Shown here piece by piece: positions 1-64,000 of a stretch of DNA of 64,000 bases. The stretch is from Stutzerimonas stutzeri (GTDB lineage: Bacteria; Pseudomonadota; Gammaproteobacteria; Pseudomonadales; Pseudomonadaceae). Under the pieces are notes generated by a model. The model saw only the letters and a list, made by a program, of their open reading frames with translations, was not told the DNA's origin and did not search any database. The position numbers were made by a program, and so were the translations under genes. Numbering within the stretch: position 1 is the first letter of the stretch; each line of letters begins with the position of its first letter. The stretch is from assembly GCF_000935215.1 (NCBI RefSeq), contig NZ_JXXD01000231.1:1-64000 (forward strand), in the 5' to 3' direction.

Positions 1-61
1 GCGCGTAGGCCGAAGCGGGCAGCAAAAGGAGCAAGCACAACGCACGAGAAAAATCAGACAC
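1..61 (-). CDS. mshK: MSHA biogenesis protein MshK, N-terminal fragment
   Basis: Only the first 20 codons lie in the window; the gene continues past the left edge. The reading frame opens with GTG at 61-59, which overlaps the mshJ stop codon, and encodes VSDFSRALCLLLLPASAYA, a short basic and hydrophobic stretch ending in A-Y-A that looks like a signal peptide. The MshK assignment rests on position directly after mshJ, as in known MSHA operons, not on recognisable mature sequence. It would be a small periplasmic pilus assembly protein. Confidence 0.6.
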   Translation of the reverse strand, partial: MSDFSRALCLLLLLPASAYA

Positions 62-731
62 CAACCCACCCCGCTTCGCGACTCAAGGTATGCAGCTCCA
101 GCGTGATCCGCGCCTGGTCCGGCCCGGCCTCATCGATGTGATAGTCCAGGCTGTCCCAATGCAGACGCCAACCACTGTTCTGCACCGCCTGCAGGTAATC
201 GAGCAGGTCGAAGTAGCCACCTTGCAGGGTCAGACGCAAACCATGGCGATAGAAGCTGACCGCCGCTGGCGGCGCATCCTTCGCTGCATCCGTGGCACTG
301 GCGGGCAACTCCAGCGGCGAGCTGAAACTCTGCAGCGCGACCATCTGCAGTTGAGGCTGCCGGCGCAGCAGGTCCTGCAGCAGCGCTTTCATACGCGCAG
401 GCGACACCAGTGAGCGAGTCTCCTCGTCGATGTTGCGCAGAATCTGTTCGCGATTGGTGCGCGCCACATCGAGGGCATCGCGATAGGGACGATTGGGGTC
501 GGCTGCGAGCTTGGCCTGGAGTTCGAGCAACGCATTGTTCGCCTCCAGCTGACGGGCTTCGGCGAGACGCAGCTGGCTGTCCTGATGGGCGATGCGCCCG
601 GCGAGCGGCTCAGCCACCAGCAACAGATAAAGCATGCCCAGCAGGGACGCGCCGACCAGCACGCTCAACCACTGTTCGCGCGGAGCCAGCGTCTGCCAGC
701 GCTGTCGCAGGCTTTGCATGGCGTTATTCAT
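54..731 (-). CDS. mshJ: MSHA pilus biogenesis protein MshJ (PilO/GspM-like)
   Basis: Encodes 225 residues. I start at MNNAMQSL because an AGGAGG lies six bases upstream of that ATG. The protein has a short cytoplasmic N-terminus, one membrane segment at about residues 23-41 (LSVLVGASLLGMLYLLLVA), a coiled-coil stretch rich in Gln, Leu and Glu (about 45-105) and a periplasmic ferredoxin-like region, the plan of PilO/GspM inner-membrane alignment proteins. MshJ is thought to work with the PilM-like MshI and a PilN-like partner to connect the cytoplasmic ATPase with the pseudopilus. It overlaps the gene before it by 8 bases and the start of mshK, which indicates one operon. Confidence 0.85.
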   Translation of the reverse strand: MNNAMQSLRQRWQTLAPREQWLSVLVGASLLGMLYLLLVAEPLAGRIAHQDSQLRLAEARQLEANNALLELQAKLAADPNRPYRDALDVARTNREQILRNIDEETRSLVSPARMKALLQDLLRRQPQLQMVALQSFSSPLELPASATDAAKDAPPAAVSFYRHGLRLTLQGGYFDLLDYLQAVQNSGWRLHWDSLDYHIDEAGPDQARITLELHTLSREAGWVGV

Positions 732-1332
732 CGTCGCCCTCCTCAGCCGCACGAGATGCCAGGCGGAACGCCAGCATGCCGCTGTCGTCGCGCTGCAGAT
801 CGAAGCTGCCGAACTCGCGCCCCTGCAACGTCTCGCTGCGCCCGAGACTTTCCAGATAAAGCGGAAGCAGTTCCTGATCCTGGCTCAAACCGCGCAACAG
901 CATGTCGCTGCCGCCAGCCTGCAGACGAATGCGAGTCAGCCAGAGCCCGCGCGGCGGGTGCCGATCGGCCAAGGCCGTCAATACCGGCGCGAAACCTCCA
1001 CGCAGCTGGCCGTCGAGCGTTCGCAGATGCGTAGCGAGGCGCTGCAGTTGGCGGTTCTCCGCTTCCCGCTCCGCCAGTTGCGCTGGCAGCCGGGTATCCA
1101 GCGTCGGTTCCCGATAGTTAGCCTTGAAGGCGGCCAACTGCGCCTCCGCAGAGACTGCCTGCGCCTCGGCCAATTGGCGGTCCGAGGCGCGCTGCTTGAG
1201 ATTCCAGCCCTGCCAGGCAGCGTGCGAAGCCAGGGCAAGCGCCAGCGCACATGCGCCAAGCAGCAATTGCCGCGGGCGCGGACCACCCTGCTGACGACGT
1301 TCGCGCTGATAGAGATTGACGTTCTGCATCAT
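724..1332 (-). CDS. PilN-like MSHA biogenesis protein (MshI2)
   Basis: Encodes 202 residues. The N-terminus MMQNVNLYQRERR matches the conserved N-V-N-L-Y motif by which PilN docks into a groove of PilM. A membrane segment follows (about 22-42, LLLGACALALALASHAAW), then a coiled coil (about 45-110) and a small periplasmic fold. The start codon overlaps the mshI stop (ATGA), implying translational coupling. The predicted role is inner-membrane assembly platform of the mannose-sensitive haemagglutinin type IV pilus, bridging the cytoplasmic actin-like MshI and periplasmic MshJ. In many genomes this gene is annotated simply as a PilN-domain protein or MshI2. Confidence 0.8.
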   Translation of the reverse strand: MMQNVNLYQRERRQQGGPRPRQLLLGACALALALASHAAWQGWNLKQRASDRQLAEAQAVSAEAQLAAFKANYREPTLDTRLPAQLAEREAENRQLQRLATHLRTLDGQLRGGFAPVLTALADRHPPRGLWLTRIRLQAGGSDMLLRGLSQDQELLPLYLESLGRSETLQGREFGSFDLQRDDSGMLAFRLASRAAEEGDDE

Positions 1333-2249
1333 GCCGCTTCCTGACGCAGGGCGGCGCCGACGGCGCCAATGCAGAACGCCTGCTGCGCCTCGGTCAGCTC
1401 GACACCAGGCTGGCCGGGGAACAGTTCACGCAGGTCGAGGCGTTGCAGGTTCACCGCCAATCCGCTGGCCAGCCCCTGATATGTGCGTTCGCCATCCTGC
1501 TTCATAGGCAGCAACATCAAGCGATTGATATAGCCCTTGCCGAGCTGGCTCTCGAAATAATCGAGCGAACGCTGGATTTCCAGTGTCGTACTGCTCAGAT
1601 CCTGAGCGGCGCGCGCCAGCCCTTGCTCGATACGCCGAGCCATGTAGAGATCGGCGCCGTTCTGAATGCAGATCAGGCCTTCGCTGGTGCGCAGGCGCAG
1701 CAGTGCGAGATTCATGCCTTCGGCACCGGCGAGCGAGCCTAGGTTGCGAAACGCCATCTCGGTGATGTCGATGCTCGCCATGTACAGGCCGGCCTGGCGG
1801 ACGAGCTGGGCGTAGTGCTGCATCCGGGCTTTCTCGAGAACGGCGCAATAGACCATGCGCGTGCGTCCGCGATAGGCGTCCTCGGGCAGCGCGAAGCAGT
1901 CGATCACCACATCGTCCAGCGGCTGGCTGATCATGTCCTTGATGCGCCAGCGCATGGCGTCACGCAGCTCCTGCGGCGGCACTTCAGGCGCTTCGAGAAG
2001 AAACATCTGGTATTCGGAAGGATGCAGCAGCACGTTCGTCGGCAAGCCCTGCAAGGCACGTTCGCTCACGGCCTTCTCCAGCAGCGCTGCCTGCACTTCG
2101 GCGCTACCTTCCAAGTGTTCGCAGTACGGCAGCATCGGCCGTGCACCGGGCACCCGAACGACCTGCGCCAATGCAATACCTTGCGGACCAGCCTCGATGC
2201 CAAGCATGCCGGCTGGTTTTGATTTCTTGGTTTTGGAAAACAGACCCAC
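1329..2249 (-). CDS. mshI: MSHA biogenesis protein MshI (PilM-like)
   Basis: Cytoplasmic actin-fold PilM homologue of 306 residues from a GTG at 2249, chosen because AGGGAG sits six bases upstream; an in-frame TTG at 2282 would add 11 residues but lacks such a site. The N-terminus VGLFSKTKKSKPAGMLGIEA carries the basic start and the G-I-E phosphate-binding strand typical of PilM/MshI. The rest reads as a continuous PilM-type ATPase-fold protein. It begins the visible MSHA run mshI - PilN-like - mshJ - mshK, all on the minus strand with overlapping ends. Regulation cannot be read from the 324-base upstream gap. Confidence 0.85.
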   Translation of the reverse strand: MGLFSKTKKSKPAGMLGIEAGPQGIALAQVVRVPGARPMLPYCEHLEGSAEVQAALLEKAVSERALQGLPTNVLLHPSEYQMFLLEAPEVPPQELRDAMRWRIKDMISQPLDDVVIDCFALPEDAYRGRTRMVYCAVLEKARMQHYAQLVRQAGLYMASIDITEMAFRNLGSLAGAEGMNLALLRLRTSEGLICIQNGADLYMARRIEQGLARAAQDLSSTTLEIQRSLDYFESQLGKGYINRLMLLPMKQDGERTYQGLASGLAVNLQRLDLRELFPGQPGVELTEAQQAFCIGAVGAALRQEAA

Positions 2250-2428
2250 CAATGGCTCCCTCGCCAAGACGTCGGTGCTCAACTGCCAACAAGCAGAGAA
2301 TCGATACTGAGGGCGTCAATAGATAGCACATTGCCATCCTGCGTGACTCTAACAATATCCGATGGATGCGTCCAAATATTGTCGTAAATCAATCGCGCAA
2401 CAAAAAACCGTCAACTTAAGGACGTCAA

Positions 2429-2444
2429 AGATTGCGCGCAATCT
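2429..2444. promoter_or_regulatory. 16-bp perfect palindrome in the mshI/dinB intergenic gap
   Basis: AGATTGCGCGCAATCT is a perfect inverted repeat in the 324-base gap between the mshI start and the dinB stop. It lies about 180 bases upstream of mshI on the coding side, so it could be an operator for the msh operon, but it matches no consensus I know. A second shorter palindrome (GGCCTAAGGCC) lies near 2474. Nothing else coding is visible in this gap. Confidence 0.3.
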
Positions 2445-2573
2445 GGGTCAATTAATTATCTGGCGCTATATCGGCCTAAGGCCTTTCGTCGCTCGAATTC
2501 ATCATAAACTTCGTATCTGACGAACGGTGCCAGCGGAGGGCTTATGCGACGGTCACACAAAGGAACTGAAGCT

Positions 2574-3638
2574 CTAGAACAGGGTGAGCTGCTCGAAACC
2601 ACCACGCAGATCGACCAAGCGTACGCCGACACCGATCAAGCGAACCGGCCGGGCACCACGGGAAAAGGCGATGGCGAGCAGATCAGCGTAGTCATCGAGT
2701 TCGAGTCCGGCGCCGGCCTGCTCCATCGTGGTCTGGGTGAAGTCATGGAATTTGAGCTTTACGAAAGGCTTGCCGGGCCGATAGCCGCTGTCCAGGCGTG
2801 CCATGCGCGCAGCCAGCTGCTGCAGCAGCTCCGGCAAACGCTCAAGGCACGCCGCCAGATCCGGCAGATCGCGGTCGTAGGTCTGCTCTACGCTCACCGA
2901 CTGGCGCCGACTTTCCACCTGTACCGGGCGCTCATCGATGCCCCGCGCCAGTCCCCAGAGCCGCTCACCGAAGGCGCCGAACTCGCGAACCAGGTCCAAT
3001 CTGCGCCACTCGCGCAAGTCGCTACAGGTGCGGATGCCGAGCCGGCCCAGCTTCTCGGCGGTGACCCGACCGACGCCATGCAGCCGCTTGACCTCCAGCA
3101 TCTGCACGAACTCGTCGACCTGTGCCGGGGTGATAACGAACAGGCCGTCGGGCTTGTTCCATTCGCTGGCGATCTTGGCGAGAAACTTGTTCGGCGCTAC
3201 GCCCGCCGACACCGTAATGCGCAGCTGCTGCCAGACCCGACGGCGGATGTCCTCGGCGATACGCGTGGCGCTGCCGGAAAAATGCTCGCAGGCGGTGACA
3301 TCTAGATAGGCCTCGTCCAGCGACAGCGGTTCGATCTGCTCGGTATAGGTGCGAAAGATGTTATGGATCTCACGCGACGCTTCCCGATACACGTCCATCC
3401 GTGGGCGCAGGATCAGCAAGTCAGGACACAATTTCAGCGCATGCCCGGAAGCCATGGCCGAGCGAATACCGTATGCACGTGCCTCGTAATTGCACGTGGC
3501 GATGACCCCGCGCCGGTCCGCAGCGCCGCCAACCGCGATTGGCCGCCGAGCCAGGCTGGGGTCGTCGCGCATCTCGATCGCGGCGTAAAAGCAGTCGCAA
3601 TCGATGTGGATGATCTTGCGGAGAATGGACTGACTCAC
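2574..3638 (-). CDS. dinB: DNA polymerase IV
   Basis: Y-family translesion polymerase of 354 residues, the usual length. Visible motifs are the N-terminal palm signature HIDCDCFYAAIEM with the first metal-binding Asp, the second catalytic motif PLSLDEAYLDVT (Asp-Glu), the helix-hairpin-helix region VKRLHGVGRVTAEKLGRLGI and a C-terminal little-finger domain. It starts at a GTG (3638). Pol IV copies damaged templates with low fidelity and is SOS-induced in many proteobacteria; I looked for a LexA box (CTG-N10-CAG) upstream and saw none. Unlike in E. coli it stands alone, divergent from a small secreted protein gene. Confidence 0.97.
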   Translation of the reverse strand: MSQSILRKIIHIDCDCFYAAIEMRDDPSLARRPIAVGGAADRRGVIATCNYEARAYGIRSAMASGHALKLCPDLLILRPRMDVYREASREIHNIFRTYTEQIEPLSLDEAYLDVTACEHFSGSATRIAEDIRRRVWQQLRITVSAGVAPNKFLAKIASEWNKPDGLFVITPAQVDEFVQMLEVKRLHGVGRVTAEKLGRLGIRTCSDLREWRRLDLVREFGAFGERLWGLARGIDERPVQVESRRQSVSVEQTYDRDLPDLAACLERLPELLQQLAARMARLDSGYRPGKPFVKLKFHDFTQTTMEQAGAGLELDDYADLLAIAFSRGARPVRLIGVGVRLVDLRGGFEQLTLF

Positions 3639-3736
3639 GGAAAACGGAGCACCAGGCAGGAGTGAACGAATCTTCAGCGCAGCAGGTCGGTTATTGAGAT
3701 GGTAAGTCCTTTATTACCCGATAGCCGGAGGTTCAG

Positions 3737-3991
3737 ATGAAAATCTTGTACGCAGGCATCATCGCACTGGGCAGCTTGTTTTCCGCAGTCGCACTGGCCG
3801 ACCAGGACATGATGAACACTCAGCCGCAAGGCACCAACATCCAGCAGGAAAAGAAAGGCGAGGGAATGGCTCGCGAGAACGAAGATGGCGGCGCCGACCC
3901 GAAAATGAAAGAGGAAATCCAGGAAGATTGGCGCGAGGATGCCGAGAAGCGCCGCGAGAGCGACGTCATGAAGCCCGAGCAGCGCGGCTGA
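3737..3991 (+). CDS. Small secreted highly charged hypothetical protein
   Basis: Encodes 84 residues with a clear signal peptide (MKILYAGIIALGSLFSAVALA, cleavage after A-L-A). The mature part of about 63 residues is very hydrophilic: many Glu, Asp, Lys and Arg, several Met, Gly and Pro, no Cys, probably disordered. GGAGG lies about 8 bases before the ATG, so translation is well supported. No family is recognised. It sits alone between divergent dinB and a convergent thioesterase gene. A periplasmic stress or metal role is possible for such acidic Met-containing peptides but is only speculation. Confidence 0.75.
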   Translation: MKILYAGIIALGSLFSAVALADQDMMNTQPQGTNIQQEKKGEGMARENEDGGADPKMKEEIQEDWREDAEKRRESDVMKPEQRG

Positions 3992-4004
3992 GCAACCAGC
4001 TTCG

Positions 4005-4454
4005 TCAAAGCTCCAGCGGGTACGGCTGAACCAGCGCTTTACCGTAGCCGTCGATGAACTCCGGCGGCATGCGCTTGGGTTTCCCGCTGGAGAGCTCGAT
4101 GCAAACGAAAGTCGTCTGCGCGCGCAGCAGCGTAGCGCCGTCGGCCGGCCGGATCAGCTGGAAATTGCGTTTCATCTTCAAACGCTGATCGGATTCGGAA
4201 ATCCAGGTTCCCAACTGCAGCAGATCGCCTTCGTAGGCCGCGGCCAGATAATCGATCTCGTGCCGCAACACAGCCATCGCGCGATCGAGACGGCGATAGT
4301 CGCCGATGCCGAGCCCCAGACTTTGCGAATGCTGCCAGGCACATCGCTCCAGCCATGTCACGTAGGCGGCATTGTTGGCATGACCCAGCTCGTCGATATC
4401 TTCGGACCGCACCTGCAGGTCGATGATGAATGCGTCCGCCTGATCCCAGCTCAT
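4005..4454 (-). CDS. Acyl-CoA thioesterase, hotdog fold (4HBT/YbgC-like)
   Basis: Encodes 149 residues from the ATG at 4454; a GAGG about ten bases upstream fits this start better than the in-frame TTG at 4463. The sequence DIDELGHANNAAYVTWLERC is the characteristic hotdog thioesterase motif, with the catalytic Asp in the D-x-x-G-H-x-N-N segment. The C-terminal half (RAQTTFVCIELSSGKPKRMP) completes the fold with the usual K-P-x-R-x-P tail. It hydrolyses an acyl-CoA thioester in the cytoplasm; substrate not deducible. Convergent with the small secreted protein gene and followed by no other gene on its strand. Confidence 0.88.
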   Translation of the reverse strand: MSWDQADAFIIDLQVRSEDIDELGHANNAAYVTWLERCAWQHSQSLGLGIGDYRRLDRAMAVLRHEIDYLAAAYEGDLLQLGTWISESDQRLKMKRNFQLIRPADGATLLRAQTTFVCIELSSGKPKRMPPEFIDGYGKALVQPYPLEL

Positions 4455-4587
4455 TCGTTGCAAGCCTCGTTGGCCGTTTGCGATGACCTATGAAACCGTA
4501 GTCGCCGCGATGAGTCACGCCTGTTCCTGCGAGCAATGACAAGACATTCAGCGCAGTGCGGCTAAAACGACTTTTCGACCACGCAAA

Positions 4588-4622
4588 ACAAAAAGGGCCA
4601 CCTCATGAAAGATGACCCCTTG
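4588..4622 (-). terminator. Terminator of the gltX-tRNA transcript
   Basis: On the minus strand AAGGGGTCATCT pairs, with G-U wobbles, with AGGTGGCCCTTT around the six-base loop TTCATG, followed by a T-rich tract. It lies 23 bases after the last tRNA-Glu, so it would end the gltX-tRNA transcription unit. Confidence 0.75.
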
Positions 4623-4644
4623 AAGCCCAAAACGGGCAATAAAA

Positions 4645-4720
4645 TGGCGTCCCCTAGGGGACTCGAACCCCTGTTACCGCCGTGAAAGGGCGGTGTCCTA
4701 GGCCACTAGACGAAGGGGAC
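4645..4720 (-). tRNA. tRNA-Glu (UUC), copy 2
   Basis: 76 bases including encoded CCA. GTCCCCTTCGTCTAGTGGCC begins the minus-strand sequence; the anticodon loop CCTTTCACGG gives TTC; the T arm GGGTTCGAATCCC is canonical and the acceptor stem GTCCCCT/AGGGGAC pairs fully. Identical to the copy at 4915-4990. Confidence 0.98.
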
Positions 4721-4794
4721 GCAAACCCTTCAAGCGCAACCCGTATTGCTTATTCGGCAAATACAAGCTGGTGGCAAATTCTGCTCTTCGAGAT

Positions 4795-4870
<76 letters not shown>

Positions 4871-4914
4871 GGATTTATCGTCTCTCGACGCGCGATGCGA
4901 ACATCGCTTAATAA

Positions 4915-4990
4915 TGGCGTCCCCTAGGGGACTCGAACCCCTGTTACCGCCGTGAAAGGGCGGTGTCCTAGGCCACTAGACGAAGGGGAC
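4915..4990 (-). tRNA. tRNA-Glu (UUC), copy 1
   Basis: 76 bases with encoded CCA and the same sequence as the copy at 4645-4720. Placed 45 bases after the first tRNA-Ala in the direction of transcription, in an Ala-Glu-Ala-Glu array downstream of gltX. Confidence 0.98.
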
Positions 4991-5035
4991 GAAACCTTCG
5001 CAAACCTGCCGAACAATCAATCGACAAGCCGTGAT

Positions 5036-5111
<76 letters not shown>

Positions 5112-5277
5112 ATCTCGAGGACGGGGCGCATATTAGGGGCGCCCCCAGGTAGTGTCAACAACAATTTCCAACGGGCCGAAGATTTTTTGGCATTAGGAAC
5201 AACTACTTACCACCGACGAATGGTAACGGCTGCACCTCCGGGCAATGCAGGTCGCGAGCACTGCCCCTGCTCGGCAC

Positions 5278-6759
5278 TCAGACAATCGTCGCCACGAGCT
5301 TCTCCCACTCCTTGGCTTCCTTCTTCGACGCGCCACCGAGCAACTCGAGTGCGTTGCGCAGGCGGAAGCGCGTCAGATCCGGGCCGAGAATCTCCATCGC
5401 GTCGAGTACCGATACCGAACTGGCCTGCCCGGTGATGGCGGCGAACATCAGCGGCATCACATCGCGCAGCTTGAAGCCTAGATGTTCCGCCACCTGGGTG
5501 ATGCACGCGGTGATGCGCTCCTTTTCCCACTGGCGCAGTGCTTCCAACTTCCACAGAATCAGCTGCATGACCTGGCGCACCTGCGTCGCATCGAGCTTCT
5601 TGTGCGCGAACAATGCGGGGTCGAGCGGCAATGCACCGGAGAAGAAGAAGCCAGCCAATGGCGCAATCTGGCTGAAGGTTTCCACGCGCTGCTGCACGTG
5701 CGGCGCGATCTGCATCATGTACTGCGGATTGAATGCCCACTTCTGCACTTCGGCAGCGAACTGCTCGACCGGGAGTTCGCGCAGCCACTGGCCGTTCAGC
5801 CAGGAAAGCTTCTCCAGATCGAAGATCGGTCCGCCGAGCGATACGCGATTGATGTCGAAGTGCTCGATCATCTCGTTCAGCGTGAATTTCTCGCGCTCGT
5901 CAGGCATCGACCAGCCCATGCGCCCGAGGTAGTTGAGCAACGCCTGTGGCAGAAAACCCATGCGCTCGTAGAAGGTCACCGAGGTCGGATTCTTGCGCTT
6001 GGAGAGCTTGCTCTTGTCGGGATTGCGCAGCAGCGGCATGTAGCACAGCTGCGGCTGCTCCCAGCCGAAGTACTCGTACAGCTTGATCAGCTTGGGCGCC
6101 GACGGCAGCCACTCTTCGCCACGCAGCACATGAGTGATGCCCATCAGGTGGTCATCGACCACGTTGGCGAGGAAGTAGGTCGGCAGGCCATCGGCCTTCA
6201 TCAGCACCTGCATGTCCATGCGGTCCCAGCCGATCTCGACGGTGCCGCGCAGCATGTCGTTGACCTGACACACGCCTTCGCTCGGAACCTTCATCCGGAT
6301 CACATGCGATTCACCAGCAGCGATGCGACGCTGAGCCTCGGCGGGATCGAGGTGCATGCAATGGCCGTCATAACGCGGCGTTTCCTTGTTCGCCATCTGC
6401 TCGGCACGCACCTGATCCAGGCGCTCGCTGCTGCAGAAGCACGGGAACGCATGGCCCTTGCTGACCAGCTCGTCCGAGTACTTCCTGTAGATCTCGCCGC
6501 GCTCGCTCTGCCGGTACGGGCCATGCGGACCGCCAACGTCCGGACCCTCGTCCCATTCGATGCCCAGCCAGCGCAGCGCATCGTAGATCTGCTGCTCGGA
6601 TTCACGGGTCGAGCGCACCTGATCGGTATCCTCAATGCGCAAGATGAACTGGCCACCGTGCTGTCGGGCGAAGCACAGGTTGAACAGCGCGATGTAGGCA
6701 GTACCGACGTGAGGATCGCCGGTCGGAGATGGCGCGATGCGGGTGCGAACCGTGGTCAT
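5278..6759 (-). CDS. gltX: Glutamyl-tRNA synthetase
   Basis: Class I aminoacyl-tRNA synthetase of 493 residues that charges tRNA-Glu. The HIGH motif appears in [17 protein letters not shown] (about residues 9-25) and the KMSKS loop as [10 protein letters not shown] (about 250). The C-terminal helical anticodon-binding domain is complete. Length and motifs are those of the discriminating Pseudomonas GltX. Downstream on the same strand lie two tRNA-Ala/tRNA-Glu pairs, so the enzyme and its substrate tRNA are neighbours. uvrB lies upstream in the same direction with a 155-base gap. Confidence 0.98.
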
Positions 6760-6914
6760 GAATGCTCTCGGACGGTAGGGACATACGGAAAGGGACGAAT
6801 GTTAGCAGGCGCTGCGCAGCCGGCTCCAGCCGAACACCGTGAGGTTGGGCCGAGAGCGTCTCGAAGGAGACGCCCCGAGGCAGACCGAAATGAACAATCC
6901 GCCAGAATAGCTTG

Positions 6915-8930
6915 CTAGACCTGCAACAAGCGCTCGCGCAGCTTGTGAATTTCGTCGCGCGCTTCAGCGGCCGCCTCGAACTCCAGGTCGCGCGCCAGAC
7001 TCAGCATTTTCTCTTCCAGCTGACGAATCCGCTTGGTGATCTCGCTCGGCGAACGCAGTTCGTTCTCGTAACGCGCACTCTCCTCCGCCGCTTTCGCCTC
7101 TCCGCGCCGCTTCTTGCTGCGCGAGCCCGGCACGGTTGCGCCTTCGAGGATGTCCTGCACGTCCTTCTTCACGCCCTTGGGCACGATGCCGTTGGCCTCG
7201 TTGAAGGCAATCTGCTTGTTGCGCCGCCGCTCGGTTTCGTCCATGGCGCGCTGCATGGACCCGGTGATGTTGTCAGCATACAAAATCGCGCGACCGTTGA
7301 GATTGCGCGCTGCGCGGCCGATGGTCTGGATCAGCGAGCGCTCTGAACGCAGGAAGCCTTCCTTGTCCGCATCGAGGATCGCCACCAGCGACACCTCAGG
7401 CATATCCAGGCCTTCGCGCAGCAGGTTGATGCCCACCAGCACATCGAAAGTGCCCAGCCGCAGGTCGCGGATGATCTCGACCCGCTCCACGGTATCGATG
7501 TCCGAATGCAGGTAGCGCACGCGCACATCGTGATCACTCAGGTAGTCGGTCAAGTCCTCGGCCATGCGCTTGGTCAGCGTGGTGACCAGCACCCGCTCCT
7601 CCTTGACCACGCACTTGCGAATCTCCGACAGCAGATCGTCGACCTGCGTCAGCGCCGGACGCACCTCGATCTGCGGATCGACCAGCCCCGTCGGACGCAC
7701 GACCTGCTCCACCACGCGGCCTGCATGTTCGGCCTCATAAGGTCCGGGTGTCGCGGAGACAAAGATGGTCTGCGGGCAGATCGCTTCCCACTCGTCGAAG
7801 CGCATCGGCCGGTTGTCCAGCGCCGATGGCAGGCGGAAGCCGTACTCCACCAGGGTTTCCTTGCGCGAGCGGTCGCCCTTGTACATCGCGCCGACCTGCG
7901 GCACCGAAACGTGGGATTCGTCGATCACCAGCAGGGCATCGGCCGGCAGGTAGTCGAACAGCGTCGGTGGCGGCTCGCCGGCATCGCGCCCGGACAGATA
8001 GCGCGAGTAGTTTTCGATGCCGTTGCAGTAACCCAGCTCCATGATCATTTCCAGATCGAAACGCGTGCGCTGCTCGAGCCGCTGCGCCTCCACCAGCTTG
8101 TTCTGACTGCGCAGGTAATCGAGCCGCTCGCGCAGCTCGTCCTTGATCTTCTCTATCGCGTCGAGCAGGGTTTCCCGCGGCGTTACGTAGTGGCTCTTGG
8201 GATAGAAGGTGAAGCGCGGCAGCTTGCGGATCACCTCCCCGGTCAGCGGATCGAAGGCCGACAGGCTCTCCACCTCATCATCGAACAGCTCGATGCGCAC
8301 CGCTTCGAGATCCGATTCCGCCGGGAAGATGTCGATCACGTCGCCGCGCACACGGAAGGTCGCACGAGCGAAATCCATGTCGTTGCGGGTGTACTGCAGG
8401 CCAGTCAGCCGGCGCAGCAGCTCGCGCTGATCGAGCCGATCACCACGATCGACGTGCAGGACCATCTTCAGGTATGACTGCGGATCACCCAGACCGTAGA
8501 TGCACGACACAGTGGTGACGATGATCGCATCCGCGCGCTCCAGCAGCGCCTTGGTTGCCGACAGACGCATCTGCTCGATGTGATCGTTGATCGATGCATC
8601 CTTCTCGATGAAGGTGTCCGACGACGGCACATAGGCTTCCGGCTGATAGTAGTCGTAGTAGGAAACGAAATACTCGACCGCATTGTTCGGGAAGAACGCC
8701 TTGAACTCACCATAGAGCTGCGCGGCCAGCGTCTTGTTTGGCGCCAGCACCAGCGTAGGCCGCTGCACATGGGCGATGACGTTGGCGACACTGAAGGTCT
8801 TGCCCGAGCCCGTAACGCCCAGCAGCGTCTGGTGCGACAACCCCGCCTCGATGCCTTCGATCATCTGCCGAATGGCCTCAGGTTGATCGCCGGCCGGCTT
8901 GAAACGGGTGACCAGTTCGAACTTGGACAT
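6915..8930 (-). CDS. uvrB: Excinuclease ABC subunit B
   Basis: DNA-damage recognition helicase of nucleotide excision repair, 671 residues as usual. Visible: Walker [11 protein letters not shown] (about 39-48), the beta-hairpin [15 protein letters not shown] that is inserted into the damaged duplex, Walker B DESH, the helicase motif QTIGRAARN, and the C-terminal UVR motif that binds UvrC (last about 45 residues, E-x-x-A-A-E-x-R-D). A GAGAGG lies just before the ATG. It receives damaged DNA from UvrA and loads UvrC. Divergent from the aminotransferase gene over a 296-base gap; no LexA box seen there. Confidence 0.98.
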
Positions 8931-9226
8931 TTCGCCTCTCTAGGTAACATGTGCGAGCTTGGCAGCCGGACTTTCGAACAGCCATCCAGCGGTTTGGCGC
9001 GACAGCCAGCGGATCCTGAAATCCGCCACCAGCGATGGGCGCGCAGAGCCGAGAAACCGCCCATCTTTCCAGTACGCAAAACGCACCGAAAGTGATCAGA
9101 AAACCTCGGTAGCATATCGCAGGCAACAGGCTTGACCGCTATACTACCGCCCCGTTTGCGCATCACCCTGCGCGCCGACGCGAGGGTGGTGAATCTAGTC
9201 ACTCTTCTCTTTCGAGCCCCCTCACC

Positions 9227-10423
9227 ATGAGTTTGTTCTCTGCTGTCGAAATGGCGCCGCGCGATCCTATCCTCGGCCTCAATGAAGCCTTCAACGCCGA
9301 CACGCGGCCGAACAAGGTCAACCTCGGTGTCGGCGTCTACTACAACGAAGAAGGCCGCATTCCTTTGCTGCGCGCCGTGGTCGAGGCGGAGCATGCCCGC
9401 ATCGCTGCCCACGCGCCCCGCGGCTATCTGCCGATCGAGGGCATTGCCGCTTACGATGCTGCCGTACAGAAGCTGCTGTTCGGCAACGATTCTCCGCTAA
9501 TCGCCGAAGGCCGGGTGGTGACTACCCAGGCGCTCGGCGGAACCGGCGCACTCAAAGTCGGCGCAGACTTCCTCAAGCGCCTGCTGCCGGACGCCGTGGT
9601 TGCCATCAGCAACCCGAGCTGGGAAAACCATCGCGCGCTGTTCGAGTCGGCCGGTTTCCCGGTCCAGAGCTACAGCTACTATGACGCGAGCAATCACGGC
9701 ATCGATCGCGCCGGCCTGCTGCAGGACCTGAAGAACCTGCCACCCCGCTCCATCGTCGTGCTGCACGCCTGCTGCCACAACCCGACCGGCGTCGATCTGA
9801 ACCTGGATGACTGGAAGCAGATTCTCGACGTGCTGCGTGCCCAGGATCACGTGCCGTTCATCGACATCGCCTACCAGGGCTTCGGCGACAGCATCGAAGA
9901 GGACGCCGCCGCCGTGCGCCTTTTCGCCGAGTCGGGCATGACCTTCTTCGTTTCCAGCTCGTTCTCCAAGTCCTTCTCGCTGTACGGCGAACGCGTCGGT
10001 GCGCTGTCGATGGTCACCCAGAGCCGCGAGGAGTCGGCTCGCGTACTGTCGCAGGTCAAGCGCGTGATCCGCACCAACTATTCCAACCCGCCGACCCACG
10101 GCGCCACGATCGTCTCGGCGGTGCTCAACAGCCCTGAACTGTGCGCCATGTGGGAAGCCGAGCTGGGCGAGATGCGCAGCCGCATCCGCGAGCTGCGTCT
10201 GAGCATGGTCGAGCAACTAGCGGCCAAAGGCGCGACGACAGACTTCAGTTTCGTTGCCGCCCAGCGCGGCATGTTCTCCTACTCCGGCCTCACGGCCGAG
10301 CAGGTCGAGCGACTGCGTGTCGAGTTCGGCGTCTACGCTATCAGCACCGGTCGAATCTGCGCCGCCGCACTGAACCGCAACAACATCGGTCACGTCACTG
10401 ACGCCATCGTTCAGGTGCTCTGA
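9227..10423 (+). CDS. Aromatic amino acid aminotransferase (TyrB/AspC family)
   Basis: PLP-dependent class I aminotransferase of 398 residues. Motifs: N-terminal VNLGVGVYYNEEGRIPLL, the glycine-rich PLP-phosphate region, the HACCHNPTGVD segment with the Asn that contacts the cofactor, and the Schiff-base lysine in SSSFSKSFSLYGERVGAL. The closest functional names are TyrB, PhhC or AspC: transamination of tyrosine, phenylalanine or aspartate with 2-oxoglutarate. The uvrB-divergent position is conserved in Pseudomonas. A TATACT at about 9139 may be its -10 element. Substrate preference cannot be settled by sequence alone. Confidence 0.93.
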   Translation: MSLFSAVEMAPRDPILGLNEAFNADTRPNKVNLGVGVYYNEEGRIPLLRAVVEAEHARIAAHAPRGYLPIEGIAAYDAAVQKLLFGNDSPLIAEGRVVTTQALGGTGALKVGADFLKRLLPDAVVAISNPSWENHRALFESAGFPVQSYSYYDASNHGIDRAGLLQDLKNLPPRSIVVLHACCHNPTGVDLNLDDWKQILDVLRAQDHVPFIDIAYQGFGDSIEEDAAAVRLFAESGMTFFVSSSFSKSFSLYGERVGALSMVTQSREESARVLSQVKRVIRTNYSNPPTHGATIVSAVLNSPELCAMWEAELGEMRSRIRELRLSMVEQLAAKGATTDFSFVAAQRGMFSYSGLTAEQVERLRVEFGVYAISTGRICAAALNRNNIGHVTDAIVQVL

Positions 10424-10525
10424 CTCCAGCCGCCCGGGGCCCTCTCAGACCCCGGGCGCGGCGTCGTTCCTAGCGGCGCAAAGGGTTGACTTCTCTTTTG
10501 CAAACAGTAGGATACGCACCGTTGT

Positions 10526-10601
10526 TCCGCGATAGCTCAGTCGGTAGAGCAAATGACTGTTAATCATTGGGTCCCTGGTTCGAGTCCAGGTCGCGGAGCC
10601 A
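10526..10601 (+). tRNA. tRNA-Asn (GUU)
   Basis: 76 bases including CCA. TCCGCGATAGCTCAGTCGGT starts it, the anticodon loop CTGTTAATC gives GTT, the T arm is CTGGTTCGAGTCCAG and the acceptor stem TCCGCGA/TCGCGGA pairs fully. Its 3' end and the sequence behind it are repeated 149 bases downstream. Confidence 0.98.
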
Positions 10602-10681
10602 AATTTCAAAGCCTCGGTTGATACCGGGGCTTTTTTATTGCCGCTGGACTCTCACCAGGGACTGCGTCCCAGGTTATTCGC
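10582..10681. repeat. 100-bp direct repeat, copy 1 (covers tRNA-Asn 3' end)
   Basis: Begins in the T loop of tRNA-Asn, covers its last 20 bases, the terminator hairpin and about 45 further bases, and is repeated at 10731-10830 with only a few substitutions (for example CCAGG/CCAAG and GTTGAT/GTTAAT). The 49 bases between copies are unique. Confidence 0.9.
10608..10637 (+). terminator. tRNA-Asn terminator
   Basis: AAGCCTCGGT and ACCGGGGCTT pair around TGAT (one mismatch), followed by TTTTTT. It lies 6 bases after the tRNA CCA end. Confidence 0.88.
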
Positions 10682-10730
10682 TTCGCTCACCCCTTCGGGG
10701 CCGCGCTGAAGCGCGTTCAGCTTCGCTGTC

Positions 10731-10830
10731 GAGTCCAAGTCGCGGAGCCAAATTTCAAAGCCTCGGTTAATACCGGGGCTTTTTTATTGCCGCTGGACTC
10801 TCATCAGGGACTGCGTCCCAGGTTATTCGC
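10731..10830. repeat. 100-bp direct repeat, copy 2 (truncated tRNA-Asn 3' end)
   Basis: Contains the last 20 bases of tRNA-Asn, including GTCGCGGAGCCA, without the rest of the tRNA, so it is a tRNA fragment and not a gene. It carries its own copy of the hairpin and T tract (10757-10786). Confidence 0.9.
10757..10786 (+). terminator. Duplicated terminator hairpin
   Basis: Second copy of the tRNA-Asn terminator: AAGCCTCGGT, loop TAAT, ACCGGGGCTT, then TTTTTT. It would back up the first terminator. Confidence 0.75.
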
Positions 10831-10833
10831 GTC

Positions 10834-11196
10834 CTACTCGGTCAGCGGTTCGCCCAGCCGCTGACGCCACCAGCCCTGCGCCACAACCGAGCAGCCCCAG
10901 CCCAGCAGCACGCCCAACACATTGGCCAGCATGTCCCAGCGCGAGGCGGTCCGATAAGGCAGCATGCCCTGCCCGATCTCGATCGACAGTGCCGCAATAA
11001 CTGTCAGACCCAGCCCCCACAGGAATGGCACCTGCGGGAACGCCAGACGAAGGGTGAACGCCAGCGCGGCGAAACCCAGCAGATGATGCAGCTTGTCTTG
11101 CTGATCGAACAGCTGCGGTACCGGTTCCGGCTTCAAGCCGTTGAACAGGACGACCGCCAGCACGATCAGAAAGGGCAGCATTCGCATATAGGGCAT
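10834..11196 (-). CDS. VanZ-like small membrane protein
   Basis: Encodes 120 residues and about four hydrophobic segments: N-terminal ([19 protein letters not shown]), then around 40-55, 57-75 and 90-108. The segments [37 protein letters not shown] match the VanZ-like domain (conserved Lys-x-x-H-x-x-x-F and the E-x-x-Q-x-x-x-P-x-R-x-x-x-x-x-D-x-x-x-N pattern). Such proteins are widespread inner-membrane proteins, mostly of unknown function. It follows nothing on its strand and precedes the tRNA repeat region. Confidence 0.8.
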
Positions 11197-11330
11197 CAGG
11201 TGGCGTCTCTCACTTCAAGGGATCAACAGAACAGAGGGAAACGCCCTCACCGCGACCTCTGACCCGGGAAAGACCATAAAGATCAACGCGTCAGCCGAGC
11301 GGCGTTATTCAGCAGAGCGGCACAAACAAA

Positions 11331-11356
11331 AATGCCCGCATCCTTCGATGCGGGCA
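11331..11356 (-). terminator. grxD terminator
   Basis: TGCCCGCATC and GATGCGGGCA pair perfectly around CTTC, and the minus strand continues with TTTTTGTTTG. It lies 30 bases beyond the grxD stop. Confidence 0.9.
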
Positions 11357-11386
11357 TCAGGCAACGCCTACGCGGTCAGCCTGGGC

Positions 11387-11713
11387 TCAGGCTTCGGCCT
11401 TGCCGACAGCGGACTTGATCAGGGTCTGCAGCTCACCCTTCTCGAACATCTCGAGGATGATGTCGCTGCCACCGACCAGCTCACCGTTCACCCACAGCTG
11501 CGGGAAGGTCGGCCAGTTGGCGTAGGTCGGCAGGTTGGCGCGAATCTCCGGGTTCTGCAGGATGTCGACATAAGCGAACTTCTCGCCACAGCCCATCACG
11601 GCCTGGGTCGCACGAGCGGAGAAGCCGCACTGCGGGGCGTTGGGCGAGCCCTTCATATAAAGCAAGACCGGGTTGTTGGCGATCTGTTCTTTGATGGTTT
11701 CGATGATATCCAT
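11387..11713 (-). CDS. grxD: Monothiol glutaredoxin Grx4
   Basis: CGFS-type glutaredoxin of 108 residues. The active site is [11 protein letters not shown], with a single Cys; flanking features are YMKGSP, the [19 protein letters not shown] glutathione-binding segment with the cis-Pro T-F-P and the G-G-S-D motif. Grx4 binds a bridging [2Fe-2S] cluster with glutathione and BolA partners and delivers clusters to apoproteins. GAGG lies just upstream of the ATG and a strong terminator follows. Single-gene unit divergent from argF. Confidence 0.96.
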
Positions 11714-11986
11714 GGAGTACCTCGGCTAGACACGGTTGCCGCGCATTGTAACGGAAAACGCGCGGGAAAGCCGAGCGTAGGACTCGGCTATGTTGTCGCG
11801 CAAAGGCCGCCAATACTGCGATTCAGCCGGCCTAAGGCCAGTGGGTCGAGGATTTGCGCCTGTGCTCGCTTTCTGGATAAGATCGCGCCTTTCCCGTTTC
11901 GTCGCTCCCCGTGCGACCCCCAGTCGTCGGTCCCCTTTTTCTGTCGAAAAGCACTGGATCGCGCTGCGGCAATAAAGGTAGTTGAT

Positions 11987-12907
11987 ATGAGCGCAAGGCA
12001 TTTTCTCTCACTGATGGACTGCACGCCCCAGGAGCTGAACAGCCTGGTCCGCCGCGGCATCGAGCTGAAGGATCTGCGCGAGCGCGGCGTCCTGTTCGAA
12101 CCCCTGAAGAATCGCGTGCTGGGCATGATCTTCGAGAAAGCCTCGACCCGCACCCGCCTGTCCTTCGAAGCCGGCATGATCCAGCTCGGCGGCCAGGCGA
12201 TCTTCCTCTCCCCGCGCGACACCCAGCTCGGGCGCGGCGAGCCGATCAGCGATTCGGCCATCGTCATGTCGCGCATGCTCGATGCGGTGATGATCCGCAC
12301 GTTCGCCCACTCGACCCTCACCGACTTTGCCGCCAATTCGAGCGTGCCGGTCATCAACGGTCTTTCCGATGACCTGCACCCCTGCCAGCTGATGGCCGAT
12401 ATGCAGACCTTCCATGAGCACCGCGGCAGCATCGCCGGCAAGACGGTGGCCTGGATAGGCGACGGCAACAACATGTGCAATACCTATATAGAAGCGGCTA
12501 TCCAGTTCGACTTCCAACTCAAGGTCGCCTGCCCCGAAGGCTACGAGCCCGACGCCGAGCTGATGGCGCGCGCCGGTGATCGCGTGCAGGTAATGCGTGA
12601 TCCGCGCGAAGCGGCTGCAGGCGCACACCTGATCAGCACCGACGTCTGGGCCTCCATGGGCCAGGAAGACGAAGCCGCTGCACGCCTGGCCACGTTCCGC
12701 CCCTATCAGGTGGACCGCGCTGTGCTCGATTGCGCTGCCGAGGACGTGCTGTTCATGCATTGCCTGCCGGCCCACCGCGGCGAGGAGATCAGCCACGACC
12801 TGCTCGACGATCCGCGTTCCGTTGCCTGGGATCAGGCCGAGAACCGCCTGCATGTACAGAAGGCGCTGCTGGAGTTTCTCGTCGAGCCGGCCTACCACCA
12901 CGCATGA
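11987..12907 (+). CDS. argF: Anabolic ornithine carbamoyltransferase
   Basis: Encodes 306 residues from the ATG at 11987 ([17 protein letters not shown]); the frame is open further upstream but that part shows no homology. Carbamoyl-phosphate loop [14 protein letters not shown], the ornithine-side [11 protein letters not shown] and the C-terminal [10 protein letters not shown] loop are all present. It condenses ornithine and carbamoyl phosphate to citrulline in arginine synthesis. A second, catabolic paralogue (arcB) lies at 32.6 kb; the shorter length, sequence and separate location mark this one as biosynthetic. The stop codon overlaps the start of the following ABC ATPase gene. Confidence 0.95.
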
Positions 12908-14001
12908 AACACGAGCCGCCGCTGCTGCAACTGCGTGACCTGGCCTGCGGCTACGGCGAGCAGAGCATTGTCCAGCACCTCAACCTGCATCTGAACCGCG
13001 GCGACATCGGCTGCCTGCTCGGCCCGTCCGGTTGCGGCAAGACCACCACGCTGCGTGCCATCGCCGGCTTCGAGCCGGTGCACCAGGGCGAAATCCACCT
13101 GGCAGAGTCGGTCATTTCCCGCTCGAGCTTCACCCTGGCGCCGGAGAAGCGCCGCATCGGCATGGTCTTTCAGGACTACGCGCTGTTTCCCCATCTGACC
13201 GTGGCGGAGAACATCGCCTTCGGGATTCGCAAGCAGCCTGACTGCTCGCGAATCGTCTCCGAAATGCTCGAACTGGTGCACCTGGCCGCCCTTGGCAAAC
13301 GTTATCCGCATGAGCTCTCCGGCGGACAGCAGCAGCGCGTCGCACTGGCCCGCGCCCTGGCGCCCGAGCCTGCACTTTTGCTGCTGGACGAGCCGTTCTC
13401 CAACCTCGACGTCGAACTGCGTCGGCGCCTCAGCCATGAGGTGCGCGAGATCCTCAAGGCACGCAACACCAGCGCCATTCTGGTTACCCACGACCAGGAA
13501 GAAGCCTTCGCCGTCAGCGATCAGGTCGGCGTGTTCAAGGACGGTCGCCTGGAGCAGTGGGACACCCCGTTCAACCTTTACCACGAACCGCTGACGCCCT
13601 TCGTGGCCAGCTTTATCGGCCAGGGCTATTTCATCCGCGGGCAGCTGCTAGACCCGGAAACCGTGCAGACCGAACTCGGTGTGATTCGCGGCAACCGCGC
13701 CTACACCTGGCCGGCAGGCAGCTCGGTGGATGTGTTGCTGCGCCCGGATGACATCGTCTACAAGCCGGACAGCCCGCTGCGGGCGCTGATCGTCGGCAAG
13801 ACCTTCCTCGGCGCGTCGACGCTGTACCGGCTGCAGCTGCCCACCGGCAATCAACTGGTGGCGATCTTCACCAGCCATGCGGACTACCCCACCGGGCAGG
13901 AAGTCGGCATCGCCATCGCCGCCGACCATCTGGTGGTATTTCCGGCACAGGGCAGCGTCGCCGCCCATGAAACGCTGCAGCCGACAACAGCGGCGCGCTA
14001 A
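12904..14001 (+). CDS. ABC transporter ATP-binding protein, FbpC/PotA-like
   Basis: Encodes 365 residues starting at the ATG that overlaps the argF stop. Walker [10 protein letters not shown] (about 41-49), Q-loop FQDYALF, signature LSGGQQQR, Walker [13 protein letters not shown] and switch His ([10 protein letters not shown]) are intact; the last 130 residues look like a TOBE/OB domain ([14 protein letters not shown]). Closest to ferric-iron or polyamine/sulfate importer ATPases. No permease or binding protein is encoded nearby, so the substrate is unknown and it must work with a distant membrane partner. Its 3' end overlaps tadA convergently by 4 bases. Confidence 0.88.
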
Positions 14002-14480
14002 CCCTTCTGCCGGCGCTGGCGGAAGAACTCGCTGAGCACCATCCCGCACTCCTCGGCCAGCACACCACCCTCGACCAGCACCCGGTGGTTGAGAAAGCCC
14101 TGATCGAAAAACTGGCCGCGACTGACAACCACGCCGGCCTTCGGCTCGGTAGCGCCATAGACGACGCGCTGGATCCGCGAATGCACGATCAGACCGGCGC
14201 ACATGCTGCACGGCTCCAGCGTGACGTAGAGCGTCACGCCGGGTAGCCGATAGTTCTGCAGCACCTGCGCCGCATCCCGCACCGCGACCATTTCCGCATG
14301 GGCACTGGGGTCGTGCCGGGAAATCGGGCAGTTGAAGCCGCGCCCAATGATCTGCCCGTCCTGCACCAGCACGGCGCCCACCGGCACCTCTCCCAACGCA
14401 GCGCCCTGCGCCGCCAGCGCCAGGGCTTCGCGCATGAAGCGCTCGTCCTGGCTGCGGTCGATGATCTGCGGCTTCCTCAC
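13998..14480 (-). CDS. tadA: tRNA adenosine(34) deaminase
   Basis: Zinc deaminase of 160 residues that converts A34 of tRNA-Arg(ACG) to inosine. The catalytic signature HAEMVAVRDA (zinc His plus proton-shuttle Glu) and PCSMCAGLI (two zinc Cys) are intact, with the C-terminal helix RQRRQKG. An essential gene in most bacteria. Convergent with the ABC ATPase gene and preceded by the multicopper oxidase gene on the same strand (about 20-base gap). Confidence 0.95.
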   Translation of the reverse strand: MRKPQIIDRSQDERFMREALALAAQGAALGEVPVGAVLVQDGQIIGRGFNCPISRHDPSAHAEMVAVRDAAQVLQNYRLPGVTLYVTLEPCSMCAGLIVHSRIQRVVYGATEPKAGVVVSRGQFFDQGFLNHRVLVEGGVLAEECGMVLSEFFRQRRQKG

Positions 14481-14499
14481 TGCCCTACTCCGCCCTGTC

Positions 14500-15870
14500 T
14501 CATACCACCTCGATCGCTGCCATCAACCCGGTTTCCATGTGGTCGATGACATGACAGTGAAACATCCAGACACCCGGATTATCGGCGACCAGCGCGATAC
14601 GGGCCGTCTCATTCTTGCCCAGCAGGTAGGTATCGGTGAACCACGGATCGATCTTGCGGCGATTGGACGAGATCACCTTGAAGGTCATACCGTGCAGATG
14701 AATCGGATGCTGGTACTGACTGAGATTGCGCAGCTCGAAGATGTAATCGCCATCCTTTTTCAGCGTAGCAATCGGGCGATCGGCACAGGTCTTGTCGTTG
14801 ATGTCCCAAGCCTCGCCGTTGATCTGCCAGAAGGTATAGGCGCCACCCTGCGCGGCGTCTGTCGACAAGGTACCGGCCCACTCGAAGTTGAAGCGCAGCG
14901 TTTCCGCACGCTGCAGATCCGGCTCCGCCACGGGATTGGCCGGCAACGCCGGCGGCCAGTCGCCGGCGACTTCGTCATGCGCCACCGAGCGCAGCGTCGC
15001 CAGCCGTAGCGGACCATTGCGCAAGGACAGCTCCGTGCCAGCGTCCGGCACCTTCAGCGCCAGGTCGATACGCATGCCCGGACCGAGCCAGTACTCCTTG
15101 CCCAGCGGCATCGGAGCGACCGGATGTCCATCGAGCGCATAGATGCGCGCCTCGCTATCTGGCAGGTTCAGCCGATAGGTCAGGGTGTTGTCGAGATTCA
15201 GCAGCCGCAGCCGCACGACCTGCCCGGCCGGCAGATCAAGCGTGGGCGCATGTGTGCCATTCACCGTCGACAGCACGCCCGGCGTGCCGCCACGGGCCGC
15301 CTCGCGCGGCACGCTGAAATCGGTGAACGCCCCCTGCTTGTCGACATGCCAGCTTTTCAGGTTGAGCGTACGCTCGTGCCTGAAACCGCTTGGTTCGCGC
15401 TCCTCGACAATCAGCGGACCGACCAGCCCGCGACCCAGCTGCGCGGCACTGCTGGTGTGCGGGTGATACCAGAAGCTGCCGGCATCGTGCAGCTGGAAGC
15501 GATAGTCGAAGAACTCACCGGGCAACACCGGCAACTGCGATACGTAGGGCACGCCATCCATTTCCAGCGGCAGACGAATGCCATGCCAATGGATGGTGGT
15601 GGGCTCGGGCAGATTGTTGATGAAGCGCACCCGCAGCCAGTCGCCCTGACGGCCACGCAGCTCCAGGCCAGGCGCTTGCCCGCCATAGGCCCAGGCAGGC
15701 GTGACGTGACCAGGCACCAGCTCCACGTCCAGCGGGGCGGCAATCAATTCGTAGTCATGAGTGGTGATGTCGGCCGGGCGACCGAGCCAGTAGCGCGCGC
15801 CACTGCCGGCGAGACCGACGACACCAAGACCGGCCAGGCCGGTGAGAATCTGTCTACGGGTAAAGGACAT
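14500..15870 (-). CDS. Tat-exported multicopper oxidase (CueO/laccase-like)
   Basis: Encodes 456 residues from MSFTRRQILTGLAGLG, a twin-arginine signal peptide; an ATG 36 bases upstream would put an improbable extension before it. All four copper motifs are present: HWHGIRLP, WYHPHTSS, HPIHLHGMTF and HCHVIDHMETGLM, giving a type 1 site plus a trinuclear cluster. It oxidises Cu(I) or phenolic substrates with reduction of O2 to water in the periplasm. No Met-rich copper-binding insert like that of E. coli CueO is seen, so whether copper tolerance is its role is uncertain. Confidence 0.9.
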   Translation of the reverse strand: MSFTRRQILTGLAGLGVVGLAGSGARYWLGRPADITTHDYELIAAPLDVELVPGHVTPAWAYGGQAPGLELRGRQGDWLRVRFINNLPEPTTIHWHGIRLPLEMDGVPYVSQLPVLPGEFFDYRFQLHDAGSFWYHPHTSSAAQLGRGLVGPLIVEEREPSGFRHERTLNLKSWHVDKQGAFTDFSVPREAARGGTPGVLSTVNGTHAPTLDLPAGQVVRLRLLNLDNTLTYRLNLPDSEARIYALDGHPVAPMPLGKEYWLGPGMRIDLALKVPDAGTELSLRNGPLRLATLRSVAHDEVAGDWPPALPANPVAEPDLQRAETLRFNFEWAGTLSTDAAQGGAYTFWQINGEAWDINDKTCADRPIATLKKDGDYIFELRNLSQYQHPIHLHGMTFKVISSNRRKIDPWFTDTYLLGKNETARIALVADNPGVWMFHCHVIDHMETGLMAAIEVV

Positions 15871-16382
15871 GCATGGGCTCCAGCCAGTCCGAATTGATGG
15901 GCCCATCAGGCTCGACGCGCCTCTCTGCGGAGGCTGCGCATAGCATGAGGGCAGCCTGGGCTGCCCTCATTGCTTCAGATCATTCCCACTCAATCATCAA
16001 TAGGTCGCCTAAACCCGCATGGTTAAAGGGACAAATTTAATCGATATAGGTTTTACCGTCACATTTACCGCCATTCCGCCAGCATCTATATTGCGCGGTG
16101 ATGGAGCTATTCGGACAGTGAAGACTTAGCGGTCGCCGGCAATTTTAGCCGTCTTTAGCATCCTTGACCAATGCCGTCGGATGCGGCAAAACCAGAGCCT
16201 TTACGCACAATCCGGGGTTGGGCGGGTTTATTGAAGTTTGTTGACGCATGGTGATCCGCTTGCAAGGACTAAATAACTGTCTCGCTTGAAATAGTCGACA
16301 TAATCGCCCTTAACTTAATGATTAGAAAACTTGTTCATGGAATGTGTGCAGTTCCCTAGCCTGTTAGCCACTAACATTCGCA
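15871..16382. other. 512-base gap with hairpin; possible gene remnant
   Basis: No convincing gene. A perfect inverted repeat ATGAGGGCAG/CTGCCCTCAT at 15945-15970 lies upstream of the oxidase. Just beyond, the minus strand between about 16080 and 15978 reads in two overlapping frames as protein-like tails (VNVTVKPISIKFVPLTMRV and AGLGDLLMIEWE, both ending in stop codons), which may be debris of an old gene or insertion element; I could not assign it. The rest is AT-richer than the flanking genes. Confidence 0.35.
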
Positions 16383-18878
16383 TCATCCCATCTCCTGAAC
16401 CAGTCGCTCCATTTCTTGAGCGAATTGAGGCTGGCATATGTGAAAACCCTGCACCACTGCGCAGTCTGCTTCTTCCAACCATTCAAGCTGCTCACCAGAC
16501 TCAACGCCCTCGGCGGTAACCGTGAGCTCCAAGGCCTCGGCGAGCCCAACGATTGCCTTGATGATCAAACGGTCATTAGCAGAACTTAGCGCGTTGCCAA
16601 TGAAGCTGCGATCTATCTTCAACCCGTCGAACGGATAACTTCGTAGGTAATTGAGCGAAGAATAGCCCGTACCGAAGTGGTCCATGGTCAGGCGTACGCC
16701 TAATTCCTTGAGCGCATTGAGGGTTGCTAACGCACCTGCGGACTCATCCAGCAAAATGCTCTCGGCAACCTCCAGCTCAAGCCGCGAGGCAGCCAGACCG
16801 GCTTCCGTCAGTGCCCGCTGAACATCCAGTCGGAGGTCGCTCTGACGGAACTGGACAACGGACAGGTTGACTGACACGCAGATATTCTCGGGCCAGCGTG
16901 CTGCTTCGTTGCAGGCCTCATTTAACACCCATCGTCCGAGCGGAACGATGAGCCCGGTTTCCTCCGCTAGGTCAATGAAGTGCGCCGGGCCGAGCAACCC
17001 CTTCAGTGGGTGCTGCCAGCGCACCAGTGCTTCAGCTCCGATGATGTGCATACCATTTGTTCGATAGCGCGGCTGATACTGAAGCGCCATTTCCCCCATA
17101 GCCATGGCTTGCCGCAGGTCCATCTCAAGCTGTCGTCTTTGTAATAACCGCTGGTTCATTTCGCTGGCGTAGAACCGCCACGTGGCACGTCCATCTTCCT
17201 TGGCCTGATAGAGCGCAATGTCCGCACAGCGCAACAGCTCGTTCGCCTCGGTCGCGTCCTGCGGCGCAAGCGCAATACCGATGCTTCCGCCGACGAAGAT
17301 GTTCTGGCCTTCGTATACGATCGGTTGTTTGATCTGATCGATAAGGCGTACACAAAGCGCCTCAATGCTTTCCTGGGAGCTTATGCCATCAAGTACCATG
17401 ATGAATTCGTCGCCGCCAAGCCGAGCGACGAGGTCTTCGTTGCGCGTACAGTTAAGCAAACGGAGCGACATTTCCTGGAGCACCAGATCGCCTGCAGCGT
17501 GCCCAAGGGTGTCATTTACTGGCTTAAATCGATCCAGGTCCAGACTGATCATTGCCAACGGCCTATTGGCTCCCAGCTTGCCGGCCAGAAAACTGTGCAA
17601 GTTGTTACGATTGGGCAGGCCAGTCAGAGCGTCGTGCATGGATAGATGCTCTACCTGCGTCTGCGCTTTTACCTCCTCGGTGATGTCGCTGGCGGTACCT
17701 CTGTAACCGACACATTTCCCGTCCGCCATGATCGGCCGCGACGCCAGGCGACAGATCCGAACGTCACCGTTACGGTCCGAATACTTGCAACGCAAGGGTT
17801 TTCTGCTCTGTGTATGTAACCACAGCGCGATACCCTGCGTATCAGCCTGAAGCAGCTCATCTAGCGGGCGTCCCAGCCATTGGCTGGCTTTGAATTTGGT
17901 GACGCGTTCAAACCGTTCGGAGAGGTATATCAACCTCAAGCGCTCATCGGTTTCCCACAACCAGTCCGATGCAGCCTCGGCGATATCACGAAAGCGCTTC
18001 TCACTACTAGCAAGGCTTGCCTGGCTGACCGTAAGCGCCGAGTGACTATCTTCAAGGCGTCGCGATGCCCTCACCGCATCAAGGGCGATCAACCCTATTA
18101 GAAGAAGCATTAATACCGCAGAGGAGCCGACTATCGGTAGCAGCCCTTCAAGCATCTCATGACCGAACTCAGGAGCCGACCAGCCGAAGATTACCGAGGC
18201 GCCCGCCAGGTCGGTGAGCGCTAGGCTGCCATCTTCTGATATCGCACCACCCTCACCTTGGCCAATTAAATGTAAATCGATCAGTCCGTATTGGAAGCCG
18301 AGCCGCAGCAGTTCGTCCGGATCCAGCAAATCAATCAGAACCAAGGTGGTGCCGGAAGCCCGTCTCAGGGCGACCTGATCCTCAGGCAAAGCATTTGCCG
18401 CAGCAGCGAGCACCAACGTGTCATCGAGCCGCAGAATTCCACCTGTCAACGCATCGGGGCCACCCCGCCGGGCTTGCTCTAACAGCCCATCCAACCCAAC
18501 GCCGAGCCGCTGAAGCAGATCGCTGTCCCGCACTGCCTCGGAAGTGAGCGCCTGAGTTTTTTCGACGCCGGAGCCAAACACCATAAGGGCATCGAAATCG
18601 AGGCTGTAAAAAAGCACGTCTGGAGCCGCCATCTTAGCTCGCGATTGCGGATCGGTTGAGGCGTTATTGAGCGTGACGAATGCGGCCATTCCCTGCCGAA
18701 GCATGGCCTGTCTGTGACTTAACGCCTTCTCTATCAAGAAATGGCTGTGCTCGATCACGTTACGGTCAAGCGTATCGGTCATTCGCTTAACGGAATAGGA
18801 GATAACAGACGATACAACCAGGAGCACGGCGAGCAGCAAAGGAAGCGAGCGGCGAAGGATTATCTGGCTAACACCCAT
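16383..18878 (-). CDS. Membrane sensor GGDEF-EAL cyclic-di-GMP protein with PAS domain
   Basis: Encodes 831 residues from MGVSQIILRRSLP at 18878; a farther upstream start would run into the sequence of the neighbouring receptor gene. Order: membrane segment (about 10-30), periplasmic sensor of about 210 residues resembling CHASE4, second membrane segment (about 250-272), PAS domain (DIAEAASDWLWETDERLRLI), GGDEF domain with intact RLGGDEF, EAL domain with GAEALVRW and later DHFGTGYSSLNYL. Both catalytic signatures look intact, so it could make or break cyclic-di-GMP. Divergent from a truncated chemotaxis receptor, porin and PstS-like gene, which may share its signal. Confidence 0.9.
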   Translation of the reverse strand: MGVSQIILRRSLPLLLAVLLVVSSVISYSVKRMTDTLDRNVIEHSHFLIEKALSHRQAMLRQGMAAFVTLNNASTDPQSRAKMAAPDVLFYSLDFDALMVFGSGVEKTQALTSEAVRDSDLLQRLGVGLDGLLEQARRGGPDALTGGILRLDDTLVLAAAANALPEDQVALRRASGTTLVLIDLLDPDELLRLGFQYGLIDLHLIGQGEGGAISEDGSLALTDLAGASVIFGWSAPEFGHEMLEGLLPIVGSSAVLMLLLIGLIALDAVRASRRLEDSHSALTVSQASLASSEKRFRDIAEAASDWLWETDERLRLIYLSERFERVTKFKASQWLGRPLDELLQADTQGIALWLHTQSRKPLRCKYSDRNGDVRICRLASRPIMADGKCVGYRGTASDITEEVKAQTQVEHLSMHDALTGLPNRNNLHSFLAGKLGANRPLAMISLDLDRFKPVNDTLGHAAGDLVLQEMSLRLLNCTRNEDLVARLGGDEFIMVLDGISSQESIEALCVRLIDQIKQPIVYEGQNIFVGGSIGIALAPQDATEANELLRCADIALYQAKEDGRATWRFYASEMNQRLLQRRQLEMDLRQAMAMGEMALQYQPRYRTNGMHIIGAEALVRWQHPLKGLLGPAHFIDLAEETGLIVPLGRWVLNEACNEAARWPENICVSVNLSVVQFRQSDLRLDVQRALTEAGLAASRLELEVAESILLDESAGALATLNALKELGVRLTMDHFGTGYSSLNYLRSYPFDGLKIDRSFIGNALSSANDRLIIKAIVGLAEALELTVTAEGVESGEQLEWLEEADCAVVQGFHICQPQFAQEMERLVQEMG

Positions 18879-18898
18879 GAAATACCTGTTGTTTTTAA

Positions 18899-19690
18899 GA
18901 GCTGTACCGCCTGACCCAAGGCTCCGAGGAAAACGCAAAGTCCCAACAACATCACACGGACTCGATCAGCCGTGACATCCATACCATGACCAGCAGCATT
19001 CATGAGGTAGCGCAGCGTTCGCGCCAAGCCTCCGATGAGGCCGGCTCCGCTTCGCGCCAGGCCGTCACGGCCAGCAAGAACATCGGCAACCTTTCAAGCA
19101 GTATCAGTGATTTGGGCGACAGCGTGATGGGTGCCGTTCGTGCAATGCAACAGCTCGAAGAAGAAACCCAGGAAGTCGGCTCGGTGTTGACGGTGATCCG
19201 CAGTATCGCCGAACAAACCAATCTGCTCGCATTGAACGCTGCCATCGAGGCCGCCCGAGCCGGCGAGCAGGGACGTGGCTTTGCGGTGGTCGCCGACGAA
19301 GTACGCAACCTGGCGCAAAAAACCGCCGCCTCGACCGCGGAGATCCAGCAAATCATCCAGCGGTTACAGAACAGCGCCAATACCGTGCTTAACGTTATGA
19401 CAGTCAACGGTAATAAATCCCGCGAAAGCATTGAGCATTCGATCGAGGCGACTCAGCTACTCGAAACCATCGCGCAGACGGTCAGCAAGATCGACGAGCT
19501 CAACGCAGGCATTGCTCGCCATACACAAGAGCAGATCGGTCTGTCCGAATCGATTCAAAAAGAAACAGAAGTGTTGCAGCAGGATGCACAAGCAACCGCA
19601 AACGGGGCCGAAGCCACGGCTCGTCTCGGCGAGCAACTGGTAGGTACGGGAGATCACCTACGCCAGGCAACCGCCCAATTCCGCGTTTAA
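18899..19690 (+). pseudogene. 5'-truncated methyl-accepting chemotaxis protein
   Basis: Codes for the cytoplasmic signalling half of an MCP only. The hairpin tip [20 protein letters not shown], followed by [18 protein letters not shown], is perfect, with methylation helices on both sides. MCP-like sequence ([22 protein letters not shown]) continues upstream of the first ATG at 18986 and the frame is closed by TAA at 18896, where the GGDEF-EAL gene's start region begins. Sensor, both membrane helices and HAMP are therefore missing. A soluble product from the ATG at 18986 (234 residues) is possible, but the structure suggests a decapitated remnant. Confidence 0.75.
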
Positions 19691-19717
19691 ATTTATAATC
19701 CTGGAGCAGTACGAACA

Positions 19718-20773
19718 ATGAACAAACTCAATCTCTTGGGCGTAGCCATCTGCCTGGCCAGTACTTCAGCGTTCGCCTTGGACCAAGGTGAATACCGATT
19801 CAACGGCTTTGGCACTGCCGCCATCAGCCGCGTCGGTGGGGTAGACGATGCGAAGGGCTATGGCATTTCCGGCCAGACCACGGACTCCTGGCGCGGCGAC
19901 CAGCTGTCCAAGCTCGGCGGACAATTCTCCTACGGCCTCACCGACCAACTGAGCGCTACTATTCAGACCGTCGCCAAACCTGAGCAGGACGACTGGCGTC
20001 TACAGCTGGAATGGGCGTACCTGGCTTACGCGGTCAGCAATCAATTCACAGTCCGTGCTGGCCGCTTGCGCCCGGGCGCGTTCATGTTTTCCGAGACGCT
20101 GGACGTCGGTTACACCTACCCATGGCTGCGCCTGCCGGACGAAGTTTACAGCCAGATGCCGATTACCAATTACGAAGGCGCAGATGCCCTATACAGCCTT
20201 CCGCTTTCCTTCGGTACGCTGAATTTTCAAGCCAGTTACGGCCAAGCAGTAAACCGCAATATCTTCATTCATGGTCTCGATGCCCGTCTAGACGTGGATT
20301 ACAAAAAGCTGCTGACCGGCAGCGTGAGCCTGGCGACCAACGACATCGGGACGTTCCGATACAGTTATACCGAGTCCACTCTGAGCGGGGATCAAAGCGA
20401 CGAGTTCAAGGGCAAATTCATGTCCTTTGGCCATCAGTACGACAACGGCAGCTGGGTCACTAACGCAGAAATCATCAACCGCCGCAGCCCGCTGGGCGAG
20501 CACGACGCGTTCTACATCATGGCCGGTCACCGCTTCGGTGACCTTTTGCCTCACGTTACCTATGCCCAGCATGACGAAAGCGACGCTGGCCGCGACTCGT
20601 CATGGGCGTTTGGCCTGAACTACAGCCTGAACGCCAACGTTACGCTCAAGAGCGAATACAAACGCGTCGAATCCACCCGGAACTACAACGGCAACTTTGT
20701 GCCGGCGTATAACACTGCCGAGCCAACGTTCGACGGCGACATCTTCAGCATCGGCGCTGACTTCGTATTCTAA
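19718..20773 (+). CDS. Porin-like outer membrane protein
   Basis: Encodes 351 residues with a signal peptide (MNKLNLLGVAICLASTSAFA) and mature sequence of alternating amphipathic strands (for example FTVRAGRLRPGAFMFSETLD, NVTLKSEYKRVEST) ending in a terminal phenylalanine (IGADFVF), the signature of outer-membrane beta-barrels. The repeated R-x-G-R-x-R-P motif is common in a family of porin-like proteins often found beside small PstS-like proteins. It may be a passive anion channel. 27 bases after the MCP remnant and 11 before the binding protein gene, so these are probably co-transcribed. Confidence 0.75.
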   Translation: MNKLNLLGVAICLASTSAFALDQGEYRFNGFGTAAISRVGGVDDAKGYGISGQTTDSWRGDQLSKLGGQFSYGLTDQLSATIQTVAKPEQDDWRLQLEWAYLAYAVSNQFTVRAGRLRPGAFMFSETLDVGYTYPWLRLPDEVYSQMPITNYEGADALYSLPLSFGTLNFQASYGQAVNRNIFIHGLDARLDVDYKKLLTGSVSLATNDIGTFRYSYTESTLSGDQSDEFKGKFMSFGHQYDNGSWVTNAEIINRRSPLGEHDAFYIMAGHRFGDLLPHVTYAQHDESDAGRDSSWAFGLNYSLNANVTLKSEYKRVESTRNYNGNFVPAYNTAEPTFDGDIFSIGADFVF

Positions 20774-20784
20774 GAGGAGCCAAC

Positions 20785-21192
20785 ATGAATCGTTTCACTC
20801 AAAAGACTCTCGCCGCCGCTCTGCTAAGCCTGGCTTCTGCCATGGCGCACGCCGAGGTGGCCGTGATCGTCAATCCGGGCGCAACCAAAGCGCCCTCACA
20901 GGCAGAAGTGGCAAATATCTTTCTCGGCAGGGACAAAACCTTAAGCGGCATCGACCAGAAAGACTGGAATCCCACCAAGGAAAAATTCTACTCCGCCGTC
21001 ACCAGCAAGAACGAAGCCCAGCTGAAGTCCTACTGGTCGGGCCTGGTATTCACCGGTAAGGGCCAGCCCCTGCCGGCCGAAGCCGGCGACTCGGCGGTTG
21101 TGGCCAAAGTCGCCGCCGAAGCCGACGCTATCGGCTATGTCGACAGCGCCGCGGTCAATGATTCAGTGAAGGTGCTGTTCACCCTGCCCTGA
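20785..21192 (+). CDS. Small PstS-like phosphate-binding family protein
   Basis: Encodes 135 residues with a signal peptide (MNRFTQKTLAAALLSLASAMAHA). The mature protein resembles one lobe of phosphate-binding PstS proteins: AEVANIFLGRDKTLSGIDQ, FYSAVTSKNEAQLKSYWSGLVFTGKG and the end AIGYVDSAAVNDSVKVLF. Usual PstS proteins are over 300 residues, so this is the short form with unknown ligand that often accompanies sensor proteins. GAGGAG precedes the ATG. Together with the porin-like gene it could form a ligand-uptake or ligand-sensing pair for the divergent cyclic-di-GMP protein; that link is inference. Confidence 0.8.
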   Translation: MNRFTQKTLAAALLSLASAMAHAEVAVIVNPGATKAPSQAEVANIFLGRDKTLSGIDQKDWNPTKEKFYSAVTSKNEAQLKSYWSGLVFTGKGQPLPAEAGDSAVVAKVAAEADAIGYVDSAAVNDSVKVLFTLP

Positions 21193-21525
21193 CACATTTT
21201 GTGTTTTGATTTGCGGCCCTGAGAGACTCTGGCGCGATGTAGCACTTAATGGCTGCAGCGTTTCCCCCAGCCCCAATCTTTAAGACGCCCGGTGCAGTGC
21301 ATCGGGCGGTTTGTGTATTCAGAACGAGGTCGAGGCTGCTCTAACTTTGGGGATGCCGCGATTAGCAATGTCTGGACGCCGTCAGCATGTTTCATTCAAT
21401 TTAGCGAGGCAGCCGCTTGTTCGCTTTGATCGCCGTTGCGCTATGCAGCCTTCAGCCGCTTCGGTTGTATGCCATGCCAGTGCGGTCCCGACGTTGGTAA
21501 TGGCAATACTATGGCAAACCGACAT
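21193..21525. other. Gap with a weak terminator hairpin
   Basis: About 330 bases without a credible gene. CGCCCGGTGC and GCATCGGGCG form a hairpin at about 21285-21308 followed by GTTTGTGT, a plausible terminator for the porin/PstS-like transcript. The rest is featureless to my eye. Confidence 0.5.
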
Positions 21526-22188
21526 CTAATTCAGCCCGCTGCCCCTACTCACCTCTGGCTGCAGAAGCTCAAGCAGCAGTTGCCTATGCGCCTCCCGCAA
21601 CTGTACAAGCGATATTGACGGGTCGCCTCTGGATAACATTGAAGAGTTCAGCCATAGCAATGCGGGAGCGAGCGCCAGCGGGAAAAAGTGCTCGGTCAAG
21701 ACACCTGGGCGAATGACCCCGCGTTCTATGTTGCGCTGGATGATGAGCTGCGCCCGCTCCCGTAATCCGCGCGCAACTTCCTCTCGCCAATGCCGGACCA
21801 GTGCAGGTGCTCTGGCACTTTCGGCTAGGAGCAGTCGGTAGACCGATATGGTAGCGGGGGAGTCAAACGTCGCGTAAAGGCGATCAAGGTACACGTCTAC
21901 TAGCTCCGGCAAAGTCAAATCTTCGTCCGGGAGCCAGCCTTGGAAATCACAAAGCTGCTTGGTCATACGTTCGAGCAAGGCATGAAAGATCTCTTCCTTG
22001 CTTTTAAAGTGCGCGTAAATTCCTGCCTTTGACATTCCCGCGTATTCCGCTAGACGCTCCATCGACACGGCGTTGTATGTCCGATCCGAGAATTCAACCA
22101 GAGCCGCGTCCAATATTTCCTCTTTCCTAGCTGCCGAGGACAAGTAGCGGCGCTTCTCTGTGACGACGTCTTCTTTCCTGGCTGGCAT
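21526..22188 (-). CDS. TetR/AcrR family transcriptional repressor
   Basis: Encodes 220 residues. N-terminal helix-turn-helix with the family pattern: RKEEILDAALVEFSD, then SMERLAEYAGMSKAGIYAHF, then KSKEEIFHALLERM; the helical ligand-binding part resembles the C-terminal domain of many efflux regulators. It is divergent from a TolC/HlyD/RbbA/YhhJ-like export locus, and an inverted repeat in between is a likely operator, so it probably represses that locus and itself. Inducer unknown. Confidence 0.88.
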   Translation of the reverse strand: MPARKEDVVTEKRRYLSSAARKEEILDAALVEFSDRTYNAVSMERLAEYAGMSKAGIYAHFKSKEEIFHALLERMTKQLCDFQGWLPDEDLTLPELVDVYLDRLYATFDSPATISVYRLLLAESARAPALVRHWREEVARGLRERAQLIIQRNIERGVIRPGVLTEHFFPLALAPALLWLNSSMLSRGDPSISLVQLREAHRQLLLELLQPEVSRGSGLN

Positions 22189-22340
22189 TCAAAGCCCCTT
22201 TCCAAATTTGAAAAATGTTCTCACGGGATGGCCACCGACTCCACCGAAAACAACCTTGATCCCGCCCAGACAATTTCCGTCAACCGGTATCAACGAGCCG
22301 CCCCAGGGGTTGCGGAGGAGGAATTGTATCGCACTGTTAA

Positions 22341-22380
22341 AAACAACCGCCTGGTCGTTTTTTTTAAAAAAACCTATAAT
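22341..22380 (+). promoter_or_regulatory. Candidate TetR operator and promoter of the export locus
   Basis: AAACAACC-GCCT-GGTCGTTT (22341-22360) is an inverted repeat with one mismatch, of the size bound by TetR-family dimers. TATAAT follows at 22375-22380, in position for a -10 element, so the operator would cover the -35 region. The transcript start would be over 400 bases upstream of the first efflux gene, with no clear gene in between except a doubtful minus-strand one. Confidence 0.5.
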
Positions 22381-22530
22381 GATGAGAAATACGACCAAAA
22401 GAGCGCCTCGTCGACCAGCCGCTAAGACCCGGATGCATACACAATTAACGGAGATGCCGTGGGTTTTATCAAACTTGCGAGAAAGAAAAGCTGGTGGCGG
22501 GCGTGAGCCACACTCCGTGCAAGGGTGAAC

Positions 22531-22758
22531 CTACATGCCATGCAATAGGCTGCACTGGCCCTTCGGCGAATCCAACACCAACAAACCTCCTTTTTCACCG
22601 TGTTCTGAACGTTGGTGTCGACAGGCGTAATACAAGGTGCGCACAGCCATCAAGGCCCCGCTCGATTGCGGCAGACCTTCATGATCGAAGTGCCGAATTA
22701 CTGCATGCGCGCTCATCGATGCCAAAGCGAGCGCCGCCATCAGCACGCCTCTACACAT
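22531..22758 (-). CDS. Possible small secreted protein (doubtful)
   Basis: Encodes 75 residues opening with a signal-peptide-like stretch (MCRGVLMAALALASMSAHA) and a mature part with three Cys. It lies in the 624-base gap between the TetR gene and the efflux genes. I recognise no family and no strong ribosome binding site. It may be a remnant; the rest of the gap holds the operator noted at 22341. Confidence 0.3.
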   Translation of the reverse strand: MCRGVLMAALALASMSAHAVIRHFDHEGLPQSSGALMAVRTLYYACRHQRSEHGEKGGLLVLDSPKGQCSLLHGM

Positions 22759-22812
22759 GGACGCCTGCCGCTCTACAACCAGACCCCATTAGGCCCGATA
22801 CCCGTACGGAAC

Positions 22813-24306
22813 ATGACCATGCCTCCAGCTTCTCTCTTGTTTCCTGAGTTCAGATTGCGCACTGCCACGCTGGCACTGAGCGCCGTCGCACTAACCGGCT
22901 GCATGTCGCTCGCTCCTGCTCCTAATACGCCACCGCTGCCAGCACCCAAGGTTTGGCCTAGTCATCTTGAATCGAGCACAGACGGCGCCCATGCGGGAGA
23001 ACTGGCCTGGCAGGCGTACTTCACGGATCCCTTGCTGCAACGCCTTATCGAGACTGCACTGGAGAACAACCGCGATCTGCGCCTGGCCGCGCTGCGTGTC
23101 GAGGAAGCCAGCGCCGCATTCCGCATTCAGCGCTCGGATCGATTTCCTGCCGTGGGCGTGGGCGCCCAGGGTGGACGCGCCCGCGTCCCTGGCGATCTGA
23201 ACATGTCGGGCAGATCGCATGTGGGTGGCGAGTATCGGGCCGAGGTGGGTTTAAGCACTTGGGAGTTGGATCTGTGGGGCCGAGTTCGTAATCTGGAAGA
23301 CGCCGCCCTGCAAACCTGGCTGGCTACCGATGCAGCGCGCCGGGCTGTCCACCTAGCGTTGATCGCCCAGGTGGCGGACGGTTATCTTGGCTTGCGCGAG
23401 ATCGACGAGCGCGTGGCTATCGCGCGGAAAACCGTGACAACCCGCGAGGAGTCCTATCGCATTTTCCGGCGTCGTGTCGAAGTCGGCTCGACCTCGACGC
23501 TGGATCTCACCCAAGTCCAGACCCTCCTGAACCAGGCTCAGGCGCTACTAACCCAGCTTGAGCAAGCTCGCGCCACGCAACTGCACGCGTTGGCGCTGCT
23601 GGTGGGCGCCGATCCTGGCTCGCTGCCTGCTAAGGCTCTCTTCGATGAAACGACGGTGCTGGCCGAACTTCGGGCTGGTTTGCCCTCGGAGCTGCTGGTC
23701 AGTCGCCCGGACATCATTTCCGCCGAACACCAATTGCGTGCTGGCGATGCCAACATCGGCGCGGCCCGTGCAGCGTTCTTACCGCGCATCGCGCTGACTG
23801 GCAGCTTCGGCACGGCCAGCAGCGATCTCAATGGCCTGTTCGATTCAGGTAGTCGTGCCTGGACCTTCATGCCCACGTTGTCGATGCCCATCTTCGATGG
23901 CGGCCGGCGGCGCGCCAACCTGGAACTGAGCGAAGTGCGTCGCGATATCGCCGTGGCCGGATACGAGAAGACCATTCAAACGGCCTTTCGCGAGGTGGCT
24001 GATGCCCTAAGCGCCAAGTACTGGTTGGCTGAACAGTTGACAATCCAGGGAGCCAACCTGGAAACGCAAAGCGAACGCGCACGACTAGCCCAGTTGCGCT
24101 ATGACAACGGCTCGGCTGCTTTCCTAGAGGTGCTGGACGCCCAACGCGATCTGCTGGGTGCCCAGCAACAACTGGTACAGGCGCGCCGCGCGCTGCTGTC
24201 CAGCCAGGTAGCGCTGTATGCCGCGCTCGGCGGCGGCACCCTCGCCGCATCCAACGAGGTAGACGGTGCAACCTCGACTCCCGCCTCCATCCCATCAACC
24301 CGCTAA
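22813..24306 (+). CDS. TolC/NodT-family outer membrane efflux lipoprotein
   Basis: Encodes 497 residues starting at [10 protein letters not shown], which puts a lipoprotein signal ([11 protein letters not shown], lipobox L-T-G-C) in the right place. Two repeats of the outer-membrane efflux family are present (long helices, e.g. [20 protein letters not shown] and [18 protein letters not shown]), typical of OprM/NodT trimers that span the outer membrane and periplasm. It is followed 14 bases later by an HlyD-type adaptor and ABC genes, so it probably forms the outer exit of that tripartite pump. Confidence 0.9.
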
Positions 24307-24320
24307 GGCACGCCGAACCC

Positions 24321-25400
24321 ATGACCTTCTCACCCTCTCTCAAGAAAAAACTCCTGGTCGTTGCCGCTGCAGCGGTTGTCGTCGCGCTGGCCTGGTGGGG
24401 CTGGACGAAGTTTGCCGACAGCGGACCCGGCGAAGGCTTTGTCAGCGGTAACGGCCGCATCGAAGCCACCGAAATCGACATCGCCACCAAGCTGCCCGGA
24501 CGTATCGAAGACATACTGGTGCGTGAAGGTGATTTCGTCGCGGCGGGCCAGCCACTGGCCAGGATGCAACTGGAAACGCTTGAGGCGCAGCGCGACGAAG
24601 CCTTCGCCATGCGTGAACAGGCCGAGCATTCTGTGACCGCAGCACAGGCCCAGGTGGCGCTGCGTGAAGCCGACGTGGTTGCGGCGCAGGCACTCGTCGG
24701 TCAGCGCGAGTCGGAGCTCGATGCCGCGCAACGGCGGCTGAAACGTTCGCAGACATTGTCCCAAGAAGGCGCCGCCTCGATACAAGAATTGGACGATGAC
24801 CGGGCGCGCGTGCGGGGCGCACAGGCGACGCTCGCGGCCAGCAAAGCACAGACCGCCGCTGCCCGCGCCGCGGTCGAGGCCGCCAAAGCGCAGTTGGTCG
24901 GCGCAAGGTCCAGCGTGTCCGCTGCCACGGCCAGCATCAATCGCATCGAAGCGGACATCCGCGACAGCGAACTGCGTGCCCCGCGCGACGGACGGGTTCA
25001 GGTTCGCGTGGCGCAACCCGGCGAGGTGCTCGGAGCCGGCGGACGTGTCCTGAACCTGATCGACCTGTCGGACGTGTACATCACCTTCTTCCTGCCCGAG
25101 ACCGTGGCCGGCCGCGTCGCGCTGGGCACCGAGGTACGCATCATTCTGGATGCCGCGCCGGAGTTTGTTATTCCAGCGAGCGTTTCCTTCGTCGCCAGTG
25201 TGGCGCAATTTACTCCCAAGACGGTAGAAACCGCGAGCGAGCGGCAGAAACTGATGTTCCGCGTGCGCGGGCAGATTTCCCAGGATCTGCTGCGTGAACA
25301 CCTGGATCAGGTCAAGACCGGGCTGCCCGGCGTGGCCTGGGTCAAGCTCGACGCCAATGCCGAGTGGCCCGAGAACTTGTCCCTTCGCGTGCCGGAGTAA
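24321..25400 (+). CDS. HlyD-family membrane fusion protein (YhiI-like)
   Basis: Encodes 359 residues: a short cytoplasmic N-terminus, one membrane anchor (about 10-26, [18 protein letters not shown]), biotinyl-lipoyl-like half ([20 protein letters not shown]), a long Ala/Gln-rich coiled-coil hairpin (about 75-205), the second lipoyl half ([20 protein letters not shown]) and a beta-barrel domain. This is the periplasmic adaptor that links an inner-membrane ABC transporter to the outer-membrane channel. Gene order adaptor - double-ATPase - permease mirrors yhiI-rbbA-yhhJ of E. coli. Confidence 0.9.
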
Positions 25401-25402
25401 GT

Positions 25403-28168
25403 ATGAGCCACAGTGCGCAACCCATGACCGTTGCAAGCGTCAGACAGGTGCGCTTGCGTTACGGCAACGTCATGGCCCTGGATGGCATTGACCTGGACAT
25501 TCCCGCCGGGCGGATGGTCGGCCTGATTGGCCCCGACGGCGTAGGCAAGTCGAGTCTGCTCTCATTGCTGGCTGGCGTACGTATCATCCAGGAGGGCACG
25601 GTCGAGGTGCTGGGTGGCGACATGGCCAGCAAGGCCCATCGCAAGCAGGTATGCCCGCGCATCGCCTACATGCCGCAGGGACTGGGCAAGAACCTGTATC
25701 CGACGCTCTCGGTCGAGGAAAATCTGCAGTTCTTCGCGCGGCTGTTCGGTCATGGCGCCGCGGAACGCCGCCAGCGTATCGACGAACTGACTCAGGCCAC
25801 TGGCCTGCTCAAATTCCTGGAGCGCCCGGCAGGCAAGCTCTCCGGGGGCATGAAGCAGAAACTCGGCCTGTGCTGCGCACTGATTCACGACCCGGACTTC
25901 CTGATTCTCGATGAGCCGACGACCGGCGTGGACCCGCTGGCGCGCGCGCAGTTCTGGGATCTAATTGACCGGATCCGCGCCGATCGCCCCGGCATGAGCG
26001 TGATCGTGGCCACCGCCTACATGGATGAGGCCCAGCGCTTCGACTGGCTGGCGGCCATCGACGACGGCAATGTCCTCGCCACCGGCACACCGCAGGAGTT
26101 GCTCGAAAGAACAAGCAGCCTGAACCTGGAAGAGGCATTCATCCGCCTGCTCCCGGAAGAGAAAAAGCGCGGACACCAAGCGGTAGTCATTCCCCCTTTG
26201 CCGGATGACGGCGCGGACGATATCGCCATCGAAGCCGAGGAGCTGACCATGCGCTTTGGCGACTTCATCGCCGTCGATAGCGTCTCCTTTCGCATCCGGC
26301 GCGGCGAAATCTTCGGCTTCCTCGGCTCCAACGGTTGTGGCAAGTCCACCACCATGAAGATGCTCACCGGCCTGCTGCCGGCGAGCGCGGGTCGGGCCTG
26401 GCTGTTCGGTCACGAAGTCGATCCGCATGATCTGGACACCCGTCGCCGCGTCGGCTACATGTCGCAAGCGTTCTCGCTCTATAGCGAAATCACGGTACGG
26501 CAAAACCTGGAATTGCACGCCAAGCTCTTCAGCGTGCCCCCGAAGGACATTCCCGGCCGCGTGGATGAGATGGTGGAGCGCTTCGGGCTGGTGGACGTCC
26601 TCGACAGCCTGCCGGCCAGCCTGCCTTTGGGCATACGGCAGCGTTTATCGCTGGCCGTTGCCATGGTGCACAAGCCCGAGCTGCTGATTCTGGACGAGCC
26701 GACCTCCGGCGTCGATCCGGTGGCGCGCGATGCGTTCTGGCGGCTGCTTATCGAGCTGTCGCGGCGCGACCGGGTAACGGTCTTCATTTCCACACACTTC
26801 ATGAACGAGGCCGAACGCTGCGACCGCATGTCGATGATGCATGCGGGCAAGGTGCTGGACAGCGACGTGCCCGCAAGACTGGTCGAGAAGCGCGGCGCCA
26901 AATCCCTTGAAGAGGCCTTCATCGGCTACCTCCTCGAAGCCGAGGGCGGCGGCCCAGTCACCCCGCTCAGCCAGCCGGAGGCCGCTAATCACGAGAATCA
27001 ACCCTCTGCGGCGCCTGCTGAGCACGGCGGGAACGGCGCCGGCGGTTTCAGTCTGCAGCGCATGTTCAGCTATCTGTGGCGTGAGACGCTCGAACTGCAG
27101 CGGGACCCTGTACGTGCCACACTGGCGTTGGGCGGTTCACTGCTGCTGATGTTCGTGATCGGCTTCGGCATCACCATGGACGTAGAGGACCTGAGCTATG
27201 CGGTACTCGATCGCGACCAGACCACCCTAAGCCAAAGCTACACGCTGAACCTCGCCGGCTCGCGCTACTTCACCGAGCACGCACCGATCGTCGACTACGA
27301 GGACCTCGACCGGCGTATGCGCAGCGGGGAGCTGTCGCTGGCCATCGAAATCCCCCCTGGCTTCAGCCGCGATGTGTTGCGGGGCCAGAACGTACAGATA
27401 GGTGCCTGGATCGACGGCGCTATGCCGCAACGCGCGGAGACCGTCCAAGGCTACGTCCAGGGCATGCACCAGCACTGGCTGCTAGCTCAGGCTAGCGAAC
27501 GCGGCGGCGCCAGTGCAGCCAGTAATGCGAGCGTCGAGACACGCTTTCGCTACAACCCCGATGTCAAGAGCCTGCCGGCTATGGTGCCGGCGGTAATCCC
27601 TCTGCTGCTGCTCATGTTGCCGGCGATGCTGACTGCGCTGGCGGTGGTGCGCGAGAAGGAGACGGGCTCGATCACCAATCTCTACGTGACGCCGGTCACG
27701 CGCATCGAGTTCCTGCTTGGCAAGCAACTGCCCTATGTCGGTCTGGCCATGGTGAACTTCCTGCTGATGAGCCTGCTCGCGGTCACCGTCTTCGGTGTGC
27801 CGGTCACGGGCAGCTTCTTCACCCTGTCGCTGGCCGCGCTGATCTTCTCCTTCGCCGCGACAGGCATGGGGCTGCTGGCCTCGGCCGTCACGCGCAGCCA
27901 GATCGCCGCCATGTTCTTTGCCATGATCGGCACCATCATTCCGGCCACCCAGTTCGCCGGCCTGAGGGATCCCGTGTCCTCGCTTGAAGGCTCCAGCAAG
28001 TTCATCGGGCAGATCTATCCCGCCACGCACATGATCTCCATCAGCCGTGGCGTGTTCAACAAATCACTCGGCCTGGCCGACCTGACGGGGCCGCTGTGGT
28101 CGATGCTCATTTCGGTTCCGGTCATTCTCGGCGTGGCTGTTTTGCTACTCAAGAAGCAGGAGCGTTGA
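25403..28168 (+). CDS. RbbA-like double ABC ATPase fused to ABC-2 membrane domain
   Basis: Encodes 921 residues from ATG 25403, two bases after the adaptor stop. First ATPase: Walker [10 protein letters not shown], signature [11 protein letters not shown], Walker [14 protein letters not shown]. Second ATPase: [10 protein letters not shown], the signature region [26 protein letters not shown]. From about residue 570 an ABC-2 permease follows: one membrane segment, a periplasmic domain, then about five segments with the conserved [20 protein letters not shown] loop. Matches RbbA/YhiH of enterobacteria, which was named ribosome-associated ATPase, although the architecture is that of an exporter. 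Overall substrate unknown. Confidence 0.9.
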
Positions 28169-28169
28169 G

Positions 28170-29300
28170 ATGCGCAGAAGAAACCTGGCCAACATCTACG
28201 ACCTCGGTGTCAAGGAGCTGTGGAGTCTTTGGCGCGATCCGATGATGCTTGTGCTCATCGTCTATGTGTTCACCGCGTCGGTCTACACCAAGGCCACGTC
28301 CATGCCGGAGACGCTGCACAACGCGCCCATCGCCATCGTCGACGAGGATAATTCGGCGCTGTCCCAGCGGGTTGCCTCGGCCTTCTACCCCCCGCAGTTC
28401 ACGCCACCGGCCATGATCGACTATGGGGACGTGGACCCGGGCATGGACGCGGGGCTGTACACCTTCGCTCTGGTCATTCCGCCCAACTTCCAGCGCGACG
28501 TGCTGGCGGGGCGATCGCCTGCCGTGCAGCTCAATGTCGACGCCACCCGCATGAGCCAGGCGTTCACCGGCAGTGGCTACGTTCAACAGATCTTCACGGG
28601 TGAAGTCAACGAGTTCGTCAAGCGTTACCGCGGCACCGACGCGCCACCCGTGGATCTGGCATTGCGCGCCCGCTTCAACCCCGCGCTCGACAAGGCCTGG
28701 TTCGGCTCGGTGGTGCAGATCATCAACCACATCACGCTGTTGTCCATCATCCTGACCGGCGCGGCGCTGATCCGGGAGCGCGAGCACGGCACCATCGAGC
28801 ACCTGCTGGTGATGCCGGTCACGCCCGCGCAGATCATGCTCTCCAAGGTCTGGTCGATGGCCCTGGTCGTGCTGATCGCCTCCTTCCTGTCCCTCAATCT
28901 CATGGTGCGCGGCGTCCTGGGCGTTCCCGTCGAGGGTTCCATTGCGCTGTTCTTCGCCGGCGCGGCGCTCAGCCTGTTCGCCACCACCTCGATGGGCATC
29001 TTCATCGCCACCCTGGCGCGCAACATGCCCCAATTCGGCATGTTGATGATGCTCACCATCATGCCGCTGCAGATGCTATCCGGCGGCGACACGCCCCGCG
29101 AGAGCATGCCCGAGATCGTGCAGAACATCATGCTGATCGCACCCACCACCCATTTCGTGGAGCTGAGCCAGGCCATCCTTTACCGGGACGCGGGCCTGGA
29201 GACGGTATGGCAGCCGTTCCTGGCGCTGGCCCTGATCGGCACGGTGCTGTTTTTCCTGTCGTTGGCACGCTTTCGCAAAACCATCGGCCAGATGGCGTGA
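28170..29300 (+). CDS. ABC-2 family permease (YhhJ-like)
   Basis: Encodes 376 residues, one base after the preceding stop. An N-terminal membrane segment (MLVLIVYVFTASVYTKA) is followed by a periplasmic domain with the DEDNSALSQRVASAFYPP pattern, then about five membrane segments and the coupling loop REREHGTIEHLLVMPVTPAQI. It pairs with the membrane half of the RbbA-like protein to give a heterodimeric ABC-2 exporter with the HlyD adaptor and TolC-like channel. Last gene of the unit; a perfect inverted repeat TCTGATCG-CCC-CGATCAGA (29366-29384) follows and may act in termination. Confidence 0.9.
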   Translation: MRRRNLANIYDLGVKELWSLWRDPMMLVLIVYVFTASVYTKATSMPETLHNAPIAIVDEDNSALSQRVASAFYPPQFTPPAMIDYGDVDPGMDAGLYTFALVIPPNFQRDVLAGRSPAVQLNVDATRMSQAFTGSGYVQQIFTGEVNEFVKRYRGTDAPPVDLALRARFNPALDKAWFGSVVQIINHITLLSIILTGAALIREREHGTIEHLLVMPVTPAQIMLSKVWSMALVVLIASFLSLNLMVRGVLGVPVEGSIALFFAGAALSLFATTSMGIFIATLARNMPQFGMLMMLTIMPLQMLSGGDTPRESMPEIVQNIMLIAPTTHFVELSQAILYRDAGLETVWQPFLALALIGTVLFFLSLARFRKTIGQMA

Positions 29301-29698
29301 CTGGCTGCCGCGTGTACTCGTAAACAAATGCTCGTATCGTGCGAAGCAAGTGTTGACTGATAGGATCTGATCGCCCCGATCAGAACTTGGCTCGCCAGTT
29401 TCTGCGGGGCATTCAATAACGCTGTCGTGTGCGCTCCAGATCCAGTTCCGAAAAACGTCGACCTTCCAGGTTAACCCTCCAGCCCTTGCCGCTGAATTCA
29501 AACCGATGCGGTCACCTCAACGTCAACGGTATACACCTCTCCCCTTAGTACCTCTGGCGGAGAGCTAGGCACGCCGACGGCGATGGTGCGGTTGTCCTCA
29601 CCTCTGCTATCAATCGCCATTGGCTAGGCGCCCCAATGCTCACAGTAAAGCTGGGGATGCATAAAGGAATGCTACTCCCGCATTTGTTGCTCAATAGA

Positions 29699-29712
29699 TA
29701 GATCTTAATCAA
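29699..29712 (+). promoter_or_regulatory. Candidate ANR/FNR box upstream of the arc operon
   Basis: TAGATCTTAATCAA differs from the consensus TTGAT-N4-ATCAA by one base. It lies about 150 bases before the transporter start codon, within a 563-base gap (29301-29863) that otherwise shows only two inverted repeats (29366-29384 and TGATC-GAAG-GATCA at 29779-29792) and no gene. Oxygen-limited induction by ANR is established for Pseudomonas arcDABC, so the site is plausible; a good -10 at the ideal distance was not obvious. Confidence 0.45.
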
Positions 29713-29863
29713 CTCCAACGCATTTAAATCGCTCACAAAAACAAACGACTGGACGGTTTTTTATTGCCCCGCTACCGTTGATCGAAGGATCACTGCCAAT
29801 CTACCGGCACCACTAGCTGCGCTATCGCAGTCTTCAGTGAGGCCACAGAGAAGGAGAGCCACC

Positions 29864-31309
29864 ATGGCTGAAGAAAACACTACCGCGCAAAACCCGGAAG
29901 AGGATCTGACAAGCCGCTTTCCAACGGCCTATACCATCCTGCTGCTACTGATCGTTCTAGTTGCTGCGCTGAGCTGGGTTATTCCCGCCGGAAAGTATGA
30001 GCGGGTGATGAATGAAGAGGTCGGTCGTGAAGTGGCTGTGCCAGGTACTTACCAAGTGGTCGAGCCCATCCCCCAGGGCTTTATGGACGTCATGCTGGCT
30101 CCCATTGCGGGTTTTTATGATCCAGAAAGCTATGTCGCCAACGCCATCGACGTGGCGCTGTTCGTGCTGTTTCTGGGCGGCTTTCTCGGGGTGATAAATG
30201 CCACCGGTGCGATCGACACCGGTATACGCAGCGTCATGCAACATCTGGAAGGCCGAGAGATATGGATGATTCCGATCCTGATGACGCTGTTCGCGCTTGG
30301 CGGCACGACTTACGGCATGGCCGAGGAAACCCTTGCGTTCTACGGCATTCTGATTCCGATCGTCATTGCCGCCGGCTACGATGCGGTGACCGGGGTAGCG
30401 GTGATTCTGATCGGCGCCGGAGTCGGCGTGCTGGGCTCGACCATCAATCCATTCGCCACCGTCATCGCCTCCAATGCGGCGAGCATTCCCTTTACGGACG
30501 GCATGCTGCTGCGTCTAGTGCTGCTGGTAGGTGGGCTGGTGATCTGTGCCGCCTACGTGATGCGCTATGCCAAACGAGTCAAGGCCGACCCTTCGCGCTC
30601 CGTGGTAGCCAAACAGCGCGATGCCCACCGCAAAATTTTTCTACAGGGGCATGACGATTTAGACGACGTCAAGCTGAGCCTGACCCAGAAACTGGTCCTG
30701 TCGATCTTTGCACTGACCTTTGTGGTCATGATCTGGGGTGTTTCCTCCCAGGGCTGGTGGATGGACAAGATGGGCGCACTGTTCCTAGGTGCTGCGATCG
30801 TCGCTGGCCTTGTCGCCCGCCTAGGCGAGAAAAAGCTGACCGGCAGCTTCGTAGACGGTGCCCGCGATCTGCTTGGGGTGGCTCTGGTCGTTGGTCTGGC
30901 GCGAGGCATCGTTGTCATCATGGAGCAGGGCATGATTGCCGACACGATTCTGCACAGCGCTGAATTGCGCCTGGCCGACATGTCGGAACTGGGCTTCATC
31001 AACCTGATGTTCTGGATCGAGACAGGCATGAGCTTCCTCGTGCCTTCGTCATCCGGTCTTGCCGTACTGTCGATGCCCATTCTTGCCCCCCTGGCGGACT
31101 TTGCCAATGTCAGCCGCGACCTGGTGGTGACGGCTTATCAATCAGCCAACGGCCTGGTGAATCTAATCAACCCGACCTTCGCGGTGGTGATCGGCGGCCT
31201 GGCCATAGGTCGGGTCTCCTATGACCGCTGGCTCGTATTCATCTGGCCCTTGCTGGCGATCCTGACCGTGTTCATCACCTTGGTGATCAGCATCGGTGTC
31301 TTCCTGTAA
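29864..31309 (+). CDS. YfcC-family transporter, likely arginine/ornithine exchanger
   Basis: Encodes 481 residues from MAEENTTAQNPEEDL (AAGGAG eight bases upstream). About twelve membrane segments; the pair of conserved regions GGTTYGMAEETLAFY and STINPFATVIASNAA, and FLVPSSSGLAVLSMPILAPL near the end, mark the YfcC/C4-dicarboxylate carrier-like (DcuC-related) family. In arginine deiminase operons this family replaces the APC-type ArcD as arginine/ornithine antiporter. It is followed 23 bases later by arcA, so the exchanger role is inferred from context. Confidence 0.85.
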   Translation: MAEENTTAQNPEEDLTSRFPTAYTILLLLIVLVAALSWVIPAGKYERVMNEEVGREVAVPGTYQVVEPIPQGFMDVMLAPIAGFYDPESYVANAIDVALFVLFLGGFLGVINATGAIDTGIRSVMQHLEGREIWMIPILMTLFALGGTTYGMAEETLAFYGILIPIVIAAGYDAVTGVAVILIGAGVGVLGSTINPFATVIASNAASIPFTDGMLLRLVLLVGGLVICAAYVMRYAKRVKADPSRSVVAKQRDAHRKIFLQGHDDLDDVKLSLTQKLVLSIFALTFVVMIWGVSSQGWWMDKMGALFLGAAIVAGLVARLGEKKLTGSFVDGARDLLGVALVVGLARGIVVIMEQGMIADTILHSAELRLADMSELGFINLMFWIETGMSFLVPSSSGLAVLSMPILAPLADFANVSRDLVVTAYQSANGLVNLINPTFAVVIGGLAIGRVSYDRWLVFIWPLLAILTVFITLVISIGVFL

Positions 31310-31332
31310 TTCCCTGATAAATGAGGTGGCAC

Positions 31333-32562
31333 ATGTCTGAACATGCTCTTGGTGTTCACTCCGAGACAGGTATTCTGCGGCAAGTCATCGTTTGTCGACC
31401 CGGCCTTGCCCATCGCAGGCTAACGCCCAGCAATTGCGACGCCCTGTTGTTTGATGATGTGTTCTGGGTCAAGCAGGCGCAAAAGGATCACGATGTATTC
31501 GCGAACCTGATGCGTGCCCGAGGGGTGGACGTGCTGGACGTCAATCAACTGCTGGCCGAAATCCTCGACATCGCCGAAGCGCGAAGCTGGATTCTTGACC
31601 ACCGGATCAGCTGGAATCATATTGGTGTCGGTATGGTCTCTGACTTGCGGGCCTGGATGGAAGAACTACCGGGACACACCCTGGCCGAATTCTTGATCGG
31701 TGGCTTGCAAGTGAACGATCTGCCGTTCGATCCGAGCGGTCTGTTCGGCAACCACTTGGGGCCTTATGGCTTTGTCCTGCCGCCCCTGCCGAACTTCCTC
31801 TTTACCCGCGACAACAGCGCCTGGATCTACGGTGGCGTCACCCTGAACCCCATGTACTGGGCCGCACGTAAACCCGAAACGCTGCTGACGGCGGCAATCT
31901 ACCGGTTTCATCCAAAATTTTCTGGCAAGGTCGAGGTGCTCTGGGGGGATCCGCTCAAGGATCATGCGCTGGCCACCCTGGAGGGCGGCGACATCATGCC
32001 GGTCGGCAATGGCACCGTGCTGGTCGGCATGGGCGAGCGCTCATCACCCCAGGCGATCGGGCAAATGGCCAATGCACTGTTTGAACGCGGCACGGTCAAT
32101 CGCGTGGTGGCCTGCCATATCCCCAAAAGCCGAGCGTCCATGCACCTGGATACGGTGTTCACCTTCTGCGGCGGCAATGTTGTTACCGCCTTCAAGGAAG
32201 TCGCCGATCAAATGGTTTGTTATGACTTGCGTCCCGGTACGAGCGGCAAGCACCTGACGTTCAGTCAGGATCCTCGCCCGATGTTCGACGTGGTCGCCGA
32301 CGTGCTCGGCTATGAATCCCTGACCGTGATCCCCACCGGAGGCGATACGCCCGCCGAGCGTGAACGCGAGCAATGGAATGATGGTAACAACGTTCTGGCC
32401 TTGAGTCCGGGCGTGGTCATTGGCTATGACCGCAATGACGACACTAACGCCGCTCTGGAAGCGGCCGGAATCGAAGTCCTGAAAGTTCCCGGCGCAGAGC
32501 TGGGCCGAGGCCGCGGCGGTGGACGTTGCATGAGCTGCCCGACCATACGCGACGCCATCTGA
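31333..32562 (+). CDS. arcA: Arginine deiminase
   Basis: Encodes 409 residues from [11 protein letters not shown] (GAGGTG upstream); an earlier ATG adds four residues but lies on that ribosome binding site. Catalytic elements: substrate-binding LFTRDNSAW, the His segment [11 protein letters not shown], and the nucleophilic Cys in [13 protein letters not shown] near the C-terminus (about Cys399). It hydrolyses arginine to citrulline and ammonium, first step of the fermentative ADI pathway and a source of ATP without oxygen. arcB follows 17 bases later. Confidence 0.97.
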
Positions 32563-32579
32563 CACTCGAGGAGCATGCA

Positions 32580-33581
32580 ATGGCCTTCAATCTGAAAAGC
32601 CGACACTTTCTCACGCTGCGGGATTTCAGCCCGCGCGAAATCGGTTTCCTGCTGAAACTGGCAGCCGACCTGAAAGCAGCCAAATATGCTGGTACCGAAG
32701 TGCCACAGTTGTGTGGCAAGGAAATCGCCCTGATCTTCGAGAAAGACTCCACCCGCACGCGGGTAGGTTTCGAGGTGGCGGCCTTTGATCAGGGCGCCAA
32801 AGTCACCTATCTGGGGCCGACTGGCACTCATATTGGCCACAAGGAATCGGTCAAGGATACCGCCCGGGTGTTGGGGCGCGTCTATGATGCCATCGAATAC
32901 CGGGGCTTCGGCCAGACCGTGGTTGAGGAGTTAGCCGAGCATGCTGGTGTACCGGTCTACAACGGCTTGACGGATGAATTCCACCCAACGCAGATACTGG
33001 CTGACTTTCTGACCATGCAGGAGCATGTGGGAAAACCATTGCGTGACATATCCTATGTTTTTATTGGCGATGCCGCCAACAATATAGGGGACAGCCTGCT
33101 GATCGGCGGCGCCAAAATGGGCATGGACGTTCGTCTGTGTGCTCCAAAGGTCTGCTGGCCGCATACTAATATCCAGCAGGAAGCACAGCGAATTGCCAGC
33201 ACCACCGGCGCCCGGATCATGATCACAGAGGATATCGATAGCGCGGTCGCCGGTGTGGATTTCGTCTATACCGATGTTTGGGTGTCGATGGGCGAGCCCG
33301 AGGAAAAATGGGCCGAGCGGATCAAGCTGTTGCTGCCTTATCAGGTCAATACCGCACTTATGGAAAAAACCGGCAATCCGCGGGCGCACTTCATGCACTG
33401 CCTGCCGGCCTTCCACAACACCGAGACGACGATTGGTAAGGAGATTCAGCAAAAATTCGGTATCGACGCCATGGAAGTCACGGACGAGGTTTTCGAAAGC
33501 CCCGCCTCGATCGTTTTTGATCAGGCGGAAAACCGCATGCACACCATCAAGGCGGTGCTGGTCGCCACCCTGGGAGCCTGA
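32580..33581 (+). CDS. arcB: Catabolic ornithine carbamoyltransferase
   Basis: Encodes 333 residues from [17 protein letters not shown], with GAGGAG upstream. Carbamoyl-phosphate loop [35 protein letters not shown] and [12 protein letters not shown] are present, the last differing from the [10 protein letters not shown] of the anabolic argF in this window. It runs phosphorolysis of citrulline to ornithine and carbamoyl phosphate. Clustering with arcA and arcC fixes the catabolic role; the P. aeruginosa homologue is an allosteric dodecamer, a property that cannot be read here. Confidence 0.96.
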
Positions 33582-33582
33582 C

Positions 33583-34518
33583 ATGCTGGTAGTAGCAGCC
33601 CTGGGCGGCAACGCCCTATTGAAGCGGGGCGAACCTCTGACCGCGCGTACCCAACGATCCAATGTGCGGATCGCCGCCCAGGGGCTAGCGGCCATCGTAC
33701 GGGCTGGCCATGATCTGGTCATTACCCATGGCAACGGCCCTCAGGTGGGGCTTCTGGCTTTGCAGGGCGCTGCCTACAAACCGGACGAGGCCTATCCTCT
33801 GGATATGTTGGGGGCTGAAACCGAAGGCATGATTGGCTACGTCATCGAACAGGAGCTGGAGAATGCGCTGAATCACGACCGACCAGTAGCTACGTTGCTG
33901 ACACAAGTCGTGGTGGATCAGCATGACCCAGCGTTCGATAACCCGACCAAATTCATCGGACCCGTGTATGAACGGGCCGAAGCCGAATCCCGGGCCAAAA
34001 CCGCCGGTTGGCATATCGCTCAAGATGGCGACAGATGGCGAAGAGTGGTGCCCTCTCCCAAGCCGCTTGAAATCCCTGACATGCGGGTGATCAAGTTGCT
34101 GTTGGAACAAGGCGTAGTCGTGATCTGCGGCGGTGGTGGGGGCATTCCGATACTACGCAACGAAGACGGTAGTACCGTCGGCGTTGAGGCGGTCATCGAC
34201 AAAGACGCAGCCAGCGCCCTGCTGGCGCAACAGCTCCAGGCCGATGCCCTATTGCTGCTGACTGATGTCGATGCGATCTATCGGGATTTCGGCACGGACA
34301 GCGCAGCGGCGATCAGGAGTTTGAGCGTGGAGGAAGGGCGTGCGCTCGATCTGCCGGCCGGTTCTATGGGGCCCAAACTGGCCGCTGCAGCCGACTTTGC
34401 TGAATTCGGAGGATTCAGCGGCATCGGCAGATTGGACGATGCGGTGGGTATGCTGCAGGGTTGCGTCGGGACTAGAATCCAGAGGAGGTTGAACCTGAGA
34501 CATTCAAGCAGAAACTGA
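33583..34518 (+). CDS. arcC: Carbamate kinase
   Basis: Encodes 311 residues. VVAALGGNALLKRGE (P-loop-like start of the amino-acid kinase fold), ITHGNGPQVGLLALQ, VVICGGGGGIPI, the DKDAASALLA loop and LPAGSMGPKLAAAADF are all typical of ArcC. It transfers phosphate from carbamoyl phosphate to ADP, giving the ATP yield of the ADI pathway. It begins one base after the arcB stop. The gap behind it (34519-34808) shows no gene. Confidence 0.96.
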   Translation: MLVVAALGGNALLKRGEPLTARTQRSNVRIAAQGLAAIVRAGHDLVITHGNGPQVGLLALQGAAYKPDEAYPLDMLGAETEGMIGYVIEQELENALNHDRPVATLLTQVVVDQHDPAFDNPTKFIGPVYERAEAESRAKTAGWHIAQDGDRWRRVVPSPKPLEIPDMRVIKLLLEQGVVVICGGGGGIPILRNEDGSTVGVEAVIDKDAASALLAQQLQADALLLLTDVDAIYRDFGTDSAAAIRSLSVEEGRALDLPAGSMGPKLAAAADFAEFGGFSGIGRLDDAVGMLQGCVGTRIQRRLNLRHSSRN

Positions 34519-34808
34519 GCGGTCCTATCCTCATTCAATTCTGCAGCCGTTACCTGTGCGCGGACGAAACAGCGGCTCCTCAAGACCGCGCTCATGGTAT
34601 CGACTGCGACCCGGATCGTCGTCAAACATCACAGAATATCAGCGACGAATACGTTCACGTCATGACTATGATTGTGCTAGAACGATGAAACTTAGCCATT
34701 CCGAAGTTCGCCTCGTCAGCGGGGAGCCGGCATTTTCCTTGCGTCGGCCACTGGCAGAACTAGCACAGAGGTTTGTGCTCTAGTGCGAAATCAATACTGG
34801 ACCTTCCC

Positions 34809-35801
34809 TTACCAGCCGGGCACACCATCGCGTATTACCCGAGAAAAGTCCATATTGTTACCTGCCCGCCGAGCCCGTTCGGTGATTCGTCCCTGCTGAC
34901 GCAACTCCTCTAGTTTAAGATTCTGCTCTAAACCGCCTACATCCTGGACATATCCGGGTAGATAGCCGGTGAGCAGCAGCCTGTAATCTAGCGGCAACCC
35001 GCGGATGATCTGGCGCATCATCTCAAAGACGATGGTGGTGCAGTTGGCGGTAATGGTGTTGTAGAAACGAGGTTCTTGCTGCAGCTGATTTGTCTGCTGG
35101 ATGTAGGACAGGAAGAGCGCCCGCATCGCCTCTTCGGACATATTTACCCGATACAGATAGACATCTTCGTTGCGAACGTTGGTGCGCACCCGCAACGCGT
35201 CTCGCTCGTCGGCGGCAACGATGCTCAGTTCGAACTGTTTGAAGAAGCCGCCAATTTCCGAATAGCTTTCGCCACGCTCTTTGCGGATTTCCACCGTGAA
35301 TACCACGAACTGGCCATCATCGAAGCCGAACGAAACCAGAACGTGAGCGATGGCCGGCATCCCCCAGTAAGAGGTCGCCAAATCGACCGACGTCAGCTGA
35401 TCCAGATCGTAGCGGCGGGTTTCCCAACGTGGGTCATAGTCCTCGTCGCTGCGCCAGTCGAAATTGCGCACGTTGTGCAAGGTTACCTGACTGCCCTCCG
35501 CACGTCCGTGGGTCATTCCCATCAGATCATCGGTCCAGACCCGATGGTTCGAGGGCTCTAGGGAGTTCCACCAGACCTGCAACAGCGCGAACAGCGACAG
35601 GTAGCCGCAAATCGCAATCCAGGGCCGAAGCCGCCAGAGCGCGATGAGCAGCGCCGAGGCGAGGATGCACCACAGGGCTATCGACGCGCTCTTGCCCGCA
35701 GCCATCATCGGCAACTGATACCACAGCGCCATGCCCCCCCAGGCTGTCGCCAGCAGCATTGCCAGCGAAGCCAGCACCTGCAGGAAAACACGCAGGGTCA
35801 T
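34809..35801 (-). CDS. DUF4105 membrane protein
   Basis: Encodes 330 residues: three hydrophobic segments in the first 85 residues (TM1 about 5-25; two more at about 40-75), then a soluble domain containing NVRNFDWRSDEDYDPRWETR and YNTITANCTTIVFEMMRQI, which is the DUF4105 signature (conserved N-C-T-T, suggestive of a papain-like Cys/His catalytic arrangement). Biochemical function is unknown. It overlaps the upstream lipase-like gene (ATGA) and ends the seven-gene minus-strand run that starts with the EmrB-like gene. Confidence 0.85.
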   Translation of the reverse strand: MTLRVFLQVLASLAMLLATAWGGMALWYQLPMMAAGKSASIALWCILASALLIALWRLRPWIAICGYLSLFALLQVWWNSLEPSNHRVWTDDLMGMTHGRAEGSQVTLHNVRNFDWRSDEDYDPRWETRRYDLDQLTSVDLATSYWGMPAIAHVLVSFGFDDGQFVVFTVEIRKERGESYSEIGGFFKQFELSIVAADERDALRVRTNVRNEDVYLYRVNMSEEAMRALFLSYIQQTNQLQQEPRFYNTITANCTTIVFEMMRQIIRGLPLDYRLLLTGYLPGYVQDVGGLEQNLKLEELRQQGRITERARRAGNNMDFSRVIRDGVPGW

Positions 35802-37828
35802 GGTACCGGTCCCGCGAACCGGTCGCCGTCGGACTCGTGCAGATGAACGTGCAGAATGCGGCGGATTTCCATGATGGCCTCGGGCGTCTCCTGCACGCTG
35901 TGGCCGAAAGGAATCACGATTTCCGACTCTGCCGCGGCCAGATGGGCACTGGAATACGGCACCACACCATCGCTGGAATCCAGCAGTGACAACGCGGGGG
36001 TGTAGTTGCCGATGATCGAGTGGTAGCGCACCGCAGGCGAGATGGGCAGGTCGGCGCTCAGCCTGACAAAGGGGTCGTTGCTGCTGAGATTGTCGATGCT
36101 GTTGAGTGGCCGGGTCAACACCTCGGCATTGGCCGAGCCCGGGACGATCAGCAATTGCGCAACATCGGTGATCCGCCCAAGCACCGAGGCCGGCAGCTTG
36201 ACGAGGCCAGCGGCCCAGCGGGAAATGCGGTTCTCGGCGAATGGCGTGCCGCGGTGCGGGGCCGCGACGAAGATCGCGCGGCTGACATCGGGCAAGGGCT
36301 CGAACCTCACATAGGGGCCGACCTCCTTCTGCACCCGCTCGAGCCTACGCCCCTGAAGCGGATACCTCTCAAGCAGGGCGTCCCACAGACGATCTCCGGA
36401 AGACGACAGCATCAACCGCGACAGCACCCCACCCATGCTATGCCCGATTACCACCATATCCCGAGAGGCCTGGGCCGTTCCGCTCGGATCGAAGTGCTCA
36501 AGGGTCTGCTCAAGGGCCGTACGGATCGCCTTGTTGTTGAATGCCAGCGGGGCGTTTGTCGGGTAATAGACTTGCCAGATCTGGTAGTTTTGCCGCAGGG
36601 CTTCGTCGCCCAGCACCTCGTTGGCGACATTGATCCAGGCTTCCGGACTGCTGGCCAGGCCATGCAGCATGATGATGATGCGGCGGTTCGGATCGTAGGG
36701 CTGCATCAGATAGACGTGTGGCTTTTCCAGTACCTCGCCCTTGCCCACTAGTGTCAGCAATGACTGGGAGGCAAATCCCGAACGAGCCAGCCAGAGCCCG
36801 TAGCCAGAGGTGAAGCTAGCCGCCAGTGGGATCTCTCGCCCGGCCATCGTGATGCTGTCCTGGCGAAATGGGTCGTAGCCGACGATATGCACCCTTTGCG
36901 TGCTCAGAACCTCGTCCAGGGTCGCTCCTGGAAAACTCGCCACTGCAGTGACGGCCGGGAACGGCGTCTCGCTCCAGGCCAGCTCCGCACTGTCCTTTCT
37001 CACCACTCTGCGGTCAGTCATGGCGACCAGTTCTGCTCCCAACCCGTCCCGCCGATACTGGTTACGCAAGCCCTTAAAGGAAAGCGAAGCCGCTGGAATC
37101 AGCGCCTCCGGCAGGTCCCGGCCGCCAGCCAGACGGACATCGCCCACCGTACCCTGAATCTGCCAGCGGCCGCTATGCAGCACGAAGTTGCCCTGGCCTT
37201 CGCCAGCCTGTGGCGGGTTGCCTTGATAGCGCGCAAAGAGCCCAGTCAACGCCTTTTGCACGGAGAAGTTGTAATAGTCGCGCACCTGGGTCTGCCTATC
37301 GTCCAGGGCCCTCTGCCCCACCGTGCGCTCGGTCATGAACAGGTAAGCGTAAGCGTGCCGGGCGCTTTCCAGGTAAGCATCCAGCATGGCGTCGGTCTGC
37401 GCATCGGTCTGCGCCGATCGATCCAGCCGCAACGCTTCCTGCAGCCAGAGTTCGGCCAATACCGACAGCCGTTGCTCGTCGCCCAGCGCTTTCGACTCGC
37501 CCAGCGTTCGAAGGCAGACGGCAGCGGCTGCCTTGCATTCGTCCTGGCCGATGCCGACCACCTGCAGCGCGGTCCCCACCGAAGAGCTGAGTTGCCCTGT
37601 GCTCAGCACATCCCCGCGGCGCAGGGAGATGTAGTCCCTGGTTTCGAGGGCGGACACCTTGACCCCGGCGCAACCGCTCAGCATCAGCAGCAGAAGCACG
37701 AGGAACGCTCCCCGCCGGAGGATGGAGCCATATAACTGTCCGCGGAGCGGAGCTGGTTGACGATTCAAACTGAGGAACTCGAATGCGAAAAAGGAAGCGG
37801 CCACCGGCACTCGCAGTACCGGCGCCAT
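35798..37828 (-). CDS. Alpha/beta-hydrolase, lipase-like lipoprotein
   Basis: Encodes up to 676 residues. Hydrophobic stretch with lipobox (LVLLLLMLSGCAG) at about 43-56; the start is uncertain because the true signal peptide should begin nearer (a TTG at 37768 is an option). An N-terminal domain of about 300 residues precedes a hydrolase domain with oxyanion HGLASSPEAW, the nucleophile elbow VVIGHSMGGVLSRL (Ser in G-H-S-M-G), and later APHRGTPFAE and GDGVVPYSSAH with Asp and His candidates (end FGHSVQETPEA). Resembles large Pseudomonas outer-membrane esterases; substrate unknown. Confidence 0.85.
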   Translation of the reverse strand: MAPVLRVPVAASFFAFEFLSLNRQPAPLRGQLYGSILRRGAFLVLLLLMLSGCAGVKVSALETRDYISLRRGDVLSTGQLSSSVGTALQVVGIGQDECKAAAAVCLRTLGESKALGDEQRLSVLAELWLQEALRLDRSAQTDAQTDAMLDAYLESARHAYAYLFMTERTVGQRALDDRQTQVRDYYNFSVQKALTGLFARYQGNPPQAGEGQGNFVLHSGRWQIQGTVGDVRLAGGRDLPEALIPAASLSFKGLRNQYRRDGLGAELVAMTDRRVVRKDSAELAWSETPFPAVTAVASFPGATLDEVLSTQRVHIVGYDPFRQDSITMAGREIPLAASFTSGYGLWLARSGFASQSLLTLVGKGEVLEKPHVYLMQPYDPNRRIIIMLHGLASSPEAWINVANEVLGDEALRQNYQIWQVYYPTNAPLAFNNKAIRTALEQTLEHFDPSGTAQASRDMVVIGHSMGGVLSRLMLSSSGDRLWDALLERYPLQGRRLERVQKEVGPYVRFEPLPDVSRAIFVAAPHRGTPFAENRISRWAAGLVKLPASVLGRITDVAQLLIVPGSANAEVLTRPLNSIDNLSSNDPFVRLSADLPISPAVRYHSIIGNYTPALSLLDSSDGVVPYSSAHLAAAESEIVIPFGHSVQETPEAIMEIRRILHVHLHESDGDRFAGPVP

Positions 37829-37864
37829 GCATGGCTTTTTCGGCCGCCAAGAATACGGAGCCTG

Positions 37865-38035
37865 TCACGCACCGCCGAAAGTGATGTACATCTTGTATCC
37901 CAGCACCGAAAACACACCGACGACGCCCAGTCCGATCAATGCAACCCCCCAGTTCCTCTCGCGCGCGGCGAACCCGACAGTCATCGTCAGGAACGCCACC
38001 AGCAGTATGGAAATCATTACATTCAATTCATCCAT
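37865..38035 (-). CDS. 56-residue membrane microprotein
   Basis: Short minus-strand gene between lpxR and the lipase gene: MDELNVMISILLVAFLTMTV then GFAARERNWGVALIGLGVVG then VFSVLGYKMYITFGGA. Two hydrophobic helices (about 6-22 and 30-48) flank a charged turn (A-R-E-R-N). AGGAAG lies nine bases before the ATG. Coding is supported by correct operon spacing (58 bases after lpxR, 36 before the next gene), strand and composition. No family recognised; such small double-membrane-helix proteins often modulate a membrane partner. Confidence 0.7.
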   Translation of the reverse strand: MDELNVMISILLVAFLTMTVGFAARERNWGVALIGLGVVGVFSVLGYKMYITFGGA

Positions 38036-38093
38036 TTCCAGTTTCTTCCTGTTGAGATGGTTTGCTTGGGCCGCGCAGAGCCCCTCGTCAGCA

Positions 38094-39080
38094 TTACAAC
38101 CAGGTCGAGAGCGTGATCGAGCCGAACTGGTCGTGCTCCTGTTGTCCGTCGAACTCGCGGGTGCGCCAGACGCTGGCGAACGCCAGTTGCCAGCGGCTCC
38201 AGGTCAGCACGCCGCCGAGCGTGGCGTCGCCGACCCATTCGCGGCGATCCACCGAATGGCTGTCCTCGAAGGTGTTGCCGTCGAGGAGCATGTTCTGCGC
38301 CATGTAGCGTCCCTCGAGATTGGCGAAGCCGTACCAACCGAACCCGCTGCCCGCGTGGAAGAACTGGTTGCCGCTTTGCCCAGGAGTGACCGAAGGAATG
38401 CTGAAGCTACGCTGCAGGTTCTGCCCGAGCCGCGCCCCCAGGCCTGTCGATGCGTAGGTGTACAGATTGCCGAGCGAGAAGCCCAGGCTGGGGCCGTATT
38501 CCAGCTCCAGCCCGCCCATGCGCTTCTGCAGCCACCAGCGGTGCTGATAGGCCAGATTGACGAAGGGCTCGTTCTCCAATTGATGTTCCCAGCCGTTGGG
38601 CTCGTCGCTGCCGGTGGCCTTGTGCACGGCGCGCTGCAATCGCTTGCCGCCCGCAGCCGGGCCGACGATGCCGACGTCAAGGTGCAATTCCTCGGCCGAA
38701 CGCCAGCCCTCGTGCGGGGTGTCGGAGAACATCGACACCCCGGCGAACATCAGTCCCGCATACGGACGATCGTCCTCGATCAGTCCATTGTTTTCGATTT
38801 CCTCAGGGGTATAGATCTGATGGCCAAAGCGATAGGCGACATTGTCCACCGCACTGCCCGACCAGCCCGGCAGGAGATCTGCGAGACTACGGCTCCAGTG
38901 ATCCTGTTCGGGCTCGAAGCCCCAGATTACTTCCAGCCCGTTGCTGTAATGACCATCGCTTCCCGAGGAGATGATGTCGTTTTCCGCCTTGATCGACAGC
39001 GTATCGGCTTCCGCCGCGGCACAAGCGACCAGCAGCATGACCAGCAGGCCTGGCCGGAGTTGGGTGCGGTATTTCATCAA
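38094..39080 (-). CDS. lpxR: Lipid A deacylase LpxR family protein
   Basis: Encodes 328 residues with a signal peptide (LLVMLLVACAAAEA). Motifs of the LpxR/DUF2219 beta-barrel: SIKAENDIISSGSDGHYSNGLE with conserved Asn and Asp that hold the catalytic calcium, DDRPYAGLMFAG, and the terminal strand SITLSTWL ending in an aromatic-Leu. LpxR removes the 3'-acyloxyacyl chains from lipid A in the outer membrane. Its start overlaps the stop of the TolC-like gene, so it is translationally coupled to an efflux operon, an unusual association. Confidence 0.85.
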   Translation of the reverse strand: MMKYRTQLRPGLLVMLLVACAAAEADTLSIKAENDIISSGSDGHYSNGLEVIWGFEPEQDHWSRSLADLLPGWSGSAVDNVAYRFGHQIYTPEEIENNGLIEDDRPYAGLMFAGVSMFSDTPHEGWRSAEELHLDVGIVGPAAGGKRLQRAVHKATGSDEPNGWEHQLENEPFVNLAYQHRWWLQKRMGGLELEYGPSLGFSLGNLYTYASTGLGARLGQNLQRSFSIPSVTPGQSGNQFFHAGSGFGWYGFANLEGRYMAQNMLLDGNTFEDSHSVDRREWVGDATLGGVLTWSRWQLAFASVWRTREFDGQQEHDQFGSITLSTWL

Positions 39081-40519
39081 TGATCCCTCTTAATATGTTT
39101 CAAAGGAACGGGGTGCTCCTCGCTCGCGTGGATCGCATCCGCCTGCCAGCCCCCCCCCAGCGCCTGGTAGAGGTTGATCAGGTTGCCGATGCGGTTTTCT
39201 TCGATCTGGATCACCGCCAGTTCGGTGTTGAACAGGTTGCGCTGGGCGTCGAGTTCTTCGAGGTAGGAGGAGTAGCCACCGCGGTAGCGGTCGCGGGCGA
39301 TTTCCAGCGACCGCGCCAGAATCTCGCGCCGCGCCTCGACGCGCTCTGCCTGCGCGGCGAACTGCTGGATGCCGGAAAGGGCGCTCTCTACTTCGCTGAA
39401 GGCATTCAGCGCAGAGGCTCGATAACGGTAAGCGGCCTGATCGCGCTGAGCGGTAGCGATCGCAACCCCCGCTTCCAGCCGTCGGCCATTGAACAAAGGC
39501 GCCAGTACGCTGCCGCCCAGTCCCCAGACCCGCTCTGGATCGTAGTCCAGCGCGTTGACAAACAACTGGCCGATGTTCGCGGAAAGCTGAACCTGCGGCA
39601 GAAAACGATCACGCTCGGCGTCGAGGCTGAGATCGCTCGCGGCCAGCAGCAGTTCGGCCTGACGGATGTCGGGCCGGCGCCGCAACAGCTCCGACGGCAG
39701 AGCCGCGGGCACTGCTGGGAGGGCGATGGTGTCGAAGTGGCTGCCGCGCGTGACCGCACCGGGCAGCGTGCCGGTCAGCAGACGGATGGCATTCTCCTGC
39801 TGGCGGATCGCCTGTTCCAGTTCGGGAATCAGTTGTGCGGCGGCCTCGTATTCGGACTGCGCCTGGGTCAGCTCCAGTTGCGAGGTGTAGCCGAGGCTCG
39901 CCCGGTCGCCGGCGATGCGCAGGGCCTCCTGGCGGGATTCGGCGGTCTGGCGGGTCACCTGCAACTGGTAGTCCAGCGATAGCAGTGAGATGTAGGCCCT
40001 GGCCAGGGTGCTGACCACCGCGAGGCGCACCGCATCGTGATCCGCTTCGCTGGCCTGGTAACCCAGCTCGGCCGCTTCCCGCAGCTTGCCCAGACGGCCC
40101 CAGACATCCACCTCGTAGGATACCTGCAACTCCGGCTGAAAGGCCGTGGTGTGCTGGATTCCCGTCGTGCCGAGATCACGGACGCGCTGCCCGCCGATCA
40201 CGGCATCGACCCTGGGCAGCAGGGACGAGCGCGCCAGCCGAACCTGCTCGCGCGCCTCGTCGATCCGGGACATCGCCGTGAGGATGTCGGTGTTCGAGGC
40301 CAGTGCGGTTTCGATCAGGCGGTTCAGTTGCGGATCGGCGAAACCCTGCCACCAGCGCAGTTGGATGGCCGACCTGGCTGCCGTGCCGTCGCGCCAGGCA
40401 TCCGGCACCTCGACCTGCGCCGCCAGCGGTATCGCCTGCCGAGCCGGCGCGCAAGCGGTCAGGGCCATGGCCAGCAGCAGGGGGGACAACGCCCGGCTGA
40501 CCCTGTCGGGCCGCGTCAT
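39077..40519 (-). CDS. NodT-family outer membrane efflux lipoprotein
   Basis: Encodes 480 residues. Lipobox LLLAMALTACAPA puts the acylated Cys at about 23. Two long helical repeats are present (SASLGYTSQLELTQAQSEYE-like ASLGYTSQLELTQAQ; GYSSYLEELDAQRNLFN), the hallmark of TolC/OprM trimers. With the EmrA- and EmrB-like genes just upstream it forms a full tripartite pump. Overlaps both neighbours by 4 bases. Confidence 0.92.
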   Translation of the reverse strand: MTRPDRVSRALSPLLLAMALTACAPARQAIPLAAQVEVPDAWRDGTAARSAIQLRWWQGFADPQLNRLIETALASNTDILTAMSRIDEAREQVRLARSSLLPRVDAVIGGQRVRDLGTTGIQHTTAFQPELQVSYEVDVWGRLGKLREAAELGYQASEADHDAVRLAVVSTLARAYISLLSLDYQLQVTRQTAESRQEALRIAGDRASLGYTSQLELTQAQSEYEAAAQLIPELEQAIRQQENAIRLLTGTLPGAVTRGSHFDTIALPAVPAALPSELLRRRPDIRQAELLLAASDLSLDAERDRFLPQVQLSANIGQLFVNALDYDPERVWGLGGSVLAPLFNGRRLEAGVAIATAQRDQAAYRYRASALNAFSEVESALSGIQQFAAQAERVEARREILARSLEIARDRYRGGYSSYLEELDAQRNLFNTELAVIQIEENRIGNLINLYQALGGGWQADAIHASEEHPVPLKHIKRDH

Positions 40520-41676
40520 TGCACGCCCTCCTCGTCATCGGCGCTGGTATCGACATGGACGACCACCGAGAGGCCCGGACGCAGGCGCTCGGCCAGCGGC
40601 TGCTCGGCATTGATGGCGATGCGCACCGGCAGCCGCTGAACCACCTTGGTGAAGTTGCCGGTGGCGTTGTCGGGCGCCAGCACGCTGAACTCTGAACCGG
40701 TGGCAGGCGCCAGCCGCTCGACCCGTCCGGTGAGCGTGGCGCCGTCCAGCGCATCGATATCGAAGGTGACCGGCTGGCCGACGCGCATGTGGTGGATCTG
40801 GGTTTCCTTGTAGTTGGCGATGATCCAGAGTTGCCGCGGCACCAGATAGAGCAGTTGCGAACCCGCCGAGACGTACTGTCCGAGGCGCACCGTGACCTGG
40901 CTGACCTGGCCGCCTCTCGGTGCCTTGATCAGGGTGTTGGCGAGATCGATTTCGGCCAGGCGCAGGGACGCTTCGGCCAACGCGACCTGGGCCTGGAGCC
41001 CGCCCTTGGAGACGCCGGTGGCCTTGAGGCTTTCCTCGGCGATCTGGATCGCGGCTTCCGAGCGCTTCACATTGGCGGCGGCCGAGCGCGCGGTGGCGCG
41101 AATCTGGTCGCGCTCGCGAACCGAAACTGAGCCCCGCTCGGACAGCTCGTTGACGCGCAGTTCATCGGCCCGCGCACGGTCAAACTCAGCTTTCGCCGCG
41201 CCGATTTCGGCGCGTCGGGAAGCCAGCGTCGCCTGATCGGAGGCCAGCGCCTGCACCACGTTATCCAGTTCGAATTGGCGCGCGGCCAGCTCCGCCCTTG
41301 CCTGCGCCACCTTCTGACGATAGATGCGGTCGTCGATCCGGATCAGCGCCTGTCCCTGCTCCACCGCTTGGAAATCCTCGACCAGGACTTCAGAGACATA
41401 GCCGTTGACCTGCGGTGCCAGCACGGTGATCTGGCCCCGGACATAGGCGTTTTCCGTGGTGACGATGCCGCTGGTAAACGGCGGCAGCCGCCAGGCGTAG
41501 AGTATTGCGAGAATCCCGACCAGGGCGACGCCCAGCATCAGAACCACGGTGCGGGCCCTGGGCCTGATCGTCTTCGGCGGCTCGCTCTCGACCGGCCCGG
41601 CATCGGCCGGCGCGGCGGATTCCTCGACGACCGGGGCAGCGGGCAGATCTTCGCGGGGCTTCTTTTTGTCGGTCAT
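40516..41676 (-). CDS. EmrA-like membrane fusion protein
   Basis: Encodes 386 residues: a proline/acid-rich cytoplasmic lead (EDLPAAPVVEESAAPADAGP), membrane anchor (about 42-62, TVVLMLGVALVGILAILYAW), lipoyl halves around a coiled-coil hairpin (ARAELAARQFELDNVVQAL), and a beta-barrel end. Conserved ENAYVRGQITVLAPQVNGYV matches the EmrA/HlyD_D23-type adaptor. It would couple the EmrB-like transporter to the outer-membrane channel. 3 bases after the EmrB-like gene. Confidence 0.92.
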   Translation of the reverse strand: MTDKKKPREDLPAAPVVEESAAPADAGPVESEPPKTIRPRARTVVLMLGVALVGILAILYAWRLPPFTSGIVTTENAYVRGQITVLAPQVNGYVSEVLVEDFQAVEQGQALIRIDDRIYRQKVAQARAELAARQFELDNVVQALASDQATLASRRAEIGAAKAEFDRARADELRVNELSERGSVSVRERDQIRATARSAAANVKRSEAAIQIAEESLKATGVSKGGLQAQVALAEASLRLAEIDLANTLIKAPRGGQVSQVTVRLGQYVSAGSQLLYLVPRQLWIIANYKETQIHHMRVGQPVTFDIDALDGATLTGRVERLAPATGSEFSVLAPDNATGNFTKVVQRLPVRIAINAEQPLAERLRPGLSVVVHVDTSADDEEGVQ

Positions 41677-41679
41677 GGC

Positions 41680-43350
41680 TCAGGTATCTTGGATATCGGT
41701 AGGGGGAGTCACGCTGGCCAGGCTCTCGCGCTTCTTTTGCCGGGCCGCGCGCAGAATGTGGAAGAGCGACCAGCTCAGTACGCTGATGGCCACCAGCCCG
41801 ATCAGGCGAAACACATCATTGAAGGCCAGCACGTTGGCTTCGCGGCGCACCACCTGGCTCAACTGCGCGGAACCCTGCGCCTGCCTCAGCAGTGGATCGC
41901 TAATCAGCGGCGCATAGAGTTGCCCCTGCAGTTGCAGGCGCTGCGCCACGATCGGGTCGGCCGGGTTGATCTGTTCGGTCAGATAACTGGAATGGGCCTT
42001 CTCACGCACCACCTGGAAGGTGCCGAATACCGCCGGGCCGGCGAGACCGCCGAGGCTCTGGGTGATCGAGAACAGCACGGCGAAGCTCACCAGATAATTC
42101 GGCCCGTTCTTCAGCGCCTTCATGACCCCCGTCAACATCAGCGGCCCCATGAACAGGCCGCCGGCGAAGGACAGCATGCCCTGGCTGAGAAACATATCGT
42201 GGGGGCGGGTCAGGTTGGTCGCATCGGTATCCAGAAAGCTGCCCGTCGCGATCAGTACGATGGACAGGACGATCTGCGCGACGATGGTTCTGGGGCCGAA
42301 GGTCAGCGCACTGACGACGATGCCGAGCACCAGTCCGATCAGCATCACGGTATAGAGCCCCCGCAACTGATCAGCCCCCATGCCGAGCGTCTGCAGCAAC
42401 CCGACCGCGCCGTAGTTCTGCTCTGTCAGGACGAAGCGCAGGGCGATCGCGCCGATGGCGAAACGCAGGGTGTCGGCCATACCCAGCCAGCGCGTCTGCA
42501 CCAGAGGATTTTTCCGATGATGCTCGATCGTCAGGGCGGCGATCATCAGCACCAGCCCGGCGATCAGCGCATAGGCGATCCGGGGCTGCTCGAACCACCA
42601 CTGCACCCGCCCCTGGGCCAGCACGGCGGCGAACAGCGCCAGCGCCGGAGCGATGAGGAGGAACGTGAGAAAATCCAGCGGTTCGAATGCCTTGATGTGT
42701 TCGCCCGGCGGCAGCTTGAGCACCACCACCGCCGCCAACGAGCACAGGGCGAGGCCCGCCTCGAATACGTACAGGCGATGCCACTCCCCCAGATCCAGCA
42801 AGGCCGGGGACAGCAGCCAGGCCAGCGGCGTCGCCAGTTGGGATATGCCGATGCCGATGATCAGCCCCTTGGGCATGTCGGCCTTGCGAAACGCCTGCAG
42901 CATGTAGAGCACGGCCAAGGTGCTGACCGTGGCACCGGCGAAACCGCTGACCGCCCGAACGAATACGGCCATGCCGAAGCCTTCGACGAAGATATGAGTA
43001 ACGGTCACGAGCGCGTAGATCGTCAGGCCGATCTCCGCGAAACGGCGCAATCCGTATTGCTGCCGAAACTTGATCAGCAGGAGATTAGTGGAAACGTTGA
43101 CCATCAGGTAGGCGGCGGGCAGCCAGGCGCCCTGCTCGGGCGTCAGCCCCAGCTCCCCCTGGATGGCGGCGAGATTGGCGCTAAACAACGCATTGCCCAG
43201 GCCGCCGGTGATGCCAACCAGCATCGCGACGAGCGCATAGGCGAGCCTGACCGGATTGCTGTGCAATGGCGTCGACGGCGAACCCGGCATAGATGGTCGC
43301 TCGTGAGGCTCCCAATTCGGATTGGGCTTCAAATACTGGGGCTGGGCCAT
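41680..43350 (-). CDS. EmrB-like MFS drug exporter (DHA2 family)
   Basis: Encodes 556 residues with about fourteen membrane segments, as in DHA2 drug:proton antiporters; the signature region around LGLTPEQGAWLPAAYLMVNV and FVRAVSGFAGATVSTLAVLY corresponds to motifs D1 and C. First gene of a run EmrB - EmrA - TolC-like - LpxR - microprotein - lipase - DUF4105. The divergent TetR gene and the palindrome at 43388-43407 just upstream suggest drug-inducible control. Confidence 0.92.
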   Translation of the reverse strand: MAQPQYLKPNPNWEPHERPSMPGSPSTPLHSNPVRLAYALVAMLVGITGGLGNALFSANLAAIQGELGLTPEQGAWLPAAYLMVNVSTNLLLIKFRQQYGLRRFAEIGLTIYALVTVTHIFVEGFGMAVFVRAVSGFAGATVSTLAVLYMLQAFRKADMPKGLIIGIGISQLATPLAWLLSPALLDLGEWHRLYVFEAGLALCSLAAVVVLKLPPGEHIKAFEPLDFLTFLLIAPALALFAAVLAQGRVQWWFEQPRIAYALIAGLVLMIAALTIEHHRKNPLVQTRWLGMADTLRFAIGAIALRFVLTEQNYGAVGLLQTLGMGADQLRGLYTVMLIGLVLGIVVSALTFGPRTIVAQIVLSIVLIATGSFLDTDATNLTRPHDMFLSQGMLSFAGGLFMGPLMLTGVMKALKNGPNYLVSFAVLFSITQSLGGLAGPAVFGTFQVVREKAHSSYLTEQINPADPIVAQRLQLQGQLYAPLISDPLLRQAQGSAQLSQVVRREANVLAFNDVFRLIGLVAISVLSWSLFHILRAARQKKRESLASVTPPTDIQDT

Positions 43351-43387
43351 GCGAGTCGATCTGGGATGAAGCTGCGCATGTTACTTA

Positions 43388-43407
43388 ACTAGAATTATCT
43401 GTCTAGT
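43388..43407. promoter_or_regulatory. Candidate TetR operator between efflux operon and its regulator
   Basis: ACTAGA-N8-TCTAGT is a perfect inverted repeat centred between the EmrB-like start (43350) and the divergent TetR start (43448). It lies where promoters of both genes should overlap, so one dimer could repress both. Confidence 0.6.
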
Positions 43408-43447
43408 ATTACTGCACTCTTCGCTGCGTTCCGCTAGCATTCAGGCC

Positions 43448-44101
43448 ATGACCCCAGAACTAGCGCCCACCACGCGTCCATCTGTGAAAGCAGGCCGGAC
43501 GCCCCGCAAGCCACAGCAGGACCGTGGACACGAGCGTGTCGCCGCCATTCTGGATGCCTGCGCGAAGGTGTTGCAGCGCGATGGCGAAGCGGGCCTGACG
43601 ATGCATCGTCTCGCCAAGGAGTCGGGCACCTCCATTGGCTCGCTCTATCACTTCTTCCCCGACAAGCACAGCGTCCTCGCCGCCCTCAATCAGCGTCACA
43701 CCGACGCGCTGTGTACCATCACCAAGCGACTGGAGCAGATCGACGATCACGTCTGGAAGCGCCTTTCTACAGCGCAGATGGTGGAACGGCTCATCGTTCC
43801 CTTTCTTGAATACATTGCTCGTCACCGGGATATCCAGTTGCTGCTCAGCCCGACCCTAGGCGATCGGCAGCTTCATTCGCCAGCGCTTCGCGCCGCAGTG
43901 CGTTCCATCTACGAAAAGGTTCTCCACATGAGGTTGCCCGACGCAAGTGCCGAAGATTTGCGCGCCTATAGTGCGGTTCTGTTATCCATACCATCCGGGA
44001 TGTTCCATTCGGCTCCTGAGACGAACGAAAGCCTGGAGCGGATCTGGCTACAGGAGATTCCGCGCGCCCTGATTGGCTATCTCAATGCGCTTGGGGACTG
44101 A
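43448..44101 (+). CDS. TetR/AcrR family transcriptional regulator
   Basis: Encodes 217 residues. Helix-turn-helix VAAILDACAKVLQRDGEAGL, TMHRLAKESGTSIGSLYHFFPDKHSVLAALNQRH matches TetR; a basic proline-rich lead of about 25 residues precedes it. Divergent from the EmrB-like operon with a shared operator candidate, so it is the probable local repressor. Its 3' end overlaps the convergent HTH regulator gene by about 25 bases. Confidence 0.88.
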   Translation: MTPELAPTTRPSVKAGRTPRKPQQDRGHERVAAILDACAKVLQRDGEAGLTMHRLAKESGTSIGSLYHFFPDKHSVLAALNQRHTDALCTITKRLEQIDDHVWKRLSTAQMVERLIVPFLEYIARHRDIQLLLSPTLGDRQLHSPALRAAVRSIYEKVLHMRLPDASAEDLRAYSAVLLSIPSGMFHSAPETNESLERIWLQEIPRALIGYLNALGD

Positions 44102-45069
44102 AGCGAGAGCACCATCTCACCAGCAGAGGAAGACGCCGCAGATAGCGCGGACAGGTCTCCTGGCACCTCGGGCGCTCGCGGGCCACGGTCATTGGTGAGC
44201 GGCTCATTCCCCATGCTGGTGACGCCGACCTCGTCGGTCAGCCATTGTTCAAATAGCCGGCTTGCGGCTTGCCCTTCCCTCGCCGCGTAATAAACCAGAC
44301 GTAGATCGCGGTCGACATCGATCGTAAGAGACGTATGGTCGAACACTACCAGCCCAATGTCCGGGATTCGCAAGTGCCGTACACCCTGGCAAGGACCGTG
44401 GATGTCGTGCTGACGCCACCAGGTCCTGAAATCGGTGTCGATCTTCTCCAAATCCTTAACCAATGCTCCCATGTCGGGGTCTTGGGCTGCCCTGACGAAA
44501 TCACGGCGAAAACTCGACAGGATTTGCAAGGCCTGATCCTCCCAAGGGTCGAGCAATGCGCGCATCGAAGGTGCGGTGAACAACAGCCAAAGGAAGTTGC
44601 GCCGCTCTGTCGGAACGCTCGAGAAAGCGAAGACCTTATCTGCGGCCGCGTTCCAAGCCAGCACATCCCAGCGAAGATTGAGGACGTACGCCGGACGCAT
44701 TGGGAGGTCGGCCATCAACCTATGTACGAGCGGCGGCACGACACACCAAGTCTTGCCCGGCTCCGGTGGAAGACGTTGGTGAGCGAGGAGGAACAAGTGG
44801 CGCCGCTCAGTCGCATCCAGCTTTAAGGTTTTGGACAGCCTTTCAAGGAATGATGCCGAAACGCCAATTTCGCGGCCCTGCTCCAACCAGGTGTACCAGG
44901 ACAAACCGACCCCAGCCAGCGCCGCTACCTCCTCACGTCGCAGGCCCGGTGTGCGGCGACGCTCACCCGCCGGCAGGCCAACTTCCTGGGGAGAAATACG
45001 TTCACGGCGGCTTCGCAGAAAGTTGGCCAGCTCCGCCCGGTTTCGCTCAAGGCTGCGAGGCGCGCTCAT
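44077..45069 (-). CDS. XRE-family regulator with MmyB-like ligand domain
   Basis: Encodes 330 residues. N-terminal helix-turn-helix (ELANFLRSRRERISP; RRTPGLRREEVAALAGVGLSWYTWLEQGRE, the typical MmyB/HTH_31 signature) is followed by the MmyB-like domain with VLNLRWDVLAWNAAADKVF, shown in related Streptomyces-type regulators to bind fatty-acid-like ligands. The C-terminal 40 residues are extra and low-complexity. Divergent from the chimeric ALAS/asparagine synthetase gene, over an AT-richer promoter gap. Confidence 0.88.
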   Translation of the reverse strand: MSAPRSLERNRAELANFLRSRRERISPQEVGLPAGERRRTPGLRREEVAALAGVGLSWYTWLEQGREIGVSASFLERLSKTLKLDATERRHLFLLAHQRLPPEPGKTWCVVPPLVHRLMADLPMRPAYVLNLRWDVLAWNAAADKVFAFSSVPTERRNFLWLLFTAPSMRALLDPWEDQALQILSSFRRDFVRAAQDPDMGALVKDLEKIDTDFRTWWRQHDIHGPCQGVRHLRIPDIGLVVFDHTSLTIDVDRDLRLVYYAAREGQAASRLFEQWLTDEVGVTSMGNEPLTNDRGPRAPEVPGDLSALSAASSSAGEMVLSLQSPSALR

Positions 45070-45209
45070 CCGGTTACTCTCCAGTAATAGTATAAGAGGT
45101 CAAATTGTAACCCCATCGAAGCCGGATTAAGAATAACTCCTCCCCGCCAATGCCCCTTTCCAGAAAGCTGGCCGGCATCGAGCGGCTTGATCGTTCAGGA
45201 GATATTCGG

Positions 45210-46484
45210 ATGTACCAATCATTGCTTCGTGAGCAACTGGAGTTATTGAAGTCCTCCAACCAGTACCGCACCTTTACCGCTCTCAGTTACATCTGCGGCC
45301 AGTATCCGTTCGCCAAGCTGAACGGCGAGCAGCCGGATCCGGTCGTTGTGTGGTGCAGCAACGACTACCTAGGAGTGTCGCAGCACCCGACCGTACGCGA
45401 GCAGATGCACCTAGCATTGGAAACGTACGGCGCAGGCTCAGGCGGTTCGCGTAACATCGGTGGCTCCTACGAGCTTTATGAGCGACTCGAGGCGAGCCTT
45501 GCCGACTGGCACGATAAAGAAGCGGCACTGGTTTTCCCGACCGGCTTTGGCTCGAACGACGCCACCGTCCAATGCCTGCTGAGGCAAATCCCCGATTGTG
45601 TAGTGATCAGCGATGCGCTGAATCACGCATCGATTGTCAACGGCATCCGAGCAACACCGAATGAACGGCAGGTGTTTCGCCATAATGACGTGGAACACCT
45701 GGCCCAGATACTGTCTCGCTATCCAATTGGTCAACCGAAGGTGGTTGTGTTCGAGTCGATCTACTCGATGGACGGCGACATCGCACCGATTGCCGACATC
45801 GTGGAAGTTGCCAAGCGCTTCCCCGCGGCGATCCAGGCCCAGACCTTTCCCTGGCTGGTGTCTGTGACTGGCAAATACTTCGACGGCAAGACCCTCTTCG
45901 ACCCGGCGCTGCTACATCAGCTAGACCTGCCCGGGTTCGTAGAGGACAGCTACAGTCAGGCGCTCAGCGAAGCCCCAGTACTGCCGTCGGAGGAGCAGAC
46001 GGATCGGCGCATGCGCCAGATGAGCTACGTCAACCTGACCCGCTTCGTCCAGACATTGCTTGATCGCAAGGACCGGATGAGCATGGCCGTCGGTCTTGAG
46101 GTCAGGGTGCCCTTCTGTGACCACAGGCTTGTCGAGTACGCATTCAACATTCCTTGGGAAATGAAGACCTTCGACGGGCGCGAAAAGAGCATCTTGCGTG
46201 CGGCGACTCGTGACCTGTTACCCAAATCGATCAGCGATCGGGTCAAGAGCCCCTACCCCTCGACGCAGGATCCTGCTTACGAGCAGGCGCTTCGCACCTC
46301 ACTCACCCAGATCATGGCCGACAAGGACGCACCTGTGCGAGCCCTTCTCGATGCATCGCAGGTCAAGCCCACCCTGAAGAGACCCGTTGGCGACACCTCG
46401 CCCATGTACGACCGAATGGGCATGGAGCTGGCGGTTGGCCTGAACACCTGGCTGACCGAACAGGATGTCAGCCTCGATCTTTAA
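45210..46484 (+). pseudogene. In-frame chimera: ALAS-like N-terminus joined to asparagine synthetase C-terminus
   Basis: Encodes 424 residues from MYQSLLREQLELL (AGGAGA upstream). Residues 1 to about 203 match 5-aminolevulinate synthase and related alpha-oxoamine synthases: WCSNDYLGVSQHP, GAGSGGSRNIGG, SDALNHASIVNGIR, FESIYSMDGDIAPI. It then switches near 45820, just before the expected DEVHAVG and long before the PLP lysine (G-K-A). From there it resembles the C-terminal end of glutamine-hydrolysing asparagine synthetase (DRKDRMSMAVGLEVRVPFCD, REKSILRAATRDLLP), without the amidotransferase or the S-G-G-x-D-S ATP site. Neither half can be active; a deletion between two genes explains it. Confidence 0.85.
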
Positions 46485-46541
46485 CTCAGCGCGACGCGGT
46501 CCAGCGACCGCGTCCAGCCTCCTTCCTGGAGCGGCGATACT

Positions 46542-47750
46542 ATGAATACCCCGTATCCCAACAAGCAACTTCCCATCTACCTGATCGCACTCGGTGCATT
46601 TGCGCTGGGCATGGCCTCCTATGTCACAGCAGGCCTGATTCCCCTAATTGAGGCCTCCTTTTCCGTTTCGGTCGCTGTGGCTGCGCAGCTGGTGACCGCC
46701 TTTACCCTCGCCTATGGCCTTGGCTCGCCGATATTCGTTGCGCTGACCCCACCCGATCATCAACGCACCGGTTTGCTGTTCGCCCTTGGATTGTTCGTTC
46801 TGGCAAACGCGGCCAGCGCCCTCGCAGCAGGCTTTGCCGAACTGGTGATCTGGCGGGCCGTGGCCGGAATAGGCGCCGGCGTCTACCTCGCCATGGGCAT
46901 CGGCGCCTCAGCAGCGCTCTCATCGCCCGAGCGGCGCGGAAAGTCGATCGCCATCATCATGGGAGGCATGGCGAGCGGCGTTGTGCTGGGAGTTCCAGTG
47001 GGTTTGATAACTGCAGACAGCTTCGGCTGGCAAGCTGCACTTTGGCTCGTCACCTTGCTGGGGTTGTTAGCTTTTGCGGGCCTGGCATTGATGTTGCCGA
47101 GGCTGCAAGCGGCGCCCACCAGCTCCCTGGGACAAAAGCTCAGGATCCTTGCCGATGGGCACGTGATGACCATACTTCTTATTTCCCTACTAGCTGCCGT
47201 TGCCAGTCTGGGCATGTATACCTTTATCGCTCCACTGCTCGCCGACCCGGAACTCGGTGCAGTCCGCTCGGTAACGCCTTATCTCTGGATCTGGGGCATC
47301 GGCGGCGTACTCGGCAGCTTTCTGGTGGGCCCGGTTGTCGATCGAGTCAGGGGGCCCGTGCTGGTCTTCGCCATTATGGTCATCCTCTCGGCCTCCTTGT
47401 TTCTCTTACCGGTTGCGGCCACGCTCGGCACGTGGCTGGTCATGCTGCCGATCATGGCATGGGGCGCCGTAGGCTGGGCCCTGCAGGTACCGCAGAACAA
47501 CGAACTGATACAGGCCAGGCAGGCACACGGCGATGGCAACCTTGCCATCGCTCTCAACGAATCGGCGCTATACCTGGGCAGCGCCATAGGTGCGGCCGCC
47601 GGAGGCTTCGTCCTGCTGCTACAGATGCCCACCTGGACGCTGGCCGCCTGTGCCGGCTTGATCGCCTCACTCGGCGCACTGCTTCAGGTTCTCAACCTTC
47701 GTCGTCAGCGAGCCTGGCCGCGCACAGTCCAACCTGAAACCAACCATTGA
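46542..47750 (+). CDS. MFS transporter (DHA1-type)
   Basis: Encodes 402 residues with twelve predicted membrane segments, beginning LIALGAFALGMASYVTAGLI and containing the loop FALGLFVLANAASALAAGF and GAWVG-like positions of the DHA1 drug exporter group. Short loops, no extra domain. It lies 57 bases after the chimeric gene and 18 before the LysR gene on the same strand, and may once have exported a product of the broken ALAS/asparagine synthetase pathway; that is inference. Confidence 0.88.
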   Translation: MNTPYPNKQLPIYLIALGAFALGMASYVTAGLIPLIEASFSVSVAVAAQLVTAFTLAYGLGSPIFVALTPPDHQRTGLLFALGLFVLANAASALAAGFAELVIWRAVAGIGAGVYLAMGIGASAALSSPERRGKSIAIIMGGMASGVVLGVPVGLITADSFGWQAALWLVTLLGLLAFAGLALMLPRLQAAPTSSLGQKLRILADGHVMTILLISLLAAVASLGMYTFIAPLLADPELGAVRSVTPYLWIWGIGGVLGSFLVGPVVDRVRGPVLVFAIMVILSASLFLLPVAATLGTWLVMLPIMAWGAVGWALQVPQNNELIQARQAHGDGNLAIALNESALYLGSAIGAAAGGFVLLLQMPTWTLAACAGLIASLGALLQVLNLRRQRAWPRTVQPETNH

Positions 47751-47768
47751 CCTAGCCGGAGGTGCAAG

Positions 47769-48548
47769 TTGGAGCTTCGTCATCTTCGCTGTTTCGTGGC
47801 CGTCGCCGAGGAGCTGCATTTCGCACGGGCTGCCGAACGTTTGCATATGGAGCAATCGCCCTTGTCGCGGACCATCAAGGACTTGGAGTACCGCTTGGGT
47901 GTGCAGCTGTTCGAACGCACAACGCGCCGAACGCGTCTCACCTGGGCCGGCACGGTCCTGTTGCAGGAAGCCCGGCGTGTCATTGCGGTCGTAGAACAGG
48001 CCAAAGCGAGCGTGAAAGGCGCCGCTTCGGGTTACCGAGGTCAGCTACGTATTGCCCTGTCCGACGGCGTCCCGCAATCGCGGCTGGCGTCGCTGCTCGC
48101 GCTGTGCCGCGAGGAAGACCCCGACATCGAAATCTTCCTGCGTGAAGTGCCGTCTGCGATGCAGGCCAGAGGCCTGGCGGACGATTTGTTCGATGTCGGT
48201 CTGTCGCAAACCACATACCAGGCTGACGGGCTGCTGGCCGTGCCCGTATGGCATGACCCGCTTGTCGTTGCCCTGCCAGCACGCCACCAATTGCTCGCCC
48301 ACCGCGAGATTCCGCTGGAGGAACTCGCCGGGCACCCATTGGTGCTCTGTGAGCCTCAAGTCTGCGAAGGATTCTGGCAGCAGCTACAGCTCGTACTACG
48401 GCCTATTGCGCCCAGACTGACCATCGCGGAGCGTGTCCCAACCCTCGATCTGCGTGCTCACTTACTGAGCTATGCAGCTCAGGAACTGCTCGACGAGATG
48501 GTCGTGCTGTATCGCCGCGCACTTGGGGCGAGTGCGGCGCACGGCTGA
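47769..48548 (+). CDS. LysR-family regulator with aberrant C-terminus
   Basis: Encodes 259 residues from a TTG preceded by GGAGGTG. The winged helix (ELRHLRCFVAVAEELHFARA, HMEQSPLSRTIKDLEYRL, LFERTTRRTRLTWAG) and first half of the effector domain (LRIALSDGV, IEIFLREV) are normal. After PTLDL (about residue 228) the usual strand and glycine-rich segment (V-A-A-G-Y-G-x-G) and final 50 or so residues are replaced by 30 unrelated residues (RAHLLSYAAQELLDEMVVLY to the end). It is shorter than the roughly 290-300 residues of the family, so DNA binding may persist but effector response is likely lost. Confidence 0.8.
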   Translation: MELRHLRCFVAVAEELHFARAAERLHMEQSPLSRTIKDLEYRLGVQLFERTTRRTRLTWAGTVLLQEARRVIAVVEQAKASVKGAASGYRGQLRIALSDGVPQSRLASLLALCREEDPDIEIFLREVPSAMQARGLADDLFDVGLSQTTYQADGLLAVPVWHDPLVVALPARHQLLAHREIPLEELAGHPLVLCEPQVCEGFWQQLQLVLRPIAPRLTIAERVPTLDLRAHLLSYAAQELLDEMVVLYRRALGASAAHG

Positions 48549-48556
48549 TTGCTCTG

Positions 48557-48590
48557 GGCCGCCCGCTGCGGCGGCCAATTCTTTCTTTCG
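48557..48590 (+). terminator. Candidate terminator after the LysR gene
   Basis: GGCCGCC and GGCGGCC pair around CGCTGC (48557-48576), followed by AATTCTTTCTTTC, a pyrimidine-rich tract. Nine bases beyond the LysR stop. Confidence 0.45.
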
Positions 48591-48753
48591 CTGGCATTGT
48601 CAACACAGAAAGCCAGTCCCCATGCCAAGCACATTGGTATACGCCGCCACGAAACACCCATGATTATCGCCGAGTTCGGCAATCCAAGTTCTTTTCGCTA
48701 CTAACGAAACTGCCATAAAATATGGCTGTACCATCCTTTAAAACGAGACGCTC

Positions 48754-48948
48754 GTGACCCTGACTGATGCGACCATCGCACTTCTTCTTACCGCCAAGCT
48801 CCACGGCACGAATGCGGCAGTAAAGGCCACTGCCAAGCGTTGCTCCCAAGCTCTCCCCCGCAGCAAACGCGACCTCATGTTTACCGTGATGAACAGTCGC
48901 GAGCCCCTGAAGCTCGTCGGGCACATCGCTCAAAACTTGGACCAATAG
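48754..48948 (+). CDS. Possible 64-residue hypothetical protein
   Basis: Starts with GTG at 48754 (TLTDATIALLLTAKLHG) and stays open to TAG. Codon third positions are mostly G or C as in flanking genes, and the residues look protein-like (helical, two basic segments), but the ribosome binding site is weak and no family is recognised. It lies in the 528-base gap between LysR and the DUF932 gene, which otherwise holds only two terminator hairpins. Confidence 0.35.
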   Translation: MTLTDATIALLLTAKLHGTNAAVKATAKRCSQALPRSKRDLMFTVMNSREPLKLVGHIAQNLDQ

Positions 48949-49039
48949 CGTCTTCGGTAGCAGTCGGCTGATCCGAGGTCTCGATTCAACTCTCCGTGGC
49001 GGAACACCACGCACGGTTACGACAACGTTCGAAATATAT

Positions 49040-49066
49040 GAGGGGCCGACCGCCCGACGGCCCCTC
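49040..49066 (-). terminator. Terminator of the DUF932 gene
   Basis: GAGGGGCCG and CGGCCCCTC pair perfectly over nine bases around a nine-base loop; the minus strand continues into ATATATTTCG. It is 10 bases past the stop of the DUF932 gene. Confidence 0.7.
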
Positions 49067-49076
49067 CGGGTGGGCT

Positions 49077-49907
49077 TCAGGCTTTCAACTGGCGCAGGCC
49101 ATCGGCCAGAAGCCACAGGGCACGGTTCAGGCGTAGGTCCTGGTCGATGCCCTGCACGGGGCGGGTACGCTGACGGCGTCCGCTATTGCTGCGCCCGACC
49201 AGACCGCCACGAATGAGGTTTTCCTGGGTTCGGTTGAACACGCTCCAGAGGTCGGCTCGGTTGTCGTCGAGACGGCGCGGGGCCAGCACCTGCCGTTCGG
49301 TGATCGGCGCCGGCTTGGCGTGATCGTCATACTTGAGAGCCAGCGCGGCACGGGCGAAGACTTCGGCCTCGCCGCCATCCAGGGTGACAGCGCGCATGGC
49401 CTCGCGCGACACCTGCGCCTGCTCGAAACCGTGCAGTACTTGGTAAGCGCCCTCGATCACCTGGGCGGCCACGTCGCCTTTATGCGGCACGCGCGCGTCC
49501 GCTACGGTGTCGCCGCAGACTAGGCCGTTCTGGCAGACGAAACGGAACATGCCGGCCAGCATCTGGTAGCTGCTGGTGCCGTCGTGCGAATTCAGCAGGA
49601 TGATTTCATTGGCCTCGCCTCGGGCATCAATCTGGCTGGCATGACGCAGGCGGATCATGTGCTTGGTGAATTCGCGCCGGTCGTCCCGGCGCACCCGGGT
49701 CTGACACACCATGAAGGGCTCGAAGCCCTCGCCGCGCAGCTCCTGCAACAGGGTCGCGGTCGGGATGTAGCTGTAGCGCTCGGAGCGGCTTTCGTGCGGA
49801 GCCTCGGCGAAGATGGACGGGGCCACATTGCGAATCTGCTCATCCGACAAGGGGGATTCCGAGCGCAGCACCGGGGAGCGGTACGAGAAGTTGGAAGCAA
49901 GTTGCAT
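49077..49907 (-). CDS. DUF932 domain protein (mobile-element type)
   Basis: Encodes 276 residues, start with CAGGAGA upstream. Segments SERYSYIPTATLLQELRGEGFEPFMVCQTRVR and LLNSHDGTSSYQMLAGMFRFVCQNGLVCG are the DUF932 hallmark (H-D-G-T-S-S-Y, C-Q-N-G-L). This family is abundant on conjugative plasmids and integrative elements; function unproven. Its presence with ProQ/FinO and RadC homologues marks the start of an accessory island. A long GC-rich structured leader lies upstream (49930-50440). Confidence 0.88.
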   Translation of the reverse strand: MQLASNFSYRSPVLRSESPLSDEQIRNVAPSIFAEAPHESRSERYSYIPTATLLQELRGEGFEPFMVCQTRVRRDDRREFTKHMIRLRHASQIDARGEANEIILLNSHDGTSSYQMLAGMFRFVCQNGLVCGDTVADARVPHKGDVAAQVIEGAYQVLHGFEQAQVSREAMRAVTLDGGEAEVFARAALALKYDDHAKPAPITERQVLAPRRLDDNRADLWSVFNRTQENLIRGGLVGRSNSGRRQRTRPVQGIDQDLRLNRALWLLADGLRQLKA

Positions 49908-49929
49908 GGTCGTTCTCCTGACAAGGTTT

Positions 49930-50440
49930 GCTGTTCAACCCCCACCGGATTCCTAGATTCGGAGCCCGCTTTCGGCTCTTCCGGTGGGGTCGGCACGAAC
50001 ACCTGGGCTGGCCTCGTTGCCACCGTCTTTCCTGAGTTCATCGCCCGCGACGGTCAGGAGCACGCGGACGGGTGCCGTCAAGGAAGCAAGCGCCGGGAGG
50101 GTGCGGCCCACAGGCGCAGCCGAGGACACGGCCCGGCGCGCCTTGAAGGCGCGAGGCCGCGCGCTACAGTCGCGACAAGGTGATGAAGTCAGGGAAAGAC
50201 GGATCGACAGGCAATGGCCGCAGCATGGGCAACGGCCTTCGCAAGCGCAGCGCGCAGGCCCGGAGCAGCCGGGTCGAAGGCATCAGCCGAGCACAGCGAG
50301 GGAACGATGGAAGCCCAAAGGGCGAGACTTGCGCAGCGAGGCTCGATGCACAGCACGACAGCGCGCCCGGCCATAGGCGGGGGTGCCCAAACAGCTGAAG
50401 TACCTGAGAGCCGGTCAAGCAATGTGGTTTGGGGTACCGA
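49930..50440 (-). promoter_or_regulatory. Long GC-rich structured leader of the DUF932 gene
   Basis: The 586-base gap before the DUF932 gene has no convincing gene. Just upstream of its ribosome binding site CCCCACCGGA (49940-49949) pairs with TCCGGTGGGG (49980-49989) around an inner GAGCC/GGCTC hairpin. Farther out, AGCGCGCAGGCCCG at 50249-50262, extended to 21 of 22 matching bases, recurs in the leader of the radC gene, which also has a two-tier hairpin at the same place. Both genes are ones for which the so-called radC RNA motif has been described, to my recollection. The right end also carries the promoter of the divergent gene at 50494. Confidence 0.55.
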
Positions 50441-50493
50441 CACACCCAACAAGGTCAAATAGGCTGAAGCGACTTCAACATAAGGGATGACAC

Positions 50494-51297
50494 ATGCCTA
50501 CAGCGCAGACCATGACCCCGCAGCAAGCCTGCGAAAACATCCTGATCGGCGGAAAGCGCTACAACACCGAGCGCAGCCTTCTGCGTAGCGAGAACGCCAT
50601 TATCGATCGACTGCTCACTCGCGGCCTCGAACTGAAATCAGCCTACGGCGAGCTGTACGAGAAGCTGCACTCGCGTCCGCCGGCCCTCAGGGTATTGCTG
50701 GGCCTTTTGCTGAGTACCGCAGCCTTTTGGAGCCCGGAAAAGATCGCCGAGTCCCGCGACCGGCGAGACGAACTCATCGAGACCAACCGTCAAATTGGGC
50801 GAAAGGCCGCGGAGTTAGCGCAGCTGCTGGAGCAGCGTACCTGGCTGCATGAAACCTCTGGTTTCAGCAGCCGCACCCACTATCACGTTTGCGATGTGAT
50901 CGAGGCGGCGGCCGGGAACCACTCACTGTTCAATGCCTATGTGAAAGACCGCCTGGACGCCCTCTGCGGCCAGTTCGACCTGAAATACTGGCCCTCGCCG
51001 GATCAGCTTGTCCGAGCCCTCGCAGCGGACGCAAATAGCGCCACTCTGGAGGCGACCGATCCGCTGACCCGCGCCGCGTCTACAGGAACGCGGCCTTCGC
51101 GAACCGACTTCTCCAAGGCATTGTTTGCTGCCATTGAGGAAAACAGCACACAGAGCGGCGGACCTCTGCCCGAAGATTTTCGGCTCAGCGATGGCGCGCT
51201 CGCCTCGTTGGCGAATTGCGCGTTGGACTTGGGGCCGGATGAGCTTGCGGACAGCACCTACGTAAAACGACTTCGCCAACGCCTCCGCGACAAGTGA
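50494..51297 (+). CDS. Uncharacterised 267-residue accessory protein
   Basis: AAGGGA precedes the ATG. Predominantly alpha-helical: an N-terminal region (ACENILIGGKRYNTERSLLR), one hydrophobic stretch around 64-76 (RVLLGLLLSTAAFW) that could be a membrane or buried helix, then a Glu/Arg-rich coiled coil (about 80-115, REIAESRDRRDELIETNRQI-like), and a mixed C-terminal half with two clusters of Ala. No family recognised. Divergent from the DUF932 gene, in an island of ICE-like genes. Confidence 0.75.
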   Translation: MPTAQTMTPQQACENILIGGKRYNTERSLLRSENAIIDRLLTRGLELKSAYGELYEKLHSRPPALRVLLGLLLSTAAFWSPEKIAESRDRRDELIETNRQIGRKAAELAQLLEQRTWLHETSGFSSRTHYHVCDVIEAAAGNHSLFNAYVKDRLDALCGQFDLKYWPSPDQLVRALAADANSATLEATDPLTRAASTGTRPSRTDFSKALFAAIEENSTQSGGPLPEDFRLSDGALASLANCALDLGPDELADSTYVKRLRQRLRDK

Positions 51298-51603
51298 TGT
51301 GTGCCGACCGCCTTGAGGGCGCAACACAAAGATGGCCGAAGCCCCCTGCGAAGCAGGAAGAGGCATTAAGGGCACGCAGCTACCCCAAACGTTCTCACGG
51401 ACGCAATCAACAACGTCCAGAGTCGTACCAGCTGCAGGCAATACACATATCCGCCCAGGCACGGCGGCCGGATGTCGCAGCCACAACGATCAGTAGCCAG
51501 GCGGGTCAGATGCCGCGCTCACGCACTCTTAAGCAGGCTGTGTAAAACGTTTGCATGGGATACCCTATTACCACGAATCAACGATGAAGCTGCGAACTGA
51601 ACG
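51298..51603. other. 306-base gap before proQ
   Basis: No gene seen. It has GCCGAAGCCCCCTGCG at about 51335, the same string as in the terminator region at 52164-52179, here followed by CCTGC-GAA-GCAGG. A promoter for proQ presumably lies in the AT-richer end (51530-51600). Confidence 0.5.
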
Positions 51604-52185
51604 ATGGGTTTTGAACTACTAGCAGAGCTACGAGACCGCCTACGAGCTGAAAAGGTGCAGGAAAAGGCTGATGCTACGCAGCAGCGTATGCAGAAGCCTT
51701 CTCGGAAGACAGAGCCTCGCGAGCAAGATCCTGCGGTGGAAGCGATCTGGCGGTTGCAGAAGCGTTTTCCATTGGCTTTCCCGGTCAGTCCGGCCCCCAA
51801 GGTACCCCTAAAGGAAGGGATTCTCCAAGATGCTGAGCAACACCTGGATCTGCTCGGAATAACCAAGGAACAGCTCAAACAAGGCATCGCTATCTGGTGC
51901 CGAGGAAGTCGCTACTGGGCATGCATGACGGAGAATGCGCCACGCATGGACCTGAATGGTCAGGCGGTTGGCGTGGTGACGGCGAACCAGGCGCTGCACG
52001 CGAAGCAGCAAGCTAAGCGGCAGCGCGGCCAAGCACGACGTAGTCAAAAAAAGCCAAAAGAGCGTATGCCGGATAAGGCCGCCGATTCCGCTGTGGAACG
52101 GGTAGCGGATGAAAAACAAGTGGACTCCATGCCGCCCGCATTCGACGGCGCAGCAAAAAAGGGGGCCGAAGCCCCCTGCGGCTAG
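51604..52185 (+). CDS. ProQ/FinO-family RNA chaperone
   Basis: Encodes 193 residues. The FinO domain spans about 40-115: DPAVEAIWRLQKRFPLAFPV, PLKEGILQD, the HLDLLGITKEQLKQGIAIWC segment, and RGSRYWACM. It is followed by a Lys/Arg/Gln-rich tail (KQQAKRQRGQARRSQKKPKE) typical of RNA-binding extensions. Family members bind structured RNA; FinO controls plasmid transfer, so on an ICE it may tune transfer-related RNAs. Its stop overlaps the convergent radC stop, and its last codons contain the radC terminator. Confidence 0.85.
   Translation: MGFELLAELRDRLRAEKVQEKADATQQRMQKPSRKTEPREQDPAVEAIWRLQKRFPLAFPVSPAPKVPLKEGILQDAEQHLDLLGITKEQLKQGIAIWCRGSRYWACMTENAPRMDLNGQAVGVVTANQALHAKQQAKRQRGQARRSQKKPKERMPDKAADSAVERVADEKQVDSMPPAFDGAAKKGAEAPCG
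52155..52176 (-). terminator. radC terminator inside the proQ 3' end
   Basis: On the minus strand GGGGGC-TTCG-GCCCCC is followed by TTTTTTG, a strong intrinsic terminator with a stable tetraloop, six bases beyond the radC stop. On the plus strand the same bases code for the K-K-G-A-E-A-P end of the ProQ-like protein. Confidence 0.85.
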
Positions 52186-52691
52186 AGCAAGCCCTGCTCT
52201 GCGAACGAAACCGTTGCCTCGCCGCCCACTATGATGTGATCCAGCGTGCGTACATCCACCAGCGCCAGCGCCTCCTTGAGGCGCTGGGTCAGCACCTTGT
52301 CCGCCTGGCTTGGCTCTGGATTTCCGCTCGGATGGTTATGCGAGAAGATCACCGCCGCAGCGTTAATCCGCAACGCCTCCTTCACCACTTCGCGCGGATA
52401 CACCGAAGCCTGATCGATGGTGCCGCGGAACAACTCAACGTACTCAAGCAACCGATGTTTGCTGTCCAGGAACAGCGCCGCGAACACCTCGTGCTCGAAA
52501 CCAACCAGCTTGGTACTCAGGTAATCTTTGACCACGTCCGGTGCGTCAAACAGCGCCCCACGCTGGTACTTCTGATCAATCGCCTGGCGCGCCACGCTCA
52601 GGATCTGTTCCACTGATGCCGGTAGGTAGCGCCCTTTTGCGTCACGCACCAGCAGCATGGAATCGAACGAGGAAAAGGAAAGTTGCGACAT
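52182..52691 (-). CDS. radC: RadC-family JAB-domain protein
   Basis: Encodes 169 residues. JAMM/JAB motif: catalytic Glu region KDYLSTKLVGFEHEVFAALFLD and FSHNHPSGNPEPSQADKVLTQ, with the HxHPxGxxxPSxxD metal ligands intact. Short mobile-element RadC without the N-terminal helix-hairpin-helix of chromosomal RadC. Function is unresolved despite the name; in integrative elements it appears with DUF932 and ssDNA-processing genes. Its stop overlaps the proQ stop convergently, with its terminator inside proQ. Confidence 0.9.
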   Translation of the reverse strand: MSQLSFSSFDSMLLVRDAKGRYLPASVEQILSVARQAIDQKYQRGALFDAPDVVKDYLSTKLVGFEHEVFAALFLDSKHRLLEYVELFRGTIDQASVYPREVVKEALRINAAAVIFSHNHPSGNPEPSQADKVLTQRLKEALALVDVRTLDHIIVGGEATVSFAEQGLL

Positions 52692-52694
52692 GGT

Positions 52695-53015
52695 CGTGCT
52701 CCGGTTGCTCGGGCGGAATTGCCCGGAACCGGCGCCAGCACGGCGCAGCGCAGCTGTCAGGGGTCAACGACGACCGCCAGGACGCCAGCGTGCAAGGCAC
52801 GCGCAGCCCTTGACGGCGAGAACGCCGTGATACGGTGAAGGGAACAGCAAGACCGCCCCCACTCCACCCATGCCACGGATCGGCAAGCGGAGCGCGCAGG
52901 CCCGCAAGGGCCGGAGGTGTCAGGGATTAAAGCCGAATGGCCGGGATTCGGCACGAAGCACGGGGCGTAGCCCGCGAGCCCGACGGCGGAACGCCGGGGC
53001 ACACTAGCGCATAGC
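52695..53015 (-). promoter_or_regulatory. GC-rich structured leader of radC
   Basis: Just upstream of the radC ribosome binding site lies a two-tier hairpin: CCGGTT/AACCGG outer and CGGGC/GCCCG inner (52701-52732). AGCGCGCAGGCCCG (52891-52904) with its flank matches the DUF932 leader. No gene is visible in the whole 612-base interval up to 53304, whose second half (53040-53120) turns AT-rich and probably contains the promoter of the plus-strand gene at 53305. This agrees with a cis-acting RNA of the described radC-motif type. Confidence 0.55.
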
Positions 53016-53304
53016 GAACACACGAATTTGCAACTTCAATTCAAAAAGAATGAAGTGACAAAACTCATCGGCGAAAGATGAACTATCTCCCATTGATATT
53101 CTAATAAGCACAAGCAGCACGAAGATATTGATCCGTTATAGGGCCGCTGCTAGGATCGGGTCTGGTTCTGGTATCCGCCTTGCTGCCTCGAGGAAAACCA
53201 GCTCAAATCGAAGCCCATATTTTTCCCCTTGTGGCCCGCCCGGCAAGCAGCATGCTCAGCAAAGCGAAAGCTTTAATGGCTGCATTTTGTCGAGGAAATT
53301 TGTG

Positions 53305-53901
53305 ATGTTCGATTTCGAATGTGTAGCTAACGCGGTTCGAGCCATGGAGCTGGACAGCGTGCCCGACGACCTTTCCCGCTGCCGTCAGCTGGAGCTCAAA
53401 GCAAAGCACTTGGGTTACCAAAACTGGAACCATCTGCTCGAAACTTTGAAGAACGAGCCCGCAAAAGATCGCCTTCAAAAAAGCACAATGCGCCTGATGC
53501 AGCGGATTTGCCAAATGCGCTTGCCGCTCCGCAACAAAGCTTACGTTCAACTGACTGTCCTGCCTGGTGGCGGAGTTGGCCATTACAGCTACTGGATAGG
53601 CTGGGACAAGAAAGGCAATGAGGTTCGCGTACCTCGCCCAATTGACGGCAGGGAGCAGGCGCGAAAACTCCGCAAGCTCCAGCCCTCACCAGTTTTTGCT
53701 ATTGAAACAGAAAGAGAGTTTATAGCTTGGAATCACTTGTGGTTTTCGACCGCCATAGTGCCACCAGACTTAGCCAGAGAATTTTTCCCGGCGTTGTTCA
53801 ACAAGAAGCACCTTGTGGCAAAAAATCCGCCCATTGATCTCATCAAAGAAAAGTACGAGGCAATGGGTGACATCTATGCTAACAACCTCGAAGAAAACTA
53901 A
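53305..53901 (+). CDS. Uncharacterised 198-residue protein beside the defence block
   Basis: Starts at ATG 53305 with GAGGAAA upstream; the frame is open for 59 codons more but that stretch looks non-coding. The N-terminal segment ELKAKHLGYQNWNHLLETLK resembles a helical motif (a-x-x-h-G-Y-x-x-W-N-x-L) seen at the start of some mobile-element and glyoxalase-superfamily proteins. The middle part (VQLTVLPGGGVGHYSYWIGW) looks like a beta-sheet and the end is charged. Convergent with jetD across a shared hairpin. It may belong to the defence island; no function assigned. Confidence 0.7.
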   Translation: MFDFECVANAVRAMELDSVPDDLSRCRQLELKAKHLGYQNWNHLLETLKNEPAKDRLQKSTMRLMQRICQMRLPLRNKAYVQLTVLPGGGVGHYSYWIGWDKKGNEVRVPRPIDGREQARKLRKLQPSPVFAIETEREFIAWNHLWFSTAIVPPDLAREFFPALFNKKHLVAKNPPIDLIKEKYEAMGDIYANNLEEN

Positions 53902-53906
53902 ATAAA

Positions 53907-53938
53907 GCTTCAGCGGCTCTCCTCGGAGCCGCTGAAGC
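53907..53938 (-). terminator. Terminator between jetD and the convergent gene
   Basis: CTTCAGCGGCTC and GAGCCGCTGAAG pair perfectly over 12 bases around TCCTCG. The minus strand continues CTTTATTTAG, so it mainly ends the jet operon. It may also serve the plus-strand gene, whose stop is six bases away, but the plus strand has no T tract. Confidence 0.8.
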
Positions 53939-53999
53939 AGCTCATCGAATCGCACCGGACTAATCGGATTGGCCACCTGCGACTGGCTAAGTCGGGCGA

Positions 54000-54896
54000 T
54001 CAGCCCCTTCTTAGTTCTATGGGTTGAAGTACGGTCGAGGGCACTGCCAGGCAATACTCCTGCTCAACACCTCTACCCTTGCATTTGAGCAGGGCGAACA
54101 GATCCCGCAGGGGTGGGTCCTGCTGCTCTAGCCAAGGAAGCAGCGGCGGGACCAGGGCAAAGCTCTCCCGCCAGATGGTTTCGTCTCCATACTGATCGAC
54201 TATTTCGGGACTCAGAAGTGGTACCAGCATACCCGCACAGGGCAAGGCTTCGGCTATGCGCCGGGCATTGGCTAGGCCAACTGGATCAAGGTCAGGCAGC
54301 AGCCAGATCTTCGCGCCCTCCCAAGACACCAACAGCGCCAGCAGCCGATCAGATAGCCAACCTTCGTAATGAGCCACCAGCGCGCCGCTCAATACTGCCG
54401 GCAGCCGTGTCGGCAGATGCAGCAGGGTGTCACGGTTTTCCACTAGCACCACATGGCCGGTTGGCTTGGGGGTCGCGTCGGGTCTGCGCTCGTCGTGCCA
54501 TAGCAACTTCAGAAACGCCGGTGAAGGCGATTCCCACTGCAGGATATTACCCTGTGCATCCTCCCAGCTGACGGCCTCGCCAGCGCTACAACTGATCATG
54601 AGCGAGGGCAGTCGCCCCCCGCGCTTGCTCGAGCCGCCGTGGATAATGTTCAAGCCGCGCACCGAACAGCTTTCCAAATCCTTGGGCGGCTGCAACCGGG
54701 CAATACGCTGCCCTAGAGAATCGGCATGCTGCACAATCACATGCGGCGATATTCGCCCGGGCACACGGCCCACCGTGACGATGCCGGAGACTCTGAGCTG
54801 ATCGAGCACAGCCTCAAGTGCCTTCGGCCAACTGCGCACAGGGACAGGCCCTTTGCGCAACCGCTGTAGTATTTCCAGCTCTCTCGGCCGACTCAT
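54000..54896 (-). CDS. jetD: Wadjet protein JetD (Toprim nuclease)
   Basis: Encodes 298 residues; the start overlaps the jetC stop (ATGA). A C-terminal Toprim domain is visible: catalytic Glu153 in HVVLVENRDTLLHLP and the D-x-D pair Asp202/Asp204 in WLLPDLDPVGLANARRIAEA. An N-terminal winged-helix-like DNA-binding part (about 1-60) precedes it. JetD is the nuclease that cleaves small circular DNA trapped by the JetABC SMC complex. It is shorter than the roughly 380-400 residues of JetD proteins with a full DUF3322 front, suggesting a type II-like subtype. Confidence 0.9.
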   Translation of the reverse strand: MSRPRELEILQRLRKGPVPVRSWPKALEAVLDQLRVSGIVTVGRVPGRISPHVIVQHADSLGQRIARLQPPKDLESCSVRGLNIIHGGSSKRGGRLPSLMISCSAGEAVSWEDAQGNILQWESPSPAFLKLLWHDERRPDATPKPTGHVVLVENRDTLLHLPTRLPAVLSGALVAHYEGWLSDRLLALLVSWEGAKIWLLPDLDPVGLANARRIAEALPCAGMLVPLLSPEIVDQYGDETIWRESFALVPPLLPWLEQQDPPLRDLFALLKCKGRGVEQEYCLAVPSTVLQPIELRRG

Positions 54897-57817
54897 GACT
54901 GAGCTACCGTGTCAGCCTTCGCGGTCGCCACCTGCAAGCTATCACTGAATTGCTCGACGTCTACCTCGGACTTCTCGTCTCTCTCGCTTCGCTGCGGAGC
55001 CTGCACCGGCTTGACGTCTTCGTGATGATCGAAGTGCTGCCAGTCCGCCTGGGTCACATAGATACGATTGTCGGCGTTGATACACTCACTGATATTGATG
55101 CAATAGCGCACCGTGGTAGTCGGGTCGACAGATGCAAACACAGGGGTGAAACCAAGGTTCTCGCTGAATGCCAAGATTGTGCGCTGATTGTTCGGATCAA
55201 CCGAAGCAATCTCATCCAAGTAGAACGGCAGGAACGGTTCGACCCGAGCACCACGGTCGGTCAGGTGGCGAATCAGAGAGAAATACAACAACGGTTTGAG
55301 CGTCATGGTCGAGCCATTAGAGGCCAGCTCGTCGAGTGTGTTGCAGACAACGACCTTGCCGTTGACCTCTTCCACGGTGAATCCGATGTCGAATAGGTCG
55401 CCGAGCTCGAGGGTACCGTCACGACCATCTTCAACCAGACGAGACAGCCGATCCATAGCGCGCACCAGCCTCGCCTGGGATGCGCCCCCGCCTTGCTGGC
55501 CGAACAGGTCGGTCTCGTTTTCGTCAGCCTGGGCGATGTGTGAGGACAGGGTATTGATGGCTTCAAGTATCGGTTCGTTCCTCTTCAGATCTAACCTGAA
55601 GCCACGAAGGTTCGAGACTTTTCGCGCATTGATCCGGCGGTTGAATAGCGAAATCTCGTGTTCCAGCGTCACGTAGTTCTCGGAAAGATCGCGCAGAGCC
55701 CCCGAGAGCTGGGCAATGCCCTCCTGATGGTAGCGCTTGAGCATCTCACGCATCTGCGGCAGCGTTTCCAAACGCTCGCGTGCATGCTGCACTAGATCGC
55801 TCAGATTCGCGTGTCGGGCAAGATCAGGTAGGTCGCCAACGATCGAGTGCTGGTAGCTCTTCATGGTCAGGGCTATGCGGTCGAGCGCGTTGCTGATCCA
55901 CTCCAGCCGATTCAGTGCGTCACCGAAGTTGTACTCGGTGAGATCGCGTTCGAAGTCCTCGTTCGGCCCTTCAGCGAAAATGAAGGAACTGTTCTGGATC
56001 TGGCGGTGTTGCTGCACGACCTTGAGCTGGCGGGCCTGCTCGAGGGCATCGTTGAGCTTCTGCTCGATAACACTGATGGTCCGGGTGGCCCCCTCGATCC
56101 GCTCCTGGTGCCCTTGCAGCCACTCGTCGATCTGGGCGAGACACATCATTACACCCTCGAGCACCTGGCGATCATCGGTCTCGGTGGCTTCCAAGGTCGC
56201 GAGCTCGGTCAGTTCCTGCAGGTAGCCCTGCTGGTTGCTCATCTGCTTTGCCAGCGACTCCAATTCGGTACGCTTGAGTGTCTGGTTTTGGGCAACCTCG
56301 AGTTGCCCCTGAAGCTTAGCCAAGTCCTCTTGGTACATGGCGATTGACTGCTGTAGCTGTGCCGGATCATCGCTATGAAAATCCATTGGAAGCAGATCGG
56401 TCAGGTCTAACTCGAAACCCTGTAAATTGAGTAGCCCTTCCTTCGACATGAGCTGGGTGCGCACCCAACTGTTAAAACTGCCCGGGTGGATTTCGGTCAG
56501 CGCTGCGGCCTCAAGGCTAAACATGTCGCCGCGAAGCAGCCGCGACAGCTCGGCCTTTTCCGCATCGACAAAGCCTTGGGTATCCAACAGTCCGTCGCCA
56601 TTGCGGACCTGCTCCAGTCGCTTGTTGAGCTTGCGAATTTCATTTTCAGTGTGGCGCAGTCTGCTACTGACGGTTGCCACATCGTAGATGTCAGCCTGGC
56701 GCAACTGATCGCTGAGCGTGGCGTGCTGGGCTGCCAGTGTGCGAATCGATTTCTCGACCGTCTCGCGGCAGGTCATCGCATTGCGCTCACATAACTCGTC
56801 GAGGCGGGTCAGCCGGCCGGCCAAGGTGATGCGCTGCTCGACCGCTCGATCGCGTTCTTGCATGCGGCTATTAAGCTGTTCGTTGAGCTTGGCGCGCTTT
56901 TCGATTTCTTCCTTGTGAAGCGCGTTGAGCTCCTCGATGCATAGCGGTGCCCGCTCCACCGCCAGGGTCAGGTTTACCCTCAGCTCGCGCGCCAACCAGC
57001 CGCCTTCTTGCGAAAGTTCGGTGTATTCGTCGTATTCCTTGCCGAGGGCGAGGATGTCCTCACGACGGTACGCAAGTCGCTCGACTTCCCGCTCGGCAAG
57101 ACGAAAGCGCTGGAACGCGCGCTCGCGGACCTCGAGGAAATTCAAATTGGCATTGCTCAGCTTTTCACTGAAGACGTTGAGGATGAGCTCCTTGATCTCG
57201 CGGCTCTTGAGTAGCTGCTGAGTGAGCAGGTTGCGATAGATTTGGCGGAACACCTGGTAGCGCCTTTCGTTGGCGTTCGCCAGAGGCACTATGGTCACAT
57301 CCCAGTCACCGCCTTTGACCCGCCCGCTCTCTCCGTAGAGCATTTGGCGCATCTGTTCGCGGGTCAGGTTGCGCACCTCGATGCCCCGTTCGTACCAGTG
57401 CCGGAACAGCTCCTTATAGGGGCGTATGCGGTTGATCGGGTCAACGAAATCACCCATGTCCAGCTCACCTTTAGCCACGAACAGTTCATATTCGTTGCCA
57501 GCGGTAGGACCCTTGCCGTGAGCACCAACGATGAACACGCCGTCGGGGGTCAGCACCTCCATCAGTAAGTAGCTGTGGTCGCTGGGAAAGAAGAACGCGC
57601 GGCTGGTGTTGGCCTGGTGGGCGCCGAAGTGCATGTGTGCAAGGTGGGTGAAGAAGATAAACTGCATGCTTTGCAGCGCCTGGGTCTTACCCAAGTTGTT
57701 GTGTCCGCAGATGCTCAGCGGCCCGTCCATGGGAAAGACCGACATGATGTGGTTGCCGGAGTTGACCATGGCGTAATGGCGCACGCCCCAGCGGGTCTTA
57801 AGTGCTTTGCTGCGCAT
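54893..57817 (-). CDS. jetC: Wadjet protein JetC (MukB-like SMC ATPase)
   Basis: Encodes 974 residues. Walker A GHNNLGKTQ (Gly38, Lys44), preceded by the family start GVRHYAMVNSGNHIMSVFPM; long coiled coils (about 270-420 and 480-740, rich in Glu, Gln, Arg and Leu); Walker B FLPFYLDEIASVDPNNQ with Asp868-Glu869; and a C-terminal acidic tail. It is the motor that extrudes DNA loops and senses plasmid topology. Starts three bases past the jetB stop and overlaps jetD. Confidence 0.95.
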   Translation of the reverse strand: MRSKALKTRWGVRHYAMVNSGNHIMSVFPMDGPLSICGHNNLGKTQALQSMQFIFFTHLAHMHFGAHQANTSRAFFFPSDHSYLLMEVLTPDGVFIVGAHGKGPTAGNEYELFVAKGELDMGDFVDPINRIRPYKELFRHWYERGIEVRNLTREQMRQMLYGESGRVKGGDWDVTIVPLANANERRYQVFRQIYRNLLTQQLLKSREIKELILNVFSEKLSNANLNFLEVRERAFQRFRLAEREVERLAYRREDILALGKEYDEYTELSQEGGWLARELRVNLTLAVERAPLCIEELNALHKEEIEKRAKLNEQLNSRMQERDRAVEQRITLAGRLTRLDELCERNAMTCRETVEKSIRTLAAQHATLSDQLRQADIYDVATVSSRLRHTENEIRKLNKRLEQVRNGDGLLDTQGFVDAEKAELSRLLRGDMFSLEAAALTEIHPGSFNSWVRTQLMSKEGLLNLQGFELDLTDLLPMDFHSDDPAQLQQSIAMYQEDLAKLQGQLEVAQNQTLKRTELESLAKQMSNQQGYLQELTELATLEATETDDRQVLEGVMMCLAQIDEWLQGHQERIEGATRTISVIEQKLNDALEQARQLKVVQQHRQIQNSSFIFAEGPNEDFERDLTEYNFGDALNRLEWISNALDRIALTMKSYQHSIVGDLPDLARHANLSDLVQHARERLETLPQMREMLKRYHQEGIAQLSGALRDLSENYVTLEHEISLFNRRINARKVSNLRGFRLDLKRNEPILEAINTLSSHIAQADENETDLFGQQGGGASQARLVRAMDRLSRLVEDGRDGTLELGDLFDIGFTVEEVNGKVVVCNTLDELASNGSTMTLKPLLYFSLIRHLTDRGARVEPFLPFYLDEIASVDPNNQRTILAFSENLGFTPVFASVDPTTTVRYCINISECINADNRIYVTQADWQHFDHHEDVKPVQAPQRSERDEKSEVDVEQFSDSLQVATAKADTVAQS

Positions 57818-57819
57818 CG

Positions 57820-58569
57820 TTACTCCGGGGTCTCGTCGTCTTCGTCGGGCTGGGTATTCAGAAAGTCGTCTGCCAGCTCGTTCACCGAGCGGTCACTGTA
57901 GGAATAGTCTTCCCCGCGCTCTTGGGCCTCAAGCTGTTGCTGATGCTGTTCAGCCAGGTTCCGGCAGATGTCGAGGTAGAAGTAGGCCGGCAGGCCCAAG
58001 GTGTAGGCGACCTTGTCTTGGGAGAGACGGCGTTCATTCATCACCCCGACGTCGACCAGCCGGCGAATGCCGTTGTCGATGAATGACTCCACACTGCCCA
58101 GTCCGAGACGGGTGAGCCGGTCGTGGCACTGGCTGAACATCGCTCCCAGGTCGTCGATGAGGATGGGTTCTTCATGGGTGATCATCGATTCAATCGGCAA
58201 TCCCTTGTCGCACAGGTGCTCGATCAGGGAGAAGATCGCCGCTGCTGCCATGCGCTCGCGCTGGGGCAGTTGGGCCTGGCTCATCTCGCGCGGCTGCAGA
58301 TAGTAAAACCCTGTGGTGTGATGTCGCAGCTCATGCCCCATCATGCGCAACAACACCTCGTAGGTGTCCTGAAAGCGCGACAGCTCGCGATATTCCTTAA
58401 TTCGGTCGGTGCTGCTGATAAAGCGCCCCGCCTCGAGCGCTTCGACAATCCGGGAGAACAGGCGGAGCTCTCGCTCGAGGCGCTGGGCATAGTGTCTGGC
58501 ATCGCGCACTCGATCTTCGAGCGACAGCTCGAGATCCTCGGCAGACTCGTCCTGAGGCAGATCATCCAT
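57820..58569 (-). CDS. jetB: Wadjet protein JetB (kite subunit, DUF4194)
   Basis: Encodes 249 residues from MDDLPQDESAEDLEL; an in-frame ATG 81 bases upstream lies inside jetA and is less likely. Acidic N-terminus, then winged-helix-rich DUF4194 sequence (RERMAAAAIFSLIEHLCDKG, SVESFIDNGIRRLVDVGVM, YTLGLPAYFYLDICRNL) and an acidic tail (QPDEDDETPE). It is the kite protein equivalent of MukE in the JetABC complex. Overlaps jetA by 8 bases. Confidence 0.92.
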   Translation of the reverse strand: MDDLPQDESAEDLELSLEDRVRDARHYAQRLERELRLFSRIVEALEAGRFISSTDRIKEYRELSRFQDTYEVLLRMMGHELRHHTTGFYYLQPREMSQAQLPQRERMAAAAIFSLIEHLCDKGLPIESMITHEEPILIDDLGAMFSQCHDRLTRLGLGSVESFIDNGIRRLVDVGVMNERRLSQDKVAYTLGLPAYFYLDICRNLAEQHQQQLEAQERGEDYSYSDRSVNELADDFLNTQPDEDDETPE

Positions 58570-59887
58570 CGGAGGGTTCTCGGATAGGCAAGGGTTCGTA
58601 ATGGCTGTAGAAGGCGATCGGGGCCAATCGCCGCGGGGCCGGTTCGGCATTGTATGAGCGCCGGTTCATGCGGATTTCGAGTTCCTCGAATCGGTAGTGC
58701 TGCATGTCGTCGTGGCGTTGGATGAAAGGCGCAGTCTTATCTTCCATCGTCAAGCGGGTCAGCACGCGCAACACCGAGTCAGGCCGGGCCTTGGGGTACT
58801 GAGCCATCAGCTTCGCGACGACATCCTCGACAGGCTGCTGACTCTTCAGCCACACGAGCATCTGCGGGGACATCTCCCGCCGCTCGCGGGCTTCGAGCGC
58901 TGCGGCCGAGGGGACGCGCACGAGGATCGCGTCGGGGGCAATCGACTGTAGCTCCTTGAGCTGCGCCCACCAGGCCTGCAGCGAATCCTGGTCAGGCTTA
59001 TGGACGCGTCGCTTGCGCGGCGGCAGGGCCAGAGTGTCGCTGCGCGCCAATTGGCTGCTGTGGTGGCCAAGGTCCTGAAGGCCCAGCGCCGCTCCCTGGG
59101 CAATGCGCGCATTAATTTGCGCCTGGCGCACCAGCGGCGCCAGATGGCTCGCCATGTTCTCGATCGAATGATTGAGGCTCTCGCGAAAATCGAGCATGCG
59201 AAACAGGATGCTGTCGATTTCGTAGCGGGCATCATCCATGCTCAGCAGGTGAAGCGCCGGGTCCTGCTGCCACTCCTGCAGAGTGCGCTTGATGCGCATG
59301 AGCGAAAGATCGAACGGCCCACCCATGCTCTTCATCTGCAGTGCCGGCGTTACGTACTCGTCCCAGGCCTTGATCACCTGTTCATAACGCTCGGCCAGCG
59401 GCTGGCTCTGATCCGAGCGCTTGGCCTTGTCCACCAGCGCGTAGATAGCACGCGTATTAGCTTCGACCATGCGACGCAACGTCTGAAAGCGCGACTGCAT
59501 CTCCTGGGACTTGGCGAAAAAACCCGTGCGCCGACCGCTGAGCATGGCCGCAGCCAGCTCTTCAAGGTGCCCCTCGAGCCTGTTGGCGTTAGCGCTGATC
59601 TCCTCGATCAAGCCCAGACTCTGCTCATCAAGCAAAAACTGCACAAAGGGCACGATTTGCAGGTTCAGCGAATAGCCCTGCCCACCGCGGGAGAACTCCG
59701 AAAGGATGCCGATATCGACCATGCGCTTGACTGCAACCTGCTCAGGCTGGTCGGTACCGATAGTGAACGGGCGTACGATATGCAGCAGTTCGCGCTCAGT
59801 CAGGGTGCGGGTTTCGTACCGAGACCAGATGGTACTTATGATGTCCCAGCAGTCACCAAGAGCGCGAATGAAAGACCGTGGTTTCAT
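58562..59887 (-). CDS. jetA: Wadjet protein JetA (kleisin, MukF-like)
   Basis: Encodes 441 residues, first gene of the four-gene Wadjet unit. Winged-helix N-terminus (MKPRSFIRALGDCWDIISTIW, ELLHIVRPFTIGTDQPEQVA), helical centre with coiled coil (about 130-260) and a C-terminal winged helix of the kleisin type (QMLVWLKSQQPVEDVVAKL). Kleisin bridging the heads of JetC. Order A-B-C-D, overlaps and lengths fit the complete anti-plasmid system. It begins 85 bases after the MBL protein gene, on the same strand. Confidence 0.93.
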   Translation of the reverse strand: MKPRSFIRALGDCWDIISTIWSRYETRTLTERELLHIVRPFTIGTDQPEQVAVKRMVDIGILSEFSRGGQGYSLNLQIVPFVQFLLDEQSLGLIEEISANANRLEGHLEELAAAMLSGRRTGFFAKSQEMQSRFQTLRRMVEANTRAIYALVDKAKRSDQSQPLAERYEQVIKAWDEYVTPALQMKSMGGPFDLSLMRIKRTLQEWQQDPALHLLSMDDARYEIDSILFRMLDFRESLNHSIENMASHLAPLVRQAQINARIAQGAALGLQDLGHHSSQLARSDTLALPPRKRRVHKPDQDSLQAWWAQLKELQSIAPDAILVRVPSAAALEARERREMSPQMLVWLKSQQPVEDVVAKLMAQYPKARPDSVLRVLTRLTMEDKTAPFIQRHDDMQHYRFEELEIRMNRRSYNAEPAPRRLAPIAFYSHYEPLPIREPSDG

Positions 59888-59972
59888 TGAGCCTCGGACC
59901 TACTACTGATAAATGGGCCATAGACTGCCCATGCCCTGGAGCCTGAAAAGCAGGGCCGCGCCTCTACTAGAC

Positions 59973-61043
59973 TCAACTTTCTTGCTCTTCGGGATACGCT
60001 GCTTGGGGAATTGATACCCATCCATCACGGGTAATGCCTGCCCCGATGCGTATGTTCTGGCTTTCGGTTGCTGCCCAATGCCCACCCCGGTGCAGTACAG
60101 CGCGAATCACCGACTTCCGTGGATGATCCTCATCCGCCTTGGCAGAGCTGCATATGGCATTCCAGGTATGTTTGTCTGGCATGCTGTCCAACCTTGGGCC
60201 AACCAACTGATCCAGAATCTCAGTCGAAACATTGTGTCGCCCGCCATGATGCGGCACCTGGAAATACCGAATGCCGGGCAACGTAAGTCCTGCAAAAGGT
60301 GCGTAGTCAATCACCTCTTGCAGCGCCTCACGCCCGGCGTCGCCAGTAAGCATGACGCGATGACCATTCAGGACAGCTGACTGCACTACACTCATTTCGT
60401 TTTCACGACTAGTTGGCGCAGACGGAAAATACTCGTCGCCCCACAAGGATTTGATGTAGGAAGTCGCAGCCTTAACTGCCCGAAAAATGCTGCTCAGAGC
60501 ACTATCCATGGCACCTTCTTCAACAGCTTCAGGTGTCTTCGTGGAATCCACGATTAAGTCCATGTAGCGACCTAGCGTCGGTGCCATCACCGTGAAGGGG
60601 CCGATGCTCTGCCCCTGAAGCGGAGCATGAATCGGGATTCCCTTCTCAAGCGCAATGTCCTCAAGAGCTGCAGTGGCATCGTAGACAGAACGTAATTTCC
60701 GCCTCAGCGCTTCCACTGATTCATAGGTCTCGAATCGATCTATCAACTGCTCTGCATATATCCACGGCCTATTGATCCAGAGATTCTTGACCGTACATTG
60801 CTCCAAGACTTTTCGAAGCCCATTGGCGTGATCACGATCCGGATGCGTGAGGATCACGTGATCGATAACCGTTGTGCCATAGTAGGTTTTCAGGTGCTCA
60901 ACGATCTGATCACCGGTATCCAGATACCCACCGTCAACCACGTGTATGCCTTCGGTGCCATTTACCGAGTAGCGCAGCGTGATTGCATCCCCGCTCTTCG
61001 CTGTTTCGACGCCAAGAAAATCGATCTCAAAGTAGTCAGCCAT
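59973..61043 (-). CDS. ComEC-like metallo-beta-lactamase-fold hydrolase
   Basis: Encodes 356 residues from MADYFEIDFLGVETAKSGDA; AGAGGG lies seven bases upstream, so the ATG 45 bases earlier is unlikely. Metal motifs: THPDRDHANGL (His67, Asp69, Asp71, His72), VMLTGDAG and FQVPHHGGRHN. This is the T/S-H-x-D-x-D-H form of ComEC-type MBLs rather than HxHxDH, and there are no membrane segments, so it is a soluble hydrolase, probably of a nucleic acid or phosphoester. 45 bases after the E2-E1-JAB gene on the same strand; Wadjet follows 85 bases downstream. Confidence 0.88.
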   Translation of the reverse strand: MADYFEIDFLGVETAKSGDAITLRYSVNGTEGIHVVDGGYLDTGDQIVEHLKTYYGTTVIDHVILTHPDRDHANGLRKVLEQCTVKNLWINRPWIYAEQLIDRFETYESVEALRRKLRSVYDATAALEDIALEKGIPIHAPLQGQSIGPFTVMAPTLGRYMDLIVDSTKTPEAVEEGAMDSALSSIFRAVKAATSYIKSLWGDEYFPSAPTSRENEMSVVQSAVLNGHRVMLTGDAGREALQEVIDYAPFAGLTLPGIRYFQVPHHGGRHNVSTEILDQLVGPRLDSMPDKHTWNAICSSAKADEDHPRKSVIRAVLHRGGHWAATESQNIRIGAGITRDGWVSIPQAAYPEEQES

Positions 61044-61088
61044 ACATCCCTCTTGCCTAATACCAACGAAGTGCCGGTGGTTCTCCAC

Positions 61089-63341
61089 CTACCAGCGATC
61101 CACCGCACATGTGAGCCCTGTCGGAGTCCATACCAACGACACAGCAGGAAGACCACCAGCATCCTCAGCGATGCCGCGCAACGTATGTCGGTCTATACCC
61201 GAATGAGCGCCGCCTTTCGGGTGGCTGTGCCAAGTGCCGATAAAGGCGAGATATCCCAAAGAGGCCGAATTTGCAGTACGCAAATCTTGAACAAGCCCAT
61301 CGGTGCCCAAAACGAAGCGTGCGGCCGCTCGAACGCTGTCTGGCGGTGCGTCAACAAGCCCCGCAATGATGATGGTTCGATTTTCAAACGAGATGCGGCC
61401 GACTATGGCACCGCCTGTTTCCAACGCACCCCAGCGCAGCGCATCAGCATGGATCGCTTGCGCGACCGGGTGCAGAATCCGAATGCTCCAACCACCATCG
61501 TCCGCCACATCGAGCACAGTGGTAGGACCAAGGCTGGTGCGAGTCCATGCTATGCCGAGGCCTTCAGCATCCGAGATCCCAGCGCAAAGAGTCGCTTCCT
61601 TCGGAAGCCCGTCAATGAGCCAGCGTTCCAGTTGCAGCCCAGCCAGTGAAGCAGACCGCGAAACGACGGCATCAGACATTGGCATGGTCAGTGAGCGGCA
61701 GTTGTCGCCCACAAAAATACGCGTCGGCTCAGAAGTATCACCGGCAATCGATGCACGCAGTTCCGGCACAAATCGGCAGCACTCGAACAAGAATGCCGTG
61801 AGGTCATCAACCCGACCGGCGCGGCGAAGTCCTTCGAGCAAAACTGCAACACAGCGGCCCCGACCGTACATCGCGATCCGTACGAGCCGCGCAGGTGATT
61901 GATCCAGCGCTGTCGACTGTGTTTCTGCGGCTAGCACCTTAAGTGAAGCTGTTGCGTCCACGATAAGCGCTGCATCCTGCGGAACAGTTGTCGAGAACTG
62001 TACTGGATCGACTAGGAGGCTCACTGCGTCGGCGTCGAACGCGCGCGATTGAAGATGAGACAGCTCCTCAAAGGCCGTCTTCATCAGAGCAGCCTTTCGA
62101 GGTGGGACCAGCACTGATGCCCGCTCAATGAGGGCATGCCGTGCTGCGTTGTGAGGCGACATGGATTCGTTGTCGACGAAAGCCATTGAACCGAAACCGG
62201 CTCGCCCCAGATGCATCGCGATTTTCGACCCTACACTTCCGCAGCCGAGCATGACCAGCGGCTGAGATATGGTCGCCGCTGGAATGCCGGACGTCCTTGC
62301 CAACAGTTCGGGGGACAATGCATGCGCATGAAAGGCTGGGTGAACCGTGGCGCTTCGCTCTAGGAGCGATTGAGCGTTGAGCTCATAGCGCACCACATAG
62401 GGCAGTACCTCAATACTTCGCCCTGGTGAGCCCACAAGCGATGCAGGCCTTTGCACAGTCAGAATCACAACCGCGTACAAACCATGCACCCAGCCGCGCG
62501 AGTCCTGTTGCACATCCAGGATCGAGTGTCCGTAAAAACCATCCAGACTTCTGGCCAAAGCGTCGCGATCAATGCCGAGCTCCGCAGCTCGATCAAGCAA
62601 CGTCGCGAGATCGAAAACCGTCTCCGGTTGATAACGGTCGATCACATGAAGGCCGTCGGTTATTGGAGCGCGTGCGATGAAGGCCGCGGTATGGCCGTTT
62701 CCCCATTTACCCAGCTTGTCGTTGTGAGCGTCCTGGCAGAACACAGGATCGACTTGGGCGGTCAGTTCGGTATTGATGATGGCGTATAGGCCATCATCAA
62801 TCGTCACATAGCTAACGGGTACTATCAAAATCGAGCCGTCAGCGGGAGCAGCGGACGCGACCTTCTCGGCGCTGAATGCAATGGTCGAAGGACAACTGTC
62901 TCGACGCGTCGGCTCCCACCCCTGCTCAAGATCCAGCAACGCCCCAGCTGCAGCCTTGTGCAGCCAATCGATTAATTGATCGATAATCGCGTCCAGACCA
63001 AACCGATGCAGTAGCTCGTCCAATGCCCCCTCGAACAGGCAAGGTGAGACCAACTCGCCTTCGCGATGGGGATTGATGTGCGGCAAGTTGAGCGGAAAGT
63101 CCGTACGCAAGAGAGGCTTGGGCGCGGATAGAGGCCAGTCATTGTCGAAGACCAGAATGCATGTCTCGACCGAACGTACGCCGGTTTCGGAAACGCCATA
63201 GCGCCGAGACCGGCTCGGTAGCTCAACAGAAACATCGACTTCGATCTGCGTTAATTCACAGCTTACCCTTGGCTCCCCAACGCGGACCAAGCCTCGATGC
63301 CGCTGAAGCTGATGCAGTGCATCCGCAATCCTGTCCATCAC
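61089..63341 (-). CDS. E2-E1-JAB tri-domain ubiquitin-conjugation-like protein
   Basis: Encodes 750 residues. Three modules: an E2-like domain at about 25-140 (VSVELPSR, CILVFDNDWP, NLPHINPHREGELVSPCLFEG, catalytic Cys101 candidate); an E1/ThiF adenylation domain at about 345-600 (VMLGCGSVGSKIAMHLGRAG with nucleotide loop Gly366-Gly371, Asp390 at the strand end, PPRKAALM); and a JAB/JAMM peptidase at about 625-750 (Glu641 in ETGGAIVG, His705/His707/Ser714/Asp717 in TWHSHPKGGAHSGID). The region 150-340 has no domain I recognise. A single-chain E1-E2-deubiquitinase unit. Start overlaps the preceding MBL gene by 4 bases. Candidate E1 cysteines are Cys521/522 and Cys586. Confidence 0.88.
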   Translation of the reverse strand: MMDRIADALHQLQRHRGLVRVGEPRVSCELTQIEVDVSVELPSRSRRYGVSETGVRSVETCILVFDNDWPLSAPKPLLRTDFPLNLPHINPHREGELVSPCLFEGALDELLHRFGLDAIIDQLIDWLHKAAAGALLDLEQGWEPTRRDSCPSTIAFSAEKVASAAPADGSILIVPVSYVTIDDGLYAIINTELTAQVDPVFCQDAHNDKLGKWGNGHTAAFIARAPITDGLHVIDRYQPETVFDLATLLDRAAELGIDRDALARSLDGFYGHSILDVQQDSRGWVHGLYAVVILTVQRPASLVGSPGRSIEVLPYVVRYELNAQSLLERSATVHPAFHAHALSPELLARTSGIPAATISQPLVMLGCGSVGSKIAMHLGRAGFGSMAFVDNESMSPHNAARHALIERASVLVPPRKAALMKTAFEELSHLQSRAFDADAVSLLVDPVQFSTTVPQDAALIVDATASLKVLAAETQSTALDQSPARLVRIAMYGRGRCVAVLLEGLRRAGRVDDLTAFLFECCRFVPELRASIAGDTSEPTRIFVGDNCRSLTMPMSDAVVSRSASLAGLQLERWLIDGLPKEATLCAGISDAEGLGIAWTRTSLGPTTVLDVADDGGWSIRILHPVAQAIHADALRWGALETGGAIVGRISFENRTIIIAGLVDAPPDSVRAAARFVLGTDGLVQDLRTANSASLGYLAFIGTWHSHPKGGAHSGIDRHTLRGIAEDAGGLPAVSLVWTPTGLTCAVDRW

Positions 63342-64000
63342 GATGCGCCGTGCGGCATGGGGGTACGCGCAGAGGTGATCACGGCTGCAGCCTTCGATCC
63401 AGCTTCTTTCTTCGAGGGGGGCTGTACACCCTGAGTAGTGACGGTAAACACGAGAGGTTCAGCAGATTTTTCGCTCGGGTATTCGCCCGTGCAGTAAAAC
63501 TCGCCTTTTGCTTCACCCACGATTGCGGCGTACTCACGCTTTGCACGAATGCAGGGAGGATCACTGTCGTCGTCTGCAATGGGCTTACAACTAGCAACGA
63601 TGACAGCACCGTCACGAGTCTGCGAAAGCGCCTTACGAGCGTCAGGGTCGAGTTTGGCCTTTTCGCGATGGGTAGACCAGCTGTCTTCGGACAGCGAATG
63701 CCAAGAGCAATGATGCGGCGCCTGCATGATGTCGTACTCAAGCACATCGGCTTCAGCCTTGTGGCGCTGCCATTGGCGGTTCCAGATGAACACTTCAGCA
63801 TCGCCACCAGTAAGAAACTTCGCGCCATCTGGCGTATTTGCATCAGCGGCCAATGTGATGTTTAGGATCACGCTTGACTGGTTTTTGATCAGGCTCTGCT
63901 CCTCTTCCTCGTTATCCTGGGCACCCAGGGGCGCCAGAAGAAACGCGGAGAAGTACGCAGAACTCTTGCCATTGATCGTCGAGAAGCTCGTGTCCACTCT
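63338..64000 (-). CDS. Second MBL-fold protein, C-terminal part
   Basis: Open to the right edge of the window, so the N-terminus is missing; the visible end is 220 residues. FLTGGDAEVFIWNRQW and DIMQAPHHCSWHSL match the L-T-G-D-A and P-H-H motifs of the neighbouring MBL protein, and VILNITLA precedes them as the same strand. The remaining 100 residues contain DDDSDPPCIRAKREYAA and a Ser/Ala/Pro-rich tail. The first metal motif would lie outside. Overlaps the E2-E1-JAB start (ATGA), so they are translated together. Confidence 0.75.
   Translation of the reverse strand, partial: RVDTSFSTINGKSSAYFSAFLLAPLGAQDNEEEEQSLIKNQSSVILNITLAADANTPDGAKFLTGGDAEVFIWNRQWQRHKAEADVLEYDIMQAPHHCSWHSLSEDSWSTHREKAKLDPDARKALSQTRDGAVIVASCKPIADDDSDPPCIRAKREYAAIVGEAKGEFYCTGEYPSEKSAEPLVFTVTTQGVQPPSKKEAGSKAAAVITSARTPMPHGAS

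Follow-up and report, generated by a model that had tools for sequence, protein, structure and literature searches.

An in-frame ALAS-AsnB gene fusion of Stutzerimonas stutzeri as the probable relic of a deletion within a mobile element in decay, with intact relatives

Alaremycin (5-acetamido-4-oxo-5-hexenoic acid) arises by a short route in which a homolog of aminolevulinate synthase (ALAS) joins serine to succinyl coenzyme A (succinyl-CoA), followed by acetylation, dehydration, and export by an MFS transporter; primocarcin is its carboxamide. A Thr/Ser position in ALAS is a putative determinant of serine use, and our literature search retrieved no passage showing that this position governs it. 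The alaremycin genes that Okui et al. (2025) reportedly described from Streptomyces sp. A012304 code for an ALAS-like enzyme, an N-acetyltransferase, an oxidoreductase-type dehydratase, and an MFS exporter. That 2025 paper on alaremycin biosynthesis (Okui et al. 2025, doi 10.1021/acsbiomedchemau.5c00045) is cited in two articles, whose passages on alaremycin describe this compound as an antibiotic of Streptomyces, which acts by displacing ALA in porphobilinogen synthase (PMC12670364, PMC13402209). Searches of the literature met neither the name primocarcin nor a gene cluster for it, and neither those on the gene combination considered below nor one on alaremycin-like terms found a paper.

The locus analysed here lies in the first 64,000 nucleotides of contig NZ_JXXD01000231.1 of Stutzerimonas stutzeri, and this whole stretch is referred to as the window. 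The reported gene set of the Streptomyces sp. A012304 pathway is the same as that of an intact cassette without AsnB that we recovered from relatives, whereas the clusters of the window's parent type add an AsnB-type amidotransferase and an XRE regulator, and often a LysR regulator; the window itself retains a deleted remnant. Primocarcin is the product that would be predicted if a glutamine-dependent amidotransferase were added to alaremycin chemistry. The intact AsnB is similar over residues 1 to 607 to amidotransferases of the 7ylz/TsnB type, a likeness in which amide and hydroxamate formation are indistinguishable. With the heme-type ALAS (NCBIfam TIGR01821; PDB 2bwn), the intact relatives share the family and the positions of the Schiff-base lysine and of the PLP aspartate.

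The fusion gene is an open reading frame on the forward strand (45210..46484) coding for a 424-aa protein, or for 444 aa if begun at the first ATG (45150). The start at 45210 looks better than that at 45150, because a good Shine-Dalgarno sequence (TCAGGAGATATTCGGATG, TCAGGAG) stands ahead of it and because, outside the closest four, alignments of most relatives with the longer form begin only at about residue 13 to 26. Pfam analysis recovered Aminotran_1_2 (residues 64 to 223) and Asn_synthase (229 to 435) on the one frame, and the best PDB relatives are an ALAS (2bwn, residues 25 to 230) and a hydroxyamidotransferase (7ylz, residues 221 to 410). Pfam and alignment delimit the N-terminal half of an ALAS-like gene (45210..45821, forward), which runs to F224 of the intact 430-aa protein of the relative L029, and the C-terminal part of an AsnB-type amidotransferase (45822..46484, forward; 220 residues, from P398 to the last residue, 617, of the intact L029 protein). 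F224, which is residue 204 counted from 45210, passes directly into P398 with no internal stop. The fusion of an ALAS-like start with an AsnB end is thus real and in frame, as the first-pass annotation had read it from the letters: that annotation had noted the continuous frame and the good ribosome binding site, and its placement of the join at about residue 203, near 45820, was off by a single residue from the one that we find at 45821. In identity at the protein level, the ALAS half reaches 95 to 96% with three genomes of the genus (G049, G027, and G036) and the AsnB half 97% with G027 and G049. In the latter two, the halves match separate genes whose starts are about 4 kb apart, and at such identities the fusion is not a product of chance. 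Other matches to it in its own genome are weak (37% and 31%).

Four relatives (loci L029 to L032, of which L029 and L032 are from Stutzerimonas) are close enough for base-by-base comparison, and each has whole ALAS, GNAT, Gfo/Idh, AsnB, and MFS genes, with the LysR gene being cut in L031. In bins of 100 bp, the window matches them at 93 to 100% identity between 45037 and the junction, and likewise onward to about 48320. In L029, a divergent XRE gene is followed by the ALAS-like gene (8001-9293), a GNAT gene (ending at 9796), a Gfo/Idh/MocA gene (ending at 10863), and the genes for AsnB (10887-12740), the MFS exporter (12798-14006), and LysR (14025-14960). The window has this order minus L029 positions 8673-12077, that is, 3,405 bp or 1,135 codons, with a 1-bp overlap (a shared C) at the junction (45821, forward). 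We regard the event as a deletion rather than an insertion, since the genes that are broken in the window are whole in the relatives. The corresponding interval is 3,405 bp in L029 and L030, 3,413 bp in L032, and 3,404 bp in L031, so the ancestral deletion may have differed in size by a few bases; the join itself is in frame. A deletion in a former operon that joined an oxoamine synthase to an amidotransferase had been proposed in the first-pass annotation, and the undeleted ALAS/asnB/MFS/LysR cluster that it pointed to is present in close relatives. That proposal holds in that the window equals their cluster minus the missing block, but the full GNAT and Gfo/Idh/MocA genes formerly lay between the fused ends and went with it, and the locus has two other joins besides this one. 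Microhomology at the junction, also raised there, is real only to the extent of the single base: a 7-bp overlap suggested by the ends of BLAST alignments was rejected upon inspection of the bases. We likewise rejected a fall in identity from 98% to 90% left of the junction as an effect of the deletion, its source being the mosaic XRE gene.

The absence of both catalytic centres, the remaining element of that annotation, is borne out by residue-level comparison. The PLP-binding D231 and K265 (L029 ALAS numbering) lie beyond the last retained residue, 224. On the other side, AsnB is retained from residue 398 (numbering of the intact protein), which excludes Cys2, the glutaminase domain (GATase_7, 48 to 171), and the SGGLDS loop (265). 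Asp279 and Lys313 of an ALAS are named as catalytic in the titles of papers, and by our own assignment they correspond to D231 and K265 of L029. With the ALAS family model TIGR01821, the fusion scores 249.5 bits, under the cut-off of 338.55, as against 535.3 for the intact L029 protein, which is above it. On the basis of the missing residues, the hybrid protein is probably dead and, as it keeps neither catalytic centre, the pathway would be dead in this strain.

A 36-base pattern spanning the junction, allowing up to three mismatches, was found in just 1 of 398 genomes of the family, its own, in a set comprising mostly one genome per species, in which sister strains are scarcely covered. A search of 56 genomes of the genus with the fusion at an E value of 1e-30 gave matches in 13, this one included. 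In 11 of the 12 others, the halves are separate matches, G049 having two loci of this kind, and the first-pass annotation's alternative of an identical fusion conserved in many genomes is therefore not what is seen. Two genomes of the same species, G020 (99% complete) and G019 (73% complete), returned no match at that threshold. The twelfth, G036, has the ALAS half alone: its ALAS gene (locus L113) is cut at residue 351, and it represents a second, independent decay of the same cluster. An IS3-type transposase gene (Pfam rve; L113 16133-16885) adjoins the cut gene, and it is followed by a frame that starts like a tyrosine integrase found in locus L116 and then by a GuaA-like frame.

Comparison of the window with contig C16 of G027 revealed that order and orientation are kept across three jumps. 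On the left, the window from 37500 to about 44430 matches a TetR/MFS locus (L103), with an identity of 98 to 100% in 50-bp bins between 43400 and the switch region, and then changes over inside the gene of the XRE/MmyB-type regulator (44077..45069, reverse strand; Pfam HTH_31 and MLTR_LBD), which is divergent from the operon and, by alignment, a mosaic of paralogs. The alignment places the crossover tract, from the XRE gene of the TetR/MFS side to that of the cluster type, at 44425..44430, and the two parent XRE genes are about 138 kb apart in G027. At least two paralogs contribute to this mosaic, and a tract at about 44750 to 45000 fits neither parent well (68 to 90%) and perhaps comes from a third source. 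On the right, the LysR gene (47769..48548, forward) is truncated, with homology to an intact 311-aa gene stopping at 48452, and is joined at a 12-bp repeat (ACCCTCGATCTG, 48441..48452) to a DUF932 block whose counterpart in G027 is found only after another 24.5 kb or so. A TrbI conjugation gene (Pfam) stands just past LysR in L029, and its G027 counterpart falls within the 24.5 kb missing here. When most of that stretch was searched in the strain's own genome, pieces of 73 to 79% similarity turned up on other contigs (among the 40 of 109 and the 40 of 99 candidates that were scored), along with two short closer matches, of 31 bases at 94% and 36 bases at 89%. The L116 tyrosine integrase (3804-5057; Phage_integrase and Arm-DNA-bind_3) adjoins a GuaA-like frame some 19 kb past the LysR join, on the same contig but outside the window. 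Some 495 bp of the window (50571-51065) are not in G027 and sit between two blocks that are contiguous there. Given the two further joins in the locus of the deletion, the whole element is collapsing. With three distinct joins in a span of about 4 kb, the way in which such a pathway is gained and lost can be put to a direct test.

To survey the intact cassette, we assembled 79 loci, namely, 74 from a scan of genome contigs with the fusion as the query (from the best 80 of 550 places) and 5 plasmid stretches (from the top 8 of 176 plasmid records); AsnB-bearing clusters are over-represented among the 74, since the query contains the AsnB half. ALAS, GNAT, and Gfo/Idh genes occur together in 49 of the 79 loci, with AsnB in 42 and without it in 7, absence of AsnB, GNAT, or hemB here meaning absence from the stretch examined rather than from the genome. 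Seven loci lacked an ALAS match and were excluded from the residue count; among the remaining 72, those without the GNAT-Gfo/Idh pair number 23. All 49 pair-bearing loci have an MFS match at 1e-8, 38 have an XRE match, and 37 a LysR match. The span from ALAS to Gfo/Idh is at most 3.5 kb, with the exception of L120, where the start of the circular record falls between the genes and the annotation lists no MFS despite the match at 1e-8. The form with AsnB is found in Proteobacteria and actinomycetes, and an AsnB-bearing contig labelled as cyanobacterial (L057) was taken as mislabelled because its ALAS groups among those of Pseudomonas. The form lacking AsnB occurs in Bacillota, some Streptomyces, and plasmids, its seven loci being those of Bacillus, Aeribacillus, two Streptomyces, and plasmids of Rahnella, Parageobacillus, and Staphylococcus capitis.

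Several features of these loci bear on whether the parent ALAS is just another heme-type enzyme (hemA) making ALA. The intact L029 protein scores above the NCBIfam cut-off for heme-type ALAS, as given above, and its plasmid-borne counterparts are annotated as hemA. Against this, position 100 is Ser in all 48 covered cluster ALASs (one being uncovered), as opposed to Thr in 20 of the 23 others (the exceptions being L079, L119, and L122), and most cluster ALASs share a single branch with good support, which comprises 46 rows, two of them from loci without the GNAT-Gfo/Idh pair, in a tree of 68 rows (4 short rows of the 72 were excluded). The cluster ALASs moreover have GNAT and Gfo/Idh genes beside them at 49 loci, near none of which a hemB occurs within the stretches examined, as against 3 of the 23 non-cluster ALASs. 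We accordingly hold the heme-type reading to be improbable. The actinobacterial cluster ALASs L068-L070 sit with alphaproteobacterial ALASs, yet carry Ser, so that two recruitments are likely under the midpoint root used, which falls short of proof. Two small plasmids, from Macrococcoides canis (L119) and Staphylococcus capitis (L120), carry a Ser100-type ALAS annotated as hemA, and that of S. capitis additionally holds GNAT, Gfo/Idh, and LysR genes; these hosts, we presume, would not be expected to use a plasmid ALAS for heme.

By analogy with alaremycin, and in view of Ser100, of the recurrent grouping of ALAS, GNAT, Gfo/Idh, and MFS genes, and of the lack of hemB near the cluster loci, the intact pathway might combine serine with succinyl-CoA, N-acetylate and dehydrate the product, and export an ALA analogue of the alaremycin type, a prediction to which we give even odds. 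For the AsnB-bearing form, a primocarcin-like carboxamide is the most likely product as a prediction. Searches against PDB with the intact AsnB favour the hydroxyamidotransferase 7ylz (568 bits, residues 1 to 607) over asparagine synthetase B (1ct9, 151 bits), and a hydroxamate is therefore an alternative to the amide. More tentatively, and at somewhat less than even odds, the AsnB operon could be the cluster for primocarcin, or for a close alaremycin amide or hydroxamate, carried on mobile elements of Pseudomonas, Stutzerimonas, Halomonadaceae, and actinomycetes, with an ALAS that was recruited on two or more occasions, each showing the same Thr-to-Ser switch, and with strains like the present one having lost the synthesis and kept the exporter. 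Taken as a gene, the fusion is nothing more than a commonplace relic of a deletion, and the intact cassette of its relatives is the more interesting discovery: the value of the fusion is as a pointer to a compact plasmid or island cassette that is labelled hemA and whose products are probably inhibitors of heme synthesis, and the form with AsnB would explain where the amide of such an inhibitor comes from.

Taken together, these observations favour, at a probability of about 0.88, a fusion gene left over from a deletion within a mobile element in decay. The operon once present on that element would have specified an alpha-oxoamine synthase like ALAS, a GNAT acetyltransferase, a Gfo/Idh/MocA-type oxidoreductase, an amidotransferase of the AsnB type, an MFS exporter, and LysR, with a divergent XRE/MmyB-type regulator upstream. 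A deletion of about 3,405 bp, essentially free of homology (1 bp), would then have brought codon 398 of AsnB directly behind codon 224 of ALAS with the frame kept, XRE x XRE recombination and the joining of LysR to the DUF932 block being the two other events. Among the pathway genes, the full-length exporter gene alone could still work. The sequences directly show the fusion and its ends, its intact parents, and that no other genome in the searches contains it. The in-frame joint and the kept ribosome binding site might instead mark a selected new gene for a chimeric binding or regulatory protein. The open frame, the good Shine-Dalgarno sequence, and the L029-like spacing to the MFS gene would suit such a gene, as would the absence of stops since the deletion, which is equally compatible with recency. 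We nevertheless reject this chimera as the main reading and consider it very unlikely, since none of the 397 other family genomes searched has the junction and the joint cuts both enzymes midway, removing both catalytic centres; further, one in three deletions is in frame by chance, and neighbouring genes in the same locus are decaying. A similarly slight chance attaches to an assembly or population artefact, in which the strain would hold an intact operon and the contig would be wrongly joined. The genome is a draft of 397 contigs that was judged without reads, but the 1-bp overlap offers no repeat to cause misassembly, the genome is rated 100% complete, and the missing 3.4 kb was not found elsewhere in it, the 40 of 59 candidates that were scored yielding just a stretch of 210 bases at 66% (C342).

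We counted nonsynonymous (N) and synonymous (S) changes private to the window relative to four or five relatives, with LysR followed to 48365 only and two changes in one codon counted as two. The counts are 6 N to 8 S for the ALAS half, 2 to 0 for the AsnB half, 1 to 2 for MFS, and 3 to 0 for LysR. For the whole fusion, 8 N to 8 S compares with 4 N to 8 S in the relatives (P = 0.46; P = 0.087 with LysR added). The AsnB half and LysR together give 5 N to 0 S as against 9 N to 20 S in the relatives (P = 0.007), a grouping picked after the counts were seen and in which two of the five changes share one codon, so that relaxed selection on the remnant is no more than suggested.

The MFS exporter (46542..47750, forward) has 402 aa, the same length as in L029 and the same spacing from the end of the fusion or AsnB; its best NCBIfam match is Cmx/CmrA (170 bits, below the cut-off of 400). 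Selection may have kept its expression while costly biosynthesis was lost, with immunity to the product of neighbours being retained. This possibility, which adds to the deletion explanation rather than competing with it, would account for an in-frame deletion as one that avoids polarity on the MFS gene. It is consistent with the full length of MFS and its count of 1 N to 2 S given above, with the MFS match in all 49 cluster loci, and with the single hemB in each of the four genomes examined, in view of which export is the likelier means of self-protection; a second hemB as a self-resistance marker was accordingly rejected. The substitution counts are, however, far too small to bear on it (MFS versus relatives, P = 1.0), a scan of 44950-46560 gave no promoter-like site (weak evidence in this genus), and LysR is truncated. 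We regard leftover immunity as a possible role for the surviving exporter, though one less likely than not.

Elsewhere in the window, a four-gene set on the reverse strand (54000-59887) includes an MksE-type condensin subunit (Pfam MksE) adjoining a 974-aa protein, and it resembles an MksBEF/Wadjet-type system, although PADLOC gave no match for this set. Also on the reverse strand (59973-63341) are candidate defence genes, coding for a metallo-beta-lactamase-type protein (PADLOC PDC-M48B, 510 bits) and an adjoining 749-aa protein whose domains are Prok-E2_A, ThiF, and Prok-JAB.
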